Below, piece after piece: positions 1-64,000 of a stretch of 64,000 nt of DNA (positions are counted from its first letter, which is position 1; each line of letters begins with the position of its first letter). The stretch lies in NCBI GenBank assembly GCA_031277105.1, contig JAISLW010000268.1:34698-98697 (forward strand). Direction: 5' to 3'. The notes under the pieces are model-generated. The model saw nothing but the letters and a program-made list of their open reading frames with translations. It did no database searches and had not been told where the DNA came from. The DNA comes from Planctomycetaceae bacterium (GTDB lineage: Bacteria > Planctomycetota > Planctomycetia > Pirellulales > Thermoguttaceae). The translations under genes and the position numbers were made by a program.

Positions 1-23
1 GAGAAACGGGACATCATATATTA

Positions 24-992
24 TCATTCCTCTACAGTACACATCGCATAATCAGCAGTAAATTGTTTTGTTGTAGTTGTTTGTTTTACTTGATTTAGAT
101 ATATTAGTTCTTGCTCAGCTGCTTTAAGAATAGGAATAACTTTTTTAGGCGACAATATTACCGGTTCAAATAAGGAATATGTACTATTTAATCTGCTTAT
201 AGGCGACCACTTAAAAGAATATTCCACTTCTAAATTATTAAATTCTGAATCTGTATCTGATTTGGCTATTTCCATTATAGATTCCATTATAGAAATCAAT
301 GATCTGCACAAATCGGCATTAAATCCATTTCGATAATTTTTAACAATTATCGACCGTTCGCCATGTAACGTAGCATCAACGACGTCTTTTATACCAATAG
401 CAATACGTTCTGTTACTCTTCTTACCTGATTAGGTATATCTACTGATATACCAAAACTCCCTCTAAACGTATGCCCAAAAAGACAATTTTCAGCAATTTT
501 TTTACTGTACTTTACTGCATGATCCGATGGCATAAGAACATAATTTGTATTATTTGGTTCAACTTGATCTTTTACCATAAAATCCATTTGAACCGTTTTT
601 TGTATCATATCATACGTACTATTTAAAAAAGAGGTCATAAAATTCAAAGGAATACCATACATTCGACTTTTTTTATTAGTCGTAATAAATCGTTGTTGTA
701 AAATATCATAATCGTACAAAAACACTTCATTAAGAATATCAGTCTCGTCTACGCTTCTGACATTCGCTATACGTTGAATCGCACGTAACACAGCAAAATT
801 TGAATCAGAAAAAGAATCATCGACAGGCACATCAATAAGTAAACCTTTCTTATTGTATTGTAATGTCCCATAAGTAACAATATTCGGATTATCCTGTTCT
901 ATCTTTTTCCAGCCTGTGTTGGAAAGATATTTAGTAAACAGAGAAACGTCAGGCAATGATTCTGGCAAAATTTTAGTATTAAATTCAAACAT
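24..992 (-). CDS. hypothetical protein, 322 aa
   Basis: long ORF; no family recognised. Confidence 0.7.
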   Translation of the reverse strand: MFEFNTKILPESLPDVSLFTKYLSNTGWKKIEQDNPNIVTYGTLQYNKKGLLIDVPVDDSFSDSNFAVLRAIQRIANVRSVDETDILNEVFLYDYDILQQRFITTNKKSRMYGIPLNFMTSFLNSTYDMIQKTVQMDFMVKDQVEPNNTNYVLMPSDHAVKYSKKIAENCLFGHTFRGSFGISVDIPNQVRRVTERIAIGIKDVVDATLHGERSIIVKNYRNGFNADLCRSLISIMESIMEIAKSDTDSEFNNLEVEYSFKWSPISRLNSTYSLFEPVILSPKKVIPILKAAEQELIYLNQVKQTTTTKQFTADYAMCTVEE

Positions 993-1006
993 AAATTATC
1001 AACTCC

Positions 1007-1570
1007 CTATAAATTTTCCGTTTTTTCTCTTTCAACTTGTCTCAATTTTTCAATCTCTTCAATTATTACTTCAGGGGTAAGAATCTTTTCAAAATATACT
1101 GTAACATTTGACTTGTTACTCGTTTTTGGCGTTTTATATGAAAAATATTTCCAATAACAACATTTACGTAAAATTAAACTTCCAGTAGAAATTGTTACCC
1201 ATTCCGATTCATTACGAGGCAGTACAAGCAAAATTAACATAATTGGTTTATAACGCATACATAATTTATTATAGACATCAGCGTCAATAGTACAAGAAGC
1301 GCCTCCTTCACATTCTTTAGCATTTTTTGATGCTTTTAGTTGAAAGGGAATTTCTATGCCATCATCATAGAGTTTACCAGTATCATTATCCTTTGACACA
1401 CTGAAAAAACGTCCGTCTGTACCATAATCAAATTCAGATTCATTAATAGTAATATTAACGCTCGCTTTTGCAGCTAAAGCCGACATGTAGGAACGATGAA
1501 TCAATTCTTCACGATGTTGTAATAGCAACATGATAAGATTATTACAGTTTATATCAAAATACGAAATCAC
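1007..1570 (-). CDS. hypothetical protein, 187 aa
   Basis: long ORF, 14 nt from upstream end of the 24..992 gene. Confidence 0.65.
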   Translation of the reverse strand: MISYFDINCNNLIMLLLQHREELIHRSYMSALAAKASVNITINESEFDYGTDGRFFSVSKDNDTGKLYDDGIEIPFQLKASKNAKECEGGASCTIDADVYNKLCMRYKPIMLILLVLPRNESEWVTISTGSLILRKCCYWKYFSYKTPKTSNKSNVTVYFEKILTPEVIIEEIEKLRQVEREKTENL

Positions 1571-1692
1571 AAATTAAATATTAGTGAAAACAAAGAGCAT
1601 TTATTGACTATCGACTTAACAAAACAAAAACTTGAATAAAGATAGAAATATTTTGTACATGACCGTTTTACGTCTAAACGTCCCTAATACAT

Positions 1693-2751
1693 TTATGCAT
1701 AAAATTTAATTTTACTCCAACTGCCTGGTAACGAAACAGTAGACCAATTAACCGCATTAGACGAATATGCAATTTTATCAGTTGCAACCGCAACAAATGT
1801 ACCAGAACCATAAGCCACACTACGCCAATCGCCAGGCAAATCAATAATCACCCAATCCAGAGACGAATAGTCTGAAAAAGACGCGTATGCAATCACGTTA
1901 GACCCAACGCCAACAAATTTATTAGAATCACAAGTCACACCCTGAAGAGACGACATACCGCTTGGATACGACTTTATTACTCCATTGGACAAAAATGAAA
2001 AATCTGATGGACTAGAACTAAAATACACATAACCATGCGAACCGACAATTACACCCCGTCCCTCCTTGTATATTATATCCGTCCACTTATAACTACGAGC
2101 AGATGTACCCCCAATAGTACCAAATTGCCACCACGTGCCGTAAGATGACCAATTTGACGTGAAGCAAAAATTACACACATCATCCATTTTCGTACTAGAA
2201 TCCGCATCAGGTCTTTGACCAACTACAACACACACGGCATCCGTGATTGCCATTGCATTCCAATAACCAGCCACAGCCATTACAGCACCATCTATTTCAG
2301 GAATAATTGATTCGAGTATATACTCAGGTCTTGTCCAACTCCAGTCGAAAACGCCTAATGACATTATTCCACTCACAAGATAAACGCCTGCCGTTGCCCT
2401 ATATAAACTGCCTTTGCACTCGATATTAGTTAATTCTCTTGTCAACCCCTTCCAAGTTACTTTATCTTTTGCATATACAGAGGATGCCCCAGCGCCTGCA
2501 ATAACAACATTATCGTTATGGTTAAATGCCACACCGCGTAATTGACCGGACTTAATCGCTTCTGTAATAGTCCAATTCAATACATCTGAACCAATTGTAT
2601 ATGCCACATTTTTACCGCCTGTCATTATAAAACCGTCTGCAAAGAACGGTATCATATTTCCCCATACTTTTTTCCCGTTGTAGATAGCGTTGACGTGGTG
2701 TCCGTTCCAGATTGGTTTTGCAATGTGTATTCCGTTGTAAATAGCGCCCAT
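1693..2751 (-). CDS. tail fibre / virion protein with beta-propeller-like repeats
   Basis: repeated W..VAYGSGTFVAVATDKIAYSS-type motifs typical of phage fibre proteins; next to other fibre genes. Confidence 0.6.
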   Translation of the reverse strand: MGAIYNGIHIAKPIWNGHHVNAIYNGKKVWGNMIPFFADGFIMTGGKNVAYTIGSDVLNWTITEAIKSGQLRGVAFNHNDNVVIAGAGASSVYAKDKVTWKGLTRELTNIECKGSLYRATAGVYLVSGIMSLGVFDWSWTRPEYILESIIPEIDGAVMAVAGYWNAMAITDAVCVVVGQRPDADSSTKMDDVCNFCFTSNWSSYGTWWQFGTIGGTSARSYKWTDIIYKEGRGVIVGSHGYVYFSSSPSDFSFLSNGVIKSYPSGMSSLQGVTCDSNKFVGVGSNVIAYASFSDYSSLDWVIIDLPGDWRSVAYGSGTFVAVATDKIAYSSNAVNWSTVSLPGSWSKIKFYA

Positions 2752-2834
2752 GATCTTTAAAAGTTAGGTGGTTAATTGTTTGGACTATGATTTTTTTGGT
2801 TTTTATGAGGTTTTTGAGAGACAATAATTGTTTT

Positions 2835-3524
2835 TTAATCCTCCAAGTAATAGCAAAGAATATTGTTGTTTCCTGCCGCTGTTGTTGCTGCGGATTCGGA
2901 CGCGAACATTGTTTCGTGCGTTTTCATGCCTCTGTGTACATGGTCTTCTTTTGCGTACTTTACACTTGTACCAACAGCAGCAGTCCCCAACGGTTGCGGC
3001 GCTGCCGTCGCTGGTTGAATTGCAGCCGGTATTGTCGGTTTATTTAATATTTGCGCAACGCCACTCGTTGCAGCCCAATCCGCATTCACTTGAGCAGATG
3101 CAACATCAGGCTTGTCAGTCAAATCGTTGTAACTGATTTTTTTAGAATTTACGCCGTTATGATCGTGTCCACTTGTTGCGTTAAATCTATCAGTCAAATC
3201 TGGAGGAATCGTCGGCGTGTTGAGAATGTTTTCATATTCAATTTTTTTAGAATTTTCACCATCGTGATCGTGTCCACTTGTTGCGTTAAATTGACCAGTT
3301 AAATCCGGAGGAATCGTCGGCGTGTTGAGAATGTTTTCATATTCAATTTTTTTAGAATTTTCACCATCGTGATCATGCCCAACATCGGGATCGGTTGTTT
3401 GACCTACAGTTGTATCAATTGCGTCTAACCTCGCAATAAGATCGTCAAACTCGTCTCTTATCACTTCCAACGCTTGCCGTAAATTTGACTCCGTTACCTT
3501 CTTGACCACTTTGCTATCCCACAA
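2835..3524 (-). CDS. tail fibre protein with GHDHDGxNSKKI repeats
   Basis: three copies of G-HDH-(D/N)G-x-NSKKI..(L)..P..LT; HDH repeats are typical of phage fibres. Confidence 0.75.
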   Translation of the reverse strand: MWDSKVVKKVTESNLRQALEVIRDEFDDLIARLDAIDTTVGQTTDPDVGHDHDGENSKKIEYENILNTPTIPPDLTGQFNATSGHDHDGENSKKIEYENILNTPTIPPDLTDRFNATSGHDHNGVNSKKISYNDLTDKPDVASAQVNADWAATSGVAQILNKPTIPAAIQPATAAPQPLGTAAVGTSVKYAKEDHVHRGMKTHETMFASESAATTAAGNNNILCYYLED

Positions 3525-3771
3525 TTAAAAAAATTTTAAACTGTCCTTACTTGAAATTGAATTTACATTCTCACGCCGTAACCGTTCACTGAAAATTTGT
3601 TTAGTAATTACGTTTTGGCTGTTTTTTGAGGGACAAGTGGGACAGGAGGAACAAATGGGACAATTTTTGTTGCAAAAAACCTTTCTCATAATTCCGAATT
3701 CCGAATTTCCTCCCCTACACTCTATTCTCTAAAACTTGTCGCTTAAATTTCCGTGAACGTTTACACAATAT

Positions 3772-4512
3772 TTATCGCAAAATATTCAACGTAAAATTAG
3801 CCGCAACATATTTACCTTGACTGTCAACAGCAAAAATCGCCGCGTAATAATCGCCACTCGATAGCGAACCCGATGTAACGCCCGTTTCACCCGCCGCAAC
3901 TACTACATCACGAACATACACAAAATTAACATCATATATTCTAGCCGTAACTACAGGCAAAACATCAACGTTGACCATGTTAAAATGAGCAGCATTGTCA
4001 GAATAAAATTTGTACAACGCAAACGTTACGCCTTGAACATTGGGATACTCGCCGTCCTCCGGTATAAGCGTCGTCGCAACACCGTCAACATACGCCGCCG
4101 TCCCCACGCCTACGTTGATCAACAACATTTGCAATACCTCTTCTTCCGACAAGCCTTCGCCAAATTTCTCCTTAACAGAATTAGCCAATTCAGACAAATC
4201 AATCGGATTAGTTGTAAAATTACGCGGCAAACCCTCTATCTTCGTCGTGTAACTCCACGCAAAAACACCTTCCGATACTTCCGCATAATCATACCTTGAA
4301 ATATCGCCCTCATGCGGCGCCGCATCCGATTGGACATACGCATAATCGCCTACACGCGGATTAGATATTGCCGATAACGCCGTTACATTCGCCACACTGT
4401 TGCGAAACCTACTGCCTGCCGCCAAAACCGCAACCTTGCCGTCAACATAACTCTTCACTCCCGACAACGATTGCTCCAAATTTTCCGGATAAACTACTTT
4501 TTGAACCGCCAT
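3772..4512 (-). CDS. putative virion protein (paralogous module family)
   Basis: N-terminal KxYVD and RNFTTNPIxxxEL motif shared with the 4623..5357 product. Confidence 0.6.
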   Translation of the reverse strand: MAVQKVVYPENLEQSLSGVKSYVDGKVAVLAAGSRFRNSVANVTALSAISNPRVGDYAYVQSDAAPHEGDISRYDYAEVSEGVFAWSYTTKIEGLPRNFTTNPIDLSELANSVKEKFGEGLSEEEVLQMLLINVGVGTAAYVDGVATTLIPEDGEYPNVQGVTFALYKFYSDNAAHFNMVNVDVLPVVTARIYDVNFVYVRDVVVAAGETGVTSGSLSSGDYYAAIFAVDSQGKYVAANFTLNILR

Positions 4513-4622
4513 AATATTTTAGGGGTTAGGGTTTAGGGGGTAGGGAATAGTTTTTTACATTCCCTACACCCCGACCACTAACGTCAATGAATTATTGTCA
4601 AAAATTAAATTTTGATTATGAA

Positions 4623-5357
4623 TTAAATTCCGCTTACAAACTTGAACGTTGCCGCCGAAATCTCGCCCGTCGCAGTCAACACCGATGATACTTTAACATA
4701 ATAAATCCCGTCATACGCAGTCGTATCAAGATAAGTAGTCGTATCTGTTCCCGCAAACGAAATCGACGTTACTTCCGCAAACGCCGCATCATAAACCGTA
4801 ACCGTATAAGTATGAACCGCCGCCTTGTCCGATAACGACCAACGAATATCGCCAGGCGTAGATTCAACCTTGAAAAATTGCGTAGTCGTATAAATCTCCG
4901 ACGTAAACAAACTGCTACTAAACGTACCCAAATCGACAGCGCCCTCAAACGGATTAAGAAAACCAGTATCAATCAATAATTCCATAACCTCATTAGAATT
5001 TAACGCCGCCGTCGCCAACGAATCTAACAACGTTTGCAACGCCGTATCCAATTCATCTATCGTAATCGGATTAGTTGTAAAATCACGATTGTCAATTTCT
5101 ATCGCCGTAATATATTCCCAACCTTCGCCGTCATACTTGTAAATCGATGATTGACCGTCGTTGCTCTCATCATTCAATACTATCGCCAAATCACGAACCA
5201 ACGGATCAACAATCGAACTTAAACCCGCAACAGATTCAACAAAATCCCGCACTCGAAAACTATTCGCTGCATTCGGCGTTGACCGCTCATCAATATAAAT
5301 TTTAATCGACGTTAAAAACGCTTCCTGATTAGCAGCGTCTATAAATTTTTTCGCCAT
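4623..5357 (-). CDS. putative virion protein (paralogue of 3772..4512)
   Basis: shared DFTTNPITIDELD segment, LLIDTGFL motif and C-terminal beta-rich domain. Confidence 0.6.
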   Translation of the reverse strand: MAKKFIDAANQEAFLTSIKIYIDERSTPNAANSFRVRDFVESVAGLSSIVDPLVRDLAIVLNDESNDGQSSIYKYDGEGWEYITAIEIDNRDFTTNPITIDELDTALQTLLDSLATAALNSNEVMELLIDTGFLNPFEGAVDLGTFSSSLFTSEIYTTTQFFKVESTPGDIRWSLSDKAAVHTYTVTVYDAAFAEVTSISFAGTDTTTYLDTTAYDGIYYVKVSSVLTATGEISAATFKFVSGI

Positions 5358-5418
5358 AAATTACTCCATGTTATAATTAAAGCGACATCCCGTTTAAGGA
5401 TGTCGCTCCCCCTGTTTT

Positions 5419-6075
5419 TTACTCACCGCCAAAAATACTTGCTATCAACGCGTCAACTTCCGCATTCGTCATCGCAACGACAGTATCACCGTCAATCACA
5501 CTGATACTTTCCACTTTCAAATCCGTGTAAGCGTGCGAAGCCATAACAGACGATTCAATTATGCCGCCTAACAATTCATAAACATGAATTAAATCAAGTA
5601 CGCCGTGATTTGTTATCGCTATATTTGTCGCTTTGGCAAAACCAGTCAATACAGGCGCGTCAAACGTTTCAGTCCAAGCGCCGTCAAAACCATACTTCGT
5701 AACATACGTAGCGCTAATCCAACCGTTAGTCGAATTGTATATGTCTTGAACGGAAACATATTCGCTGTCGTCGGCGCTCGATCTGAATAATCCCAAATGC
5801 GTAGTTTCGCCGCCGTCATTAGTCCAAAAACCAAAAAATAAATCAGGTTGACCATTGACCAACGCATAATCAGCAGCAACATCACCCGAAAACGGAGTCA
5901 ACACAGGCTCCGTTGAAGTTTCAAACGCCAACGTTACGCCGCGCGGAACTGCCAAACTCGGAGTCCACGTATAATTCGACGCTTCTATTTTATTCGCCTT
6001 GCGTGCGTCTATAATACCCCACGCATTACTTAAAGCCCGCTGCAAATTAGCAGGATTGACAATTGTTACAGCCAT
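5419..6075 (-). CDS. putative virion protein
   Basis: MAV.IVNPANLQRALS start similar to 3772..4512; colinear cassette. Confidence 0.55.
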   Translation of the reverse strand: MAVTIVNPANLQRALSNAWGIIDARKANKIEASNYTWTPSLAVPRGVTLAFETSTEPVLTPFSGDVAADYALVNGQPDLFFGFWTNDGGETTHLGLFRSSADDSEYVSVQDIYNSTNGWISATYVTKYGFDGAWTETFDAPVLTGFAKATNIAITNHGVLDLIHVYELLGGIIESSVMASHAYTDLKVESISVIDGDTVVAMTNAEVDALIASIFGGE

Positions 6076-6086
6076 AATAATTCCTT

Positions 6087-6338
6087 TTAAACTGAATTAA
6101 AAATTAAATTAGTTATTAAATCAACTTCATCATTCGTCAACGCAACAACATCGATTTCGCCGTTGCCGCCGCCGTCGCCTTGAGTTACCCAATATTCTGT
6201 ATCCGTTACAAGAATATTAGGCGGCACATCCCTAATCGCCTGATACAAATATTTGCCAGACGTTACTTTAGCGCCAGCGCCATACGGTATTGCCGGATTA
6301 TGTTCAATAAACAATGAAACTGTCATAAATAACAACAA
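6087..6338 (-). CDS. small putative virion/carbohydrate-binding-like protein
   Basis: AIPYGAGAKVTSGKYLYQAIRDVPPN...YWVTQG resembles short phage fibre/CBM-like modules. Confidence 0.45.
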   Translation of the reverse strand: MLLFMTVSLFIEHNPAIPYGAGAKVTSGKYLYQAIRDVPPNILVTDTEYWVTQGDGGGNGEIDVVALTNDEVDLITNLIFNSV

Positions 6339-6382
6339 AACAAAAAAACACTATAACAAATTACCACTTTCCTGTGTCAAAT

Positions 6383-7639
6383 TTACCAATACGCTTTTAT
6401 GCCTAATTGTTTGAATTGTTTTATTGCTAAACGCCACGTAAATAAACTGTCTAAACCGTTGTACAACAATAATTGCTCGATTGGGATTTCATGCAACTTG
6501 TTCAATTTGTCCACACTGGAAATATACGGTTTGACCGGATCGTCATAACCACTTACGCCAAAATTAACCAACGTCTGAAACTTCAAACCACATACCCCCC
6601 GCCTGCAATCCAATATATGCGAATTCAAAAACGTATCCGCGTACCAATTATTGACCGAAACGCCAAACCAAACATTACTCCATCTATCCTCAAACTTCAA
6701 ATTATGCGCTATCTTGGGAATCCCCGATTGCAAAAAAGTACGCCAAACCGGAATAATATCCGGCGTCATCGGAAACGCTACCGTCTCAAAAACCTTCTTA
6801 TAACCGCCTAAACAAACCGAAGCCGATAACACTCGCGAATTAGATACTTCAGGCTTCAAACAATTCGTCTCATAATCGAAAGCCGCATAACCCTTGTCAA
6901 AATTGCCGATATATTGCAATATTTCAGATATTTCATTTTTAGCGTATAACAATTTGACTTGATTTTGCGGCTCGATTTCACACGTTCCAAACGGGCGCTT
7001 GTCAATTACCCGCTTAATATTTTCGATATGTTTGTTAAACCACAAAGCGGCAACTACACCCGAACCCCGCATCGCCGATATATCGCCGCCGCCATATTCC
7101 ACTACCGAATCATAATCATACGTCGGACATATCCACGCATTCCAACGTTTCGACGGAATTTGACAACCGTAATAACGAACCGCATCGCCAACTTCCAAAC
7201 CACTAAAAGCGCCAGATAATACAGATTGAACCGCAACAATACCAAGCGGAATTATTACAACAGGATTTAACTCCTTGACCGTTTTGTGTAAATTGTACAA
7301 ACAAGACGTTGCCGCTACGTCAATATTAGACGCACCGTAACAAGCAACAGCGCCAGTCAACCAACAATCATTACGCAAATCAAAATCAATATTATTAAAC
7401 GCCTCCCGCAACAATACATCCGTATCGCCAAACCACGAACCCGACGCATTGTTCATAGACGTAGGCGATCCCATTACAATCAGAATTTTTGATTTACCGT
7501 TACCGCTCGGTTGTAACGGATTGATACATTTTTTTGACGATTGCGAATTATTTTGCGATTTACGCCCGCAAGTCCCGCAACGCGCCGCTACCGGTTGTTG
7601 CAATAACTTCGATTTAATTTCACGACTAAATAACGCCAT
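6383..7639 (-). CDS. uracil-DNA-glycosylase superfamily domain fused to PolA-type 3'-5' exonuclease
   Basis: CGTCGR..C cysteines then KILIVMGSP...GSWFGDTDVLLREAF (UDG-like); exo motifs FDYET, HNLKFED, YNGLD. Confidence 0.75.
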   Translation of the reverse strand: MALFSREIKSKLLQQPVAARCGTCGRKSQNNSQSSKKCINPLQPSGNGKSKILIVMGSPTSMNNASGSWFGDTDVLLREAFNNIDFDLRNDCWLTGAVACYGASNIDVAATSCLYNLHKTVKELNPVVIIPLGIVAVQSVLSGAFSGLEVGDAVRYYGCQIPSKRWNAWICPTYDYDSVVEYGGGDISAMRGSGVVAALWFNKHIENIKRVIDKRPFGTCEIEPQNQVKLLYAKNEISEILQYIGNFDKGYAAFDYETNCLKPEVSNSRVLSASVCLGGYKKVFETVAFPMTPDIIPVWRTFLQSGIPKIAHNLKFEDRWSNVWFGVSVNNWYADTFLNSHILDCRRGVCGLKFQTLVNFGVSGYDDPVKPYISSVDKLNKLHEIPIEQLLLYNGLDSLFTWRLAIKQFKQLGIKAYW

Positions 7640-7734
7640 AATAAATTTAGAAAATAATAAAGAAAAATTCGGAATGCAGAATTAGAGACGTTAGTCTTTG
7701 TAAATTGGTTTTGTCCAATTGTTTTTATATCCTG

Positions 7735-7753
7735 ATCTACGATAGTAGAAATT
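7735..7753 (-). repeat. Cas12a-like repeat hairpin
   Basis: AATTTCTACTATCGTAGAT preceded by AGAAGTATTACTT. Confidence 0.7.
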
Positions 7754-7826
7754 AAGTAATACTTCTAAAAAAAACAAATGACCCAAGAATACAAACATAA
7801 TTCCGCATCCCAAATTCCAAAAATTT

Positions 7827-8858
7827 TTACGCTTTTTTCACTTCCGTAATATACGTCATTACGCCGTCGTCGATCAAAATACAATCTTCACAAACTGTAC
7901 AAATATCGAACTTACCCAATAAATCTAATAACAATTTCGGATGTACTTTGAAAGTTACGCTGGCGCCGGAATATGCTACTGGATATTTTGATTTGAACCA
8001 ACCGTACAAGCCTTCGCCTTTCATTTCAATTTGACTGCGTTCAGGGTTAAACGTAACAGTTATTTCATCCGAACCTCGCATATTTTCTTTGCTAAAAACA
8101 AAAGCGGTTTCAATTGAATCCCGCAACCCGTCTGGAAAAGTAACATCAACGCCGCTGCGTTTCTTGTTAATTATCGGGTCAACAGGAACGTCATACGAAA
8201 CATTATGCCGCCTGCAATCTATATGCAAACCGTGAATATTTCTGAAATGTAACCAATTGCTTGTTACCGAATATTCAGTTACGCCCATTTTTAGTATTGA
8301 ACGTAAATGACCATGCCGTACCAGACACGAACCGTCTATACCAAAATCCCAACGCACTCTACACAATTGGTGCAGCGTCGCCGACTCAATATAATTGTCC
8401 GTAATATGAATTGACGATAATTGGAAGTCGTCGTTGCTTTGCGAAACGCAATCCTCGACTATTACGACGGCAGTTGCGAATTTATCCGGCAACGGTCGCC
8501 AAACGGCGCTCGCAGAACGTTCTAATATGTCTATCGGCAACATCAAATTCGGATCGCACTTTATACCCGCTTCAACTTTATCGCCCCTTATAATCAATTC
8601 CGATTCACGCTGTTCTAACGTAACCGTCGCATCTGTTAATTTTGATAAAACTTTGAAAAACGGCTCGGCGACAACAGCGCCCGTTATACCCAAATCCAAC
8701 GGCACAAAACAAGCGATATTTTCGTTAAACGTATAAGCCCATTTGCTAGCGCCGTCAAACGCTATACAATCCGATTGTTCTATTACTTCCTTGTCAGTCA
8801 GACCCGGCTTCAACAATTCCAAATCCGCCAACAATTGACTACGATCAACATTTTCCAT
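7827..8858 (-). CDS. DNA polymerase III sliding-clamp-like protein
   Basis: overall layout of DnaN-like phage clamps (FKVLSKL..ATVTLEQRESELIIRGDKVEAGI); next to polymerase-exo gene. Confidence 0.55.
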   Translation of the reverse strand: MENVDRSQLLADLELLKPGLTDKEVIEQSDCIAFDGASKWAYTFNENIACFVPLDLGITGAVVAEPFFKVLSKLTDATVTLEQRESELIIRGDKVEAGIKCDPNLMLPIDILERSASAVWRPLPDKFATAVVIVEDCVSQSNDDFQLSSIHITDNYIESATLHQLCRVRWDFGIDGSCLVRHGHLRSILKMGVTEYSVTSNWLHFRNIHGLHIDCRRHNVSYDVPVDPIINKKRSGVDVTFPDGLRDSIETAFVFSKENMRGSDEITVTFNPERSQIEMKGEGLYGWFKSKYPVAYSGASVTFKVHPKLLLDLLGKFDICTVCEDCILIDDGVMTYITEVKKA

Positions 8859-9570
8859 AAATAAACCTCAATAATTTTTCAGGCGAAACGCCATACTGAT
8901 TTGACCACTTCACTAAATATTTACGCATTTCCAATTGCGTTATTTCAAGACGTTTAACAGACAAACCAAAACCAGACTCAAAATGAAATTGTACAAACGA
9001 TTCACTAGCGCCTATTTGACCTAGTACGTACTTCGTCAATCCTGTATCCAATTCAACGCCGCAACCCAACAATTTCGATTGCACGTCGTTGACTACGTAC
9101 AAACTGCGACCTACCGCTAATTCCAATTCAGCAAAATCACAATCCCAAATAAAACGTTGCAAATAATTCATAACCGGTCGCAACCGCTCGCTAGAATACG
9201 GATTGACCGATAATTTATACTCATGCAAAATAACGCGAAACCATTCAATAAATTGCTGCGGCGAATTGTGTACGCGTTTGTTATTCAATTTGTACCAATC
9301 TATAACTTGCCGCACAACTGTTTCGCCGTACTTGTCCGATAACGCTTGCAATTGTTTACGCCAACGCTTAACTTGCTGCGAAGTACGCCACGTGCATTCC
9401 GTAACCGTTAATAATTCATTTAACATACGATTAACATTAGAACGCACGCCCGCAACAGGATTACCGCAAGAAATACCGCCAGCCAATCTATTACCACGCG
9501 AAACCAAAACCATAAACAATTCAGCAAAAAAGATAATTGAAAACAAAAAGGAAAAACTTAAACAAGTCAA
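8845..9570 (-). CDS. hypothetical protein
   Basis: long ORF overlapping clamp start; true start may be the internal Met (MVLVSRGN). Confidence 0.6.
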   Translation of the reverse strand: MTCLSFSFLFSIIFFAELFMVLVSRGNRLAGGISCGNPVAGVRSNVNRMLNELLTVTECTWRTSQQVKRWRKQLQALSDKYGETVVRQVIDWYKLNNKRVHNSPQQFIEWFRVILHEYKLSVNPYSSERLRPVMNYLQRFIWDCDFAELELAVGRSLYVVNDVQSKLLGCGVELDTGLTKYVLGQIGASESFVQFHFESGFGLSVKRLEITQLEMRKYLVKWSNQYGVSPEKLLRFIYGKC

Positions 9571-9619
9571 ATACGACCAATTAAATATATCCCCAACGTA
9601 TAAACAACCGCTAATATAT

Positions 9620-9643
9620 TATGCCAATTGAAACAGAATAATT
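9620..9643 (-). promoter_or_regulatory. class 1 promoter motif
   Basis: AATTAT-N12-GGCATA. Confidence 0.5.
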
Positions 9644-9706
9644 ATTAAAATTAAATTTGACCGCGCAAGAAAAAACGGCACACTCAATTTTACTCGAATG
9701 TACCGC

Positions 9707-9725
9707 ATCTACGATAGTAAAAATT
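9707..9725 (-). repeat. Cas12a-like repeat hairpin
   Basis: AATTTTTACTATCGTAGAT. Confidence 0.5.
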
Positions 9726-9740
9726 TTAACGTTCAAGAAA

Positions 9741-10043
9741 TTATCGCCGTCTGTTTTTCACGGGAATTTTCTTTTCCTCTTCCTCATCGTTTTCGACTTT
9801 GTCTTTATCTTTGGAATTTTTGACTTTGTCGTCTTCTTCGTCTTCATCTTCGTTTTCAACGTCCTCGTCTTCATCTTCGTTTTTTACGTCTTCGTCTTCG
9901 TCGTCATTTTCAACATCTTTGTCTTTATCTTTGGAATTTTTGACTTTTTTGTTGAAAACGGACATTGAGCTGAATCCGAGCGAAGTATTAGCATCGCCTT
10001 GCAACGCCTCAAAAGCGCTAATATCGGCTAATTCTATAGACAT
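9741..10043 (-). CDS. tag-family protein with Asp/Glu/Lys-rich low-complexity body
   Basis: N-terminus LADISAFEALQ...FSSMSVFN matches the tag family; acidic DEDED repeats. Confidence 0.7.
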   Translation of the reverse strand: MSIELADISAFEALQGDANTSLGFSSMSVFNKKVKNSKDKDKDVENDDEDEDVKNEDEDEDVENEDEDEEDDKVKNSKDKDKVENDEEEEKKIPVKNRRR

Positions 10044-10199
10044 ATCTTACTTCTCCATTACTTTGTTAAATTAACAACCACGCCATAAATGGCACTGCTA
10101 TCAATATAACCCAAAACAAAAATCATGTGTCAACAAAAAAACAAAACAATAAACATTTAAAATAAGATTACACAAAGTCTGACTACGCCAAACAATAAT

Positions 10200-10571
10200 T
10201 TATCCTAAATCGGTTATTTCGGTTGCTTGTGCATTGTTAGGCGGTTCATCTAACATTTCAAAACAACACATCAAACCGCTAATAAACGCACAATCCCAAA
10301 TATGAACAACCATCGACACTACATCAGGCGTAAATACTTCTATACGCTCAATCTGCTTGCGAACCTCTGGATACTCCGCTAAAAAATTTTCATATTCAAC
10401 CTTGCCCAAATCATGCAACGATTCAAACATCTTCGCCAATTTACCCTCTACATCTTTTTCGTTTTCTGACATACCAAAAATAAATAAATTTGTTAAACCA
10501 AAATCGACCGCTAAAAAATACTCACAATTTGACCAACACTTTATATCAAGGATTATCCGCTGTTGATTCAA
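10200..10571 (-). CDS. hypothetical protein, 123 aa
   Basis: ORF on main coding strand. Confidence 0.55.
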   Translation of the reverse strand: MNQQRIILDIKCWSNCEYFLAVDFGLTNLFIFGMSENEKDVEGKLAKMFESLHDLGKVEYENFLAEYPEVRKQIERIEVFTPDVVSMVVHIWDCAFISGLMCCFEMLDEPPNNAQATEITDLG

Positions 10572-10593
10572 TTTTTCTTGTCAATTGACTAGC

Positions 10594-10929
10594 CTAATAA
10601 ACGCCATCCCAAAGCAACGCAGACGCCGTCGTATCTGTAATTCCGTGCGTATTACCATCAGGATCGATTCCTTACAATTCCCCCGCAGCGCCAATTTGTC
10701 TAGCTATTGCCCGTCTGATTACACATTTATAATCAGCATCCCACCGAGCATAAACTTGATACGTTTTTAACATTTCGTTTATAACATTTGCAACTTCAAC
10801 ACACTCGTCAACCGTTACTTCACCCTATCAATAATCTTGCATTACGTAATTAGTCGCATATTTCTCATGATCTGCTGTAGTGTCCGTTATGGAATCCGTA
10901 TCAAGTACAAAAATCGGTTTAACTGACAT
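10594..10929 (-). pseudogene. decayed ORF with in-frame TGA-TAG and TAA
   Basis: manual translation from ATG at 10929: MSVKPIFVLDTDSITDTTADHEKYATNYVMQDY**GEVTVDECVEVANVINEMLKTYQVYARWDADYKCVIRRAIARQIGAAGEL*GIDPDGNTHGITDTTASALLWDGVY*. Confidence 0.55.
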
Positions 10930-10944
10930 ACTTATTTCTCCAAT

Positions 10945-11103
10945 TTAATTTTTAATTTTACAATTTTTAGCCTTTGCCTCTTCTTTAACCCTTTTAGCTA
11001 TCAATTTGTCAACTGCTCTATCCACAGCCTTATCGATAGCGGCAAACAACTTTTTAGTACCGGGTTCTAACTCCGGTTTCTTTATAAATTTTTCGTTTTT
11101 CAT
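10945..11103 (-). CDS. small Lys-rich protein, 52 aa
   Basis: manual ORF MKNEKFIKKPELEPGTKKLFAAIDKAVDRAVDKLIAKRVKEEAKAKNCKIKN with AAAGGA upstream; not in the ORF track. Confidence 0.5.
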   Translation of the reverse strand: MKNEKFIKKPELEPGTKKLFAAIDKAVDRAVDKLIAKRVKEEAKAKNCKIKN

Positions 11104-11105
11104 TT

Positions 11106-11546
11106 TTACTTTTCCTTTCTAACTCTTAATGTCCAATATCCTCCAGAGCGTCCTACGCCGATCCGGTTGATATTTCTTTTCATCATCACGTTCCAATGCG
11201 GCGGCGAATTACGCCATTGGTTGAATGCGTTGCGGCTAATGTTGTTGTTAAACGCAACGCATTCGGCGCAACCTTTCCGCTCGCTTGCGGAGGCGTGCCA
11301 AATACGCGTTACGCTATAAACAAAAAAGCCCCGCACTACGCGAGGCTTGCTACTCCGCAAAGTATCCGACCACCGGCGGCAGTCTTGCACCAATTCGTCG
11401 TCAACCTCCAACTTGCACAACCCCGCTTTAACACGGGTAGCGTTCAACTTAACAATCACCTCCCGCTCGCCCGTTTCCAATTCAACGCCAAAACAAATTA
11501 CGCCAAACATCGCAAAAATCACAAACGCCAAAAAAATCCTTTTCAT
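11106..11546 (-). CDS. CAP (SCP/PR1-like) domain protein with signal peptide
   Basis: MKRIFLAFVIFAMFGVICFG signal; LNATRVKAGL, HASASERKGCAECVAFN, NAFNQWRNSPPHWNVMM; AGGAGA RBS before Met at 11546. Confidence 0.65.
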   Translation of the reverse strand: MKRIFLAFVIFAMFGVICFGVELETGEREVIVKLNATRVKAGLCKLEVDDELVQDCRRWSDTLRSSKPRVVRGFFVYSVTRIWHASASERKGCAECVAFNNNISRNAFNQWRNSPPHWNVMMKRNINRIGVGRSGGYWTLRVRKEK

Positions 11547-11609
11547 AAAATCTCCTTTGTCAAAAAAAACCAATACGTTAAACTTGCTCTTAAAATTTGT
11601 GTAATACTG

Positions 11610-11633
11610 TATGCCAATTTATCTATCAGAATT
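11610..11633 (-). promoter_or_regulatory. class 1 promoter motif
   Basis: AATTCT-N12-GGCATA upstream of CAP gene. Confidence 0.6.
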
Positions 11634-11790
11634 AGAATAAAAAAATGAAAAACAAGCCTAAAGAAAATAATTGACTGTTTTTTTCAGTTACGAGGCTTTT
11701 CTGTTCGATATTAAATTGTAGAATAATAACAATAATAACACTTGACTACACAAACCAAACAAAACCAAAAATAAATAGGATGTAAACCAA

Positions 11791-11916
11791 ATGATCAATA
11801 GCGTAGAATTTGCAAAATTCATTTTGCTACGTGCAAAAGAATTAGACATCGAAACGGAAGAAACAAATAAAGTCATGAACAACAAGCATTGTCTGTATCA
11901 ATTTCGTTTTGTTTAA
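11791..11916 (+). CDS. possible small protein, 41 aa
   Basis: MINSVEFAKFILLRAKELDIETEETNKVMNNKHCLYQFRFV; weak RBS. Confidence 0.3.
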   Translation: MINSVEFAKFILLRAKELDIETEETNKVMNNKHCLYQFRFV

Positions 11917-12109
11917 CGCAACCGCAAAATGCATTCGGCTTGTCCAACACTTCCCACAATTTTTAAGGACTTTATTAAAATTCTCTTATAATAGATTACG
12001 CCTATAACTTGATCAAAATATCAGCAGGTATTTTTACCTTCACACCGTTCAACTCCACATCGACAAATACGTTCAATCCGCATCTATTACGTTAAAATTC
12101 AACATTATC

Positions 12110-12658
12110 CTATTCTTCGTCCGGTTCGTATTCTGACCGTTTTGATTTCTTTTTTTGGTCTTGGTCAACTTCCGGCAGACCGTTTTCAATCACGTCCAAC
12201 CAATCTAGGTCACGATGATCAATCCACCAATGAGCATATTGCACAGATTGCAATTGCTTAAATATTTTCTTACACAACGATCTGTTTTGTACCGCTTGCA
12301 TATTGTCAGACTCGTTACAATATTTGACCGCTACGTCGTCAAACGCTTTCAACATTTTTTCTCGCAACGTTGCAGCCCAAGCAACTTGCTTTTCCGTTCC
12401 ACGCAATTCAGGCAAACTAGATAAAAATTCCAAATCCGCAACCAACCCCTCAACCGTAAAACCACGACGCTCAATAAACCAACTAGCCGAACTAATACGC
12501 CACAATTGAGCAATACACGCTTCCTTACTGTCGCCGTCTATACCCGAATTATAAATACAGTTATGAAACTTGTCCCGAATACTTTCCGCCCACTCAACCT
12601 GCTTGTCCGTACCTATCAAAGCAACTTCAACAACCTCTATCTCATTTTCGCAAGACAT
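12110..12658 (-). CDS. hypothetical protein with two TxKQVxWAxxxRxK repeats
   Basis: GTDKQVEWAESIRDK and GTEKQVAWAATLREK internal repeat. Confidence 0.65.
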   Translation of the reverse strand: MSCENEIEVVEVALIGTDKQVEWAESIRDKFHNCIYNSGIDGDSKEACIAQLWRISSASWFIERRGFTVEGLVADLEFLSSLPELRGTEKQVAWAATLREKMLKAFDDVAVKYCNESDNMQAVQNRSLCKKIFKQLQSVQYAHWWIDHRDLDWLDVIENGLPEVDQDQKKKSKRSEYEPDEE

Positions 12659-12754
12659 AAAAATCTCCTTTCACCCACTTCATCACACATATCTACAATT
12701 CACCAAAAAATAAGTCAAATTAGACCAAACAAAAATTTATACTGACAATCAGAG

Positions 12755-12778
12755 TATGCCAACAAAAAAAGAAAAATT
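12755..12778 (-). promoter_or_regulatory. class 1 promoter motif
   Basis: AATTTT-N12-GGCATA. Confidence 0.6.
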
Positions 12779-12784
12779 AATGGC

Positions 12785-12820
12785 AAAAAATAGCCGTCTG
12801 ACAAGTAGAACCAAACGGCT
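12785..12820 (-). terminator. rho-independent terminator
   Basis: AGCCGTTTG...CAGACGGCT followed by ATTTTTT. Confidence 0.7.
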
Positions 12821-12851
12821 AATCTACGATAAAACCAAAAATTTAATTTAC

Positions 12852-13265
12852 CTAAAATGATTGTTCTTCAGTCTCCTTTGAAAGCGGAAGGTAATATGAT
12901 TTATACGAACCTGTAACGCCTAGTTTATTTAACCTGTCAAAAGTAGGTTTAAGTTTGCTTATAACGCTAGTTTTTTCATCCGTGTATTGATCGTTAAGTT
13001 TATTTTCGTTTTCATCCATTAAGTGTCTATAATGCGTAGCCATACGGTAAATATCATTTTCTAGTTTTTTTACTTCGTCAATGAGTTTAGATATTTCTTT
13101 CACATCCTTGCGAGATATTGTACTTTGTTGTCTCTGTACTTTCCAAGTAACATTATTGACCGCTCGACCATTCTGAAAAGCGCCCATTTGACTACAAAAC
13201 GAATCATTAGCCTGATTCTGTAACGATTCAAATATCGCTATATCCGCAACATTTTGATTACTCAT
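12852..13265 (-). CDS. tag-family protein
   Basis: MSNQNVADIAIFESLQ...SQMGAF; AGGAG RBS before the internal Met at 13265, so ORF-track start at 13334 is probably too long. Confidence 0.7.
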   Translation of the reverse strand: MSNQNVADIAIFESLQNQANDSFCSQMGAFQNGRAVNNVTWKVQRQQSTISRKDVKEISKLIDEVKKLENDIYRMATHYRHLMDENENKLNDQYTDEKTSVISKLKPTFDRLNKLGVTGSYKSYYLPLSKETEEQSF

Positions 13266-13533
13266 AAAATTTCTCCTACATTTTTTGTTTATTTGTTTAC
13301 TATTTATCCTTTGTTCAAAGGAACGAATTGACATAGTACAAAAAAAAATAAAATTGTGTCACACACAAAATAATCCCCAAAATAATCCCCAAAGTGATCA
13401 TTTTATTATGTCTACACAAATTATCAAAATAAGTCAAACTATGTTTTGACACAAACCTAGTTTTTTTTTGTATTATGCCAATTCGTTTCTCTTACAGTAA
13501 GAGGTAAATGTTAAACAAAATTGGAGAATAATT

Positions 13534-13980
13534 ATGAAAAACCAAAACATCGCAGATATTAGCGTATTCGAATCAATACAAACAGATCAACATACTAAAA
13601 CTGGTATGAGTCAAATGAACGTATTTAACAACAATTGTTCGATTAAAAATAGCGCTCTTTTGGATAAAGCCGCTATGGACGTTAAAAAATATCGTGCAAA
13701 AGTAGATGCGTTTATCAAATTAGGCAATGAAGTAGCAAAACGACGTGAAAAATTCGTGTCAAAAGAACGCGACGCTATTTTTAAGTATGAAACGTCTGAC
13801 GAATACATTAAAGAACGCATACGAGTTTTTGGCGTGCTTGGCGCAAACCCTAACGATCCTGAAGCATTAGCCGACGAAAAACAAAGTAACGAAATAGCAA
13901 CAGCCAGATACGAAGCAGAACAGAAACTTGCCGCTTTGGTAAAAAGCGATCACGCATTATTTTGGAGATATTCTTATTAA
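13534..13980 (+). CDS. tag-family protein
   Basis: MKNQNIADISVFESIQ...SQMNVFNNNCSI; GGAG RBS. Confidence 0.75.
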   Translation: MKNQNIADISVFESIQTDQHTKTGMSQMNVFNNNCSIKNSALLDKAAMDVKKYRAKVDAFIKLGNEVAKRREKFVSKERDAIFKYETSDEYIKERIRVFGVLGANPNDPEALADEKQSNEIATARYEAEQKLAALVKSDHALFWRYSY

Positions 13981-14045
13981 AAACACCACCTATAATTTAA
14001 TCTATTTTAACAAAAAACAACTCAAATAAAAAAGGAAACAAATAT

Positions 14046-14504
14046 ATGAAAAATCAAAACGTTGCCGATATTTCGGTATTTGAAAATTTACAAAACAACA
14101 CTAACAATTCTTTTGCCAGTCAAATGAACGTATTTAACGGCAATTGTTCAATTGAAAATAGCGCTATCTTTGACAAAGCCGAATCGTTAGTTAAAAAATT
14201 TGTCGCAGACATTGACTTACTTGTAAAAGAAGGTACAGAATTGGTAAAACTCCGAAATTCAGTCATAAGAATGCGACCTAAACGCAAAGATCAACGAGCA
14301 ATCGGAGACATATTAGATAAGGAACAAAAACGAATTACACAAGCGTTAAAAGAAAACCCTAACGACCCTGAAGCGTTAGCCGACCAAAAACAAGCCCTAT
14401 CTATACAAAAGGAATTTAACGCCAGCGACAGGGATATGTTTAATTTTATAACAACTAAACCTAATAAAGAAGTATTTCTGGACTCCATTTATCAATATTT
14501 TTAA
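14046..14504 (+). CDS. tag-family protein (paralogue of 13534..13980)
   Basis: MKNQNVADISVFENLQ...SQMNVFNGNCSI; shared ENPNDPEALADxKQ segment; GGA RBS. Confidence 0.75.
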   Translation: MKNQNVADISVFENLQNNTNNSFASQMNVFNGNCSIENSAIFDKAESLVKKFVADIDLLVKEGTELVKLRNSVIRMRPKRKDQRAIGDILDKEQKRITQALKENPNDPEALADQKQALSIQKEFNASDRDMFNFITTKPNKEVFLDSIYQYF

Positions 14505-14543
14505 TTAGTACATTAGGTCGTTAGTAAAAGATATTAAAACAAG

Positions 14544-14585
14544 AACAACGAAAATAAACCATAACATGATTTTATTTTCGTTGTT
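14544..14585. terminator. bidirectional terminator between convergent genes
   Basis: perfect 15-bp inverted repeat AACAACGAAAATAAA/TTTATTTTCGTTGTT. Confidence 0.7.
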
Positions 14586-15242
14586 TTATTTATCTTTTTT
14601 GACTTTTGCTCTTGATGTTCCTTTTGGCACAGCCCACGCTCTGCCGTATTCCGCATCTTTATACAATTTAGAGTAACCTGTAATATGTTTCAACTTTATT
14701 AATTCTTCCGGCTGCATTCCTAATTCGTTACAAATATCAGCGTCTGATTTGCCGTTTTTCAACATTTCAAAAACCATATTCGACATACCTTTGACCGAAT
14801 GCGTTCCTCTCGCTCTGTTATGTCTTACAGTTGCAGCCATCCGCTCGTTTATATTCTTGTCCAACACGACTACAGGCAATAATCCAGCAGAAATATCCTT
14901 AATATCTTCCCGCGTTTTCATTGTAAAATAACGATGGAAACCATCTATTATTACAAATTTATTCGTTTTATCATCGTAAACTGACACCGTTGGTTGCGTA
15001 TAACCGTCGGCTTTAATCGACGTGTACAACAAACCCATCTCAATCGGCGCTACCGCATTCGGATTGTAATCATTCGCTTGAACCCGATCCACAGGCACAT
15101 ATTGAACACAACCTACCGGATGCGGAATCCCACTTACTTCATGGACTACTTTACGCACGTCATTTAATTTCAAATTCCGTTCAACCGTATCCAAACCCTC
15201 GACAAATTTTTCAATAACCGATTTGACATCATCAATAGTCAT
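14586..15242 (-). CDS. ParB/Srx-fold (IbrB-like) protein
   Basis: VPVDRVQANDYNPNAV...IKADGYTQPTVSVYDD...IDGFHRYFTMK; close to PAPS-reductase-family gene as in ibrAB. Confidence 0.7.
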   Translation of the reverse strand: MTIDDVKSVIEKFVEGLDTVERNLKLNDVRKVVHEVSGIPHPVGCVQYVPVDRVQANDYNPNAVAPIEMGLLYTSIKADGYTQPTVSVYDDKTNKFVIIDGFHRYFTMKTREDIKDISAGLLPVVVLDKNINERMAATVRHNRARGTHSVKGMSNMVFEMLKNGKSDADICNELGMQPEELIKLKHITGYSKLYKDAEYGRAWAVPKGTSRAKVKKDK

Positions 15243-15264
15243 ACGTTAATCTCCTCAAAAATAA

Positions 15265-15951
15265 TTATTTTTTTGCTTTATTACGCGTAGATTTACAAAT
15301 AACATCCCACCCTTTAGCGTACAATAAATCATGTTCGCCTATGGCGTTAAAGAACGCTCGCTTGCAACCTTTACGAATCCTGTCATGCAACTCGACAATA
15401 AAATAATTGACCGAATTAACCCAACTCGCTGAATTTTCAAACACCTCTATTTCCGATCCTTCTATATCACATTTCAGAATATCAACACGTTGCATGTTAA
15501 ATTGTTCCTTAACAGCATCAATCGTAATGCCAACAACATCAAAATCATCGTCAATCGCTTCTGTTACTTGAAAGGCGTACTTGTTCTTATTGTCATCCAA
15601 AGGCGCTATTTTTAATTTAACATCAGATTTCCACAAGCCGCATTGAATACAACATATATTTGGATACATTGCCGTATTTATTTTTAGCACGTTGTAATTC
15701 GACGTTTCAGGTTCAATTGCTACTATTTTTGCATTAGGAAATCGATTAGCAAACCAGAGCGTCCTTATCCCGATATTAGCGCCAGCGTCGATTATCGTTT
15801 CAACGCTATCAAATTGAACCGACCCCATTTTATTTTGTGTTACATCTGCGTTAACATAAACGTCAGACGTATTCGGTCGGACGTAATAAGGGTATCGAAA
15901 CAAAGCGTGCGTCTTGCGTTTCAAGACTGTACCGATTGATTTTTCCATCAC
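15265..15951 (-). CDS. FkbM-family methyltransferase
   Basis: ETIIDAGANIGIRTLWFANRFPNAKIVAIEPETSNYNVL...DILKCDIEGSE. Confidence 0.75.
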   Translation of the reverse strand: MMEKSIGTVLKRKTHALFRYPYYVRPNTSDVYVNADVTQNKMGSVQFDSVETIIDAGANIGIRTLWFANRFPNAKIVAIEPETSNYNVLKINTAMYPNICCIQCGLWKSDVKLKIAPLDDNKNKYAFQVTEAIDDDFDVVGITIDAVKEQFNMQRVDILKCDIEGSEIEVFENSASWVNSVNYFIVELHDRIRKGCKRAFFNAIGEHDLLYAKGWDVICKSTRNKAKK

Positions 15952-15952
15952 G

Positions 15953-17065
15953 TTACGTTTTTGTTTGTTGCTCCTTCTTTTTTAAGATCATACTATGCGT
16001 TGCGTGAAACATGTCAACTTTTACACCCCAAACGTCAACTAAAATAACAGATTTAATCTGCGTCTTAATTGCGTCTAATTCTGCTTCCGTTCCATAATAT
16101 CTATCCAATTTAGCACACGTTTTACGCATTGCTTCTCTATCTTGCGGCTCTACCAAATTATCAATTAAATAATCTTTGTATTCTACCCAACTGCTGAACA
16201 TATACGGCAATTTATCAGGACAACACATAGAATCTTCTTTTAGTACGCGACATGTATTAGCGCCAGATAACCTGCTAGTCAACCTTGCCCACGTATCAGG
16301 CTCAATTTCGGCTACTTTCAATAACGTAGATAACGCACAATCATGACACACCGATGAAACGCGCATAGCACGCGTACTAAAACCAACAGAATAAAAATAA
16401 TCATATAACGGATTGTACTCAATATTATTGTCGTAAATATATTTCCATACGTCGGTCGTTTTCCAATCATATATTGGGTAAAATCTATAAACTTCTTTGT
16501 CTTTTTTATCGACTAGTATAGTTCCGTTTTTGCCTTTATACGCTACGCTGTTGCAAACCATTTTGTACCTTGTAGGCGATTCGTCCGCTCGCACGCCTGC
16601 AAACACTACGCCCCGTTGTCCCATACACCGCAAAATACACGTATCCATCGCCGCATAAAAATTATCAAGTTCAATCGAACCTATATCCTTGATACTAATC
16701 GGGTCTTTCGGATGAACCCATTCGTTTTCTATCGCTGGATCCCAACAATAAATATAACGGTCAAACGTCGATGAATTATTTGACAAATGAAACGGTACTT
16801 GATGCCAACACGGTTTAACGTCGGGATGATACATAACTTTGCGTATATGGTTAATCGTACTATCCCATTCGGCTTCTTGATCTAGAAAAAATGTTTTTAA
16901 CGGTAATCTATTTCGCCGCTTCGCTTCTTGCATGACCAAGTGATGAACTACCGATGAATCCTTGCCCCCCGAAACGTTCACCATTACATCGTCAAAATCA
17001 TCGAAAGCGTCCGAAATCCGCTTTTGCGCCGCTTCCAACACATTTTGTTTCAAATATAATTTCAT
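15953..17065 (-). CDS. PAPS reductase / IbrA-like family protein
   Basis: VMVNVSGGKDSSVVHHLVMQEA P-loop; FFLDQEAEWDSTINHI; RADESPTRY; CHDCALST. Confidence 0.75.
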   Translation of the reverse strand: MKLYLKQNVLEAAQKRISDAFDDFDDVMVNVSGGKDSSVVHHLVMQEAKRRNRLPLKTFFLDQEAEWDSTINHIRKVMYHPDVKPCWHQVPFHLSNNSSTFDRYIYCWDPAIENEWVHPKDPISIKDIGSIELDNFYAAMDTCILRCMGQRGVVFAGVRADESPTRYKMVCNSVAYKGKNGTILVDKKDKEVYRFYPIYDWKTTDVWKYIYDNNIEYNPLYDYFYSVGFSTRAMRVSSVCHDCALSTLLKVAEIEPDTWARLTSRLSGANTCRVLKEDSMCCPDKLPYMFSSWVEYKDYLIDNLVEPQDREAMRKTCAKLDRYYGTEAELDAIKTQIKSVILVDVWGVKVDMFHATHSMILKKKEQQTKT

Positions 17066-17841
17066 AGCGCTTTTTGACCCCGTTCAACTGAATAATTCCC
17101 AAATTTAATATATGAATCTTTTCTGCACACAACTAATTCAGGACTAATCGTTCCCAAATGAACCGCTGGAAAATAACCATGCGTGTAATACATCAAAAAA
17201 TATTTACCACCAGGCTTCAATAAATCCATCAATTTTGAATTCGACATTTCCAAATAACCAGGCGTAATATACGACGGCGTACCGTAATCTGCAAAAATAA
17301 AATCAAATTGCTTGTCCGTATAAAACGATTCAAACGACGCAACACAAAATTCCTTGTCAGGATATAAACGTTTTGCCTCTTTTACCATCGCAGCCGACGG
17401 ATCAATTCCGATATAATTGTTGAATAATTGCGAAAACCTGCCTGTCGCACATCCAACTTCCAACACAAAACCATCACCCGAGTACATCTCTTTCATAACA
17501 GTCCCGACTAACTCGTCTTCCTGTAAATATTGCGGGTAACAATAAACGCCGTCATAACAATTTGTAATCTCGTCATAAGCCGACACGTCATTCAACGATC
17601 TGCACAACCCGTCTATATCGTCAAACCAATACCGATACTCGTTGACATCAAAACAACGCGAAATATCCCCGTTAGGATAACCGTGTTTTTCCAAAAGCGA
17701 TTTTAAGTTTTCTTCTACATGCGATTGTACCCGTCGCGTACAATCTACACGTTCTACGTTATTAACTGAATCGCCCCATTTAAGCGACAATAACGATGTT
17801 GCCAAATACTTAAAAGTTGACCAACCCGTATAACGATTCAT
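17062..17841 (-). CDS. class I SAM-dependent methyltransferase
   Basis: GFVLEVGCATGRFSQLFNNYIGIDPSAAMVKEAKRLYPDKEF. Confidence 0.7.
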   Translation of the reverse strand: MNRYTGWSTFKYLATSLLSLKWGDSVNNVERVDCTRRVQSHVEENLKSLLEKHGYPNGDISRCFDVNEYRYWFDDIDGLCRSLNDVSAYDEITNCYDGVYCYPQYLQEDELVGTVMKEMYSGDGFVLEVGCATGRFSQLFNNYIGIDPSAAMVKEAKRLYPDKEFCVASFESFYTDKQFDFIFADYGTPSYITPGYLEMSNSKLMDLLKPGGKYFLMYYTHGYFPAVHLGTISPELVVCRKDSYIKFGNYSVERGQKAL

Positions 17842-17850
17842 TTTTAACTC

Positions 17851-18846
17851 CTATCTGTAAATTTTATTTTCATCGCCTATCAAAGAACGATTTATAAGAT
17901 TTAACGAGTAATACGTCCAATACCTGTGATCGCCCGCTCTGCAATACACAAACGGCGCCGTATAATACAACTCAATATAACCGTTAAGCAACGTCCACTT
18001 CGCAGCCCGAAATAAATCAGTCTTGTATTGACTCTCTTCCGCATCTTCTTTTACTACCGCGTACTCATGCGGCGCTGTTTTCGCATACGTCCTAGCAAAA
18101 CGCCACTTCGCATTTTCAACAAATTCCAAAAACTCTGCCTGCGTCATCATCGGTTGCAACGGTTGCGGCAACTCAAACGGATCGTCAAATATACCAAACC
18201 AACCTTTACTAGCATACTCGCGACGTATCGCTTCAAATCCAATCTTATTACTTATAATCAACCGCTTCTCATCTACAAAATCAGGACAAATTAAATCACT
18301 GTCCCTGTAATCCGCTACGCCGCGTCTGCCGGCAGTTTTGGCAATTGATCCCGTATCAACACAATTTTTCCAACCGTACTTCAACACTTCCGCAGCAAAC
18401 GCTACATCGTCTAATTTATATCGCGGCTCATACGGCATCCTGCCAATCATCCGCTGAACTAACGGATTCAATACAAAACCGCCGCCAATTCGCATTACGC
18501 CTGACTTGACTATTCCGTCCTTGTCCGTTAAATTGTCTGCCTTGTCCGCTACTGCAACTATGCCAACGCCAGGTTCAGCGCTACGCAACAACGCAGAATC
18601 AAAATCAAAATCATCCGTAAATTGCAAGTTATCAGGAACAAGTACAATAGTCCGCTTGTCGTCATAATATTGACGAATAGACTCCAGCCGCTGTACATAA
18701 TGCGGCTCCTGACTATGCACAATCGCAAGTTTATACTTGTCCTTATGCTTCCAATGATAAAACGTATACAAAAAACGACGTATCACCGAACACCGCGAAG
18801 CAGACCAATTCGTATGCAAAACCAATAATTGTTTCTCATTACTCAT
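17851..18846 (-). CDS. putative glycosyltransferase-like protein
   Basis: position between methyltransferase and GT2 gene; GGGFVLNPLVQRMIGRMPYEPRYKLDDVAFAAEVL pattern; no firm family. Confidence 0.4.
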   Translation of the reverse strand: MSNEKQLLVLHTNWSASRCSVIRRFLYTFYHWKHKDKYKLAIVHSQEPHYVQRLESIRQYYDDKRTIVLVPDNLQFTDDFDFDSALLRSAEPGVGIVAVADKADNLTDKDGIVKSGVMRIGGGFVLNPLVQRMIGRMPYEPRYKLDDVAFAAEVLKYGWKNCVDTGSIAKTAGRRGVADYRDSDLICPDFVDEKRLIISNKIGFEAIRREYASKGWFGIFDDPFELPQPLQPMMTQAEFLEFVENAKWRFARTYAKTAPHEYAVVKEDAEESQYKTDLFRAAKWTLLNGYIELYYTAPFVYCRAGDHRYWTYYSLNLINRSLIGDENKIYR

Positions 18847-18929
18847 ATACTATTTTTCTACCTAAATATGTTAAATTGTTTTAGACCTAGCCACAAAACA
18901 CATATTTTGTAACTTTTCAATAATAATAG

Positions 18930-18953
18930 TATGCCTTCTAAAAAACGAAAATT
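18930..18953 (-). promoter_or_regulatory. class 1 promoter motif
   Basis: AATTTT-N12-GGCATA upstream of 18846 start. Confidence 0.6.
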
Positions 18954-18964
18954 AAAGACAATTT

Positions 18965-19756
18965 CTATTTTTTTTGCTCTAAATACAATTTCATCAACAT
19001 TTGACTGCGCGCTTTACGATGCATTTCTTTGGCAAGCGGTTTAACATCTGCATCAAGCGGAATATGCGTTTCACCTTTAACCGTTTTACGATAATTCAAA
19101 TAATCAGCGTACAATAACCCCAATGAATTTATATTGACCGATTTATACCAATCGTGCATCCCGCCTTTGGATAACGTATGATGCACCGATAAACTGCCGC
19201 TGTAACGATAATTCGTATAACCTTGCAAATAAGAAGTCAAACTCCAACCTTCGTCAAAAACAGTTTCGACCAACGGCAACTTCCGCATCAATTCGGCTAC
19301 CGTATCGTTATACAACATACCGCCGCCTTGATACAACAAAATCTGCGGATCAAATCTATGAACCATATTCGCCGATTTTTGAACTACTTGCTCATACGTC
19401 CGCGCCCAATTAGTCAATACAAAACCAACCCCATAATTCTGGACAATCATTGCAACAACAGGATCAAACCGCGTCCATTGCGTCAACTCTATATCATCGT
19501 CCAAATTACAATACACGTCATAAGACTTGACCTTTTGCAATAGCATTATCCGCGCCTTATTGCAACCCAACCGAATCGGCTCAACAAAAAATTCATCAAC
19601 TAAATCTTTACGAACTTGATCAACATTATTCAAATAATCTTGATACAACAACGCTATCGACCAATCTTTGTATTGCGATTCCCGTATCTGATTAAGTAAC
19701 GCGTTAAGATACTCAAACCTATCACTTACCGAAATAATAATAAAACATTTACGCAT
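18965..19756 (-). CDS. glycosyltransferase family 2-like protein
   Basis: MRKCFIIISVSDRFEYLNALLNQI...CNKARIMLLQ..YDVYCNLDDDIEL (DxD-like). Confidence 0.6.
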   Translation of the reverse strand: MRKCFIIISVSDRFEYLNALLNQIRESQYKDWSIALLYQDYLNNVDQVRKDLVDEFFVEPIRLGCNKARIMLLQKVKSYDVYCNLDDDIELTQWTRFDPVVAMIVQNYGVGFVLTNWARTYEQVVQKSANMVHRFDPQILLYQGGGMLYNDTVAELMRKLPLVETVFDEGWSLTSYLQGYTNYRYSGSLSVHHTLSKGGMHDWYKSVNINSLGLLYADYLNYRKTVKGETHIPLDADVKPLAKEMHRKARSQMLMKLYLEQKK

Positions 19757-19830
19757 TATTCAACTATTTTCGTTTGATTTTACTTTTATAGATTTACAAC
19801 AAAACGTCACAACAAAATCCTACGATTCAG

Positions 19831-20940
19831 TCAAACGTCCTTAACTGCAATACTGAATTCGCACGTACATTTTGGGCAAATGAAATCTCGGTATTGTTCG
19901 GAATTATTTCTGTTTTTTGTCATTGTAGCGATGTCGTCTTGTATGCCTTGCGACGCTTTATTTACATCGTCGTCTGTTACTTGTTGCACGTCAAACGTAG
20001 GATCGTATTTCACTTTAAACATACTTTCAATATCGCTTAAATCTATGCCAGGCAACGCCAATTCGCCATAATCTATATCCAAGTCCTTGATAAAATCCAA
20101 TAAACCCTGTTTAGAAAATGTACCATTCACACTGTTTATTTCGATCAATTTTTTACGGGCTTCCTTTTCATTGTCAGCCTCGACTATAACTACAGGTAAA
20201 TCTGGAATAACATATCCCCGCCGCTCCAACTCTTTCAACGCCAATATACGACCATGACCATCCAAACAATTATTCACCCCGCCGTTTTTCCACACAAATA
20301 ACGGAAACGAAAAACCATTCAACAATATACTAGATACCAAGTGATCAACTTGTTTCTGATTACGCTTTTTCAAACCGCGTTGAAACGACTCTATATCAGC
20401 CAACGCCAAAACCGTATCAGTTTGACAAGTAATTGTTACACGTTGCCGCTGCTTGCCAAACGTTACACTGTTGCCATGCAAATCAACTAGATTAGGACAA
20501 ACGTTAAAATATTTGATGTTAGATTTCGCCAAAAATTTGCCTGCCCATTGCGAAGCCGTACCTGAACCTTTAACAGCGCTACTGTTGCCCCTAATATATT
20601 GGATCAATTTCGCAATGACCAAATTAGGCATATAAAAACAAACGCCATTCCAATCTATACCACTACGCACCCATTGCGAACCTAACCGTAAATCAGAATC
20701 ATTCTCACTGTAAAATTGGATTACAGACTCTTTGTTGCGTTCTATAATCCATTCAATTTCTTGACAAAATTGATCGCATAACGAAACGTCCGACCACAAA
20801 AAAACGCAATCATCACGCCCCGCCAAAATCAAACAATCCAATAAAACCTCAACGTCCGTTACACACTCTATACCGCCAAATTCAACAGACGGTATCGATT
20901 TACGCAAATATTCCGACTCGCCCTGAACTATATATCGCAT
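19831..20940 (-). CDS. glycosyltransferase-like N-terminal domain fused to ParB-type domain with C-terminal CxxC
   Basis: C-terminal NNCLDGHGRILALKELERRGYVIPDLPVVIVEA shared with the 20941..21480 product; CPKCTCEF; N-terminus VFLWSDVSLCDQF...WVRSGIDWNGVCFYMPN. Confidence 0.6.
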   Translation of the reverse strand: MRYIVQGESEYLRKSIPSVEFGGIECVTDVEVLLDCLILAGRDDCVFLWSDVSLCDQFCQEIEWIIERNKESVIQFYSENDSDLRLGSQWVRSGIDWNGVCFYMPNLVIAKLIQYIRGNSSAVKGSGTASQWAGKFLAKSNIKYFNVCPNLVDLHGNSVTFGKQRQRVTITCQTDTVLALADIESFQRGLKKRNQKQVDHLVSSILLNGFSFPLFVWKNGGVNNCLDGHGRILALKELERRGYVIPDLPVVIVEADNEKEARKKLIEINSVNGTFSKQGLLDFIKDLDIDYGELALPGIDLSDIESMFKVKYDPTFDVQQVTDDDVNKASQGIQDDIATMTKNRNNSEQYRDFICPKCTCEFSIAVKDV

Positions 20941-21480
20941 CTAAACCTCCACTTCAAATGAATATTGACACTCTGGACAAACAACCGTTACTTTATTATC
21001 GCTTTGTTCCTCGTTTTTTTCCGGCTCTTCCAACCCGATTTGACCGCGTAATTTAGCGTCAATCTTTTCCAAATCTAAACCAGGTATGTTGAAATCCAAT
21101 AAATTCAAATCTAGATCAACTACAAATTGCGAAAAAATCTCTTCGACAAAATCGCCGTTGAGATTATTTACTTCAATTAGTTTCCTTCGCGCGTCCTGTT
21201 CAGTTTCAGCGTCAATATAAACTACAGGAATTTTGGGTATCGTATAACCCCGCCGCTCCATCAATTGCAAAGCTTGCAACCGACCATGACCGTCAAGACA
21301 ATTATTTTCGCCTTTATGTTTCCATATAAAAATCGGAAACGAAAAACCATGCTGATTTATACTCGTAATAATATGTTCAATATTACGCTCGTCATGCGAT
21401 TTAACATCACCCTGAAAATCAACAATTTTCCGATAATCTAATACGTCTTTCACCGCACACGTTATTTTTATTGTTTCCAT
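20941..21480 (-). CDS. ParB-type domain protein with C-terminal zinc-ribbon-like CxxC
   Basis: ENNCLDGHGRLQALQLMERRGYTIPKIPVVYID; CPECQYSFEV. Confidence 0.7.
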   Translation of the reverse strand: METIKITCAVKDVLDYRKIVDFQGDVKSHDERNIEHIITSINQHGFSFPIFIWKHKGENNCLDGHGRLQALQLMERRGYTIPKIPVVYIDAETEQDARRKLIEVNNLNGDFVEEIFSQFVVDLDLNLLDFNIPGLDLEKIDAKLRGQIGLEEPEKNEEQSDNKVTVVCPECQYSFEVEV

Positions 21481-21501
21481 TTATTCCCTCTATTTGTAAC
21501 A

Positions 21502-22308
21502 TTAAACATCTATTACATTATTATCTGACCCTTTACTTTTTGATTTGCGTAACAATTGAAGCAATTGGTCTTTTTCTTCTATCGATAACCCAGTCATATC
21601 AAAATCAGATTGATTTCCGACGTTGATGTTGACCATCGGCTGCTTTTCATCAAAACCTAACGATCTGCCTAACGTCTTGCAAATAAAAATCTGGGCGCTC
21701 GTATCGCCTTCGTGCATCGCTTTGGCAATTAACGCTAACCCTACGCGTTCAGCCGTATGCGATTGGACTTCTCGTACCCTTTCGGCGAATTCAGGATCGG
21801 AAGCCATCCAACGTTTTACTCTGCGCTCGTTCAAACCCAAATGTTGCGCCGTTATACCGATAAACGCCGATTTTTCCAACGTCGCCAAAAACTTTTCTTT
21901 CAATTCCGCTATGTCTTCCAACGTAACATCCGACATTACCCACCTCTTATCCTTGTGCATATTCGCATCATATTCCCGATATACTTTGCCCAACCGTTCA
22001 ATACGCCGCCTGTTACGCACACGCTTTTTTGCCAAATAAGCTTTATAACGTACAGGATCATTTTGTTTCATTTTGGCTTTGTTTTGGCGATCCCATTCCA
22101 ATTTCGCTTTATGATACTCTTGGTATTTTTTGGGATTCGCTTTAAGATTGGCGTATTCTTTTTTGCGTTGTTTTTTTCGCAATTCTTGATACGCAGCCCA
22201 TCGAACCGGATCATTCCGCAACCGTTCCCGATACAACCGCATCTTGTTCCGGCTCGCTTCCCGCTTCAATTGCTGATCTGTCAATTTCAATTCGCCCGAC
22301 TTTTCCAT
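21502..22308 (-). CDS. putative small terminase subunit
   Basis: C-terminal half: GITAQHLGLNERRVKRWMASDPEFAERVREVQSHTAERVGLALIAKAMHEGDTSAQIFICKTLGRSLGF. Confidence 0.55.
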   Translation of the reverse strand: MEKSGELKLTDQQLKREASRNKMRLYRERLRNDPVRWAAYQELRKKQRKKEYANLKANPKKYQEYHKAKLEWDRQNKAKMKQNDPVRYKAYLAKKRVRNRRRIERLGKVYREYDANMHKDKRWVMSDVTLEDIAELKEKFLATLEKSAFIGITAQHLGLNERRVKRWMASDPEFAERVREVQSHTAERVGLALIAKAMHEGDTSAQIFICKTLGRSLGFDEKQPMVNINVGNQSDFDMTGLSIEEKDQLLQLLRKSKSKGSDNNVIDV

Positions 22309-22534
22309 TCAATATATCTAACGATTGTGCAGTGTACTGTTCAATTATCGCCATTGACTGCTCAACAGAAGGTAACGCAGACAGATCAAATTGATTCGCT
22401 ATACGCAATAAACGCTGCTTACCCCGACTCAACCGACCTTCAAACTTGACCATACCACAAAGAATATAAAAAGAATTATTTAAACTGTTCGTAATTGAAT
22501 TTACGTTTACATTCGCTTGCCCGTAGAGATACAA
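22211..22534 (-). CDS. hypothetical protein, 107 aa
   Basis: ORF overlapping terminase start. Confidence 0.5.
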   Translation of the reverse strand: MYLYGQANVNVNSITNSLNNSFYILCGMVKFEGRLSRGKQRLLRIANQFDLSALPSVEQSMAIIEQYTAQSLDILNGKVGRIEIDRSAIEAGSEPEQDAVVSGTVAE

Positions 22535-22696
22535 TGCATTGCGTCTCTACTTTAAATCAATGAATTTCAAATACGAGTCGTATAGCGCTTTACCTCCCAT
22601 TTCGCCAACCAATAACAGCCAACGAAACCAAAAACACAATTTACCACAATAAAAAAATCACGTGTCAATTTACACTAATTAAAAGTTATATGGTAA

Positions 22697-22720
22697 TATG
22701 CCGACTTGTCGCAAATAATT
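22697..22720 (-). promoter_or_regulatory. class 1 promoter motif
   Basis: AATTAT-N12-GGCATA upstream of the 22534 and terminase genes. Confidence 0.5.
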
Positions 22721-22776
22721 ATTTTTGCGAGTAATTAACCAAAAACATTTATTTAATTTTGTACGGAAGGATAAAA

Positions 22777-23133
22777 ATGAAAAATCAAAACATAGCGGAT
22801 ATTTCCGCATTCGAATCAATCCAAACAAACGGTCAAACCCAAAATACTACAAATTCAATGGCGATTTTCAACGATATTGCAGACGCTAAAAAAGCAGCAG
22901 AACGCGTTACAAAAATCGCACAACAAGAAATTAACATACAAACAGAAGCCGACAACGCAATACAAGCGCTAACAGACGTATTACGCAAAGAACACAAAAG
23001 AATTTACGAAATCCAAGATAACGCAGAACGCGAAAAAGAAAAACAACAACTCAAATCCATCATCGCCACAATGAAAACGCCAAAAATCTACGATAAATCA
23101 CTGTTCATAAAAGGAATCGAAACGATACGATAA
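22777..23133 (+). CDS. tag-family protein
   Basis: MKNQNIADISAFESIQ...NSMAIFN; GGAAGG RBS before Met at 22777. Confidence 0.7.
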   Translation: MKNQNIADISAFESIQTNGQTQNTTNSMAIFNDIADAKKAAERVTKIAQQEINIQTEADNAIQALTDVLRKEHKRIYEIQDNAEREKEKQQLKSIIATMKTPKIYDKSLFIKGIETIR

Positions 23134-23151
23134 AATATTTGAATAAACGCT

Positions 23152-23194
23152 AAAAAATAGTTGTCAGATCATAGCGTTTTGACAACTATTTTTT
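23152..23194. terminator. bidirectional terminator between convergent genes
   Basis: perfect 15-bp inverted repeat AAAAAATAGTTGTCA/TGACAACTATTTTTT. Confidence 0.8.
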
Positions 23195-23226
23195 AGACAC
23201 AAGTACAACTCTACAAATTGATTACG

Positions 23227-24264
23227 TTAAAGCAACGACAAAAACTCCTTGATGTCTAAAAAGTAACTCGGATACGCCTCGCATATATACTGTACGTCTT
23301 TGACCGAGACCAGAACAATATCAACATCACCACTGACATAATCTGGATTCTGTTCACGTGATTTATAAAACGCCAACGCCAAATCTAACGTGTCAGAATT
23401 AACGCCAAAAATATGAATTGTATGACGCTTAAAATCAACTTCCAAAATACAATAATCATAATTTGTACCAGACGATTCACGAACCGTTATAGGCAACGAA
23501 GACAACTTTGCAATAAATGAATCTTTATTTAAGGCTGTCAATTTATTGTTTATTGTAGTTTCATCGTCGTTTGCGTAAATTTCTACAACAGGCATATTTT
23601 CCTTGACAGCAAACAGAGCGCTAACACACTTGAAAAAATCTGACCAGCCGTCAGCGTCATCCGTTTTACTTACCTTTAATCTCTTGCCGTAAACCTTATC
23701 AACCGTTTCGATAGCCATCGCCCATAAATGTTGATAACGAGTCCGAATCTGTAACTCAAACCGCAAACCGTCAAATTCGGGTCGTTCCGAATTAACATTT
23801 TTCAAAACAAAATGAACAGAACGATAACCCGTTTTACACGGATGCATAACTAAATCACGAACCCGCTCAATGACAAAACAATCTGATAAAAATTCTTTTT
23901 GACGCTCAATAAAATCAGTAAACAACCGATTATTGTCTGATTGCGAATTCGTAGGCGTAAGAACATAACGCATTCCGACTATATCTTGTATTTGCGATAA
24001 TTTTAAGCGGGGAATTCGTTTTAATTTATCAATAATGGCTATTGCACGTTTTGCTCTGGAAGACACGGTTATATCAAAACCGCAACCGTTAGAATTAACT
24101 ATATCAGCAGGATTACACGACGTTTGGGGAATAAAATCAAACAAAAAATGAGTATGCAATTCCCGCCAAGAGTTCAATACGGTCAAAGCGTCCTCATTTT
24201 TTGGATCACTAATAAGCGTATCGCCCGCATCATCTATTTCTTTTAGATTGTATTCATTAATCAT
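23227..24264 (-). CDS. RelA/SpoT-domain protein (alarmone-synthetase-like / toxSAS-like)
   Basis: SSRAKRAIAIIDKLKRIPRLKLSQIQDIVGMRYVL...GYRSVHFVLK...FELQIRTRYQHLWAMAIETVDKVYGK. Confidence 0.75.
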   Translation of the reverse strand: MINEYNLKEIDDAGDTLISDPKNEDALTVLNSWRELHTHFLFDFIPQTSCNPADIVNSNGCGFDITVSSRAKRAIAIIDKLKRIPRLKLSQIQDIVGMRYVLTPTNSQSDNNRLFTDFIERQKEFLSDCFVIERVRDLVMHPCKTGYRSVHFVLKNVNSERPEFDGLRFELQIRTRYQHLWAMAIETVDKVYGKRLKVSKTDDADGWSDFFKCVSALFAVKENMPVVEIYANDDETTINNKLTALNKDSFIAKLSSLPITVRESSGTNYDYCILEVDFKRHTIHIFGVNSDTLDLALAFYKSREQNPDYVSGDVDIVLVSVKDVQYICEAYPSYFLDIKEFLSLL

Positions 24265-24280
24265 TAAATATATCTCCTAA

Positions 24281-25084
24281 CTAATCCCGTATCTTTAATT
24301 TATTTATAATTTTTTTGTATGATTTGTTTTTTATTTTATTTTTTGCACTCATTTTGTCCAATTCATCTTTAATGAAAGGCAACAGTTGTTCTGCTAATCG
24401 AAACATATTGGTAGAAAATAGCTTTGGTATGCCGTTGTTGTCTTCTTCGTAGTTAGATTTAGAATTGACGATTGCGGTTTCAATATCGAAAATGGCGTAT
24501 CGCGGATCAATACCGCCTTTGACTTTACGGTTAAGATAGGTCTTAAACTCTTGGCTTATTTTAAGAGCATTTTCAGGAATGCTAAAGTCTTTGGGCTTCT
24601 GATTGAATTTTCCGTAATAAAGCCAAATTTCCAAACAAGAATTACTAACTATCAAAGAGATATTTAACTCTTCGCATTTCGGTTTAATTCTCAACAAATC
24701 ATTCATAAAATGATCTACGTCAGACACGATGAAAATATTATCCGGTTCGTCGTCTTGACTTGATTGGTATCGTCTTTGTTCGTCTTCGGCTTTTTGTAAC
24801 AAGCCGTCTGGATGCAATTGATTGGGATCAGCGACAAAACTAATTTTTATTCTGCGGAATTCGTCCTGTCTTTCAATAATTTTGAAATACTTCTTTTCGC
24901 GTACTTCACCGCCGGAAATAATTACAAAAAAAGTTTTAGGCGATTTCACGCCAGATACTTTTTTGTGATTTACGTCCACAACATTAACGGGCATAACCGA
25001 AAGTTCTGAAACGACAACATCCGTTTTTTGTGCTTCCTGCCCTAATACAAGTTTTTCAGAAATTGGTTTTGTGTAACTTCTCAT
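24281..25084 (-). CDS. RloB-like (TOPRIM-type) protein
   Basis: KTFFVIISGGEVREKKYFKII...NIFIVSDVDHFMND...LIVSNSCLEIWLYYGKF; overlaps RloA-like gene by 4 nt. Confidence 0.7.
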   Translation of the reverse strand: MRSYTKPISEKLVLGQEAQKTDVVVSELSVMPVNVVDVNHKKVSGVKSPKTFFVIISGGEVREKKYFKIIERQDEFRRIKISFVADPNQLHPDGLLQKAEDEQRRYQSSQDDEPDNIFIVSDVDHFMNDLLRIKPKCEELNISLIVSNSCLEIWLYYGKFNQKPKDFSIPENALKISQEFKTYLNRKVKGGIDPRYAIFDIETAIVNSKSNYEEDNNGIPKLFSTNMFRLAEQLLPFIKDELDKMSAKNKIKNKSYKKIINKLKIRD

Positions 25085-26397
25085 TCTTTAATACAGTCTA
25101 TACTGATTTCGTCAATTACAGGCGTAGCGCCATAACGACCTTCTAAATAACCATTTTCGATATTCGACGTATTATGCAACTTAAAATCGTTCAACGAGTA
25201 CAACTTCGTGTTTCCTTCAAATTTTTCTGTAAACCAAATTTCATCCGGTCGAACTAATTCATGACGATTTAACAAATGCGTTACATGCGTAGTGAAAATA
25301 AGTTGTCCCCTAGCATTGTTGTTAGCGTAAAAACGCAAGAGTTCAAACATTAAACGAGGATGTAGACTACTTTCAATTTCGTCAATAAAAATAACTTTCC
25401 CTTCCTGTATTACACTCCATAACGCAGGAATTAGAGTTAAAAGTCGCACAGTTCCATCCGATTGAGCGGATATTTTCATTGCTTTATGATAACCACATTG
25501 TCCTACTTGGTCGAACAATAATTCCTGTACCGTTTTTTTACCTTCATGAATTGTAACATTCAATACGTTACGATTATTTTGAAGTTGTGCAATATCACTA
25601 TTTTCCGACAATGGATTACTATTGATGATTTGATTTAACTCTGTTGCATTTGTAGATTCCGTAATTAATTTTTCAAAAGGAATATCGTGGATTTTAATCT
25701 CATCAATACCAATTCCGATATTTCTAAAAAAATTATTTGCGAAACTTAAAATTTGCGGTTTTTGCGACAACAATTTTATAAGCATTGGAATAGTACTGTT
25801 TGCTAATATGACTTCAATTTTTTTGGAAAACCAATCGTAAACATGTTTGACTTTTTCACTCGCAAGAACAGGAAATTGTAAATTCAAGGGGATCAATGAA
25901 GATCGGGAATTCATGGAAAGTAATTTTTTAACAAGAGGTTCATTTTGAATTGACGGAGCAACAATACTTGTTCCTTTTCTTTCAAATATTAGTTCATCAT
26001 CTGTTTTTCCTACGCCTGATTTTGATAATTTTTCAAAAACTTCTTTTTTGCTGATTTCAACGTTATAAATGTAATATTCTTCTCGATGAAAAAATTCTAT
26101 CTCAAAAGATATTGTCTGCGATTTTTCTTTTGTAAGTTGGAAAATATAATCATTCCAAGTAATTGATTTCAAGAAATTTTTGCGTGTTACAAATTCACGC
26201 AAAAAGATAACAGCTTTGATAAAATTTGATTTGCCTGATCCATTAGCGCCGTAAATTGCGGTTTGTTTCAATACAGGTATTTCCATATTGTCATGTATAT
26301 GGAGTTGAAAACTTTTGTGTTCAATATTCGGAAACATATCAAACACAGTTTCTCCGTTAAACGATAGGAAGTTTTTTATCTTTAACCTTAGTAACAT
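25081..26397 (-). CDS. RloA-like AAA ATPase
   Basis: LRLKIKNFLSFNGE; Walker A IYGANGSGKSNFIKAV; Walker B VIFIDEIESSLHPRL; TTHVTHLL. Confidence 0.75.
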   Translation of the reverse strand: MLLRLKIKNFLSFNGETVFDMFPNIEHKSFQLHIHDNMEIPVLKQTAIYGANGSGKSNFIKAVIFLREFVTRKNFLKSITWNDYIFQLTKEKSQTISFEIEFFHREEYYIYNVEISKKEVFEKLSKSGVGKTDDELIFERKGTSIVAPSIQNEPLVKKLLSMNSRSSLIPLNLQFPVLASEKVKHVYDWFSKKIEVILANSTIPMLIKLLSQKPQILSFANNFFRNIGIGIDEIKIHDIPFEKLITESTNATELNQIINSNPLSENSDIAQLQNNRNVLNVTIHEGKKTVQELLFDQVGQCGYHKAMKISAQSDGTVRLLTLIPALWSVIQEGKVIFIDEIESSLHPRLMFELLRFYANNNARGQLIFTTHVTHLLNRHELVRPDEIWFTEKFEGNTKLYSLNDFKLHNTSNIENGYLEGRYGATPVIDEISIDCIKE

Positions 26398-26406
26398 AAT
26401 TTTTTA

Positions 26407-26441
26407 ATCTACAATAGTAGAAGTATATGTGGTCTTATCAC
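26407..26441 (-). ncRNA. solitary type V-A-like CRISPR repeat unit
   Basis: GTGATAAGACCACATATACTTCTACTATTGTAGAT; TCTAC-TATT-GTAGA hairpin; 9 nt before the RloA-like ATG. Confidence 0.6.
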
Positions 26442-26635
26442 AATATGTCTGTTATACTTCGCACACTTTAAATTTCGGTTTTTGCTTTTTGATTTAATTA
26501 CAATACACTGAAAATTCAAGTACAAAAAGTATAAAGTAGTAACATGCCAATAATACGTTTACTTACATATCGCAATTGCTAGATTGCGGTCAAATGGACA
26601 ATAGGGAATGGCGTCAAAGGTGGCGCTAATTATTT

Positions 26636-26893
26636 TTATCTTACTACTTCAGCCGTTGACCCGCAAGTAGCGTAAAGGTCAAGGAATTTTTTATAACCGT
26701 TTATTTTTGCGTTTCGCCATTCGGAACTATGCGGTTGACGGCGGGGCGCTATTGCAGACGGAGCGCTGTACTTTTGATCAATAATCACCCCCTGAAAGGC
26801 ATCAAACAAGTCTTCACTATCCCGCTCCTGTTCCATTAACAATTGACCATAATCAACTCCCCACAAAAATATTTCCCATAAATCTATTTTCAT
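26636..26893 (-). CDS. hypothetical protein
   Basis: probable true start MKIDLWEIFLWG at 26893; the upstream part of the ORF is repeat-derived (FVPFVPHVPLV). Confidence 0.45.
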   Translation of the reverse strand: MKIDLWEIFLWGVDYGQLLMEQERDSEDLFDAFQGVIIDQKYSAPSAIAPRRQPHSSEWRNAKINGYKKFLDLYATCGSTAEVVR

Positions 26894-27238
26894 CGCAGCG
26901 CTCTTTGACCTTTTCGTGTTTAATCGTTTTTTAACGGTTATTTGTTTAACAAAATACACATTGACAATTTTTTGAGAGACAAGTGGGACATGAGGGACAA
27001 ATGGGACAAATTTTGTAACAATAAACCTATTCTCTATCCCATACACTCTAACCACTAAAATCTATCGCTTAAATTTCCGTGAACGGTTATATACTCATCA
27101 CACTTGAAAATGCGTTTTTTGTTTTCGGTGCAATTATAAAATATGCTTATTTTTTAAGGACAAACACGTTTCTCATATTTTCAAAAAACGCAAATTCAAG
27201 TGTAAAAAGTATAAAACTAAATTGTTATAACGTCGCCT

Positions 27239-27832
27239 TTATTTTCTCAATTTTTGTAAATGATTTCGTTTGATTTTTATTATTTTTCGATATGTTGCAG
27301 GTTTGCCGATATAAACGCCGTTGCGGGTACAAACTTTGGAAACCCAACTGAAACTAACGCCGTATTTTTTTGCTAGACAGCGAATTGTTTTTCCCGCTCT
27401 GCGTTCTTCGATCATAAGTTGTCGCTGTTCATCAGTCAAAACGCGTTTACGTCCAAAATTACCTGTTCGTTTTTCTTGCGTTAAATCGAAAGGCGGATAC
27501 AACGCTTCGTACTGTCTGATAAAATTACCCCACAACGTACGTTCACGTTCAAATTCGGCGTACTCATCGGACGCTTGCGATATGTTGTTTTTTAGTTCTT
27601 TAATTGTATTTATTGCATTATCCTGTTCCGTTTTTATGTCTTTAATAGAATTTAGAAGTCGTCCCAATTCGCGTTTGACTGCTACAAGCAATGCATCTTT
27701 TTCTTTAACTCTCTTGATGTACGTTTCAACGTCGTTTTGGCATTTTTCCATTCGTGATTGCAGCGATTGCATATTGATTGTCAACGTGTCGCGTTTTTCT
27801 TTGGCGTAATCATAAGTTCCATTTAAGTCCAT
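27239..27832 (-). CDS. coiled-coil protein with C-terminal HTH
   Basis: heptad-rich N-terminus; GRKRVLTDEQRQLMIEERRAGKTIRCLAKKYGVSFSWVSKVC. Confidence 0.55.
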   Translation of the reverse strand: MDLNGTYDYAKEKRDTLTINMQSLQSRMEKCQNDVETYIKRVKEKDALLVAVKRELGRLLNSIKDIKTEQDNAINTIKELKNNISQASDEYAEFERERTLWGNFIRQYEALYPPFDLTQEKRTGNFGRKRVLTDEQRQLMIEERRAGKTIRCLAKKYGVSFSWVSKVCTRNGVYIGKPATYRKIIKIKRNHLQKLRK

Positions 27833-27854
27833 AAATTTACCCTCTCCATTTTAA

Positions 27855-28430
27855 CTAAATTGTTATAACGTCGCCGATTTCTAATTCTCGTATGTGTGTA
27901 ACGATAATGAATTGGAAATCTAATTCTTTTGCTAACGTTTCTAATAATAACCGTATTTTTGGGCGATACTCTACGCTCAAAAATCTAAACGGTTCGTCTA
28001 ATAATAAAACTCTGCGGGATTGACTTGATTGTCGTAGCAGCAGCGCCGATAACCTTGCGCCAAACGCTGCGACATCCAAAACGCCGCCGCCTACTTGCGT
28101 CATCGGATCGTATATTTGACCGTTACGAATAAATTGCATTTCTGCTTCTATCTTATTCCGTTTCTGTTCAAAAGCGATCCGAAATTCATACGCTTCCTCG
28201 CCGAATACCGCTTGCAAACAACGGCTGACTAAATCAGAAACCGTATTGTGTATCGTACGTTGAACGTGTTGACTTACATCCCGTATTACAATATTAGCTT
28301 TATCTTGTATGCCTAATTTCGTTTTAATATTAATGTAATTTTCTAATTCGCTTTGTAACGCTAATTTGTAAGCGGAATATTCAGTTTTTTTTCGGTTCAA
28401 CTTGTCCCTTAATTCAATAAGTTTGACCAT
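27855..28430 (-). CDS. Rad50/SbcC-like ATPase C-terminal half
   Basis: VGGGVLDVAAFGARLSALLLRQ..RRVLLLDEPFRFLS....FQFIIVTHIREL. Confidence 0.7.
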   Translation of the reverse strand: MVKLIELRDKLNRKKTEYSAYKLALQSELENYINIKTKLGIQDKANIVIRDVSQHVQRTIHNTVSDLVSRCLQAVFGEEAYEFRIAFEQKRNKIEAEMQFIRNGQIYDPMTQVGGGVLDVAAFGARLSALLLRQSSQSRRVLLLDEPFRFLSVEYRPKIRLLLETLAKELDFQFIIVTHIRELEIGDVITI

Positions 28431-28663
28431 TTTTCGGTGAACGAATCGTAATTCGTTTTAAATTTTGTTTCGGCTTGTTCGTATTGTTTTTGCAATTGCG
28501 TTTGTAACTCTTTGGCTTCTTCTAACGTATCAACGTCGAATTCCTCTTTTAGGCGGCATTTGATTTCGTTCAATTGACCTTGCAACGTAGCCGATTTAGC
28601 CGACCACGTATCTACCTTTTTACGCAACGCAATAAACTCTTCACTTGATAATTTCGTTTCCAT
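28409..28663 (-). CDS. small coiled-coil protein, 84 aa
   Basis: heptad-rich; overlaps neighbours on both sides. Confidence 0.5.
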   Translation of the reverse strand: METKLSSEEFIALRKKVDTWSAKSATLQGQLNEIKCRLKEEFDVDTLEEAKELQTQLQKQYEQAETKFKTNYDSFTEKWSNLLN

Positions 28664-28973
28664 AACTTTTAACCTTTACGTTTGATTTATGTTTTTTGTA
28701 AAAAAATTTGTAAACGCGTCTCCGTATTTCGGCGGCGCTGTAACCCGACGCTAACCAATACTGCACTACCGCAACATGCAAATAATCGTACATTACAACA
28801 TACGTCAACCAATGACCAATATGTTTAAGCGACAACCATCTGATTTTGTCAACCCGCTGCTGATAAACTTGATCCGTCGTAATAGCCCACAAATCAAACG
28901 ATTCGCCCGACTCTTGTTGCGATAAAAACGGAAATAAACTGTTATCCTTGTTCTCCATAACTATGATCTCCAA
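28641..28973 (-). CDS. hypothetical protein, 110 aa
   Basis: ORF in the Rad50/Mre11 cluster. Confidence 0.5.
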   Translation of the reverse strand: MEIIVMENKDNSLFPFLSQQESGESFDLWAITTDQVYQQRVDKIRWLSLKHIGHWLTYVVMYDYLHVAVVQYWLASGYSAAEIRRRVYKFFYKKHKSNVKVKSYGNEIIK

Positions 28974-28976
28974 ACG

Positions 28977-29891
28977 TTAAATAGACGTTACGTTTAGCAA
29001 TCGATTAACTTCCGTTTTGATTGTTTCTTCTGTTTTGTTGCGTTCCATATATTCCGCAAAAATATTCGGTATATCCATTCCGTTAATCGTTGCCGCCGAT
29101 AAATATGTTACGAAATCAGAAACGCTTGCGTCTTCCAATACTTGCTCTTTGACTGTTACTTTATCCGAAATAATATCGTCCGAAACAGGTACAAATTCTT
29201 GAATAACTTGACCCGACGCTGTAATTAAACCTACAAACGGGTTATACAACCGTTCCGAAATAGAACGTCTGTAAAAAGTACCGCAATTGATTATTGTTTG
29301 TTTATCTTTGCGATGAACGAACCCGCAATGATTATCGCCGAATACCATCACGTCGTAACCGTATTTATATTGTTCCGCCACGTTCTGTTCAGGCGGCGCA
29401 AACGGGTAACTCGATCCTGCATCCCAACAATACCTGTGAACTACAGCCACATTCAACCCTGATTTCTTTTCGCATGGTAACAACTCTGTACCAAATGAAA
29501 AGGGATACAACGTAATTTTTACGCCTTTTATTTCCAGATTGCCGATTTTATCCAAATGCGTTACGCAACCTGCGCTGACTAAAGTCCAATAAGCCGATTT
29601 CGTTATTTGTTGTTGGTCGTGATACGGTTGATCGTGTTGACCGCATATCGCTATCGATTTCGGCAAATATTGTATTGCCATGTTTATCAATTCAGCAGGC
29701 TGGTTAAATGAATGAACTAAATCGCCTGCTATAATTACCGGCGCTTTATGCGTCTGTTGCAAGTTACGCAACCATACTAATTGCCGTATCGTCACAGCGT
29801 ACCAATCAGGCTCTTGACTACGCGAAGCCGGCGGATTATGCGATAAATGTATATCGCTAGCAACAATTAAAACAATATCTTCTTTACTCAT
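28977..29891 (-). CDS. Mre11/SbcD-like metallophosphoesterase
   Basis: ASDIHLSHNP...IIAGDLVH...CGQHDQPYH...VMVFGDNHCGF. Confidence 0.75.
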   Translation of the reverse strand: MSKEDIVLIVASDIHLSHNPPASRSQEPDWYAVTIRQLVWLRNLQQTHKAPVIIAGDLVHSFNQPAELINMAIQYLPKSIAICGQHDQPYHDQQQITKSAYWTLVSAGCVTHLDKIGNLEIKGVKITLYPFSFGTELLPCEKKSGLNVAVVHRYCWDAGSSYPFAPPEQNVAEQYKYGYDVMVFGDNHCGFVHRKDKQTIINCGTFYRRSISERLYNPFVGLITASGQVIQEFVPVSDDIISDKVTVKEQVLEDASVSDFVTYLSAATINGMDIPNIFAEYMERNKTEETIKTEVNRLLNVTSI

Positions 29892-29966
29892 TATATCTAT
29901 ATGCCTATTACCAATAAGAAATTAATAACTTGTCAAAATTTAATTTTCATCGTATTCTATTATCGT

Positions 29967-31265
29967 CTATTTTTCTGCAAATTGTCTTGAGCCGCAAACG
30001 GGACATACTGATTGACTGGATAATAATTCATTCATTTCAACTAAACCTTTTTCAACTTTATCTAGCGCCGTTTCAATTTCTAACAACGTTGAAATATGTT
30101 TGGTCAAAGTATTCAAATCGTTTCGCATTGCCGTTAATTTTTCTAGTTTGGCGTTTATTTTTGAAGTGTCAGGTATTTCAGGAATGTTGTTTAATAATTT
30201 TGTTAAGTTGTTGTACTGCTTGTATAACGTGTGAAGTTTATTTGTTTCGTCTTGTAACGGCGTAACGTCGGGTATCGCTTGCGGCGTATTTTTTAACAAC
30301 GTATTCAAAACGTCTAGATCGTTTCGCATTTTCGTTACTTTATTCAATTCGGCGCTTATCTTGGAAGTATCTGGCACGTCGCAAACGTTGTTTAACAATT
30401 CAGTCAAATTTGAATATCGCTCGTACAAGTTGCAAATTTGCACTAATTCATTTTGTAACGGCGCTACATCGGGAATCGCATACGGCGCTTGACCAATTAA
30501 ACCAGTCAATAACGAATTCCGTTTATCCAATTCAAAATATTCAACGTAACTCGATTCCAACGCCGCAAACGATTTCAAGAGATGTTGAATGTTGTTAAAT
30601 TCATCGTCGTATTTAACGGCGATTGCAAGCAAAGATTCCAATAATTCGTTTTTGGTTTTAATTTTATTGACTGATTTTTCTAACGTTTCAACTTCTTGCA
30701 ATTCCGTTTCGGCGTTTTCTGTCCATTGCAACGATTCGACTTTCAATTGCAACGAATTCAAATTAGTTTCGGAAGCGGCGTATAACGCTTGCGTTTCCCG
30801 TTTATCGGAATTCGATTGCGATTGTAATCGATCCAACCATGCTATATCCGCAATTTGATTTAACTCTTTGGCTAATTGACCTGCCGTGAGCGAAAACCAA
30901 AACGGCGCATCAAATTGATATTGGACGTTTAAATTACTGACTTTTGTCAATTTCAAAATTGATTCCGGCACGTCCCTGCCTACAGCGTTACAAACTGAAT
31001 TATCGGGCAAAACGTAACCGTTATTCGTTTTGTTTTTGATCCTCGTTATCGTATCGCCGTCCGCAACTAACGTAACTTTACATTCATTTTGACCGTGCGT
31101 AATAAACGAATCGCCTTGCAAGTTATTGAACAGTAACCAACTCAAACTCCGCATAATCGCCGATTTACCCGTATCCGATTCGCCGCATATCGTCGTAATT
31201 TGCGATAACGGCACGGTCAAATTACGATGACATTGAAAATTATACAATTGCAATTTCGTAAACAT
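29967..31265 (-). CDS. Rad50/SbcC-like ATPase N-terminal half with zinc hook
   Basis: LYNFQCHRNL; Walker A GESDTGKSAIMRSL; coiled coil; terminal CPVCGS. Confidence 0.75.
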   Translation of the reverse strand: MFTKLQLYNFQCHRNLTVPLSQITTICGESDTGKSAIMRSLSWLLFNNLQGDSFITHGQNECKVTLVADGDTITRIKNKTNNGYVLPDNSVCNAVGRDVPESILKLTKVSNLNVQYQFDAPFWFSLTAGQLAKELNQIADIAWLDRLQSQSNSDKRETQALYAASETNLNSLQLKVESLQWTENAETELQEVETLEKSVNKIKTKNELLESLLAIAVKYDDEFNNIQHLLKSFAALESSYVEYFELDKRNSLLTGLIGQAPYAIPDVAPLQNELVQICNLYERYSNLTELLNNVCDVPDTSKISAELNKVTKMRNDLDVLNTLLKNTPQAIPDVTPLQDETNKLHTLYKQYNNLTKLLNNIPEIPDTSKINAKLEKLTAMRNDLNTLTKHISTLLEIETALDKVEKGLVEMNELLSSQSVCPVCGSRQFAEK

Positions 31266-31371
31266 ATATACTATAAATAAAAAGTTAAAATTTTATTGTA
31301 ATTTTGTTGAAATTATCTTGACGTTGTAACGAAACAAGTTACAACCCGTACCAACACGTCAAATAACGACG

Positions 31372-32133
31372 TTATACTTCTACTATCGTAGAGTATATGA
31401 AACTATTTTTAACTTGTTCGATACGCTCGTTTGCCATCTTGCAATATGTTTCTGAAATTTCGATACCGATGTATTTTCGTTTTAGTTGTACGGCTGCTAC
31501 GGCTGTCGTTCCGCTGCCTATGAACGGGTCAAGTATTATTTCCGCAGCCGTCGAACTGATGATACGTTTGACTAGATTAACTGGAAACGGCGCCGGATGC
31601 TTGTTATTCAACTCTTGCGTAAACGTCCAAACGTCGCCGTAACGGTTCATCGTGGGCAACAACTTAAATTGCGGTTTGCAAATCAAATAGATTACTTCAT
31701 ACGTTGGCACAAAATAACCGTCGTTAAAATTTACGCCGCCTGCACGCCGCCATATAATTATTTGACGTACAGGAAAACCGTTGACTATATCTTGACGGTC
31801 TTGCATCAAACCTGATTGAACGCGCCATTTATGATTGTAAAAAATAGCGCCGTCAGGCTTGATTAAACGCAACATCTCACGCAAACATTCACGTTGCCAT
31901 CGAACATAAACTTCATGCGGTAAATTATCATCATACGTATCGTAACCGTTGACTAGATTACTTACAAAATTCAATTTACGATTCGTTCCGTTGTTACTGC
32001 CTTTTTTGAAATTACCGCTTGTAGAATTACGCAAGTTATACGGCGGCGACGTTATTACCAAATCTATCGATTCATCTGAAAACGACCGCATAACGTCAAT
32101 ACAATCACCGCATATTATTTTGTTATACTCCAT
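31372..32133 (-). CDS. site-specific DNA methyltransferase (beta-class)
   Basis: DLVITSPPYNLRN then DPFIGSGTTAVAAVQLKRKYIGIEI. Confidence 0.8.
   Translation of the reverse strand: MEYNKIICGDCIDVMRSFSDESIDLVITSPPYNLRNSTSGNFKKGSNNGTNRKLNFVSNLVNGYDTYDDNLPHEVYVRWQRECLREMLRLIKPDGAIFYNHKWRVQSGLMQDRQDIVNGFPVRQIIIWRRAGGVNFNDGYFVPTYEVIYLICKPQFKLLPTMNRYGDVWTFTQELNNKHPAPFPVNLVKRIISSTAAEIILDPFIGSGTTAVAAVQLKRKYIGIEISETYCKMANERIEQVKNSFIYSTIVEV
31377..31393 (+). repeat. Cas12a-like repeat hairpin overlapping methyltransferase stop region
   Basis: CTTCTACTATCGTAGAG. Confidence 0.5.
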
Positions 32134-32472
32134 TGTATCTCTATATCCTTCAAGTTTAGTAAATTACTTTCATATCGCAAAAAACTAATAATACTGTTTA
32201 ACGCCTGACTCATTTTCATAATTACAATGTAATAATGTTACGCTTAACGTTTACATCTTATCCCATTTATCTTGTTTCAATCGAAAGTTATTAAACTGTT
32301 CGCACTTTAATTTTCGTTTACCGCCGCCTGCCTAGTTTTCGGACGGCAGGCTTTTACGCTTTTACATCGCCGAATTTCAAGTACGAATTGTATAAAATTT
32401 TATTGAAATCATCTTGACGTTAAAACGATTATAATAATTATCAACACGTCAAGTAACGATGTTAAACTTATA

Positions 32473-33099
32473 TTATTGTCGATCAAGTAATCTGTACGAG
32501 TATTCAAGTTCAAATATATTGCGTAATTTGACTAACAAATCTTTGCGTAACTTGCACATCGTCGAGTCAAACGATTTGAAAATCTTTGTAATTTCTTTTA
32601 ACGGTTTACCTGCGAAATATGTGTAATAGAGAAGTTTCCATTCATCAGGCGTAACATGTTTTTTGATCTTTGCGATCATACTCTTTATGAGTTCTTTTCG
32701 TTCAAAATTTTTGACGTTGTTGTCGTTGTCTTTGACTTCGTATCTGAAATCGCAATCGATTGAGTTGTCCACGTTTGGCGTACTAATAGATGTGAAATTT
32801 TTTGGGGCTGTGGAATTGTATTTGTAGTCGCGTAAATAATGCAACATAGCGCCGCGTATCATCAAATGCAAATACTTGTTCCATGACCGATCAACCGACC
32901 ATTCCGTTTCTGTAGCCCACGTTACGTATTTCGTAGCGGCTACGTAAATGCCGTTGACATACGCTTCCTGTTCAAGGTCGCACGCTTCTACTAACGGGTT
33001 ATACGTAGCATATTTTGCAGCCGTGCGTGCAACGAAACATTTGTGAGATTCATACATTTTTGCGGCTAATTCAGCCACCGTGCATTTAGTTTCAATCAT
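32473..33099 (-). CDS. sigma-70-family RNA polymerase sigma factor-like protein
   Basis: CDLEQEAYVNG..WNKYLHLMIRGAMLHYLRDYK (region 2-like) and DEWKLLYYTYFAGKPLKEITKIF (region 4-like). Confidence 0.55.
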   Translation of the reverse strand: MIETKCTVAELAAKMYESHKCFVARTAAKYATYNPLVEACDLEQEAYVNGIYVAATKYVTWATETEWSVDRSWNKYLHLMIRGAMLHYLRDYKYNSTAPKNFTSISTPNVDNSIDCDFRYEVKDNDNNVKNFERKELIKSMIAKIKKHVTPDEWKLLYYTYFAGKPLKEITKIFKSFDSTMCKLRKDLLVKLRNIFELEYSYRLLDRQ

Positions 33100-33222
33100 A
33101 ATTATTACTCCTTTACATTAAGAGTTAAGAGTTAAGTCCAATACGATTTTGTATTGGACTACTGTTTGTATTAAACATAAATCCAAATTACGTCATTTGT
33201 TATGTTTAATTGTTATATATAA

Positions 33223-33249
33223 ATTATAATAGGGTATCGTAATCGTCAA
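33223..33249 (-). promoter_or_regulatory. class 2 promoter motif
   Basis: TTGACG-N15-TATAAT. Confidence 0.6.
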
Positions 33250-33393
33250 AGTAAAAAACACGAAAAAAGTTAAAATTTTTCAATTATTTTTTAACGCCGC
33301 CCATCGACTAACTATTATAATTTTTACCGCTTGTTGAGTTCAGCAATACGCATTAAATAATGCAGTTACCGCTTGTTTGTTATAATAATAGTA

Positions 33394-33417
33394 TATGCCT
33401 GCTATTGACTAGGAATT
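33394..33417 (-). promoter_or_regulatory. class 1 promoter motif
   Basis: AATTCC-N12-GGCATA. Confidence 0.55.
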
Positions 33418-33449
33418 AGTCAAATTTAACAAAATTTTTATCGATATTT

Positions 33450-33899
33450 TTACGCTACTACTGATGTTAACTTTGTTTCTTTTGCAACGGTCGCCGTCGA
33501 TACGATGGATAACGTAGCCGCTAACGCTTCCGCCGCTTCTACCAACGCTTCCATATAAACGCTATCAATTAAATCCAAAAATTCGGTAGAACTTAAATCC
33601 GCTTCAATCACGTCAATAATTTCACTTTTAACAGTGAAATCAGCGAACTCGTTACCGCAAACGTACCGTTCTATTTCAACAGTTTCGGTTGTCAGTACGC
33701 CTGCGTTTTTCAAGTCTTTACGCTCGCAAGACCAATCTATCTGTATTTTGTTGTCGTCCTTGTAAACGCCAAGCAATAGCAACCATTCGTCGCCGTTCCA
33801 ATATTCCAAAACAGCTACATTGTCTTCCGCTACAATTATTACATCGTCGTTAAATTTACGAATTACGTTAGAAACTGATTTGTTAGGGTTTGTGTTCAT
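33450..33899 (-). CDS. hypothetical protein, 149 aa
   Basis: ORF with class 2 promoter upstream. Confidence 0.55.
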   Translation of the reverse strand: MNTNPNKSVSNVIRKFNDDVIIVAEDNVAVLEYWNGDEWLLLLGVYKDDNKIQIDWSCERKDLKNAGVLTTETVEIERYVCGNEFADFTVKSEIIDVIEADLSSTEFLDLIDSVYMEALVEAAEALAATLSIVSTATVAKETKLTSVVA

Positions 33900-33987
33900 T
33901 TGTGAACCCTTTCTGTTTGTTAGTTTGTGTTTGTTGTTGATTATAATCGCATACGTTACATGCGGTTGCGATTAGTTTGATAGCAGG

Positions 33988-34014
33988 ATTATATTAGAGT
34001 ATCGTAATCGTCAA
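33988..34014 (-). promoter_or_regulatory. class 2 promoter motif
   Basis: TTGACG-N15-TATAAT. Confidence 0.6.
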
Positions 34015-34147
34015 AATGCTTTTTTGGTATTTTTTATAAATTTTTTGAAATATTTTACTGGACAAAAAAACATTTTTTCTAATCGACCAAATTTAATGCA
34101 ACAGCATACAACAGGATAAATTACCAAAATAAATTTTATGATTTCAA

Positions 34148-34171
34148 TACGCCTAGCATTGACTAGGAATT
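34148..34171 (-). promoter_or_regulatory. class 1 promoter motif
   Basis: AATTCC-N12-GGCGTA. Confidence 0.5.
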
Positions 34172-34211
34172 AGTCAAATTTGAGAATTATTTTTAGAATT
34201 AGCAACGAGAA

Positions 34212-34258
34212 TAAAAAAACGGGCTGCTTGCAAACTTAAGAAATGCAAACAACCCGCC
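34212..34258 (-). terminator. rho-independent terminator
   Basis: GGGTTGTTTGCA...TGCAAGCAGCCC then T7. Confidence 0.7.
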
Positions 34259-34376
34259 CAACAAACAGTAACCATTATTTTATATTATTTTCAATCTGTT
34301 ATGTACATAGAATAGTCAAAGTAAAAAAGTTTAAATTTATTACATTTTTATACCGATTCGCAAACCAAATCTATAT

Positions 34377-34778
34377 TCAAAACAATGCTGTAGTTTTTTT
34401 CAATCTGCGTTTTTTCGTTTCAATTGGTTGATTTTTAGGTTTCGTTGCGGGTATTATAACGTCGGCTTTTTCTTTTGCGGACACTGGAAGTTTATTCTGG
34501 TATCCGCAAAATTGCTCTAGCGCCGTCAACCTGTTGTCAAATTTTTCGTAACAATTGACCAACATATCGCTCGATTCATTATGCGACTTGATCCAATTAC
34601 TAACAGTAACCAACTCTTGACTGATAGTTTTCAATTTGTTGTTTCCGCTGCTATTTGACCATCCACTTACAACAAGATAAACCAAACAACAAACCAACAC
34701 GATTAAAACCGCTACGTTAATCGCAAAATTCAACCACATATTTAACGTCGTAATATCGACTGAATCTAACCCGAACAT
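34377..34778 (-). CDS. small membrane-anchored protein
   Basis: hydrophobic segment FAINVAVLIVLVCCLVYLVV. Confidence 0.55.
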   Translation of the reverse strand: MFGLDSVDITTLNMWLNFAINVAVLIVLVCCLVYLVVSGWSNSSGNNKLKTISQELVTVSNWIKSHNESSDMLVNCYEKFDNRLTALEQFCGYQNKLPVSAKEKADVIIPATKPKNQPIETKKRRLKKTTALF

Positions 34779-34819
34779 ATTTATTCCTTCAGCATAATAA
34801 TTGCCTAACGAAAAATCGT

Positions 34820-35674
34820 TTATCCAATTGTGTTTTGGCGTATTTGTGCAAATAGATTTCTGATATTCGGCGATTCTGATAATGCGTAACTTACTGATTT
34901 ATCGACCGAACTCGTATAACCGTATTCTTTGACTAGATCAATGTACATCGTAAAAATCCCGTCGCCGCCCATGTATCGCTTGTTCCACGTTTCCGTATCA
35001 ACAAGAGACCGCACGTCCAATTGCTCACACGCCAAATTGTCAAAATATAACCCAACAATCAATTCCGATTTATTCACAATAAAATCCCGTAATCCGTTGA
35101 TCGCATCATTATTCGGCTGCAATCTCTTACTGCCTAACAATAATACTTTGTTACGTTGCGATAATTCAGTAATCACGTCCAGCGGCGTTATTCCCAATAT
35201 CGTGTGAAACAATACGCGGTCTTTTATCTTATCGGCTATTTGTACGTTACACTCTTTATCGCCGACGCTTATTCCTAACCCGTGTACGTAACGGTCAATC
35301 ATTAGTCGAATAATATACGGCTTGGCAAAATTATAATCGTTTTGATGCACGGTCAAATTGCATATTACGCCTTTGGTTTTCATTCGCTTTAAGAACGATT
35401 CAATGTCAGGATGCGATAACGGATTGCCGCCGCCTATCGCTAATTCCGTCCCCGCTTCCAACGTTTCCAATATCGGATGTTGTAAATCTGAATGCGTACC
35501 CTTGTTGTTGCTATGTTCGTAACAGAACCAACAATTATTTTCGCAATAATCCGTTATTTTTATATCGATACTTTCGGGGCGTACCGGTTGCGGGATTTGA
35601 CCGTCCGGCGTATGACGGATTTTCGTACCGTCCGGACAAAGTAATACAGTCGTATTACCGTTTCTGTAAATCAT
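34820..35674 (-). CDS. radical SAM protein
   Basis: KITDYCENNCWFCYEHS (CX3CX2C) and GGGNPLSHPD. Confidence 0.75.
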   Translation of the reverse strand: MIYRNGNTTVLLCPDGTKIRHTPDGQIPQPVRPESIDIKITDYCENNCWFCYEHSNNKGTHSDLQHPILETLEAGTELAIGGGNPLSHPDIESFLKRMKTKGVICNLTVHQNDYNFAKPYIIRLMIDRYVHGLGISVGDKECNVQIADKIKDRVLFHTILGITPLDVITELSQRNKVLLLGSKRLQPNNDAINGLRDFIVNKSELIVGLYFDNLACEQLDVRSLVDTETWNKRYMGGDGIFTMYIDLVKEYGYTSSVDKSVSYALSESPNIRNLFAQIRQNTIG

Positions 35675-35685
35675 TTTTACCTCCT

Positions 35686-36228
35686 TTAATGCGTATCAAC
35701 TGCAAATCGTAAATAACCGTCGCGTTTGCCAAAAGTATCTTCTATCGTTGTATCGTTAAGTTGGTGTTCCCATTCAAAAACGCCATTCAATACAAGCGAC
35801 GCTAACGGTTCACGATAATCTACAACTTCATTTAACACTGCGCCAAAATCCTCAAATGCACACCCGTAATCTTTTAACTTCGATCTGACTTCGGATGTTG
35901 ATTTATCGTCAAACGCCCATTCAATCCGAATATTATACGGTTTCAACATAGCGTCTATTTTAGCAGGTAAATCGCTGTACAATTTGGGGAAAAACGCTAC
36001 CGTCATCCATACTAAATCCAAAAATTCACCCGCTTTGAAATTTGAAACGCAAGCGTTAATAAACTCTTCGCTGCTGCTAACGTCGTCTAACTCAACGTCA
36101 AATGTATTAAATTTTGGCGTAAACACCTTTTCTTCAGGAAACGGTTGTATAAACTCCGGACTCTTTATCCACATCGCATGAGCCGACGACGAATTCGTCT
36201 CAAAAGCATTCGATCTAATCTGTAACAT
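35686..36228 (-). CDS. FETNSSS-family protein 1
   Basis: MLQIRSNAFETNSSSAHAMWIK. Confidence 0.7.
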   Translation of the reverse strand: MLQIRSNAFETNSSSAHAMWIKSPEFIQPFPEEKVFTPKFNTFDVELDDVSSSEEFINACVSNFKAGEFLDLVWMTVAFFPKLYSDLPAKIDAMLKPYNIRIEWAFDDKSTSEVRSKLKDYGCAFEDFGAVLNEVVDYREPLASLVLNGVFEWEHQLNDTTIEDTFGKRDGYLRFAVDTH

Positions 36229-36266
36229 TTTTAACCTCCTTTAATTGAAAAGTAAAAAATTAAAAT

Positions 36267-36761
36267 TTAACTTGTATAAACGCCAAGCATAGTATGACTA
36301 CTTGCTAAACGTTTTTGAAACTCAAAAATATCGCCTTCATCGGCGTGAATTACGTTTGACGAGTCAGACAATATTAACGAAATTAACAATTCAGGCTGCT
36401 CAACTAAATCCTTCATATAATCTGCAAACATAAAATCTTTAATTGAATTAATATCGCGAACCTCTTCTTCTGTCAATATATCAAGTGTCCAATTGACGCG
36501 GATGTTATATTGTTTTAAGATTTCTGTTATCCGCTTAAACAAACTCATATTATCAAACAAACCGGCTGAAATTAGCCACGTCCAAATAACATTCAAAAAT
36601 TCACCAGATTTATACGGTTCGTATTCCCATCCTAAACTGCTGAAATGAGCGGTCATAACTTGCTCTTCCGCAAACGGCGCTATCTTGTCTTGCGTCTTAA
36701 CCCAAAACGCATGGATTGCAGATGAATTAGTTTCAAAAACACTTTGTCTGATTTGTAACAT
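36267..36761 (-). CDS. FETNSSS-family protein 2
   Basis: MLQIRQSVFETNSSAIHAFWVK. Confidence 0.7.
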   Translation of the reverse strand: MLQIRQSVFETNSSAIHAFWVKTQDKIAPFAEEQVMTAHFSSLGWEYEPYKSGEFLNVIWTWLISAGLFDNMSLFKRITEILKQYNIRVNWTLDILTEEEVRDINSIKDFMFADYMKDLVEQPELLISLILSDSSNVIHADEGDIFEFQKRLASSHTMLGVYTS

Positions 36762-36763
36762 TT

Positions 36764-37303
36764 TTAATTACGTTTCATGTAATATTTGAAGCCATCCTTT
36801 TTGATGTCTTCCGGATCGCAATAACAACCGCCGTCGTCATTACCTGTATAAAAACACGATTCATCACATAAACAAGCGGAAACAAATAATTCAGGGTTGT
36901 CTAACAATTCATCTAATATAGGTAAAAACTCATCAGCGTGATCCACATTATAATCGTTGCCGTAATCGGACGGCGTATCCAATTGATAATTCCACGTACC
37001 GATTTTAATATTGTACGGTTTTAACGCCGCTTCTATCTTGTTCTTATACGCTTCTATCGCTTGCGTATCAACTTTATCAACAGGTTGATACGATTCATAA
37101 ACAGTAAGTACCGCCGTCCAACAATAATCCACAAACCAACTAGATGAATAATGATCATAATCCCAACCGAACACGCCCAAACCAACATCCCACACTCGCT
37201 CTGTACTTGTATCAGGCTTGAAATCTTCCTTAATACAAAACGTATGCACCGACGACGAATTCGTCTCAAAAGCATTCGATCTAATTTGTAACATTTTTAA
37301 CAT
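36764..37303 (-). CDS. FETNSSS-family protein 3
   Basis: MLKMLQIRSNAFETNSSSVHTFCIK. Confidence 0.7.
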   Translation of the reverse strand: MLKMLQIRSNAFETNSSSVHTFCIKEDFKPDTSTERVWDVGLGVFGWDYDHYSSSWFVDYCWTAVLTVYESYQPVDKVDTQAIEAYKNKIEAALKPYNIKIGTWNYQLDTPSDYGNDYNVDHADEFLPILDELLDNPELFVSACLCDESCFYTGNDDGGCYCDPEDIKKDGFKYYMKRN

Positions 37304-37345
37304 CCTGTACTAATTATGAATCCCGAAGGGGAAAGGGGGAAAGGG

Positions 37346-37921
37346 TCAATTTTCTATCGCAACCAATTCGCTCAACAAAAAATAATTTACCAAAACATTG
37401 TCAAAACTCGGATTATTAGCAACATCTCTAACAGTACCTAATGTAATCCCGCCATATACATCAGCAACAAACGTACTAAAACCTGACCAAAAATATTCAC
37501 GTACCATTTCATTTTTGACGTTCAAAACACGACGGTACACAATCTGCGTACTTTGACATACAACCTGCATACTTTCGCAATTATACTTTTCAAGCAAGAC
37601 TTCAATATCGCCGTCCGAAACTTCAACTATTGTATCAAACGGCGATAAATTAAAACGTTTTTGAAGCAATTCAAACGATTGCCGAATTAAATTGTAAATA
37701 ACATCCGTTTGATTCACAAATTGCGTTTTACCTAACTGTTGACGTAACTGTTCTATTTTGTCCGTTACTATTGCGTTTTCGGATACGTTGCGATTCCGGT
37801 CAAACGCCAACATCAAATTCGTAAATTGTCTAGTATTCACATCTGCGGCAAAAACCGAAAATTCAAACAATTCCACTATCGCCAACAAATAACCCGACAA
37901 TGATATTTCCATTTTTAACAC
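37346..37921 (-). CDS. hypothetical protein, 191 aa
   Basis: long ORF. Confidence 0.55.
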   Translation of the reverse strand: MLKMEISLSGYLLAIVELFEFSVFAADVNTRQFTNLMLAFDRNRNVSENAIVTDKIEQLRQQLGKTQFVNQTDVIYNLIRQSFELLQKRFNLSPFDTIVEVSDGDIEVLLEKYNCESMQVVCQSTQIVYRRVLNVKNEMVREYFWSGFSTFVADVYGGITLGTVRDVANNPSFDNVLVNYFLLSELVAIEN

Positions 37922-37961
37922 CCTTTACTGGTTTATTTTGTTCCTTGATAGTCGTCCATCA

Positions 37962-38450
37962 TCAATTATCCGCAAACGCTAATTCAACTATATCGGGAAA
38001 CTTGGAAACTGTACGCATCGTCAACGGATCCGCTACACAACAATGGTCTAACATATTATTGATTTCGTCAAAAACGTCGCCGTCGCAATGGTCTTGTATT
38101 GAGTTAAATAACTCATGCCGTTTTACCGACTGTAATTCATTCTTTACGTCGTGTGAAACGTCGTCGTCTTCACAACGACACGATATAAATTCGTAATCGT
38201 TGCAATACTTGTGATAGAGCAAGCAATAAAATTCAAGCAAACGCGGATCCGTCGGCGTTAAATTGTACTTGCCGTCTGCTACCGAATTTATCCAATCTAA
38301 TACTTGTACATTCCATTCTAATTCCCATCTTTTATGCTCTAAAACGCGAATAAAACTTCGGATTTCAGATAACTCTCTTTCATAGTCTTTAAGCGACTCC
38401 GTACACGTTTGTATATCTGATTTACATTGGTTTATAATCTGTTCGTTCAT
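37962..38450 (-). CDS. hypothetical protein, 162 aa
   Basis: long ORF. Confidence 0.55.
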   Translation of the reverse strand: MNEQIINQCKSDIQTCTESLKDYERELSEIRSFIRVLEHKRWELEWNVQVLDWINSVADGKYNLTPTDPRLLEFYCLLYHKYCNDYEFISCRCEDDDVSHDVKNELQSVKRHELFNSIQDHCDGDVFDEINNMLDHCCVADPLTMRTVSKFPDIVELAFADN

Positions 38451-38494
38451 TTTTATCTCCCGATTTATTTGCCGCTATATCTCGTACACGTATC

Positions 38495-38521
38495 ATTGTA
38501 TTAAATATGTGAAACGGTCAA
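38495..38521 (-). promoter_or_regulatory. class 2 promoter motif
   Basis: TTGACC-N15-TACAAT. Confidence 0.55.
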
Positions 38522-38548
38522 AGGCAAATTAAAATTTTATTAAAATAA

Positions 38549-38572
38549 TATGCCATTGTTTGCGTTAGAATT
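38549..38572 (-). promoter_or_regulatory. class 1 promoter motif
   Basis: AATTCT-N12-GGCATA. Confidence 0.6.
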
Positions 38573-38619
38573 AGACCTAATCAGAAATATTTTTAGAATT
38601 TTTGGATTTGATGTGTAAT

Positions 38620-39429
38620 CTAGATAATGCCGAAAGCGACTAACAAGTTTATTGCTTTTCTTGCGGCGGCGCCGTCTTGCAACATTAAATCGTTACCTGC
38701 GAAATAACTCATTAACGTATTATTCAATTCGTCTGTATTCGCCAAAACGTACAGCGCCAAACAACCTGCCGCCGTTTCAAACGCAATTTCTTGCATATCG
38801 TCGCAATGTACGCTTGCGACGTAATTTTCATTGTTCTTTTTTACTAGCGTTATTTCCAAATCGGCGTATTTATACGTTTTGCTCGTGTCTGCACCGTCCG
38901 TTTCACACTCTTCAATTAATTCCATTTCCAATTGTTTGACTATTAAATCAGCCGCCGCTAAAAAAATCGAAGCGTACATATCGTTTAACAAACGCGTTGT
39001 AGCGTCTTCGTACTCTGAAATAAATTTACGCACAGGTTCAAACGTTTCCGAAAACGTTACCGATAAATATTGACGTGCAAAATCCAATTGTAAATCGTCA
39101 ACAGTGAAACAAGACTCTAACGTTGCGTTATTACGTTCTGCTATTTTTTGGTTGATGTATTCGTATTTCTGTTCACGGTTACCTGGAATAGAAATCAAAT
39201 AATTCCTGACATTATCGTCAATTTTGGCGGCGACGCAAGCGATAGAAGCCGCATCGTCGTCGCCGTCAACAGTCGCCCAAAAATCAGTATCACTTGCAGG
39301 CGGTACGCCGCTTATCACCCACGCCTTCAAATAATCATAAAAAAGACGATGATAATTCCAATACCCGACAACTTCGTTCAAGCAACTTGCTAAACGACTG
39401 TAAACCGATTTCGATTTAATATAACCCAT
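38620..39429 (-). CDS. hypothetical protein, 269 aa
   Basis: long ORF. Confidence 0.6.
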   Translation of the reverse strand: MGYIKSKSVYSRLASCLNEVVGYWNYHRLFYDYLKAWVISGVPPASDTDFWATVDGDDDAASIACVAAKIDDNVRNYLISIPGNREQKYEYINQKIAERNNATLESCFTVDDLQLDFARQYLSVTFSETFEPVRKFISEYEDATTRLLNDMYASIFLAAADLIVKQLEMELIEECETDGADTSKTYKYADLEITLVKKNNENYVASVHCDDMQEIAFETAAGCLALYVLANTDELNNTLMSYFAGNDLMLQDGAAARKAINLLVAFGII

Positions 39430-39526
39430 AACATCTACGATAGCAAAAAATAAATATCGTTACAATAATAACGACATCATTGACATGAACAATATTGTCA
39501 ACGAATGTTTAATTCTTATACTTAAT

Positions 39527-39553
39527 ATTATATTGACATATCTGGAAGATCAA
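39527..39553 (-). promoter_or_regulatory. class 2 promoter motif
   Basis: TTGATC-N15-TATAAT. Confidence 0.55.
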
Positions 39554-39639
39554 AGTAAAAAATTAAAATTTTATTGAAATATTCTTAACGTTGCAACGAA
39601 ACAAATTACAATAATTATCAACGTATCAAGAATGACGCT

Positions 39640-39694
39640 ATACTTCTACTATTGCAGAAGCAGAAGTATTATTTAATTTCTACTATCGTAAGAT
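39640..39694 (+). repeat. two-hairpin element ending in Cas12a-like repeat
   Basis: ATACTTCTACTATTGCAGAAGcagAAGTAT then AATTTCTACTATCGTAAGAT. Confidence 0.7.
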
Positions 39695-39696
39695 TT

Positions 39697-40236
39697 TTAG
39701 TCGTCGGTAAAACCTACATGTAAAAAAGCGCTGCCGATTACAGGTTGACCGTTTGCCGATTTAACAACTAACCAATAAGTACCTGCTGGAGTACATTCAT
39801 TTCCTGGCCAAATATAAAGGCTTTGGGACTCATAGTAATCCATATTGACTATATTTTTATTGCCGTCGTATATCTCAATTAAAATTTCAGGACTCGGTTG
39901 AAGATCGATTATCCAAAGTAGAGCCAAATGATCTGGATCAACAACTGTAATTGTAAATCTAGTATAGTAAGCGGCAACTCCGTCTAATAGTATCGGTTTC
40001 AATTCCGCATCGAAATGTGCAAAATCACGCCAAAATTCAGCCGTATCAAATTCGTCCGGTTCTGGTTCTGGCTCTGGTTCCGGCGTTGTTTGTAACCATC
40101 CTGTGTCAATTAACGCTTGTATCGTATCCGACTCTGTCATTACAGGATTATCAGTACGGTCAATATAACGCTTGACCTCGCGCAATATCACATCCGCATT
40201 TTCCCTATCTATATTTTTTTTTGTAGTTACACTCAT
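39697..40236 (-). CDS. putative virion-module paralogue with PEPEPEPEP linker
   Basis: KRYID..TIQALIDTGWL similar to the 4623..5357 product (KIYID..VMELLIDTGFL); beta-rich C-terminus. Confidence 0.5.
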   Translation of the reverse strand: MSVTTKKNIDRENADVILREVKRYIDRTDNPVMTESDTIQALIDTGWLQTTPEPEPEPEPDEFDTAEFWRDFAHFDAELKPILLDGVAAYYTRFTITVVDPDHLALLWIIDLQPSPEILIEIYDGNKNIVNMDYYESQSLYIWPGNECTPAGTYWLVVKSANGQPVIGSAFLHVGFTDD

Positions 40237-40278
40237 TCTGATTTATTTTAGGTACTCTTAACGTTAAAACTAAAACAA

Positions 40279-41409
40279 TTACAACTTGTGTTCTAGCAGA
40301 TACGCATTAGAAATTGTCTTGAACGAGTATTGCGAAAACTCGCCGCGCTCTTTGTACACCAGCCCTTCACGTATTTTGTCGGATAATTTGCTCCGCCCAA
40401 ACGCCGTATCGACCAGTTCCTTAACCGACGTTTCGTCCAAGCACAACGCATAAGACTCGCATATTACCGGAACATGTTTAAGCCCCAACCAATTCACAAT
40501 ATCGTACCGGACATACGCGTCCACATATTTCTGCGTGTCAATATTGAACACGTCGAAAACGTAGAGATCGACGTCGTTCAAGCCCAGCCGATTATCCGAA
40601 ACATTCGTTCCAACGATCTCGCCCTGTATAGCCAAATTAATATGCAACTCTCTGCACAATTCGGGCAACTTTTCGTGGAGGTTATATTTGACGGACATTT
40701 CCTCGTAAATACTTCTAGAAAAACCAAACCGTTTTTCAAATTCGTCCTTGAAAAATATACGCTTGATCCAATGCTTAAACTTCGCAAAAAGGCTTCTGTA
40801 AAATTCCGTACAAGCGACCTCATAATTCCGCGAGCAAACCCCGAAATGATTACATCGGTAGTAAATCGTTACCGAAGTGCCGTCTAGTTTTTCAGTAACC
40901 TCGTACTGCTTACCGTTCAGAGCCTCCAAACGGACTGTGTCAAAAGACTGAATCCGTTCTTGGTCTGTCTTGCGGATAAACGCAGGGAAACGCCGCATCG
41001 GACTGCCGCCAATCATACGCGTAGGGCGATTATCGGTAGGTTCGTAAAGTTTAACTTTGAGTAGTTCCGTTACGTCGTCGCCTTCTTTTGGTTTGGTAAT
41101 TTCGGGGAAGTCAGATAGCGGCAACAGCAGACCTTGCGATATTTGTTTTTTCAATTTAATCGTCCGCAATCTGTAGCCGTCCGTACCGTTCATCTTTTTG
41201 TCAGAGCGTCCGTCTAAAAATGCGTAGCGTTCTTCTTTTGGCAAGAACGAATCGATCTCAAAGTACACGCCGAAATCGCCGACGTTAAAATCGCCTTTTT
41301 TCGCTACGCATACCCAACCGTTAGTCGTCATTGTTGCGACTTCGATAAAGTCCGCGCCTTCAATCGGGCGTAGTTCTTTTACTTTCGTTACAGTTGCTAA
41401 TTTTCTCAT
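40279..41409 (-). CDS. RNA ligase (Rnl5/DraRnl-like)
   Basis: motif I YEVTEKLDGTSVTIYY; N-terminal OB-like domain; QGEIVG; EGLVYK. Confidence 0.75.
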   Translation of the reverse strand: MRKLATVTKVKELRPIEGADFIEVATMTTNGWVCVAKKGDFNVGDFGVYFEIDSFLPKEERYAFLDGRSDKKMNGTDGYRLRTIKLKKQISQGLLLPLSDFPEITKPKEGDDVTELLKVKLYEPTDNRPTRMIGGSPMRRFPAFIRKTDQERIQSFDTVRLEALNGKQYEVTEKLDGTSVTIYYRCNHFGVCSRNYEVACTEFYRSLFAKFKHWIKRIFFKDEFEKRFGFSRSIYEEMSVKYNLHEKLPELCRELHINLAIQGEIVGTNVSDNRLGLNDVDLYVFDVFNIDTQKYVDAYVRYDIVNWLGLKHVPVICESYALCLDETSVKELVDTAFGRSKLSDKIREGLVYKERGEFSQYSFKTISNAYLLEHKL

Positions 41410-41430
41410 ACTTTTATGTTAATTTTTATG

Positions 41431-42096
41431 TTAATTACTTTTGCTCTGCGGTAAATATACGGTCTCTTCCCACGCTTGCGTCCAATCAAATCCTTGACTG
41501 GTAAAATTCTCATAAAATCTATTGATAAAATCATCTGCATCGATATAATCTATTCCGAAATTTTTGGCACAGCGTTTATCACTATCTGAAGATTGACCTT
41601 TACGACCGGATGCGTCGCCTACCATTATCATTTCGCGTTTATGGAATTTTTGCGGCAAGTGGCGGGCTATAAAAAAGTCTAACATTCCCGTATTCGGTTT
41701 ATGCATCCAGTCGTCAGGGTCATTAGCATCGCAACAAATGCCGTCAACTTCGATTTCTTTTTGCGTTGTCGCGTAACGTTCTTTAATCCGCTTATCATGT
41801 CCGCAATAATCTTCAATTGCAGCACAAACGAATTGTAATTTTTTATCAAAAGAGCTTTCTTTCATAAACCCTTTTTCGATACCGCCTTGATTGGATGTTA
41901 TCCAGATATATTCAACGTCAAAAGTAGCGGCAAAATTACATATCGCTTCAACGACGTGTGAGCGAAACTGCATATCGCCAATATAGTGAGGAGTCGTATA
42001 ACCCCACTTTTGCGCCTCCACAGATTCAATAATTGTTCCGTCAAGATCAAGAAACAATACTTTTTTACGTTTTGTACGATCTAATTTTACTGTCAT
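41431..42096 (-). CDS. HAD-family polynucleotide 3'-phosphatase-like protein
   Basis: LFLDLDGTIIES, ITSNQGGI, KPNTGMLD, MVGDASGRKGQSSDSDKRCAKNFGIDYID. Confidence 0.65.
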   Translation of the reverse strand: MTVKLDRTKRKKVLFLDLDGTIIESVEAQKWGYTTPHYIGDMQFRSHVVEAICNFAATFDVEYIWITSNQGGIEKGFMKESSFDKKLQFVCAAIEDYCGHDKRIKERYATTQKEIEVDGICCDANDPDDWMHKPNTGMLDFFIARHLPQKFHKREMIMVGDASGRKGQSSDSDKRCAKNFGIDYIDADDFINRFYENFTSQGFDWTQAWEETVYLPQSKSN

Positions 42097-42121
42097 TGAC
42101 CATCCTCCTTATATTGTAAAG

Positions 42122-42427
42122 TTAGCCTAATCGTAAATTGACTATTTTATGAACAGATAATAAATGATTTAGTTTTGTTCTTGTGTATTCAAAATACCCT
42201 AACGCTGACAAATAGCGATAGCAACAATCTTTCGTATTATGCATTTTCAACGATTCCAAACATTTGTCGCGTAACTCTCCACGCATGTTATAACTGCATA
42301 TCGCTTCATACACTTCATCGGGAACTTTGTCCTTGACTTGATCGCGTTGGATTGACCATCCGTTCATTAAGCAATGAACGATATAATCTTGGTACTTCCA
42401 CATAGGATCTACTATTTGACCACTCAT
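42122..42427 (-). CDS. hypothetical protein, 101 aa
   Basis: ORF. Confidence 0.5.
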   Translation of the reverse strand: MSGQIVDPMWKYQDYIVHCLMNGWSIQRDQVKDKVPDEVYEAICSYNMRGELRDKCLESLKMHNTKDCCYRYLSALGYFEYTRTKLNHLLSVHKIVNLRLG

Positions 42428-42503
42428 TATTTATTACTTGTTTGTTTGTTGTAAATTAACGTTACTTACTACGCCGTAGGTAATATTTAATTCTTATAGT
42501 TAC

Positions 42504-42530
42504 ATTCTATTGATAAAATGAAAATATCAA
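42504..42530 (-). promoter_or_regulatory. class 2 promoter motif
   Basis: TTGATA-N15-TAGAAT. Confidence 0.5.
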
Positions 42531-42539
42531 AGTAAAAAA

Positions 42540-42887
42540 TTAAAATTTTGTAGATATTTCTGCTGTTATAGATTTCATAAATTCATGATCTTGACCGCAA
42601 GTAAGTCTCGCCAAATGTACGGAGGGCGGCGTTAATCGCACGTTTGGTATTACCGTAAAACCGTCTTTCACAAAACATTCTAATTGATGATAAATTATTT
42701 CGCAAAATCGCTTGCAAGCGGAATCAAAATCCGAAAACGACTCAACTAATTGGACAACGAAACTGACGTTAAATTCGCAATTTTCAGCGGTCTGTTTAAT
42801 AACCCCAATTTTGTATCCGTTTAATTGTGCATCGAAATTACAAGGTATTAACGGGTTTTGTACAAATTCCAAATAAAAAACAACCAT
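42540..42887 (-). CDS. orphan-family protein (IGVI-type domain)
   Basis: DAQLNGYKIGVIKQ...NVSFVV pattern shared with several neighbours. Confidence 0.5.
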   Translation of the reverse strand: MVVFYLEFVQNPLIPCNFDAQLNGYKIGVIKQTAENCEFNVSFVVQLVESFSDFDSACKRFCEIIYHQLECFVKDGFTVIPNVRLTPPSVHLARLTCGQDHEFMKSITAEISTKF

Positions 42888-42939
42888 AAAAATTCCTTTT
42901 CAAGATAATTTAATTTCTACTGTTATACGTAAGATCAAA

Positions 42940-43014
42940 AAACGGCGGCGGGACTTGAACCCGCATCTCAGTCATAACTGATCGCGCGATATGTTGCCAT
43001 TACACCACGCCGTT
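42940..43014 (-). tRNA. tRNA or tRNA-like gene, anticodon undetermined
   Basis: AACGGCG/CGCCGTT acceptor, GTGT-AATGGCA-ACAT D arm, GCGGG-TTCAAGT-CCCGC T arm all pair; 26-nt central region lacks a canonical anticodon arm. Confidence 0.65.
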
Positions 43015-43018
43015 TCCA

Positions 43019-43065
43019 ATCTACGATAGTAATTCTACAATAGTAGAAATATAAGGTCTTATCAC
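43019..43065 (-). ncRNA. solitary type V-A-like repeat plus half repeat upstream of tRNA
   Basis: GTGATAAGACCTTATATTTCTACTATTGTAGAATTACTATCGTAGAT. Confidence 0.6.
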
Positions 43066-43067
43066 TA

Positions 43068-43091
43068 TATGCCAATTAAAAACAGAAAATT
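43068..43091 (-). promoter_or_regulatory. class 1 promoter motif
   Basis: AATTTT-N12-GGCATA directly before the repeat unit and tRNA. Confidence 0.65.
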
Positions 43092-43140
43092 AATGAATAT
43101 TTCTATTTAATTTTAACGTTTGGCAAATGAATTGATTTCT

Positions 43141-44415
43141 CTAATCTGCTATTTTGGAGACCATTAGGCACTCGCCTGCTTTATTTGTTTTTAGCATAGT
43201 TATAAACGGATCAAATAGTTTGAAATCGGTCAATACTATATCAAATCGTGCCATTGCCAAATTATCCGTACTTACGTATTTTGACATCGGCATAAAGTTA
43301 AAAACTTTTACGCTTTCCTGTTTACTTACATCCGCTACGTAACTCGTAAACATATTTCGTAAATAATTTGTAATATCAGCGCTATCGCGTATAGTTACAA
43401 CACTTGCAAACTGCATCGTAACGTTAGTCAGTATTACATTGTCTGCCAATGGGACTATTAGCGTTTCAGGTAACATATACGGTTCGCCAAATACTTGGAA
43501 TAAATCATAAACGGGATTAACTTGCAATTCATTATATTCTAGCCATTTCAAATGTATTCCGTAACCAGCCGTCAATAGTTTGCGGGCGTATTTTGCTAAT
43601 TCTGATTTGTTTTTATCAAGTCTGGCGACTACTTTATGAATATCCGTCAAGGTCGATGCAGGATAAATGCTGTTATAACGCTCAATTACTCTCGCTTGTT
43701 CTGGTTTCACGCGTAAATAAGTGTTACAAGCCAACGTTATATCTGCTACTCCTTTTTGTAATAAATCTGATAGTCCTTTGTTTGGCAAAGTGTAAACGAC
43801 AATTCCGCTGTCTTTGTCGTACTTTTTAATACTGTCTATAAATTGCGAAACTTGTTGTTCTATGCTATCAAGGTCATTACTCAACGGTACAATATTAGGC
43901 GTAATTTCTGCTGTTTGCGTTTGACTTGGCGGCTGCGTTTTTTCGGGCGTATTGTCAAGAACATCTACAGCAATAGTATTATCTGATTTGTCTTTTTCAG
44001 TACAAATCTCTAAACTATCATATTCCGTTTTATTACAAATCGTATCAATTTGACTAGCGCCTATATTTTGAATTTCTGATTTAGGCGTTACAACTGTTTT
44101 GAGTTTTGGTTGAAAATCTGTTTTGATTTCTGGTTCTAGTTGAAAATCTGTTTTAACTACAACTCGTCGTCCTAAAAGTTCTTTTATAAATTGAGCCGCT
44201 TCGTCTTTAATATAATTGACCATAACGTCAAAATCGGTTGTACCTGAAAACATACGGTCATAGTTGTACGTTGTTACTAACCAGTAAGGCAATTGTCCGA
44301 TAAAAAGACGCTGCTGGATACAACCGTAATACAGATCATTTATCGCAAAACTAAAATAAGGTCTCGCGTATTTATCGACTGATTGCCTAAAATGGACAAT
44401 AAATTCATCGTTCAT
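43141..44415 (-). CDS. hypothetical protein, 424 aa
   Basis: long ORF with Gln/Thr/Pro-rich central linker. Confidence 0.6.
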   Translation of the reverse strand: MNDEFIVHFRQSVDKYARPYFSFAINDLYYGCIQQRLFIGQLPYWLVTTYNYDRMFSGTTDFDVMVNYIKDEAAQFIKELLGRRVVVKTDFQLEPEIKTDFQPKLKTVVTPKSEIQNIGASQIDTICNKTEYDSLEICTEKDKSDNTIAVDVLDNTPEKTQPPSQTQTAEITPNIVPLSNDLDSIEQQVSQFIDSIKKYDKDSGIVVYTLPNKGLSDLLQKGVADITLACNTYLRVKPEQARVIERYNSIYPASTLTDIHKVVARLDKNKSELAKYARKLLTAGYGIHLKWLEYNELQVNPVYDLFQVFGEPYMLPETLIVPLADNVILTNVTMQFASVVTIRDSADITNYLRNMFTSYVADVSKQESVKVFNFMPMSKYVSTDNLAMARFDIVLTDFKLFDPFITMLKTNKAGECLMVSKIAD

Positions 44416-44417
44416 AA

Positions 44418-44525
44418 TTAAATTTCCTTTTGTTTAATTTTGTGTAGATCGCTGTCCTTGAACGAATTAATTATCGACGCAGCACGGTCAATAGTTGCTT
44501 CAGACATAATGTTTCGTTTACTCAT
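44418..44525 (-). CDS. small protein, 35 aa
   Basis: manual ORF MSKRNIMSEATIDRAASIINSFKDSDLHKIKQKEI just upstream of the 43141..44415 gene. Confidence 0.4.
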   Translation of the reverse strand: MSKRNIMSEATIDRAASIINSFKDSDLHKIKQKEI

Positions 44526-44593
44526 TTGTTTAACAGATTAAAAAAATCATAAATAAAGCGGAACAGCAATGTAGTATTATCATACTTATATGA

Positions 44594-44617
44594 TATGCCG
44601 ATTAAAAACAGAAAATT
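44594..44617 (-). promoter_or_regulatory. class 1 promoter motif
   Basis: AATTTT-N12-GGCATA. Confidence 0.6.
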
Positions 44618-44644
44618 AGTCAAACAAAAAATAAAAAGAAATTA

Positions 44645-45619
44645 TCAACTGTAAAGAATGTTTTCCAGCGATTGAAACGGTTTTGCTAAAGATTGGTAAA
44701 TGCAGTCGGTATCTTCTGTAACATTTTCCACTGAACAAAAACCATCTTTATCAGCGGTAACGTAATAATTGCAACAATCAGTAATTTTTTCTTTAATACT
44801 GAATACTTCAATCGCCCGCATGAAATACGGGCTGTATGTTGTCAATAAAATAGTCAAATTAAACGCTTTTTGCAATAATACTAACGCTTTGGCAAATTGA
44901 ATTTGCCATTCGGGATGTAAATGAATTTCGGGTTCGTCTAAAATCAACACATCTTCCTCTTGTATTGCATGGTTTTCTAAAAGGCGTTTAAGGATTAAAA
45001 ACGATTTCATTCCAGCTGAAACGTTAACGAGCTCTAATGATTCGTTAAGGTCTTTATAACGGTAACCTAATTGACCGTATTCTTTTTGTTCAAAGTTACC
45101 GTCAACAATGGAATTTAGCGCTGACCAAACTTTATTTAGTTTTTTTTCTGTAACTACTTCTTGTATCTCACTCTCTTTATTTTTAGAATGAAGCAATACG
45201 CGGTGCAAAGATTCTCTAGGATGCGTAATTGAAGTACGATACGAATCGATATAAAAAGCGTTATGAACAAGTCCAATATTATTTTCAAATGAAGAGCATC
45301 GTTTCTTGTTAAAATTGACGTTAATAGAATTGCCTTTAATGGTCAATTTCACCGTACTCTCTTCTGATAGATAATTGACGTGAACAAACTGATATGCAAA
45401 CTCTTTTCCAAAATTGTTTGAAATTATCTTTTTCTTAATTTCATCTTCGCTATCGTGTTGCATCACGTCATTGAGTTCCATAAAAGAGTTAAACGTACAA
45501 TACAGCGCTTTTCCAAACGTGCTTTTACCTGTATCGTTATTACCTGCGATTACAGTAATGCCTTGCAATTCTATTTCGGCTTCTCTGATTTTCCCAATAT
45601 TTTTGATTTTAAGAAGCAT
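44645..45619 (-). CDS. AAA ATPase (OLD/AAA_21-like)
   Basis: LLKIKNIGKIREAEIEL, Walker A IAGNNDTGKSTFGKAL, Walker B VLILDEPEIHLHPEWQ. Confidence 0.7.
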   Translation of the reverse strand: MLLKIKNIGKIREAEIELQGITVIAGNNDTGKSTFGKALYCTFNSFMELNDVMQHDSEDEIKKKIISNNFGKEFAYQFVHVNYLSEESTVKLTIKGNSINVNFNKKRCSSFENNIGLVHNAFYIDSYRTSITHPRESLHRVLLHSKNKESEIQEVVTEKKLNKVWSALNSIVDGNFEQKEYGQLGYRYKDLNESLELVNVSAGMKSFLILKRLLENHAIQEEDVLILDEPEIHLHPEWQIQFAKALVLLQKAFNLTILLTTYSPYFMRAIEVFSIKEKITDCCNYYVTADKDGFCSVENVTEDTDCIYQSLAKPFQSLENILYS

Positions 45620-45907
45620 AAAACTTAATCCAGTTATTTTCGGGCGTTAATTTCTCTCCCGATTCGTATTTATTTAATTGAAACACGACGGCAAAGTACC
45701 GTCGGGATAATCTTCATACTCTGCGTCATATAGCCGCATTTCATCCATTAACCTGCGTACCCGCCTGTCCAGCGCCGTTAAGCGTTCTTCTACCGTCGTA
45801 GGTCTAGGGAACACAAACGGCACAAACTCGCATTATTTTTACCTGTTTTTGTAACCGTCTTTATACTGTCCGGCTTCTTGCCCGTTTGTGTGTACTTTTC
45901 GCTTTTC

Positions 45908-46663
45908 TTAAACTTGCGGAACGTCAAACGTATAAGATTTAAGGAATGCCCGTTCTCTCCAACATTCGGGGACGTATCTTGTTATTTCGCCTGTCTTATT
46001 TATAACGGGGGACATCACTAAATACTCGCCCGTGGTGACTTCAACGCAACGATCTAGGTCATATTTTATTATAACCTTGTGCAAATTACGCGGATTAATC
46101 AAAACGGTGTAAAGTCTAGGGTTATCTAATAACTGATCTACAATCCATAATTGCCCACCTATAAATTCGCGCAACCCTGACATGTAAGTATGCGGCGTAT
46201 GATCTGCGGGCGGATTAAATAAATCTAGCGTTACGTCCGGTTCGTATTTTAATACGCGGGCGCTGAGTAACTCTAAATTAAATCCATAGCGGACAGCGCA
46301 GGGTATATCGGTATTTTGCGGCTTGCCGATTTCCATCAAGCGGTGACTTTTAACATAGGGCGCTACTTCGCCTGACACAAGAACGCGGAATGTCTTGTGT
46401 TTATCAATCCATTCGCCGTTAAGCGTAGGCGGATTATGTACAAGATAATCACCCGCTTCTAATTTTAAGTACGTGCGCGCCGTACCGTCAATGTATAAAA
46501 AAACCGTATCGCCGATTAAAGATAAACTACTCGGCGATACGGCTACTAATTTCTCCATGTTAGTTTTATCTGCGGGTATTTTATAAATATCGCAATACGG
46601 CGAACTAAACAAATACCGCTTTTCAATCGCTCTCAATATCTCCATTTTTTCCCTCCATAACAT
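45908..46663 (-). CDS. hypothetical protein, 251 aa
   Basis: long ORF. Confidence 0.55.
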   Translation of the reverse strand: MLWREKMEILRAIEKRYLFSSPYCDIYKIPADKTNMEKLVAVSPSSLSLIGDTVFLYIDGTARTYLKLEAGDYLVHNPPTLNGEWIDKHKTFRVLVSGEVAPYVKSHRLMEIGKPQNTDIPCAVRYGFNLELLSARVLKYEPDVTLDLFNPPADHTPHTYMSGLREFIGGQLWIVDQLLDNPRLYTVLINPRNLHKVIIKYDLDRCVEVTTGEYLVMSPVINKTGEITRYVPECWRERAFLKSYTFDVPQV

Positions 46664-46712
46664 CTGTTAATAACTGGGATGCTTTTAACTGTAAATTTAG
46701 ATTACTTACGTA

Positions 46713-47192
46713 TTAGGTGACTATACACAAGCCGCCGTGAACATTCGGGCAATATTCATACTCGCGGTTTTTAAGCAATTTATCTATATCCCATTTATAC
46801 AATTCGACGGCGTTACTATATTTGTTTAGCGATTTACTACTTGATACTAATTGACTTGTTTTGATTAATTTTTGGCAATAATCTAAACCTTGGTTTAACG
46901 CAGTTATTTCATCTTTTATCTGTTCGATAGGCGGAAACCGTTCTACGGTTGAACTCCTGTACGCTGCCATATCAAGTACATCCTCGTAACCGCTATCATC
47001 CAGAGACCGCAAAAATATAAAATCCCATTCGCATATTTTTGCATCCCAATAAAGCCAAATAGTCAAATACGAATTATGATAAAAATTATATCTGTACAAA
47101 TTAGACTTAATCAATATTATCGGCGGATTATTATCCATCCACCATGCGTCAAAAATTAAATTAGCAGTCGATGCAATTAGTTTATCCATCAC
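46713..47192 (-). CDS. orphan-family protein
   Basis: WLYWDAKICEWDFIFLRSLDDSGYEDVLD resembles 48664..49179; AAGGAG RBS. Confidence 0.6.
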   Translation of the reverse strand: MMDKLIASTANLIFDAWWMDNNPPIILIKSNLYRYNFYHNSYLTIWLYWDAKICEWDFIFLRSLDDSGYEDVLDMAAYRSSTVERFPPIEQIKDEITALNQGLDYCQKLIKTSQLVSSSKSLNKYSNAVELYKWDIDKLLKNREYEYCPNVHGGLCIVT

Positions 47193-47211
47193 AAACTCCT
47201 TCTTATTCGTT

Positions 47212-47244
47212 ATCTACAACAGTAGAAATATAAGGTCTTATCAC
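47212..47244 (-). ncRNA. solitary type V-A-like CRISPR repeat unit
   Basis: GTGATAAGACCTTATATTTCTACTGTTGTAGAT. Confidence 0.65.
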
Positions 47245-47246
47245 TA

Positions 47247-47270
47247 TATGCCGATTGGCAACGGCAAATT
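47247..47270 (-). promoter_or_regulatory. class 1 promoter motif
   Basis: AATTTG-N12-GGCATA directly before the repeat unit. Confidence 0.65.
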
Positions 47271-47303
47271 AGTCAAATTGTTGCAGTATCGTTCAGGTCT
47301 CGT

Positions 47304-47702
47304 TTACAACGTACAAGCAATATGTAACTCAATCGCTTCATCGTGGCGACTACGCCATAATTTTTTATAATCCTCATAGACGTTTGCGTCGCATAAATTG
47401 TCTTCGCTAAAGTGTTTTAACTGGTCAACAACGGTTTCAAGTCTATTAGTCAAATCTATACAAAAGCCCGTAACTGCATCAACTGTCGCAAAATTCATAT
47501 ATGGATTAGTTCCAGATTTGCGGATTTTGAATTCGTTTTTCAATTTCGTCAATAAGTTGTTGTTTAATTCGCAGGCGCATTCGCATCTGTCAGTATTTGA
47601 TCTGGTTACTAATTTAACTTGTTCCATCGCCTGCTTCAAATCGGCAAATAAACGGTCAATTAAATTAAAAACATCGCACTCTTTAATTCGTTCTTGTGTC
47701 AT
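47304..47702 (-). CDS. hypothetical protein, 132 aa
   Basis: ORF with promoter-leader cassette upstream. Confidence 0.5.
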   Translation of the reverse strand: MTQERIKECDVFNLIDRLFADLKQAMEQVKLVTRSNTDRCECACELNNNLLTKLKNEFKIRKSGTNPYMNFATVDAVTGFCIDLTNRLETVVDQLKHFSEDNLCDANVYEDYKKLWRSRHDEAIELHIACTL

Positions 47703-47790
47703 TTTTCACTAACCTTTTACTGTTTGTTTGTTTGTTGTAAATTAAACGTTACTTGCTACGCCGTAAGTAATGTTTAATTCTTATAGTTAT

Positions 47791-47817
47791 ATTCTATTGA
47801 TAAAAAGGAAAGGTCAA
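47791..47817 (-). promoter_or_regulatory. class 2 promoter motif
   Basis: TTGACC-N15-TAGAAT. Confidence 0.55.
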
Positions 47818-47846
47818 AGTAAAAAATTAAAATTTTATTAAAATAA

Positions 47847-47870
47847 TATGCCATTGCTCGCGTTAGAATT
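47847..47870 (-). promoter_or_regulatory. class 1 promoter motif
   Basis: AATTCT-N12-GGCATA. Confidence 0.6.
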
Positions 47871-48015
47871 AGGTAAGATTAGAAGTATTTTTAGAATTTT
47901 TTTTGGGGGGAGATAATATTGGCATTATAATGTAAACATTTCGCTGACTTGCTTTTTGTATCGCGTTACGATTTGTAACGGTGGTATTCGATTGAGCAAC
48001 GTTGCCAGCGAATGT

Positions 48016-48330
48016 TTACGTTTTTGTTTTGCCGTTTAATATTATGTCGCCCCATAAATCGCACGGATCACAACAATTCATGTTATCGGCGTTCAATTCT
48101 AATTCAACGCCGATTAAATGTTCGGTCAAACGAGTCAATGATTCATTTATCATTTTTGCGTTTTGCCAAAGCGACGCTGCTGAGTTATCTAGTTCCTGTT
48201 TATTTGCGTTAGTAAAAGAATACGCTGCTATCGATCTGGCAATGCATCGAATGCTGAAACAATAATCGTTAAGTTCACGTATTATTTGGAGCGTTGTCGC
48301 TTTACGCGTCGGGTTGCGTTTGACGGGCAT
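48016..48330 (-). CDS. hypothetical protein, 104 aa
   Basis: ORF. Confidence 0.45.
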   Translation of the reverse strand: MPVKRNPTRKATTLQIIRELNDYCFSIRCIARSIAAYSFTNANKQELDNSAASLWQNAKMINESLTRLTEHLIGVELELNADNMNCCDPCDLWGDIILNGKTKT

Positions 48331-48362
48331 ATTATTTTCTTTCTATCGTAGATATTTTGTTC

Positions 48363-48662
48363 CTAGCGGGACAAATTTTTGTTGTCTAATTTTTCTAATA
48401 TTTCATTATACATTTGAAACCGTTTTGACCTATTTTCTAGCCATTCTGTATCTATGTCGATTTCGTACAACCATCGGTCAATGCGGTTTTGTAGCTCTGT
48501 TTCGTTTTCGTATTCTATTAGCCCTATTGTTTCCGTATGTAGATTGTGGATAAATTCTATTAACGGTTTTATTTTGGCTATTTTATGTTTGCCGTACCAT
48601 GCTATTTTTTCTAAATGGGCTGCTATCTTGGCACAAACAATTGTTTCATCGGTTTCAGTCAT
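48363..48662 (-). CDS. hypothetical protein, 99 aa
   Basis: ORF. Confidence 0.45.
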   Translation of the reverse strand: MTETDETIVCAKIAAHLEKIAWYGKHKIAKIKPLIEFIHNLHTETIGLIEYENETELQNRIDRWLYEIDIDTEWLENRSKRFQMYNEILEKLDNKNLSR

Positions 48663-48663
48663 T

Positions 48664-49179
48664 TTATTCTAGTTCTTTCGCTCTTTGTGCGAAAGCGGTT
48701 AATATTACGTTGCGGTAACGGTTTAACGATAATTGAGAGCCAAACGCAACGACTTTTTTATCAGCGTTGACCGCTTCGCACCATCTAATCGCTTGTTCTA
48801 TAACGTAAATTTCGTATAATATTATTTCTTTATCGGCTTCTCTGCCTAACCCGTCGAAATCGTATTGATAAATTGGAATGAAACCGTTATCGTCAAATCG
48901 TAACAACAACCATTCCCATCTTGCCGCATTGAAATCGAATTCTAACCAGATTGACAATCCGATTTTCGCTTTTTCTTTGCGTAACCAATGAAAAAACGGG
49001 TTGACCATAACAACAGGTCGCATGCCCAACGATTTGTAAATTACATCCGACGTACTTATCACCATCGATTGTAATTTTACTTGGTCGTATGTTAAAATTT
49101 TATCCGACTCGTCAATTATCATTCCCGATGAATCTACTAAATCGTCAGTAATCATATATTCAGTTACAGGCGGATTCAT
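48664..49179 (-). CDS. orphan-family protein (paralogue of 46713..47192)
   Basis: WLEFDFNAARWEWLLLRFDDNGFIPIYQYD. Confidence 0.55.
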   Translation of the reverse strand: MNPPVTEYMITDDLVDSSGMIIDESDKILTYDQVKLQSMVISTSDVIYKSLGMRPVVMVNPFFHWLRKEKAKIGLSIWLEFDFNAARWEWLLLRFDDNGFIPIYQYDFDGLGREADKEIILYEIYVIEQAIRWCEAVNADKKVVAFGSQLSLNRYRNVILTAFAQRAKELE

Positions 49180-49607
49180 TTTTCACTCCTTTCATTTTCT
49201 TTTATAGTTGCATCTACAGGTGGCGGTAGATGTGTAACGTAATACGTTTTTATGAACGTTTGGCATTTTTCAAACGTTCCTGCAAACAACTTTTCACAAG
49301 TTGGGTCGTCGTCCATGATCTCCCAACCAGATCGATGGATATACTTTAAGTAAAATCCGATTTCATTATCGATTGGAAACTTATAAACTCTGTAAATTGA
49401 GTTCACAGAGTTTTCCCATATTTGTCTAGTAAAGTTTGTCAAGTACGTGTCGCCGTAATTACGGCATTCCGCAAACGTACCTGTGAATAGGATTTCGCAT
49501 TTAGACGCGTACTCTGCGTTTGACCACCGCTCGGCGGGAATGTACGTTAGTCTAAACCCTATCGCAGTATCCACAGGAATCTTGTAAACTCGATATTGAT
49601 CTTCCAT
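49176..49607 (-). CDS. hypothetical protein with internal tandem duplication
   Basis: YRVYKIPVDTAIGFRLTYI...LFTGTFAECR and YRVYKFPIDNEIGFYLKYI...LFAGTFEKCQ. Confidence 0.6.
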   Translation of the reverse strand: MEDQYRVYKIPVDTAIGFRLTYIPAERWSNAEYASKCEILFTGTFAECRNYGDTYLTNFTRQIWENSVNSIYRVYKFPIDNEIGFYLKYIHRSGWEIMDDDPTCEKLFAGTFEKCQTFIKTYYVTHLPPPVDATIKENERSEK

Positions 49608-49689
49608 TTCACTAACCTTTTACTGTTTGTTTGTTGTAAATTAAACGTTACTTACAACGTCGTAAGTAATGTTTAATTCTTATAGTTAC

Positions 49690-49716
49690 ATTCTATTGAT
49701 AAAATGAAAATGTCAA
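49690..49716 (-). promoter_or_regulatory. class 2 promoter motif
   Basis: TTGACA-N15-TAGAAT. Confidence 0.55.
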
Positions 49717-49745
49717 AGTAAAAAATTAAAATTTTATTAAAATAA

Positions 49746-49769
49746 TATGCCATTGTTCGCGTAAGAATT
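49746..49769 (-). promoter_or_regulatory. class 1 promoter motif
   Basis: AATTCT-N12-GGCATA. Confidence 0.6.
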
Positions 49770-49858
49770 AGGTAAGATTAGAAGTATTTTTAGTTTTTTT
49801 TTTGAGATACTCTTAACGAAAACATCTATAATATTTACCCGCACGTCAAGTAACGACG

Positions 49859-50605
49859 TTATACTTCTACTATTGCAGAAGTATCATTAATTTTTACTAT
49901 TGTAGATCTGTCGTGTATGTTATTGTTCTTATTTTGTGTGATGTTTTTTTGGTTTTCGTATTCGAAGTGGCAAGCAAACATTAAGTTACAAAGGGCGTGC
50001 GAAAGATGCGGCTCACTTTTATCATCTTGTAAAAACAAAAAAATATGACGTATAGCATGATTTAATATATCATCGGTAGGAAATCCTTTTTTCCAATTAT
50101 TTTTTCCGTACTTAGTCTCGCCTTGTTTGAACACCATTGCAGCAAGTTCCAACGCTTTCGGCGGCAATAAATGATACGCTACATTATCTGCATCAATTGA
50201 ACGTTTAGCGCCAGATGCGAATTGTTTCATTTTTATTTCGTTTTCTGTTTTCATTTTCGGTTCTGTTTTTAGTTCAGCGTCGTCAAAAGGTTCAGCGTCA
50301 ACGCAAAAATACTCTTGGGAAAAGCAATCAATAATAATAGGTACATGCGGATATAATTCTTGTAACTTATTGACGACATCCTGAAAAGTTATAAAAAAAA
50401 CTGTACCCGATTGATTTGACAAATTTTTTAGAATCCACACATCATTCGACGCACGCTGTCTTATATACTCTTTTTTTAATTTCATAACAACTTCTTTTTT
50501 TCCTCGATTGTAACGTGAAATCACGTGTACGTTTGGTCGGACAGCATTTATTTCTAGGTAATCGTCGAGCGTATCGTCAGGCGATTGTTTAATTATAGAT
50601 TTCAT
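49859..50605 (-). CDS. orphan N-terminal domain fused to DUF5664-like (dATP/dGTP diphosphohydrolase-like) domain
   Basis: FASGAKRSIDADNVAYHLLPPKALELAAMVFKQGETKYGKNNWKKGF..LNHAIRHIFLFLQ. Confidence 0.5.
   Translation of the reverse strand: MKSIIKQSPDDTLDDYLEINAVRPNVHVISRYNRGKKEVVMKLKKEYIRQRASNDVWILKNLSNQSGTVFFITFQDVVNKLQELYPHVPIIIDCFSQEYFCVDAEPFDDAELKTEPKMKTENEIKMKQFASGAKRSIDADNVAYHLLPPKALELAAMVFKQGETKYGKNNWKKGFPTDDILNHAIRHIFLFLQDDKSEPHLSHALCNLMFACHFEYENQKNITQNKNNNIHDRSTIVKINDTSAIVEV
49861..49907 (+). repeat. two-hairpin element ending in Cas12a-like repeat
   Basis: ATACTTCTACTATTGCAGAAGTATCATTAATTTTTACTATTGTAGAT. Confidence 0.75.
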
Positions 50606-50699
50606 ATAATTAGGGGAAGGGTAATGTGTATTGTTTTTAGGGACAAGGGAAACAATTTGAAAATACGATCTTTAATTATGTATTCCGTAATCCCTTGTT

Positions 50700-50993
50700 T
50701 TATGTATTTTCGCAAACAAATAAGTAATTTTTATATGCTGATTGTGTTCTCATCCAGTCAATTGTATCTTCAAATGTTTTAAATCGCCAAGTTGTCCATT
50801 GGCGAGGAGTAGGACTAATGATAAGAGCGAACGGTTTCGTTGGATCGCTTAACTTTGCTACCTCTGGATCGTTTTCGTACAAAAATCCTAACAGATGTTT
50901 ATGACCGTCTAACTCTTGGAAAGTCAATTGATACGTACTTATATGTCCTATAATTCCGTCAAGTCTTTCGATTAATATGCAGGGTAATCCCAT
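50700..50993 (-). CDS. hypothetical protein, 97 aa
   Basis: ORF. Confidence 0.45.
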   Translation of the reverse strand: MGLPCILIERLDGIIGHISTYQLTFQELDGHKHLLGFLYENDPEVAKLSDPTKPFALIISPTPRQWTTWRFKTFEDTIDWMRTQSAYKNYLFVCENT

Positions 50994-51035
50994 AATTTAA
51001 TTAATGTTTTTATTATTCCCTTTACTTGTTTCATT

Positions 51036-51260
51036 TTAATTCTCTACTGGGTTTAACGTTATTTTTGTTACAAATTCCATATATTTTTTAACAGCGAAAC
51101 TGAATATTTCGTTACAAAAATCCAATTCAACGTAGCGTTCAAATAGTTTGTCATTCTGGATTAAATCGTTTATTTTTACTGTTACGATATTATTTCTATG
51201 TTCCTGTAAAAGTTTATCGTACTTTGGGACATATTTTTTACAAAACGATATTAAGTCCAT
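51036..51260 (-). CDS. orphan domain protein (MDLISFCKKYV type)
   Basis: N-terminus matches the 62887..63510 product (MNLIEFCKRYVSNYENRL). Confidence 0.5.
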   Translation of the reverse strand: MDLISFCKKYVPKYDKLLQEHRNNIVTVKINDLIQNDKLFERYVELDFCNEIFSFAVKKYMEFVTKITLNPVEN

Positions 51261-51280
51261 TTTATATTTTCCTTTCTTTT

Positions 51281-52009
51281 TTAATTATTTAGTTGGAGCA
51301 TCGTAGTAGAAAAACCAAACTGGATTGAGTACGCGATCAAGAACAAACAAATCGGGATTAAATCTGATTCGGCGATCCAATTGGAAGTTACAAAATCGGG
51401 TAAATTGGAAGTTACAAGTAACGTTAATGAGTTTATACGGAAAAGCCCGTTTTTACTTTGAGCGTTAAACGATTGGGAATTATTCAGCAAGTAGGAACAC
51501 AATTTCGTAATGGCTGCTGCAAACGCAATCCGTGAAAAATCGGTATAGCCTTGAGTACTGCCGTAAATAACAATTTCTTTTATCGGTTTTCCGTCATGTT
51601 TCAAAACATGGTCGGAACAAACGATAATAGAATCACGATATGAGTATAGCTTGGTTTTGCCTGATTTTTTGCAATATTTTGAAGCGGTTCTATAAAAATT
51701 TTGGAATAAATCGAATTGCGCGTCAGTCAAACATCCTTCTTTATTCAATTTGATTTTGTACTGTTTGCGTAACGTTGACCACACAGATTTTACGATAGGA
51801 CGCAACAACGAACCTATCTTAAATTTATCCGTATTGCAATCAACAAAAATACTGTCAAACGCAAAAGGACTGACAATCCCCAAAGCGTCAACAATATCAA
51901 ATAGACTCGCATCTGAATTATCAGTCAAACATTTGTACTGTTCCCAAGCGTAAGGTAAAACAATTACGCTAGTTTCACCACTCTGATTCTTTTGACTAGA
52001 CATGTTCAA
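51281..52009 (-). CDS. hypothetical protein, 242 aa
   Basis: long ORF. Confidence 0.55.
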   Translation of the reverse strand: MNMSSQKNQSGETSVIVLPYAWEQYKCLTDNSDASLFDIVDALGIVSPFAFDSIFVDCNTDKFKIGSLLRPIVKSVWSTLRKQYKIKLNKEGCLTDAQFDLFQNFYRTASKYCKKSGKTKLYSYRDSIIVCSDHVLKHDGKPIKEIVIYGSTQGYTDFSRIAFAAAITKLCSYLLNNSQSFNAQSKNGLFRINSLTLLVTSNLPDFVTSNWIAESDLIPICLFLIAYSIQFGFSTTMLQLNN

Positions 52010-52093
52010 ACTCCATAAAATATAAATTTACTGCGCGCTCATCGATCAAATTAATTTTTCTAAATCAACCTGATTGAATAGTTACTAATTTAA

Positions 52094-52117
52094 TATGCCA
52101 ATAAGCGGCGAAAAATT
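52094..52117 (-). promoter_or_regulatory. class 1 promoter motif
   Basis: AATTTT-N12-GGCATA upstream of 52009 start. Confidence 0.6.
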
Positions 52118-52496
52118 AATGAAATTTTGATACTGGGTCATATTTCCGATTTGTTTTAACTTTCACGACGTAACTTTTACGTTTACGAAAATGAAAACAA
52201 TTTTTTTTAACGTTACTGACAAAGTAAACATTAACGTCAAAATCATCAGCGTAATAATTAGCGATAAAATTAAAGACCAATTCTTGGAATTTAACGGCGT
52301 AATCGTCAAACGTTTCGTAATGGTCATATTGACATATTCCGTCAAAATCTTGCGTACAAAACAATTCATGCGTTACACGACAATTTTGAAAATTATCTTT
52401 ATCATGTTTTATAACGCCGATACGTCTATCGCCGAGATAAACGTATGTTTTGAGTTTGTATTGATGTCTAAAAACTAAATTAAACGTCGCTGCCAT
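52116..52496 (-). CDS. orphan-family protein (IGVI-type domain)
   Basis: NLVFRHQYKLKTYVYLGDRRIGVIKHD...DDFDVNVYF. Confidence 0.55.
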   Translation of the reverse strand: MAATFNLVFRHQYKLKTYVYLGDRRIGVIKHDKDNFQNCRVTHELFCTQDFDGICQYDHYETFDDYAVKFQELVFNFIANYYADDFDVNVYFVSNVKKNCFHFRKRKSYVVKVKTNRKYDPVSKFH

Positions 52497-52498
52497 TT

Positions 52499-52867
52499 TT
52501 ATCTCTTATGTTTACATTCGCAAATATAACCTTTGATTTTACGAAAACGTAAATCATCCTTTTTTATCGGTCTATTAAATAATACACAAATATCAAAATC
52601 GTCAAGATAAAACTGTCCCAAAAAATCTGACACAATTTTGACCAATCTGTCTACACATTCGCGAAACGTTGCGTAATATTCTTTTGATACTAATCCTTTA
52701 ATGTTATGCTCTAAACGCCATTTATTCCTATTGTTTTTTTTGGGGCGCCATTTACGCTGCTTATATTTTGGAATGCTTAATCTACAAATAGGCTTATTGC
52801 CCAACAAAACACTATGCGCATTTAAGTACGGAAAGTACAAAAAAACTAAATTAAATTTCGCTTTCAT
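52499..52867 (-). CDS. orphan-family protein (paralogue of 52116..52496)
   Basis: FNLVFLYFPYLNAHSVLLGNKPICRLSI...DDFDICVLF, same KKxxxxFRKxK C-terminal style. Confidence 0.55.
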   Translation of the reverse strand: MKAKFNLVFLYFPYLNAHSVLLGNKPICRLSIPKYKQRKWRPKKNNRNKWRLEHNIKGLVSKEYYATFRECVDRLVKIVSDFLGQFYLDDFDICVLFNRPIKKDDLRFRKIKGYICECKHKR

Positions 52868-52894
52868 TTTTATCTCATTTCATTTCATTTCATT

Positions 52895-53197
52895 TCATTC
52901 CACAATTTCTGTACGGAACACGAATTCAAAATTACAAATAGTTGTCAAGAATCCTGTATAATAATTTTCTACTTTCTGTACTGCTGCGGTCAATCTAGGA
53001 TACTTTGCGTTGCCAAATGGATTGAAACGGTTGAATAACCCTTCAATAACGTAATTCCCATTTATGCAGTAAATCACAGCAATTCGCCGCTTGTGAACAG
53101 ATACGGCATAATCGTTTTCGACCGCTGCTGGTAAATCTGCACAACTTCTAACAATACGCTCAACTCTCATAACGAATTCAGGTTTAGAATTATCCAT
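52895..53197 (-). CDS. orphan-family protein (IGVI-type domain)
   Basis: DYAVSVHKRRIAVIYCINGNYVIE...TTICNFEFVF. Confidence 0.5.
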   Translation of the reverse strand: MDNSKPEFVMRVERIVRSCADLPAAVENDYAVSVHKRRIAVIYCINGNYVIEGLFNRFNPFGNAKYPRLTAAVQKVENYYTGFLTTICNFEFVFRTEIVE

Positions 53198-53215
53198 TTT
53201 TTAATCTCCTTTGTT

Positions 53216-53437
53216 TTATTTGTACATTTGTTCATACAATCGATTTTTTATTCGATGTACTAATTTGTACTGCAAACCGTCGTAATATTCTTTACTGAAT
53301 ACTTCGGTATGAGTATCGCGCCAATCTACATATCTTTGATACTTATCGAAATTGTTTTTTACAAATTGTTTTAATTCAATTGTTTCCTCAACTACTGCGT
53401 TTACATTCGGGTTTTTAATATTATCTAATTGTTTCAT
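53216..53437 (-). CDS. hypothetical protein, 73 aa
   Basis: ORF. Confidence 0.4.
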   Translation of the reverse strand: MKQLDNIKNPNVNAVVEETIELKQFVKNNFDKYQRYVDWRDTHTEVFSKEYYDGLQYKLVHRIKNRLYEQMYK

Positions 53438-53784
53438 TTTTTAAATCTTCTCGTGTAATCATAAATATCGTCTATTATCCAATCGACTGTTACGTTGCAA
53501 CGAATTAGCATATCGCGGAACAATATCGGACAATGACTCGAATAATCATGATGCTGACAACGTTTTTCTTTATGCCTGACTAGGATAAGGCGGATCGTAT
53601 GATTGTTGTTTTCGTCCAGATAAGGGCATTTTGCACAAACTATATCAAACAAATTACCCATCACAAACTCGACATACGTTTGGTTGAACGCTCGCTTTGG
53701 AACAGTACCGCGTTTGACTACATAAGTTTGGTGATAATATCCTTTGAACTCGTCTTTATGCGTCTTGATTACGTCGTATATCAT
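53434..53784 (-). CDS. hypothetical Cys/His-containing protein, 116 aa
   Basis: CAKCPY...HKEKRCQHHDYSSHC. Confidence 0.45.
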   Translation of the reverse strand: MIYDVIKTHKDEFKGYYHQTYVVKRGTVPKRAFNQTYVEFVMGNLFDIVCAKCPYLDENNNHTIRLILVRHKEKRCQHHDYSSHCPILFRDMLIRCNVTVDWIIDDIYDYTRRFKK

Positions 53785-53795
53785 ATAATTACAAT

Positions 53796-53927
53796 TTATG
53801 ATTCTATTGACCGTTTAGTCTCGCTCATTAATTCTGACAGCATTTTGTTAGCGATTTCTAACGTTTTTTGTATCGCCTCCGCCTCCACATCAAAAATCAA
53901 ATTCAACTTAAATACAGGACGACTCAT
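53796..53927 (-). CDS. small protein, 43 aa
   Basis: manual ORF MSRPVFKLNLIFDVEAEAIQKTLEIANKMLSELMSETKRSIES with GGAGA upstream; not in track. Confidence 0.45.
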   Translation of the reverse strand: MSRPVFKLNLIFDVEAEAIQKTLEIANKMLSELMSETKRSIES

Positions 53928-54246
53928 GGGAGTCTCCATTATATTTTTTAACTTTTAACGAAAATTCAAAATCAAAATTACACATGCTTGTCAGCATGTG
54001 CTTAACAAAAGTAACCAACGCCTTGATAGCGTTATCCAAAGTAGCATACGAACCGCTTATCAGAATATTTTGCATTCCAAAGAACTCAATGTTATACGTA
54101 TTGTTATTTTGGTAATGGATCGTAGCGATTAACCAATTATGAATTCGCACGTCGTAATCGCCATGTTCCGTATCAGCCTGTTGAACATTGCGAACAGGAC
54201 AAACGCTCATAATAAACTTTGCCTTCTTAATACTCACGTTAAACAT
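53908..54246 (-). CDS. orphan-family protein (paralogue of 52895..53197)
   Basis: DYDVRIHNWLIATIHYQNNNTYNIEF...TSMCNFDFEF. Confidence 0.5.
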   Translation of the reverse strand: MFNVSIKKAKFIMSVCPVRNVQQADTEHGDYDVRIHNWLIATIHYQNNNTYNIEFFGMQNILISGSYATLDNAIKALVTFVKHMLTSMCNFDFEFSLKVKKYNGDSHESSCI

Positions 54247-54520
54247 CGTTATTCTCCTTTAGTTTGAAAAGTGGTTTTGCAATCACGTTGAATATATCAG
54301 CAGCGTTAAAACCCCAAATAATTATTGGGGTATGTCTGTAACGCTTTTGTATTATGTCAACGATGTGATGGAATGTATCTGTCACATGCGGTGATTGACC
54401 ATTACGAAAATCCATTTTCCAATAAACGTAGTTGCGCGTGCTTCTTATTACTGATGCGATAAAGCCGTCGTCTATCGTATCAGTCGGCGATTGTTTGATC
54501 GTTGCGTTCATTGTTTTCAT
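54239..54520 (-). CDS. orphan-domain protein (VPIII type)
   Basis: TIKQSPTDTIDD and IVDIIQKRYRHTPIIIWGF shared with the 49859..50605 N-terminus. Confidence 0.5.
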   Translation of the reverse strand: MKTMNATIKQSPTDTIDDGFIASVIRSTRNYVYWKMDFRNGQSPHVTDTFHHIVDIIQKRYRHTPIIIWGFNAADIFNVIAKPLFKLKENNDV

Positions 54521-54608
54521 TTTTGTTTTCGGGTTTTAATCGGAATTACTTCTTTTACTTTCGTTATCGTTACTAATTTTCTCATAAGTTAAAATTTGAT
54601 TGAAATAA

Positions 54609-54632
54609 TATGCTGTTGACCGTATTGGAATT
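54609..54632 (-). promoter_or_regulatory. class 1 promoter motif
   Basis: AATTCC-N12-AGCATA. Confidence 0.45.
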
Positions 54633-54734
54633 ATTACAAAACCAAAAATATTTTTAGATTTTTTTGGATAAATAATATTGGCATTGAAACGAAACTGGTT
54701 ATAATAATTATCAACTCGTCAAGTAACGACGTTA

Positions 54735-54780
54735 TACTTCTATTTTTGTAGAAGTAACATTAATTTCTACTATTGTAGAT
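54735..54780 (+). repeat. two-hairpin element ending in Cas12a-like repeat
   Basis: TACTTCTATTTTTGTAGAAGTA then AATTTCTACTATTGTAGAT. Confidence 0.8.
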
Positions 54781-54992
54781 TAACTTTCATCGGCTGTTTC
54801 ATAGCCGTCGTCGGCAGCGTCGTTGTACGCGCAACCGTCAGTACTATAAAAGAGTGTGAATTCATTTAGATCGTTATCCGAATTTTCGATTTCAACGGTT
54901 TCATTTGGCGCTAACGTTACGCTGCCGTTACGTCCAAAATTTTCGGAACGTACTATAGTTAATTCCACTTGTAACATAATTTCTAACTCCAA
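54780..54992 (-). CDS. small acidic protein, 70 aa
   Basis: ORF whose stop codon abuts a Cas12a-like repeat. Confidence 0.45.
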   Translation of the reverse strand: MELEIMLQVELTIVRSENFGRNGSVTLAPNETVEIENSDNDLNEFTLFYSTDGCAYNDAADDGYETADES

Positions 54993-55065
54993 AAAAAGTT
55001 TAATGTTTGTTGCGAATTAAGTATTACCAATAACGCCGTAAGTAACATTTAATTCTTATAGTTAC

Positions 55066-55092
55066 ATTATATTGATATAACGAAACAATCAA
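55066..55092 (-). promoter_or_regulatory. class 2 promoter motif
   Basis: TTGATT-N15-TATAAT. Confidence 0.55.
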
Positions 55093-55150
55093 AGTAAAAA
55101 TTATAAATTTTGTTGAAATAAATTTGTTTATAATCGTACAATTTACGACG

Positions 55151-55831
55151 TTACGCTTCTATTAAAGATATTTCGCAATTAGTTATTTTGGATTTGATGT
55201 AATTTGTGATAACGTCTAAATTATCTTTTAAGTTTGTATTGGAATTACTTGGAATAACGTCGATGTACGGTACGCCAGCTGTACGTAATTGTACGTGGAA
55301 TTCGAGTAAATCTTTGTTTGTTGCGACTTGCGCGTTGACGTTGCCTATATTTGCGGAATTAAACAATATTGCAGCGCTGTATTGATTGTACTTCAAAACA
55401 ACAATGTGTTTATAATCGTTTAACGATTGTAACGTTTCCAATCTGCGTTTAATTTTATCAATAATTTTAATCGCTGATTGACCAACCGTATTTAACTCTT
55501 CGATTACTGTTTCGAGAAAACGGATGTCGTTATTCAAACACGGTCGACCTTTAATATCATTATTAGTTACGTTGACGTATTCTTGTTTCCCGCACGGTTG
55601 ATACAATATAGAAAAATCAGTCAAACGGAACTCATTTTGTAAACAATTGATCGCTTCGTCGAAATCTCTGGCGATTAAACAGCGCCGCCCGCCGTACTCT
55701 ATAACGATATAATAATTACCGTATATATCATTCCAGATATAACCTATCTTTTCGTTGATTGAAACGCTATCGTCACGTTTCACACTCCAATGACCATTAC
55801 CCGAATATGTAATTTTTATTGTATTACTCAC
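55151..55831 (-). CDS. hypothetical protein, 226 aa
   Basis: long ORF. Confidence 0.55.
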   Translation of the reverse strand: MSNTIKITYSGNGHWSVKRDDSVSINEKIGYIWNDIYGNYYIVIEYGGRRCLIARDFDEAINCLQNEFRLTDFSILYQPCGKQEYVNVTNNDIKGRPCLNNDIRFLETVIEELNTVGQSAIKIIDKIKRRLETLQSLNDYKHIVVLKYNQYSAAILFNSANIGNVNAQVATNKDLLEFHVQLRTAGVPYIDVIPSNSNTNLKDNLDVITNYIKSKITNCEISLIEA

Positions 55832-55858
55832 ACTACCTCCTTTAACGTTATATTTCTA

Positions 55859-56653
55859 TTAAATATTACTATCGTAAATTACGTTATCTGACGCAACAAA
55901 CGGAATAATAATAGGTACATCAGGATAACGGTTATGCAAGAACTCTATTACTTTTTCCCAATTGTTAAAATTTATTGTGTGCGATTTATCGCTAGACACA
56001 ATTACGTCCCATTGATTGTCGTTATTGACAATCTTAATTACAAAATCGCGCACGTGCGCCGTACAAAGAAACACAATATATTTCTTATCAGATCGTTGTA
56101 CTATTTCGACGTATCTGCTAAACGGGATTTCATTACATTTTGGAAAAACAATTTTATGTACAACTATTTGACTATTTATGCGATTTCGACGGGCTATAAA
56201 CTCTTCACGTAAATTTTGTACAGGTTCTTTTTCACCAACAACATTGTTGAATTGCGACAACGGTTTTGTTGTTTCTACTTTTTCAAGCGATTGCTCATTT
56301 GCGATAGCGGATTCTGTAAATTGACGTACTGTTCTGACTAATTCTTGAAACGGGTCGCAATCTTTTTTCCAACCCGTGAACCGTGATACAACTTTTGACC
56401 ACGCACAAACGTACCGTAATTTACCCGTTATACGAAACGTATATTCGTACTTGCCGTTCAAATCACCTGTACATCGTAAATTATCCAACCGTATTTCACC
56501 GAACACCAAAAAAATACGCCGCAATTCAATTTCAGGGAAACGAGCGCGGAAAATATCCAATTTAGCGCCGTTTACAGTTTGAACTGTCGGCATTACTGAT
56601 ACTTCCATATCCCACAACGGAACATCGCCAAAACTACATAATAACCACGACAT
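55859..56653 (-). CDS. hypothetical protein with C-terminal VPIII-type orphan domain
   Basis: VIEFLHNRYPDVPIIIPFV. Confidence 0.55.
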   Translation of the reverse strand: MSWLLCSFGDVPLWDMEVSVMPTVQTVNGAKLDIFRARFPEIELRRIFLVFGEIRLDNLRCTGDLNGKYEYTFRITGKLRYVCAWSKVVSRFTGWKKDCDPFQELVRTVRQFTESAIANEQSLEKVETTKPLSQFNNVVGEKEPVQNLREEFIARRNRINSQIVVHKIVFPKCNEIPFSRYVEIVQRSDKKYIVFLCTAHVRDFVIKIVNNDNQWDVIVSSDKSHTINFNNWEKVIEFLHNRYPDVPIIIPFVASDNVIYDSNI

Positions 56654-56719
56654 TTTTATACTCCCTGCTACTAAAAATAATCAACAACGCATCAAACACG
56701 TAACGTTTGACTAGTCACG

Positions 56720-56744
56720 TATGCCAACAACTCGATCAAGAATT
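56720..56744 (-). promoter_or_regulatory. class 1 promoter motif (13-nt spacer)
   Basis: AATTCT-N13-GGCATA upstream of 56653 start. Confidence 0.5.
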
Positions 56745-57062
56745 AATCGATAATTGTCCGTTTTGTAACAATTGTGTAAAAAAACCCAAAAGCTCAAATG
56801 AAGCACACAACGAAACATCATTGCCAAAATGTAAATGTAACGTTTCCAATACTGTATTTTGTATCAATTGACAACATACCTCCAACGACTTCAATTGACG
56901 ATCCCCGTAAACATCATTAGTCGTAATCTCAAACAACCATTGAAACTCACGATCATATCTAATAAAACCAATACGCCACTTATTGACATATACATCAAAA
57001 CGATTCAAATCGTTTTCCAACTGTCTAAATACCAATTCAACTTGCATAGTCAACCACCCCAT
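56736..57062 (-). CDS. orphan-family protein (IGVI-type domain)
   Basis: DVYVNKWRIGFIRYDREFQWLFEI. Confidence 0.5.
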   Translation of the reverse strand: MGWLTMQVELVFRQLENDLNRFDVYVNKWRIGFIRYDREFQWLFEITTNDVYGDRQLKSLEVCCQLIQNTVLETLHLHFGNDVSLCASFELLGFFTQLLQNGQLSINS

Positions 57063-57123
57063 TAAAAATTTCTAACTTGTAACCAAATCAAAACAGTAGT
57101 AAATTATCACCGTACTAATATTG

Positions 57124-57147
57124 TATGCCACTTTACAACCAAAAATT
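57124..57147 (-). promoter_or_regulatory. class 1 promoter motif
   Basis: AATTTT-N12-GGCATA upstream of 57062 start. Confidence 0.6.
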
Positions 57148-57260
57148 AAATTTATTACCATCCAAATTTGACTCAACAAAACAACTATTGACCATCAATG
57201 TAAACACAAAACAACACACTAAAAAAACAACCGATAACGACCCGATAAAATTCAACCGAT

Positions 57261-57720
57261 CGCTAACGTTTATCGCTAACGTTTATCGCTAACGCTTATC
57301 GCTAACGCTTATCGCTAACGTTTATCGCTAACGTTTATCGCTAACGTTTATCGCTAACGCTTATCGCTAACGCTTACTGCTAACGCTTATCAATAACGCT
57401 TATCGCTAACGTTTATCGCTAACGTTTATCGCTAACGTTTGTTGACCGGTTGACCGATCGCTAACGCTTATCGCTAACGTTTATCGCTAACGCTTATCGC
57501 TAACGCTTATCAATAACGCTTATCGCTAACGCTTATCAATAACGCTTATCGCTAACGCTTATCGCTAACGTTTATCGCTAACGTTTATCGCTAACGTTTG
57601 TTGACCGGTTGACCGATCGCTAACGCTTATCGCTAACGTTTGTTGACCGGTTGACCGATCGCTAACGCTTATCGCTAACGTTTGTTGACCGGTTGACCGA
57701 TCGCTAACACTTATCGCTTA
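57261..57720. repeat. tandem array of about 30 copies of 13-bp CGCTAACGYTTAT with four GTTGACCGGTTGACCGAT inserts
   Basis: direct reading; register 57261, 57274, 57287 ... ; inserts at 57441, 57600, 57642, 57684. Confidence 0.95.
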
Positions 57721-57723
57721 CTG

Positions 57724-57751
57724 CTCTATTACAATTCGACTTGCAATAGAG
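57724..57751. repeat. dyad CTCTATTACAA-ttcgac-TTGCAATAGAG
   Basis: 11-bp arms with one mismatch. Confidence 0.85.
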
Positions 57752-57822
57752 ACATCTGCTAAAGAACACCTGCCAACGACTAAAGAACAATAGAACAATA
57801 AACACTCGCTACACAATCGCTG

Positions 57823-57850
57823 TTTTGTTACAAGTTGACTTGTAACAAAA
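57823..57850. repeat. perfect dyad TTTTGTTACAAGT-tg-ACTTGTAACAAAA
   Basis: 13-bp perfect arms. Confidence 0.95.
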
Positions 57851-57929
57851 CCATCTGACGATGACCACATTAAAGATAACAAAACAACCGATAAAGAATA
57901 ACTTTAACGACATTTCATCGCCACTCCAA

Positions 57930-58085
57930 ATGAACAGACGAACAGATAAACAGAACAAGAATGAACAATCGAAAGAGAACGAACAGATGAACAGACGAAC
58001 AGATGAACAAGAACAGATGAACAAGAACAGACGAACAAGAATGAACAAAAGAACAGACGAACAATCGAAAGAGAACGAAAGAGAA
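57930..58085. repeat. purine-rich GAACAGA/GAACAA low-complexity tract
   Basis: reiterated gaacagatgaacagacgaacaagaa. Confidence 0.85.
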
Positions 58086-58378
58086 TGTTGAATGTTAAAG
58101 GAATTGATTCTTTTTTTTTTGTTAAGTAGAAAATACCCCTGTAAGGAAGGTCGTTTTTGGAATTATTGCGTAGTCAATGAGAGCGTATTTTATTGTTTTT
58201 TACTTCTTTTTATTGCACTATTAGACCGTTGATTACGCTGACAACATAGATTTACGTTGCAAAACGCAAATAAATCGAGCAGGAATAACAAGAAAAATAG
58301 CTATTTTCCAGACGTTGACGCATCGATACCGTTTGGCTCGTATAACCCAGTATTGCGTGATAGATACGGCGTAACAAA

Positions 58379-61222
58379 TTACGCCGTATCGCACGGATTG
58401 CCCCGTTTTGAAGCAGCATAAGCAGAACGCATATAAACGTAATATAACGCTTCCGGCAAACTAGCGCCAAATATAACGTAGAATAAAGCGCTTAAACCCG
58501 AATTTGAAAACGACGGCTCGCGCCTATACGCGATACGACCGTTAATTGAATTCGATGTTTCAGGCAAAGAATAACGCAACAATTCATCAATTAATTTCGT
58601 ACCGCATAATTGTTCAAATTGACCGTTTTGTAACGCTTTTTGTAGCGCTGCACGTTCGGTTTCAATTTTCGATTTTTGCTCCGCTTGTTCTTCAGCTGAT
58701 AACAATTCACATTTTAACCCTTTGATACGGGAAGATCTTTTGTAATTAATTGTTTTTTCGTGAAACGCAGGTAAATTCTTAAAACCGCACATAATACGCC
58801 AAAATCGATGCGATATAAGACTGATTTGTTGCGATTTCCTATAATTTTCAGACGCTGTTGAATAACCGTAACGCTGCATTACAGGCGATTTAATCGAATC
58901 AATCGCAAACGATTGATCACTGTTAGCATCAAAAGACCATTTATAACGAAGTAATTCCATTACCATTTCCACAAATAGTTCTTGATACTCTTTGTAATAT
59001 TGGTCGCAGTTTTCATGCGTTATCGCAACTAGCATTTTGGCTACGTGTTTGTTTATTATTTTGCGCCGTTTGTCGTTTAACGGTTGTGTACGGTCTTTGT
59101 TGTATTGTAATATCCGACCCAGATAATGATTTTTAGACTCTTTTTTATGCCGTATAGGTTTGTCGTCTATGACCATTTCGTTAATCTCTTTTTCGATGTT
59201 TTCCCAAGATGTAAGTAATAACTCTTCTGATTTCTTTTTGGCGGTTGTTGTATAATTTTTATCGCCGTACCGTTTATTTATTTCTTTGTTGTAAATTGAT
59301 TTGACCATTTCCTCTATTTTTTTATCGGGTAACGGCGAATCGAATTGTGAATTGTATTCTAGCGCTTGTTCTAATATTTCAGAATAATCTCGTAATTTGT
59401 TGCTAGAATTCATTATTGAACCGATGTAACGTAAAGTTTCCGTATGTTTGCTGCCGCCGCTTGCAATATTAAGTTTAATACGGTTTGTTTTATTTTGCCG
59501 TTTATCAGCCGCTTGCGTCGCCTGCGTAATAGCAACCGCCGTTTCACGCGTCATTACAGAACGCCGCAACACGTTATCAGAAATGTTGACAGCGCCTTCT
59601 ATTTCAGGAACAATTGCAGTGTTAAACCGATAATTTTTCGTTGTTGCAACGGCAATTCGCTTGTCAACCGTTTGCGATTGAATTGCAATTTCATAACGCT
59701 GCAATATCTTTGACAACTCCGGCAAAATTACAGATTTCATAAAGTAATCAAAAGCATCGTTATATTCGGACTCCGAAATAGCGTTGTAATCATATCGATC
59801 TTTTAATTGCGATAATCTTTGGTTATGCCTAGACAACAACATAAGAATAACAAAAGTTTTATACGGTAATTGCGGAAATTTATCAGACGTAACAGGAATA
59901 TCATCGCAATCGCAAGAACCGTCGCAAGGCAGCAACGACAAGAACTCTTCCGATAATTCGTTTTTATAATTTTTTTTATTTTTGGTATTGATTGCGATGT
60001 ATTCGCCGTTTTTTGTTTTAGAGCCTTCGCACATTATTGCTTGGTTGCAGCCCCAGAACATTTCGCCAAGATTAAACGGCAATACGCAATGCCCGTTATC
60101 GTTTACACCCGTACATAATAATATATCGTCATATTTCAATACGTATTGCAAGTGTACGCCAGGCGTATGTTCATCGCTGCCAGGAGTACGTATAATTTCA
60201 GCAGGCGGTAAATCAATATACTTGCACAACATTGACCATTCCTGCCGCATTCGTTTAGATAACGAATCAATATCGATAACAACTTGATTGTCAAGCCGGA
60301 AAAAATAATTATAATCAGTAGGAATACCGTTATTTATACTGCTCGTCATTTTGCAGATTTCGTCATGTTTTTTAGTAGCGCTTGAAATCGGTATCCATTT
60401 AAGTTGCTTTTTAGAATTAGGATACGCGGGCAGTACATAACGGCATTTGTTTATCTGGTTGATCGCTACATCCAAACATACGCCCCGTAATTCATGTTTC
60501 AAGTAACGGGCTTCTTTAACAGGTTTGGATAAATCCCGCTTGGATTGCGTAAACTTAAAATATTGACCTGTTTCTAATTTATGCGTAAAACATACATGTT
60601 GGTTGAATTTAGATTTATATTCAGCGCCCTCTAAAACTGTACCTAAAACGGAATCAATCGCAAACGGATCGTAATATTGCCGTTTTTTAGGCGACGGATT
60701 AAAACGGTTAGACCTGTCGTTTTTGTTTTTGCACTTTGACGATAACGATATTTGCCGTATTGTATAGAACGAATTTGCATCTGATTCAAATTTATCTTTG
60801 ACACATTGCGTAAATCGGTATAACTTACCGTCCGTACAATGCTCGGCTACGTACACTTGCCGACCTGATTTAGTCTTGTAACTCTTTTTAATTAAATAGT
60901 CAGGGTTATTATACGGCGACGCAACGTACTCTTTAATCGATTTATTTGGTTTCGTAGATTTTTTTACAAGATTATACGCATCAGCAACAATACTAGTTCT
61001 TCCAGATTCATAATGTTCAAATGAAATATTAGACCGTTCTACAACAGGACTAACTATATTTTTCATTTTAGTTTTACCTGTATAAATCCCAGACGAACAT
61101 ACGACCTTTTTCGTATTATCGCTTATATCAGAATCCATTACGTAACTAGCAGACGTTACGCAACTAACGGGTAATCGCTTATCAGAAATTTCGTTACAAC
61201 TTAAATAATAATTTTGCGCCAT
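58379..61222 (-). CDS. PrimPol/AEP-like replication protein with PriCT-like segment
   Basis: VVIDIDSLSKRM (DxD-like), TPGVHLQY (sxH-like), SGGSKHTETLRYIGSIMNSSNKLRDYSEILEQALEYNSQFDSPLPDKKIEEMVKSIYNK (PriCT-like). Confidence 0.5.
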   Translation of the reverse strand: MAQNYYLSCNEISDKRLPVSCVTSASYVMDSDISDNTKKVVCSSGIYTGKTKMKNIVSPVVERSNISFEHYESGRTSIVADAYNLVKKSTKPNKSIKEYVASPYNNPDYLIKKSYKTKSGRQVYVAEHCTDGKLYRFTQCVKDKFESDANSFYTIRQISLSSKCKNKNDRSNRFNPSPKKRQYYDPFAIDSVLGTVLEGAEYKSKFNQHVCFTHKLETGQYFKFTQSKRDLSKPVKEARYLKHELRGVCLDVAINQINKCRYVLPAYPNSKKQLKWIPISSATKKHDEICKMTSSINNGIPTDYNYFFRLDNQVVIDIDSLSKRMRQEWSMLCKYIDLPPAEIIRTPGSDEHTPGVHLQYVLKYDDILLCTGVNDNGHCVLPFNLGEMFWGCNQAIMCEGSKTKNGEYIAINTKNKKNYKNELSEEFLSLLPCDGSCDCDDIPVTSDKFPQLPYKTFVILMLLSRHNQRLSQLKDRYDYNAISESEYNDAFDYFMKSVILPELSKILQRYEIAIQSQTVDKRIAVATTKNYRFNTAIVPEIEGAVNISDNVLRRSVMTRETAVAITQATQAADKRQNKTNRIKLNIASGGSKHTETLRYIGSIMNSSNKLRDYSEILEQALEYNSQFDSPLPDKKIEEMVKSIYNKEINKRYGDKNYTTTAKKKSEELLLTSWENIEKEINEMVIDDKPIRHKKESKNHYLGRILQYNKDRTQPLNDKRRKIINKHVAKMLVAITHENCDQYYKEYQELFVEMVMELLRYKWSFDANSDQSFAIDSIKSPVMQRYGYSTASENYRKSQQISLISHRFWRIMCGFKNLPAFHEKTINYKRSSRIKGLKCELLSAEEQAEQKSKIETERAALQKALQNGQFEQLCGTKLIDELLRYSLPETSNSINGRIAYRREPSFSNSGLSALFYVIFGASLPEALYYVYMRSAYAASKRGNPCDTA

Positions 61223-61477
61223 AATTTTAAAATAAAAAAAGCGTAAAACCGTCCTGAATTAATAGTATTCAACACATTTATGGCAAATTACAAAAGCAAT
61301 TTAACCACGAACTCGCCAACAAAAACCAATTCAATTAATTAGGCGACGATTTTACGCTATATTCTACACTTTTTTATTTTAAAATTTGTTTTTGTTGTCG
61401 AGCGTTTTTGTGTCCAACAGCGGCATATTACCACAAAACATAAAAACCGTGTCATTACTCATATATTATTTAACAAA

Positions 61478-61868
61478 AAAATTGAAAAATTATTTTTATA
61501 CACGTTTGACTATTTATCAAATTCAATCGCAAATTTGCATTCTCTGTTTTGTTGATCGAATTGGCATCTGTTTTATTATCTGATTTAACCCAAAAAAAAT
61601 TTGAAAAATGTTTTTGCACACGTTTGACTATTTATCAAAATCTATACGCAACCTTTATACACGGCAAACGGTATCAACTTCTACGACTAAATCCAACGTA
61701 AACTCTTAATCCGTGCGGGGCGTAAATCAATCCAACAACACGACAAAAATAACCAGAATTGACGTAAACGTTGCATACTGCGATCCCAGTTTACGACAAC
61801 GCGTACCTCAAAAACAAACGCAATAAGAATAAATTGACGTAAACCTTGAATCCGTGCGGGGCGTAAAT
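61478..61868. repeat. non-coding region with direct repeats
   Basis: CACGTTTGACTATTTATCAAA twice (about 61499 and 61619); ACGTAAACNCTTRAATCCGTGCGGGGCGTAAATCAATC twice (about 61697 and 61837). Confidence 0.8.
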
Positions 61869-62404
61869 CAATCTCTACACTTATTGCACACGTTGACTAT
61901 TCCTAAACCGCCGTCAAGATTTTTATATTCAGCCGCTATTTGAACCAAATCCAATTCCGTATAACGCGACCGACTCATTAAAGGATAAACAGAAAAAAAT
62001 AAACGCATAAATCCATCATTGCCCAATCGATGACGTTTTTCTATTATAAAATCGATTATTTCACCAGATTTGTACAATTGCAGCGTTGTACAAATCGGAC
62101 GCATATTGACCATCATTCCAGACCGCAACCATTTCATTTCTATATCATCATCAATCTGCAACGCTTGAATTATATCCTCGTGAATATAACCAGGATAAAA
62201 CGTATGTTTCCATTTAATTCCAGATATTACGTTACCGTACTCCAACGCAAATTTCCAATCAGATAAAAACAATAAATTAGTCAATAACGAACCCGAAATC
62301 ACACGAACATCATTACCACTATCATCATAACGATAAACAATATAACGGACAACTTCATTCACACAGGCTATGTTCGATGACAAACTCACTTTATTATTTC
62401 CCAT
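61868..62404 (-). CDS. hypothetical protein, 178 aa
   Basis: long ORF. Confidence 0.5.
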   Translation of the reverse strand: MGNNKVSLSSNIACVNEVVRYIVYRYDDSGNDVRVISGSLLTNLLFLSDWKFALEYGNVISGIKWKHTFYPGYIHEDIIQALQIDDDIEMKWLRSGMMVNMRPICTTLQLYKSGEIIDFIIEKRHRLGNDGFMRLFFSVYPLMSRSRYTELDLVQIAAEYKNLDGGLGIVNVCNKCRD

Positions 62405-62844
62405 TTTATGTTAGATTTCTGACTTCCTAGATTAAGCAGTTTATAAAAATCTTCTACGCTTGACCATTCTTTCGTATTGTACCTGACAGAAATGACAGCA
62501 GTACGATGCGTAACTTTATCGACATCACCTGATAATCCATTTGTACCGCCAGATTGCGATAACGATTGGGCAGCAATCAAACCTGCAAAATGAAATTCGA
62601 CATTATCCAACAACGTTATATTAGCAACTCCAGTCGATAAACACACGGCAACATCAAGATCAAAACACGACCACCAAACCGCAACTGCCGATAAATCAAT
62701 AAATACACCCCCACTGCGAAACAAAAAATCTATACAATTACGCAACCCGCTAAACTTGACCGAATACTGATTTACCCTCAAATCGCCATAAACAGGCAAC
62801 GATAATATTTCCCGTACATTTGTCATATCTGCAATAACAGCCAA
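62386..62844 (-). CDS. hypothetical protein, 152 aa
   Basis: ORF overlapping the next gene. Confidence 0.5.
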   Translation of the reverse strand: MAVIADMTNVREILSLPVYGDLRVNQYSVKFSGLRNCIDFLFRSGGVFIDLSAVAVWWSCFDLDVAVCLSTGVANITLLDNVEFHFAGLIAAQSLSQSGGTNGLSGDVDKVTHRTAVISVRYNTKEWSSVEDFYKLLNLGSQKSNIKWEIIK

Positions 62845-62886
62845 AGTAAAAATTACAATTTTAATTAAAATAATATACGCTGTTTT

Positions 62887-63510
62887 TCAACGAACCATCC
62901 AATTATCTACGTCTATTTTCTTACAGTTATGTTGCGGATTAGTGAATCGTTTTCTATCGCCGAAATCATCCACAATTTGACCGCTTTCGATAAACCTTAC
63001 ACGATACTCGATCCGAATATAAGGCAACATTAAGTAATCTTGAATAGACTCTGTAATTTTGGATTGCAATTGGTCAATTAGATCGTTGACGTTTTCCCGT
63101 ATTACGTAAAAATTGAAATAATTGTTTTGGAATAGTCCACCGTTAAACTCGTATTTGCATATACCCGCTGAATAGTTTATTACACCAATAAAATGACCGT
63201 TTAATTCAACACGCCAATCATAATCAGGATGCGGACGTACATCTATAATTTCTATTCTATACGTTACTGTACTTGCCGCCGTCAAACACTCCTCAAAAAC
63301 ATTATTGCAAAACCGCATCTCTAACGAATCGTTTATAACACTTTTGAGAAACAACCTATCAGTTTCGTTTACAATACAATTATCAATCAACTCGTCTATT
63401 AGACCTAATTGGTTACAAACGTCTTTGACCGCTCTATTGAGACGATTTTCATAATTTGATACATACCGCTTACAAAATTCAATTAAATTCATTTTCATTA
63501 CTTTGACCAT
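62887..63510 (-). CDS. two-domain orphan protein (MDLISFCKKYV-type + IGVI-type)
   Basis: MNLIEFCKRYV N-terminus; WRVELNGHFIGVINYSAGICKYEF C-terminus. Confidence 0.55.
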   Translation of the reverse strand: MVKVMKMNLIEFCKRYVSNYENRLNRAVKDVCNQLGLIDELIDNCIVNETDRLFLKSVINDSLEMRFCNNVFEECLTAASTVTYRIEIIDVRPHPDYDWRVELNGHFIGVINYSAGICKYEFNGGLFQNNYFNFYVIRENVNDLIDQLQSKITESIQDYLMLPYIRIEYRVRFIESGQIVDDFGDRKRFTNPQHNCKKIDVDNWMVR

Positions 63511-63558
63511 CGTCGTTATAATAATCTCATACTTCTAATATTGTAAATTTATCTATTA

Positions 63559-63582
63559 TATGCCGACAAATAAACAAAAATT
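63559..63582 (-). promoter_or_regulatory. class 1 promoter motif
   Basis: AATTTT-N12-GGCATA upstream of 63510 start. Confidence 0.6.
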
Positions 63583-63599
63583 AAAATACGTTTGACCAT

Positions 63600-63647
63600 A
63601 TCTACCATAGTAGAAATTAAATAATACTTTTGCAATAGTAAAAGTAT
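63600..63647 (-). repeat. two-hairpin element ending in Cas12a-like repeat
   Basis: ATACTTTTACTATTGCAAAAGTATTATTTAATTTCTACTATGGTAGAT. Confidence 0.75.
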
Positions 63648-63654
63648 AAATGTC

Positions 63655-63681
63655 ATTATATTGTTAAGATAGAATGGTCAA
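63655..63681 (-). promoter_or_regulatory. class 2 promoter motif
   Basis: TTGACC-N15-TATAAT just before two-hairpin element. Confidence 0.6.
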
Positions 63682-63717
63682 AGTAAAAAATTAAAATTTT
63701 GTTGAATTTTTAACAAA

Positions 63718-64000
63718 TCAACCTAACAGTTCGTCCAAAAACTTATCGCGACCCACATCGCCGCTCGAACCCGAACCCGCATCAGACGAAACACCTGCAT
63801 AACTACACCAAACAGACTTCGAATACGAAACCTTGCTAACAGGACGCTCACGCTCCAACTCACTACGAAACCGTAACTGAAAATCAGAAGGTTGTGAATT
63901 ACACGCACGACCAGTACCCTTGTACAACAAATGCTGCAAAGCACACAATATACGATTAAAATACTCATCATCCCGATGAAAATCATTCGGCTCCGTACGC
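63718..64000 (-). CDS. partial hypothetical protein running off the window
   Basis: frame stays open to the edge (RTEPNDFHRDDEYFNRILCALQHLLYKGTGRACN...). Confidence 0.55.
   Translation of the reverse strand, partial: RTEPNDFHRDDEYFNRILCALQHLLYKGTGRACNSQPSDFQLRFRSELERERPVSKVSYSKSVWCSYAGVSSDAGSGSSGDVGRDKFLDELLG

Follow-up and report, generated by a model that had tools for sequence, protein, structure and literature searches.

Putative Cas12a-repeat decoys in a prophage of a Cas12a-encoding Planctomycetaceae bacterium, one of them in the leader of an AbiL-like operon

Results

An AbiL-like operon preceded by a repeat unit

The window analysed here is a stretch of 64,000 nucleotides from a 171,649-base contig (C529) of a Planctomycetaceae bacterium, and positions refer to the window unless the contig is named. 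Three genes on the minus strand form an operon that is preceded by a repeat unit:

23227..24264, minus strand: RelA/SpoT-domain protein, 345 aa (Pfam RelA_SpoT 9.2e-13, PADLOC PDC-S33 1.3e-71, PHROG 4773 1.7e-60)
24281..25084, minus strand: AbiLii / RloB-like protein, 267 aa (Pfam RloB 4.2e-21, PADLOC AbiLii 8.2e-16)
25081..26397, minus strand: AbiLi / RloA-like AAA ATPase, 438 aa (PADLOC AbiLi 1.5e-77, Pfam AAA_21 3.7e-31)
26407..26441, minus strand: type B unit (see below), a full-length Cas12a-repeat mimic and leader of the AbiL-like operon (sequence, array-repeat identity, fold)

An earlier note on this DNA had called the genes RloA-like, RloB-like and RelA/SpoT, and these calls are correct (AbiLi E=1.5e-77, AbiLii/RloB E=8e-16, RelA_SpoT E=9e-13). 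The homologues of AbiLi and AbiLii, whose adjacency defines AbiL, lie next to each other. A pattern search of IMG/VR for AbiL relatives gave none.

The unit itself is 35 nt long (GTGATAAGACCACATATACTTCTACTATTGTAGAT, minus strand, 26407-26441) and is separated by 9 nt (TAAAAAATT) from the ATG at 26397 of the AbiLi/RloA-like gene, which confirms the placement given in the earlier note. Its final 16 nt match the host array repeat exactly. The handle is ACTTCTAC, in place of the usual AATTTCTAC, and the RNA is predicted to fold into a 3-bp and a 5-bp hairpin, as in the host Cas12a repeat. When scored against intergenic controls, no sigma70 promoter of its own was recognisable at this unit.

For comparison, the AbiLi-AbiLii DNA of a genus-mate (G097) is 81% identical, with a 77%-identical AbiLi gene. 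The homology begins 2 nt before the ATG, and the leader in G097 is unrelated to that of the prophage and contains neither a repeat nor a Shine-Dalgarno sequence, which argues that the repeat leader belongs to this prophage as a module and is not a fixed part of AbiL. The earlier note had attributed a missing Shine-Dalgarno sequence to the repeat; the sequence is indeed missing, but the repeat is not the cause, since the repeat-free leader of the genus-mate lacks it too.

The contig reads as an integrated prophage

Genes for a terminase (TerL), portal, tape measure, maturation protease, helicase, DNA polymerase and RecA-like protein are located on C529, which therefore derives from a tailed phage. 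The right end of the contig contains an integrase and a cyclophilin-domain gene that is present in 19 of the 21 genomes of the host genus and has its sole copy in the host genome here. Because of these two genes, we read the contig as an integrated tailed prophage, and a free phage loosely binned with the host is less likely. No empty integration site could be shown and no att repeat was established. Also at the contig end, beside the cyclophilin gene, is a 1228-aa ankyrin-repeat gene (L016:8896-12582). Two further AAA ATPase genes of the prophage (44645-45619 and 29967-31265) resemble PtuA/AriA-like defence ATPases or SbcC-like exonucleases.

No phage-encoded Cas12 emerged from the large proteins scanned or from a similarity search with the host Cas12a. 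The closest relative according to its portal protein (44% identical) is a phage that lacks the repeats, and there is thus no conservation across phages that would show selection on the repeats. A megablast search of 25 kb against annotated phages gave no match.

A family of repeat units in two designs

To quantify how often the repeat recurs, we counted matches to different parts of it. The sequence GTGATAAGACC has exactly 3 matches in the window at <=1 mismatch (0.54 expected), while the hairpin half TTCTACTATTGTAGAT has 18 at <=3 mismatches against 0.82 expected, a count reached in 0 of 100 shuffles. On the full length of the contig (171.6 kb), we found AATTTCTACTATTGTAGAT, the 19-nt core, at 9 places with <=2 mismatches and at 10 with <=3; the corresponding means in 20 Markov-1 simulated sequences were 0 and 0.05. 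All 9 cores are located between 42 and 102 kb of C529 and most are intergenic. The units and associated features within the window, apart from the 26.4-kb unit, are:

7735..7755, minus strand: type A unit, core AATTTCTACTATCGTAGAT, degraded hairpin 1 (promoter not above background)
9707..9727, minus strand: degenerate core TTTTTACTATCGTAGAT behind a gene end, without promoter (sequence, promoter scan)
31374..31398, plus strand: degraded type A cassette, hairpin 1 only (sequence)
39640..39694, plus strand: degraded type A cassette, hairpin 1 and core with a one-base insertion (GTAAGAT) (sequence)
42939..43015, minus strand: tRNA-Ile(GAT) directly behind a type B unit (ARAGORN and Rfam)
43019..43065, minus strand: type B unit (43033-43065) overlapped by part of a second repeat, the whole ending 3 nt upstream of tRNA-Ile (sequence)
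47212..47244, minus strand: type B unit before a gene of unknown function (159 aa), an AAGGAG Shine-Dalgarno lying between repeat and ATG (sequence)
49861..49907, plus strand: type A cassette, hairpin 1 and core TTAATTTTTACTATTGTAGAT, opposed to genes (upstream -35/-10 in the top 1.1% of intergenic controls)
54678..54705, plus strand: predicted sigma70-like promoter TTGGCA-N16-TATAAT of the 54.7-kb cassette (top 0.3% of intergenic controls)
54734..54780, plus strand: type A cassette, hairpin 1 and core AATTTCTACTATTGTAGAT, identical to the host core (fold z=-3.8)
63600..63643, minus strand: type A cassette, hairpin 1 and core AATTTCTACTATGGTAGAT, with upstream promoter TTGACC-N15-TATAAT (promoter top 0.7%)

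The type B design is a full-length repeat that serves as a leader directly before a gene or tRNA (26.4, 43.0 and 47.2 kb), each unit leading something different: AbiLi, tRNA-Ile or the 159-aa gene, which had no match in Pfam, PHROG, NCBIfam or PADLOC. A promoter-like block is conserved upstream of these units, and the block GRCATATNGTGATAAGACC, which the earlier note had described as common to all three, was found again at both other sites. Their 5' part contains GATAAGAC, shared with the Cas12a repeat of a genus-mate (G107) at a score that shuffles attain in a fraction of 0.0035-0.03.

In the type A design, a hairpin (at most 10 bp) is separated by about 10 bases from the repeat core that follows it. 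These units are often opposed to genes (5 of 7 are oriented against their neighbours). Hairpin 1 (ACTTCTACTATTGTAGAAGT) is located 5' of the core at 54734-54758 and recurs in the sister units at 39640, 49861 and 31374; no match to the cassette pattern including this hairpin was found in IMG/VR. Several cassettes have upstream sequence in common, and at 4 of the 7 type A units the promoter scan placed a sigma70-like -35/-10 within the top 2% of intergenic controls (range 0.3-1.8%). These are the units at 49.9, 54.7 and 63.6 kb and a fourth cassette just outside the window, at 101.7 kb of C529. Several units of the family are in a degraded state.

The units are kilobases apart, with pairs at 14 or 27 bp, and are not array-like. 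We rejected a CRISPR array since the regular unique spacers that separate the repeats of an array are missing, and no repeat-spacer-repeat unit of normal size occurs among the repeat units of the prophage. The DNA downstream of the units is a gene start or coding sequence, a ribosome site, a tRNA or an antisense gene end, so that the units look like repeats without spacers. An Rfam scan for known RNAs recovered tRNA only, and NCBIfam gave no match to known anti-CRISPR proteins beside the units.

Cas12a loci and arrays of the host

The host genome contains two Cas12a proteins and two Cas12a arrays. A 1426-aa Cas12a with catalytic motifs is encoded on contig C56 next to one array. GTCAATAAAGACTCAAAAATTTCTACTATTGTAGAT is the repeat both of this array and of a longer one on C214, and the second Cas12a is encoded on C377. 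We considered this second protein as the owner of the GTGATAAGACC repeat and rejected it, there being no array on C377. Beside the long C214 array is a C-terminal cas12a remnant with a stop (L010:4231-4464), which suggests a second, decayed cas12a locus.

Elsewhere in the host genome, repeats with <=1 mismatch in the hairpin half were confined to the array copies and two single sites. One single repeat core, on contig C499 (L018:5296-5310), lies some 400 nt upstream of a gene for 1327 aa that gave no Pfam match. Among 396 genomes of the order, a full repeat of the GATAAGACC type was found in no genome except in this prophage. Comparison of the host spacers with the prophage gave no clear match, nothing beyond a 17-nt A-rich hit. 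The label of Cas12a-like repeat given by the earlier note is well supported: the core, the fold and the GATAAGAC half all have counterparts in Cas12a repeats of the host and its genus, and the host encodes Cas12a.

Solitary type V-A repeats in other viruses

The exact core was found in 55 IMG/VR stretches with the loop TATT and in 48 with other loops. None of 57 IMG/VR records searched over their whole length exceeded three copies when <=1 mismatch was allowed in the hairpin half, and the core was nearly always single. Solitary V-A repeats in phages are a known population, in which this prophage is an outlier in number.

We also examined the position of 53 intergenic V-A solitary repeats from IMG/VR relative to genes. 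A same-strand start was located within <=24 nt in 12 of them (control 10.6%, p=0.009), and the next gene was on the same strand in 36 (control 47%, p=0.002). From the former count, a position in a gene leader is moderately common for such repeats.

As a separate observation, a solitary Cas12a repeat (L092:247-266) is located about 180 nt upstream of cas12a in a metagenome-assembled genome labelled Bacteroidales; a CreR-like regulator might be placed in this manner.

Discussion

Decoy RNAs as the preferred interpretation

We consider it likely, judging from sequence, that the unit in front of the AbiL-like operon belongs to a set of about nine solitary type V-A repeat mimics, that is, Racr-like RNA anti-CRISPR units, in the prophage of a host with Cas12a. 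The units match the repeat of a known CRISPR subtype, with 16-19 nt of identity to the host array core and a corresponding fold. They are located on a mobile element on which no similarity to Cas12a was found, away from cas genes and from the arrays on C56 and C214. The host has the matching subtype, with Cas12a on C56 and C377, and the prophage is linked to a host gene. The earlier note had proposed a decoy as one option, and the idea is well founded, solitary V-A repeats of phages being an established kind of element with tested anti-CRISPR activity (RacrVA1-3; three such repeats inhibit a Cas12a system; PMC10651486).

The most likely function is that of decoy RNAs that would occupy Cas12a and blunt the CRISPR immunity of the host. 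We infer transcription of the units, binding by Cas12a and inhibition of CRISPR as successive steps. Type A units would be transcribed from their own promoters and type B units, including that at 26.4 kb, at the 5' end of the transcript of a gene or tRNA. The RNA would then fold into the hairpin recognised by Cas12a, which would bind it and probably cut just 5' of the hairpin. Cas12a loaded with phage-derived RNA that targets nothing would leave fewer molecules with real guides. Points that weigh against this interpretation are the lack of a recognisable promoter and the atypical handle at 26.4 kb, the decay of several units, the repeat-free related phage and the failure to find a clear match between host spacers and the prophage.

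A possible Cas12a-sensing leader

In another reading, which is compatible with a decoy role, Cas12a sits on the 5' leader of the AbiL-RelA/SpoT mRNA and hides the AUG, so that expression of the operon has to await the loss, inhibition or saturation of Cas12a. The distance of 9 nt from the repeat to the ATG is within the length of a Cas12a guide, and at 47.2 kb both the Shine-Dalgarno and the ATG fall inside the corresponding stretch. The coupling of operon expression to Cas12a, which the earlier note had suggested, is a mechanically plausible hypothesis, since the AUG is within the stretch that Cas12a would hold as a guide. Toxins repressed by Cas proteins exist (CreTA and CrePA; PMC12737573), and the IMG/VR repeats are enriched before same-strand starts, but this enrichment could reflect the mere use of gene promoters. 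The AbiL operon of the genus-mate (81% identical DNA) has an unrelated, repeat-free leader, and of the sister units, some precede a tRNA or an unknown gene and others are free-standing. Overall, we regard a sensing leader as possible but doubtful.

A still less probable extension is that the prophage uses Cas12a as a sensor, in which leader-bound Cas12a would silence the operon, the other decoys would set the threshold, and loss or inhibition of Cas12a, for example by the anti-CRISPR of a competing phage, would release it. If true, a Cas12a-responsive leader would to our knowledge be the first known mRNA leader switch that is read by a CRISPR effector.

Recognition as RNA or as DNA

The repeats could also be DNA operators, in which TCTAC-N4-GTAGA is the site at which a phage regulator binds at or near promoters and so controls several phage genes, and the match to the Cas12a repeat is coincidental or secondary. 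The core is palindromic and hairpin 1 is nearly symmetrical over 20 bp. Moreover, type B units occupy the leaders of three genes that are unrelated to one another, a conserved promoter-like block lies upstream of them, and the homology to the AbiL of the relative ends 2 nt before the ATG, as if the leader were an exchangeable expression module.

Several features argue against this. The asymmetry of the cores is that of the Cas12a handle: the stem is preceded by AATT or ATT (by ACTT in the 26.4-kb unit) and followed by GAT in 8 of 9 cores, and A(-18) is kept in all. Two changes have occurred in the stems of the cores, both from C to T (9.7 and 49.9 kb), and on the RNA strand each gives a G-U pair. 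Variation in the loop mostly concerns the last base, the usual loop is that of the host repeat, type B units have the second half GATAAGAC present in Cas12a repeats of the genus, and several type A units face away from genes. The asymmetry, the G-U-preserving changes and the loop variation favour recognition as RNA by Cas12a, and we consider an operator unlikely. It weighs most for hairpin 1, in which both compensated and broken pairs are present.

Guides and spacers

It is very improbable that the units give rise to crRNA-like RNAs of the CreR/CreA kind, whose downstream part partly matches a promoter (of cas12a or a phage gene) and directs repression by Cas12a. Such RNAs have been described for type V-A (PMC12737573), but the sequences downstream of the units match the host cas12a locus, and PAM-bearing sites in the prophage, no better than shuffled controls, and these chance-level matches argue against guiding. 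Even less credible is a viral mini-array whose genuine spacers would target competing phages. Mini-arrays built on host repeats can occur in phages (PMC11656645), but the DNA behind the units is not free spacer, the repeat-spacer-repeat structure is absent, and no spacer targets above chance were found in the two sequences searched, the prophage itself and the cas12a locus.

Comparison with known systems

Solitary mimics acting as decoys, the reading that we prefer, share features with several described systems. Like viral CRISPR mini-arrays (PMC11656645), the prophage carries repeats of the host type in a virus, but here no spacer is bounded by two full repeats. As in CreR, CreTA and CrePA (PMC12737573), a repeat-bearing RNA would be coupled to a Cas protein, and one unit adjoins an abortive-infection-like operon; in contrast to these, there is no partial guide match to a promoter and the units are located in a prophage rather than at a cas locus. 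The operon matches both proteins of AbiL (AbiLi/AbiLii) and its third gene the candidate PDC-S33, but it is prophage-borne and has a Cas12a-repeat leader that is absent from the nearest relative.

The Racr and type V-A solitary repeat units (PMC10651486) are likewise intergenic mimics, in phages or prophages, of the repeat of the host subtype and are often located behind a promoter. Here, in contrast, about nine units of predicted activity are present in one prophage and in two designs, of which one has an extra hairpin of 10 bp and the other is fused to gene or tRNA leaders. The element is thus of a known kind and is unusual in its copy number and designs. The presence of about nine units, partly in gene and tRNA leaders, suggests that dosage is important when the effector is a single protein, and that a decoy can arise by the placement of a repeat within ordinary phage messages.

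Follow-up and report, generated by a model that had tools for sequence, protein, structure and literature searches.

Candidate Cas12a decoy repeats, multiplied in a planctomycete provirus and placed once before a tRNA-like gene

On the minus strand between positions 43091 and 42939 of the 64,000-nucleotide stretch of DNA analysed here (the window), a promoter box leads into a mimic of the Cas12a-type repeat, behind which come a second, truncated repeat and, 4 nt further on, a tRNA-like gene (Table 1). The locus raises the question of what such a repeat does outside a CRISPR array, and whether the tRNA behind it serves as a 3′-maturation device for a decoy repeat RNA, as a first-pass annotation had proposed.

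The cassette and its tRNA-like gene

The layout given in the first-pass annotation (AATTTT-N12-box, repeat, half repeat, TGGA, acceptor stem at 43014) is confirmed base by base. A promoter-type box in front is borne out as well, in that the 43033 unit follows a copy of a recurrent phage promoter-type motif, TAATTTT-N12-GGCATAT, found elsewhere on the contig (C529; e.g. window 52093, 57123 and 63558); the contig has 31 intergenic GGCATA[TAC] boxes, 30 of them on the gene (minus) strand. A covariance model trained on 16 host Cas12a repeats alone, with no phage sequence, matches the unit over its full length and scores its sister at 47212 higher, in agreement with the claimed mimicry. The 5′ half of the 43033 unit resembles host repeats (p 0.007, gapped scoring). 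As a mimic the unit ranks among the weaker, with A replacing U after the stem and the second repeat broken; of the doubling described earlier, the second repeat is present in truncated form. The exact match with the 47212 unit is shorter than the 26 nt claimed: 24 nt counted from GTGATAAG are identical, followed by an A/G difference, or 32 nt if the shared GGCATATA is included. Folding of the 43033 leader alone, as RNA, does not exceed that of shuffles (z 0.4).

The gene behind the repeats is recognised as a tRNA by ARAGORN and, above threshold, by Rfam, as the annotation had it. Its acceptor and T arms are good and its anticodon arm is poor (a C.T mismatch and a G.T, together with a long variable region); the other tRNA on the contig scores 73.9 bits, against 42.6 bits for this gene. 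Given the poor anticodon arm and the low score, the label ‘tRNA-like’ is apt. Skipping-rope RNA (RF02924) was rejected as an identity for the gene, the weak likeness lying below the gathering threshold (23.5 vs 36.7 bits).

Acceptor and T arms should be enough for RNase P. Since both stems are apparently intact here, RNase P should free a leader ending ...GUAGAUUGGA. Such release is expected of any tRNA leader, so it is not specific to a decoy. That the tRNA is a dedicated 3′-maturation device for a decoy is mechanistically plausible and compatible with the decoy explanation developed below, yet we consider it rather unlikely. Only 4 nt separate the second repeat from the acceptor stem, and the poor anticodon arm would suit a role in processing over one in decoding. 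However, the argument is one of position, and it has no parallel: of the Cas12a-type units at 80 other viral loci, none has a tRNA in the 150 nt downstream of it, and the repeat-tRNA cassette is absent from 35 related genomes. Cas12a binding to the handle needs no defined 3′ end, which also speaks against such a device, as does the placement of two other units before mRNAs, namely 47212, which shares the leader, and 26407, a related unit. The simplest reading has a mobile leader module inserted before the tRNA-like gene as before mRNAs, with RNase P release as a by-product.

Table 1. Features of the cassette and the other repeat units in the window.
Feature	Position	Strand	Remarks
AATTTT	43086..43091	-	Upstream element of phage promoter-type motif TAATTTT-N12-GGCATAT
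Gap between AATTTT and GGCATATA		-	12 nt
GGCATATA box	43066..43073	-	Copy of recurrent GGCATA[TAC] box
Cas12a-repeat mimic, full length, in tRNA leader, GTGATAAGACCTTATATTTCTACTATTGTAGAA	43033..43065	-	Host-repeat model 22.6 bits, E 0.016, model 1-36/36
Truncated second repeat TTACTATCGTAGAT	43019..43032	-	Lacks first stem bases
TGGA linker	43018-43015	-	
Acceptor stem AACGGCG	starts 43014	-	
tRNA-like gene, called tRNA-Ile(GAT)	42939..43015	-	ARAGORN; Rfam tRNA 42.6 bits
Sister unit behind same GGCATATA box	47212..47244	-	In 5′UTR of 46713-47189 gene; 28.4 bits, E 0.0009, full length
Full-length unit	26407..26441	-	9 nt upstream of ATG, AbiL-like operon; 28.1 bits, E 0.001
Unit AGAAGTATTACTTAATTTCTACTATCGTAGAT	7735..7770	-	27.3 bits
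Unit with U.G stem pair	9707..9748	-	Runs directly into terminator-like hairpin with T run; 18.9 bits
Unit, 5′ part GTCAAATAACGACG	31358..31392	+	Behind TTGACG-N16-TACAAC; overlaps 3′ end of minus-strand methylase gene
Unit with two G.U pairs	39433..39448	-	Just upstream of ATG of 38620-39429 gene
Double unit	39624..39694	+	Longer hairpin, then Cas12a-type repeat
Double unit, 5′ part GTCAAGTAACGACG	49845..49907	+	
Double unit	54718..54780	+	Behind TTGGCA-N16-TATAAT; second repeat is top model match, 29.2 bits, E 0.0006
Double unit	63600..63645	-	Behind TTGACC-N15-TATAAT; 26.1 bits

Repeat units on the provirus and Cas12a in its host

The window lies within a 171,649-base contig in a 5.19-Mb assembly. 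The contig carries head, portal-like, DNA polymerase and helicase genes, and its right end has an integrase gene, then a cyclophilin gene and a gene with ankyrin repeats. Among 20 other genomes of the host genus, 18 have homologues of the cyclophilin gene; the right-end integrase together with chromosomal genes conserved in the genus makes the contig best read as a provirus. A DNA-level search with window 39000-55000 gives no known phage relatives. Elsewhere the window holds a long stretch in which a 13-nt unit, ATCGCTAACGTTT, is repeated in tandem (57207-57721), three paralogous proteins in tandem with the N-terminus MLQIRxxxFETNSS (35686-37303), and members of a small-protein family with the N-terminus MKNQNIADISVFESxQ (13534-14504 and 22777-23133), which has many copies, including at other sites on the contig, some of them opposite in strand to other genes.

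The hairpin TTCTACTNTNGTAGA, at up to 2 mismatches and with palindromes scored on both strands, occurs 26 times in the window against 1.12 expected, and no shuffle gives more than 4; the whole contig has 24 hairpin matches, against 0 in a reversed control. At up to 1 mismatch the contig has 11 units, including 6 exact ones. In all, about 12 unit loci are dispersed over 60 kb of the 172-kb contig, in two recurrent settings. In the first, a unit stands close behind a GGCATA-type box or similar leader, directly 5′ of a gene (the 47212 protein, the 43033 tRNA-like gene and the 26407 AbiL-like operon). In the second, hairpin pairs 27-28 nt apart lie behind sigma70-like promoters with 11 of 12 consensus bases, against a background of 0.7% (54738, 63600 and contig 101732); weaker promoter matches lie upstream of units 31378 and 39644. 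Several plus-strand units run antisense to the ends of genes and have no obvious terminator. Degenerate copies are present at 32422, 63533 and L006:10014-10049. The AbiL-like operon itself (window 23227-26441, minus strand) scores 259 bits for AbiLi, 57 bits for AbiLii and 240 bits for PDC-S33, and its first gene starts 9 nt past the Cas12a-repeat-like hairpin. The 46713-47189 protein was considered as an anti-CRISPR candidate, and its predicted structure (pLDDT 35) is unusable.

The units share detailed features with Cas12a repeats. All have TNTN loops, as do most host repeats, and in several the handle is the same as that of the host's own arrays; several first hairpins end GTAGAA and are imperfect handles. 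Stem changes comprise 6 G.U and 3 mismatches on the repeat strand vs 3 and 6 on the other, which are small numbers. The host-repeat model has 12 matches on the provirus contig, several spanning all 36 positions; covariation among these matches is uninformative, with a single pair varying (U.G vs C.G). In a related phage of 168 kb (73% identity in the capsid protein) the model finds 0 matches, and the genes of that relative miss most of the unit-rich region, which precludes comparing orthologous sites; 1.13 Mb of other related phage DNA holds one borderline match (15.4 bits). Under gapped scoring, used because an ungapped matrix is too strict, three unit types have 5′ parts that align with those of host repeats (p 0.007-0.016 each), and exact 5′-part patterns were found in none of the viral contigs. 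This likeness carries a partial confounder in units 43033 and 47212, where GTGATAAG overlaps a conserved downstream position of the promoter motif; part of the likeness of GTGATAAG to the repeat 5′ end could therefore reflect promoter constraint.

The assembly also contains the system that is mimicked. Contig C56 encodes a complete 1426-aa Cas12a (TIGR04330, 919 bits), with pilB- and guaA-like genes upstream and 19 repeats GTCAATAAAGACTCAAAAATTTCTACTATTGTAGAT downstream, C214 has a 44-repeat array, and C377 a second Cas12a; all three contigs are tied to the host genome solely by binning. DUF1559 prepilin-like proteins, which are suggestive of Planctomycetota, occur on other contigs of the assembly. 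Related genomes have Cas12a with similar repeats whose 5′ parts vary (e.g. GTCGATAACGACGATAAAATTTCTACTATTGTAGAT and GTCGATAAGACTTTTTTAATTTCTACTATTGTAGAT), and among related genomes a lone Cas12a-type repeat lies ~200-640 nt 5′ of genes with Cas12a-like N-termini (L147:1636-1652 and L141:4506-4522, both minus strand). On the host chromosome, a solitary Cas12a-type repeat (L011:5294-5310; G000:C499:11293-11309, plus strand) stands behind a TTGACC-N16-TATAAT-like promoter, ~400 nt upstream of a 1327-aa gene and a DruE-like helicase (Druantia-like). Host spacers from two arrays give short, mostly low-complexity matches to the provirus, none of them over a whole spacer, which we count against the decoy explanation; against related phages, no spacer match exceeds 16 nt.

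Explanations for the units

We favour, with a probability of about 0.7, the explanation that the units are RNA anti-CRISPR decoys (Racrs, or solitary repeat units, of type V-A), multiplied in a planctomycete provirus. Supported here are the mimicry, a multiplicity beyond chance, an intact Cas12a and matching arrays in the assembly, promoter-type boxes and the lack of spacers. Judged on sequence, the units qualify as candidate type V-A solitary units: they match the Cas12a repeat of a plausible host and lie outside an array, on a contig where no Cas12a (Cpf1) gene is found. Predicted promoters, recognised by consensus, lie close upstream of units as in Racrs, some units having none, and the host, with C56, C214 and C377 linked to it by binning, has a CRISPR-Cas system of the same subtype. 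Points against this explanation are the imperfect handles of some units, 43033 included, the plus-strand units antisense to genes, and the overlap of GTGATAAG with the promoter motif.

We infer transcription of the units, Cas12a binding and inhibition, and RNase P release, as follows. Phage promoters would transcribe the units, either into small RNAs or into the leaders of longer transcripts, and each unit RNA would fold into a Cas12a 5′ handle with the stem UCUAC/GUAGA and the loop UNUN. The Cas12a of the host would bind these RNAs, probably cutting 5′ of the hairpin, and would thereby be loaded with RNAs that lack a useful guide; the decoy dose would be raised by the many copies. In the 43033 cassette, the decoy would form the 5′ leader of the tRNA-like transcript, from which RNase P, cleaving in its ordinary way, would release it with a short 3′ end. 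If so, the provirus would present natural decoy amplification, with about a dozen RNA anti-CRISPRs against Cas12a in one virus, directed at several types of repeat, in a host phylum where few phages have been studied. It would also allow the effects of copy number, of pairing in tandem and of RNase P-defined ends on RNA-based Cas12a inhibition to be tested.

Alternatively, the leaders could be cis switches, in which Cas12a binds or cuts the hairpin and represses the downstream gene, and loss or titration of Cas12a permits expression. Units 26407, 39433 and 47212 lie 3-22 nt upstream of start codons, the gene behind 26407 belongs to a defence operon, and the solitary unit on the host chromosome precedes a Druantia-like operon, all of which would suit a switch. 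Against it, the majority of units lie outside 5′ gene leaders, and no guide sequence is found; among 20-mers behind the units, none has a target at up to 2 mismatches on the contig or on the few host contigs covered, module copies excepted. Moreover, two defence genes near units are a small number, and the 400-nt gap at the Druantia-like operon speaks against direct translational control there. We regard cis switches as improbable. Still less probable is a broader scheme in which Cas12a on leaders keeps the AbiL-like operon and other genes low, its loss or titration releases them, and the tRNA-like gene frees a sensor or decoy RNA. If true, Cas12a-repeat leaders would tie gene expression to CRISPR state.

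It is just as improbable as this scheme that the palindromes are phage DNA operators or mRNA-stability hairpins that merely resemble Cas12a repeats. The motif is near-symmetric and intergenic, adjoins promoters, and sits in larger repeated intergenic modules, as such elements might; yet the UNUN loop, and in many units an AATTT flank, are kept beyond the palindrome, three 5′ parts are repeat-like, and the host-repeat model matches the units but, of hairpins in related phages, only the borderline one.

Least probable, by a narrow margin, is that the units are what is left of a mobile repeat or of captured CRISPR arrays, decayed and without function. The degenerate copies and dispersed modules might point that way, but spacer-length spacing is absent, stems are preserved with G.U changes, and units stand behind promoters with no recognised cas genes nearby.

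Comparison with known systems

RNA anti-CRISPRs (Racrs) are viral solitary repeat units that occupy Cas proteins (Camara-Wilpert et al. 2023, PMC10651486). In that work, inhibition of Moraxella Cas12a was shown for three V-A Racrs and dose dependence for RacrIF1 (PMC10651486). Like Racrs, the provirus units are repeat mimics borne by a virus and led by promoters, they lack spacers and cas genes, and their subtype matches that of the host; no cas genes are recognised near the units, and a Cpf1 family search of the whole assembly gives no match on the provirus contig. Whereas inhibition by V-A Racrs was assayed, the provirus units are known from sequence.

The host-genus V-A arrays, with a 36-nt repeat ending ATTTCTACTATTGTAGAT, share the handle and a similar 5′ part with the provirus units, which differ in having no spacer periodicity; the units are single or in pairs spaced 27-28 nt apart. 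A CRISPR array was accordingly rejected as their identity, regular repeats with unique spacers not being found. In two viral contigs, Cas12a-type repeat pairs lie just 40-42 nt apart (L177:4613-4673, minus strand; L191:4628-4686, plus strand). Like phage tRNA genes, the tRNA-like gene at 42939-43015 has good acceptor and T arms, and it differs from them in its poor anticodon arm.

Unlike known Racrs, the provirus units form ~12 dispersed loci, several of them tandem pairs, with three repeat-like 5′ types; some lie in 5′ gene leaders and one before a tRNA-like gene. Among the matches listed, 31 other viral records, picked by exact match to the unit, have one exact copy each. Decoys of this kind are already known, usually one per virus, and the provirus stands out by its number of units.
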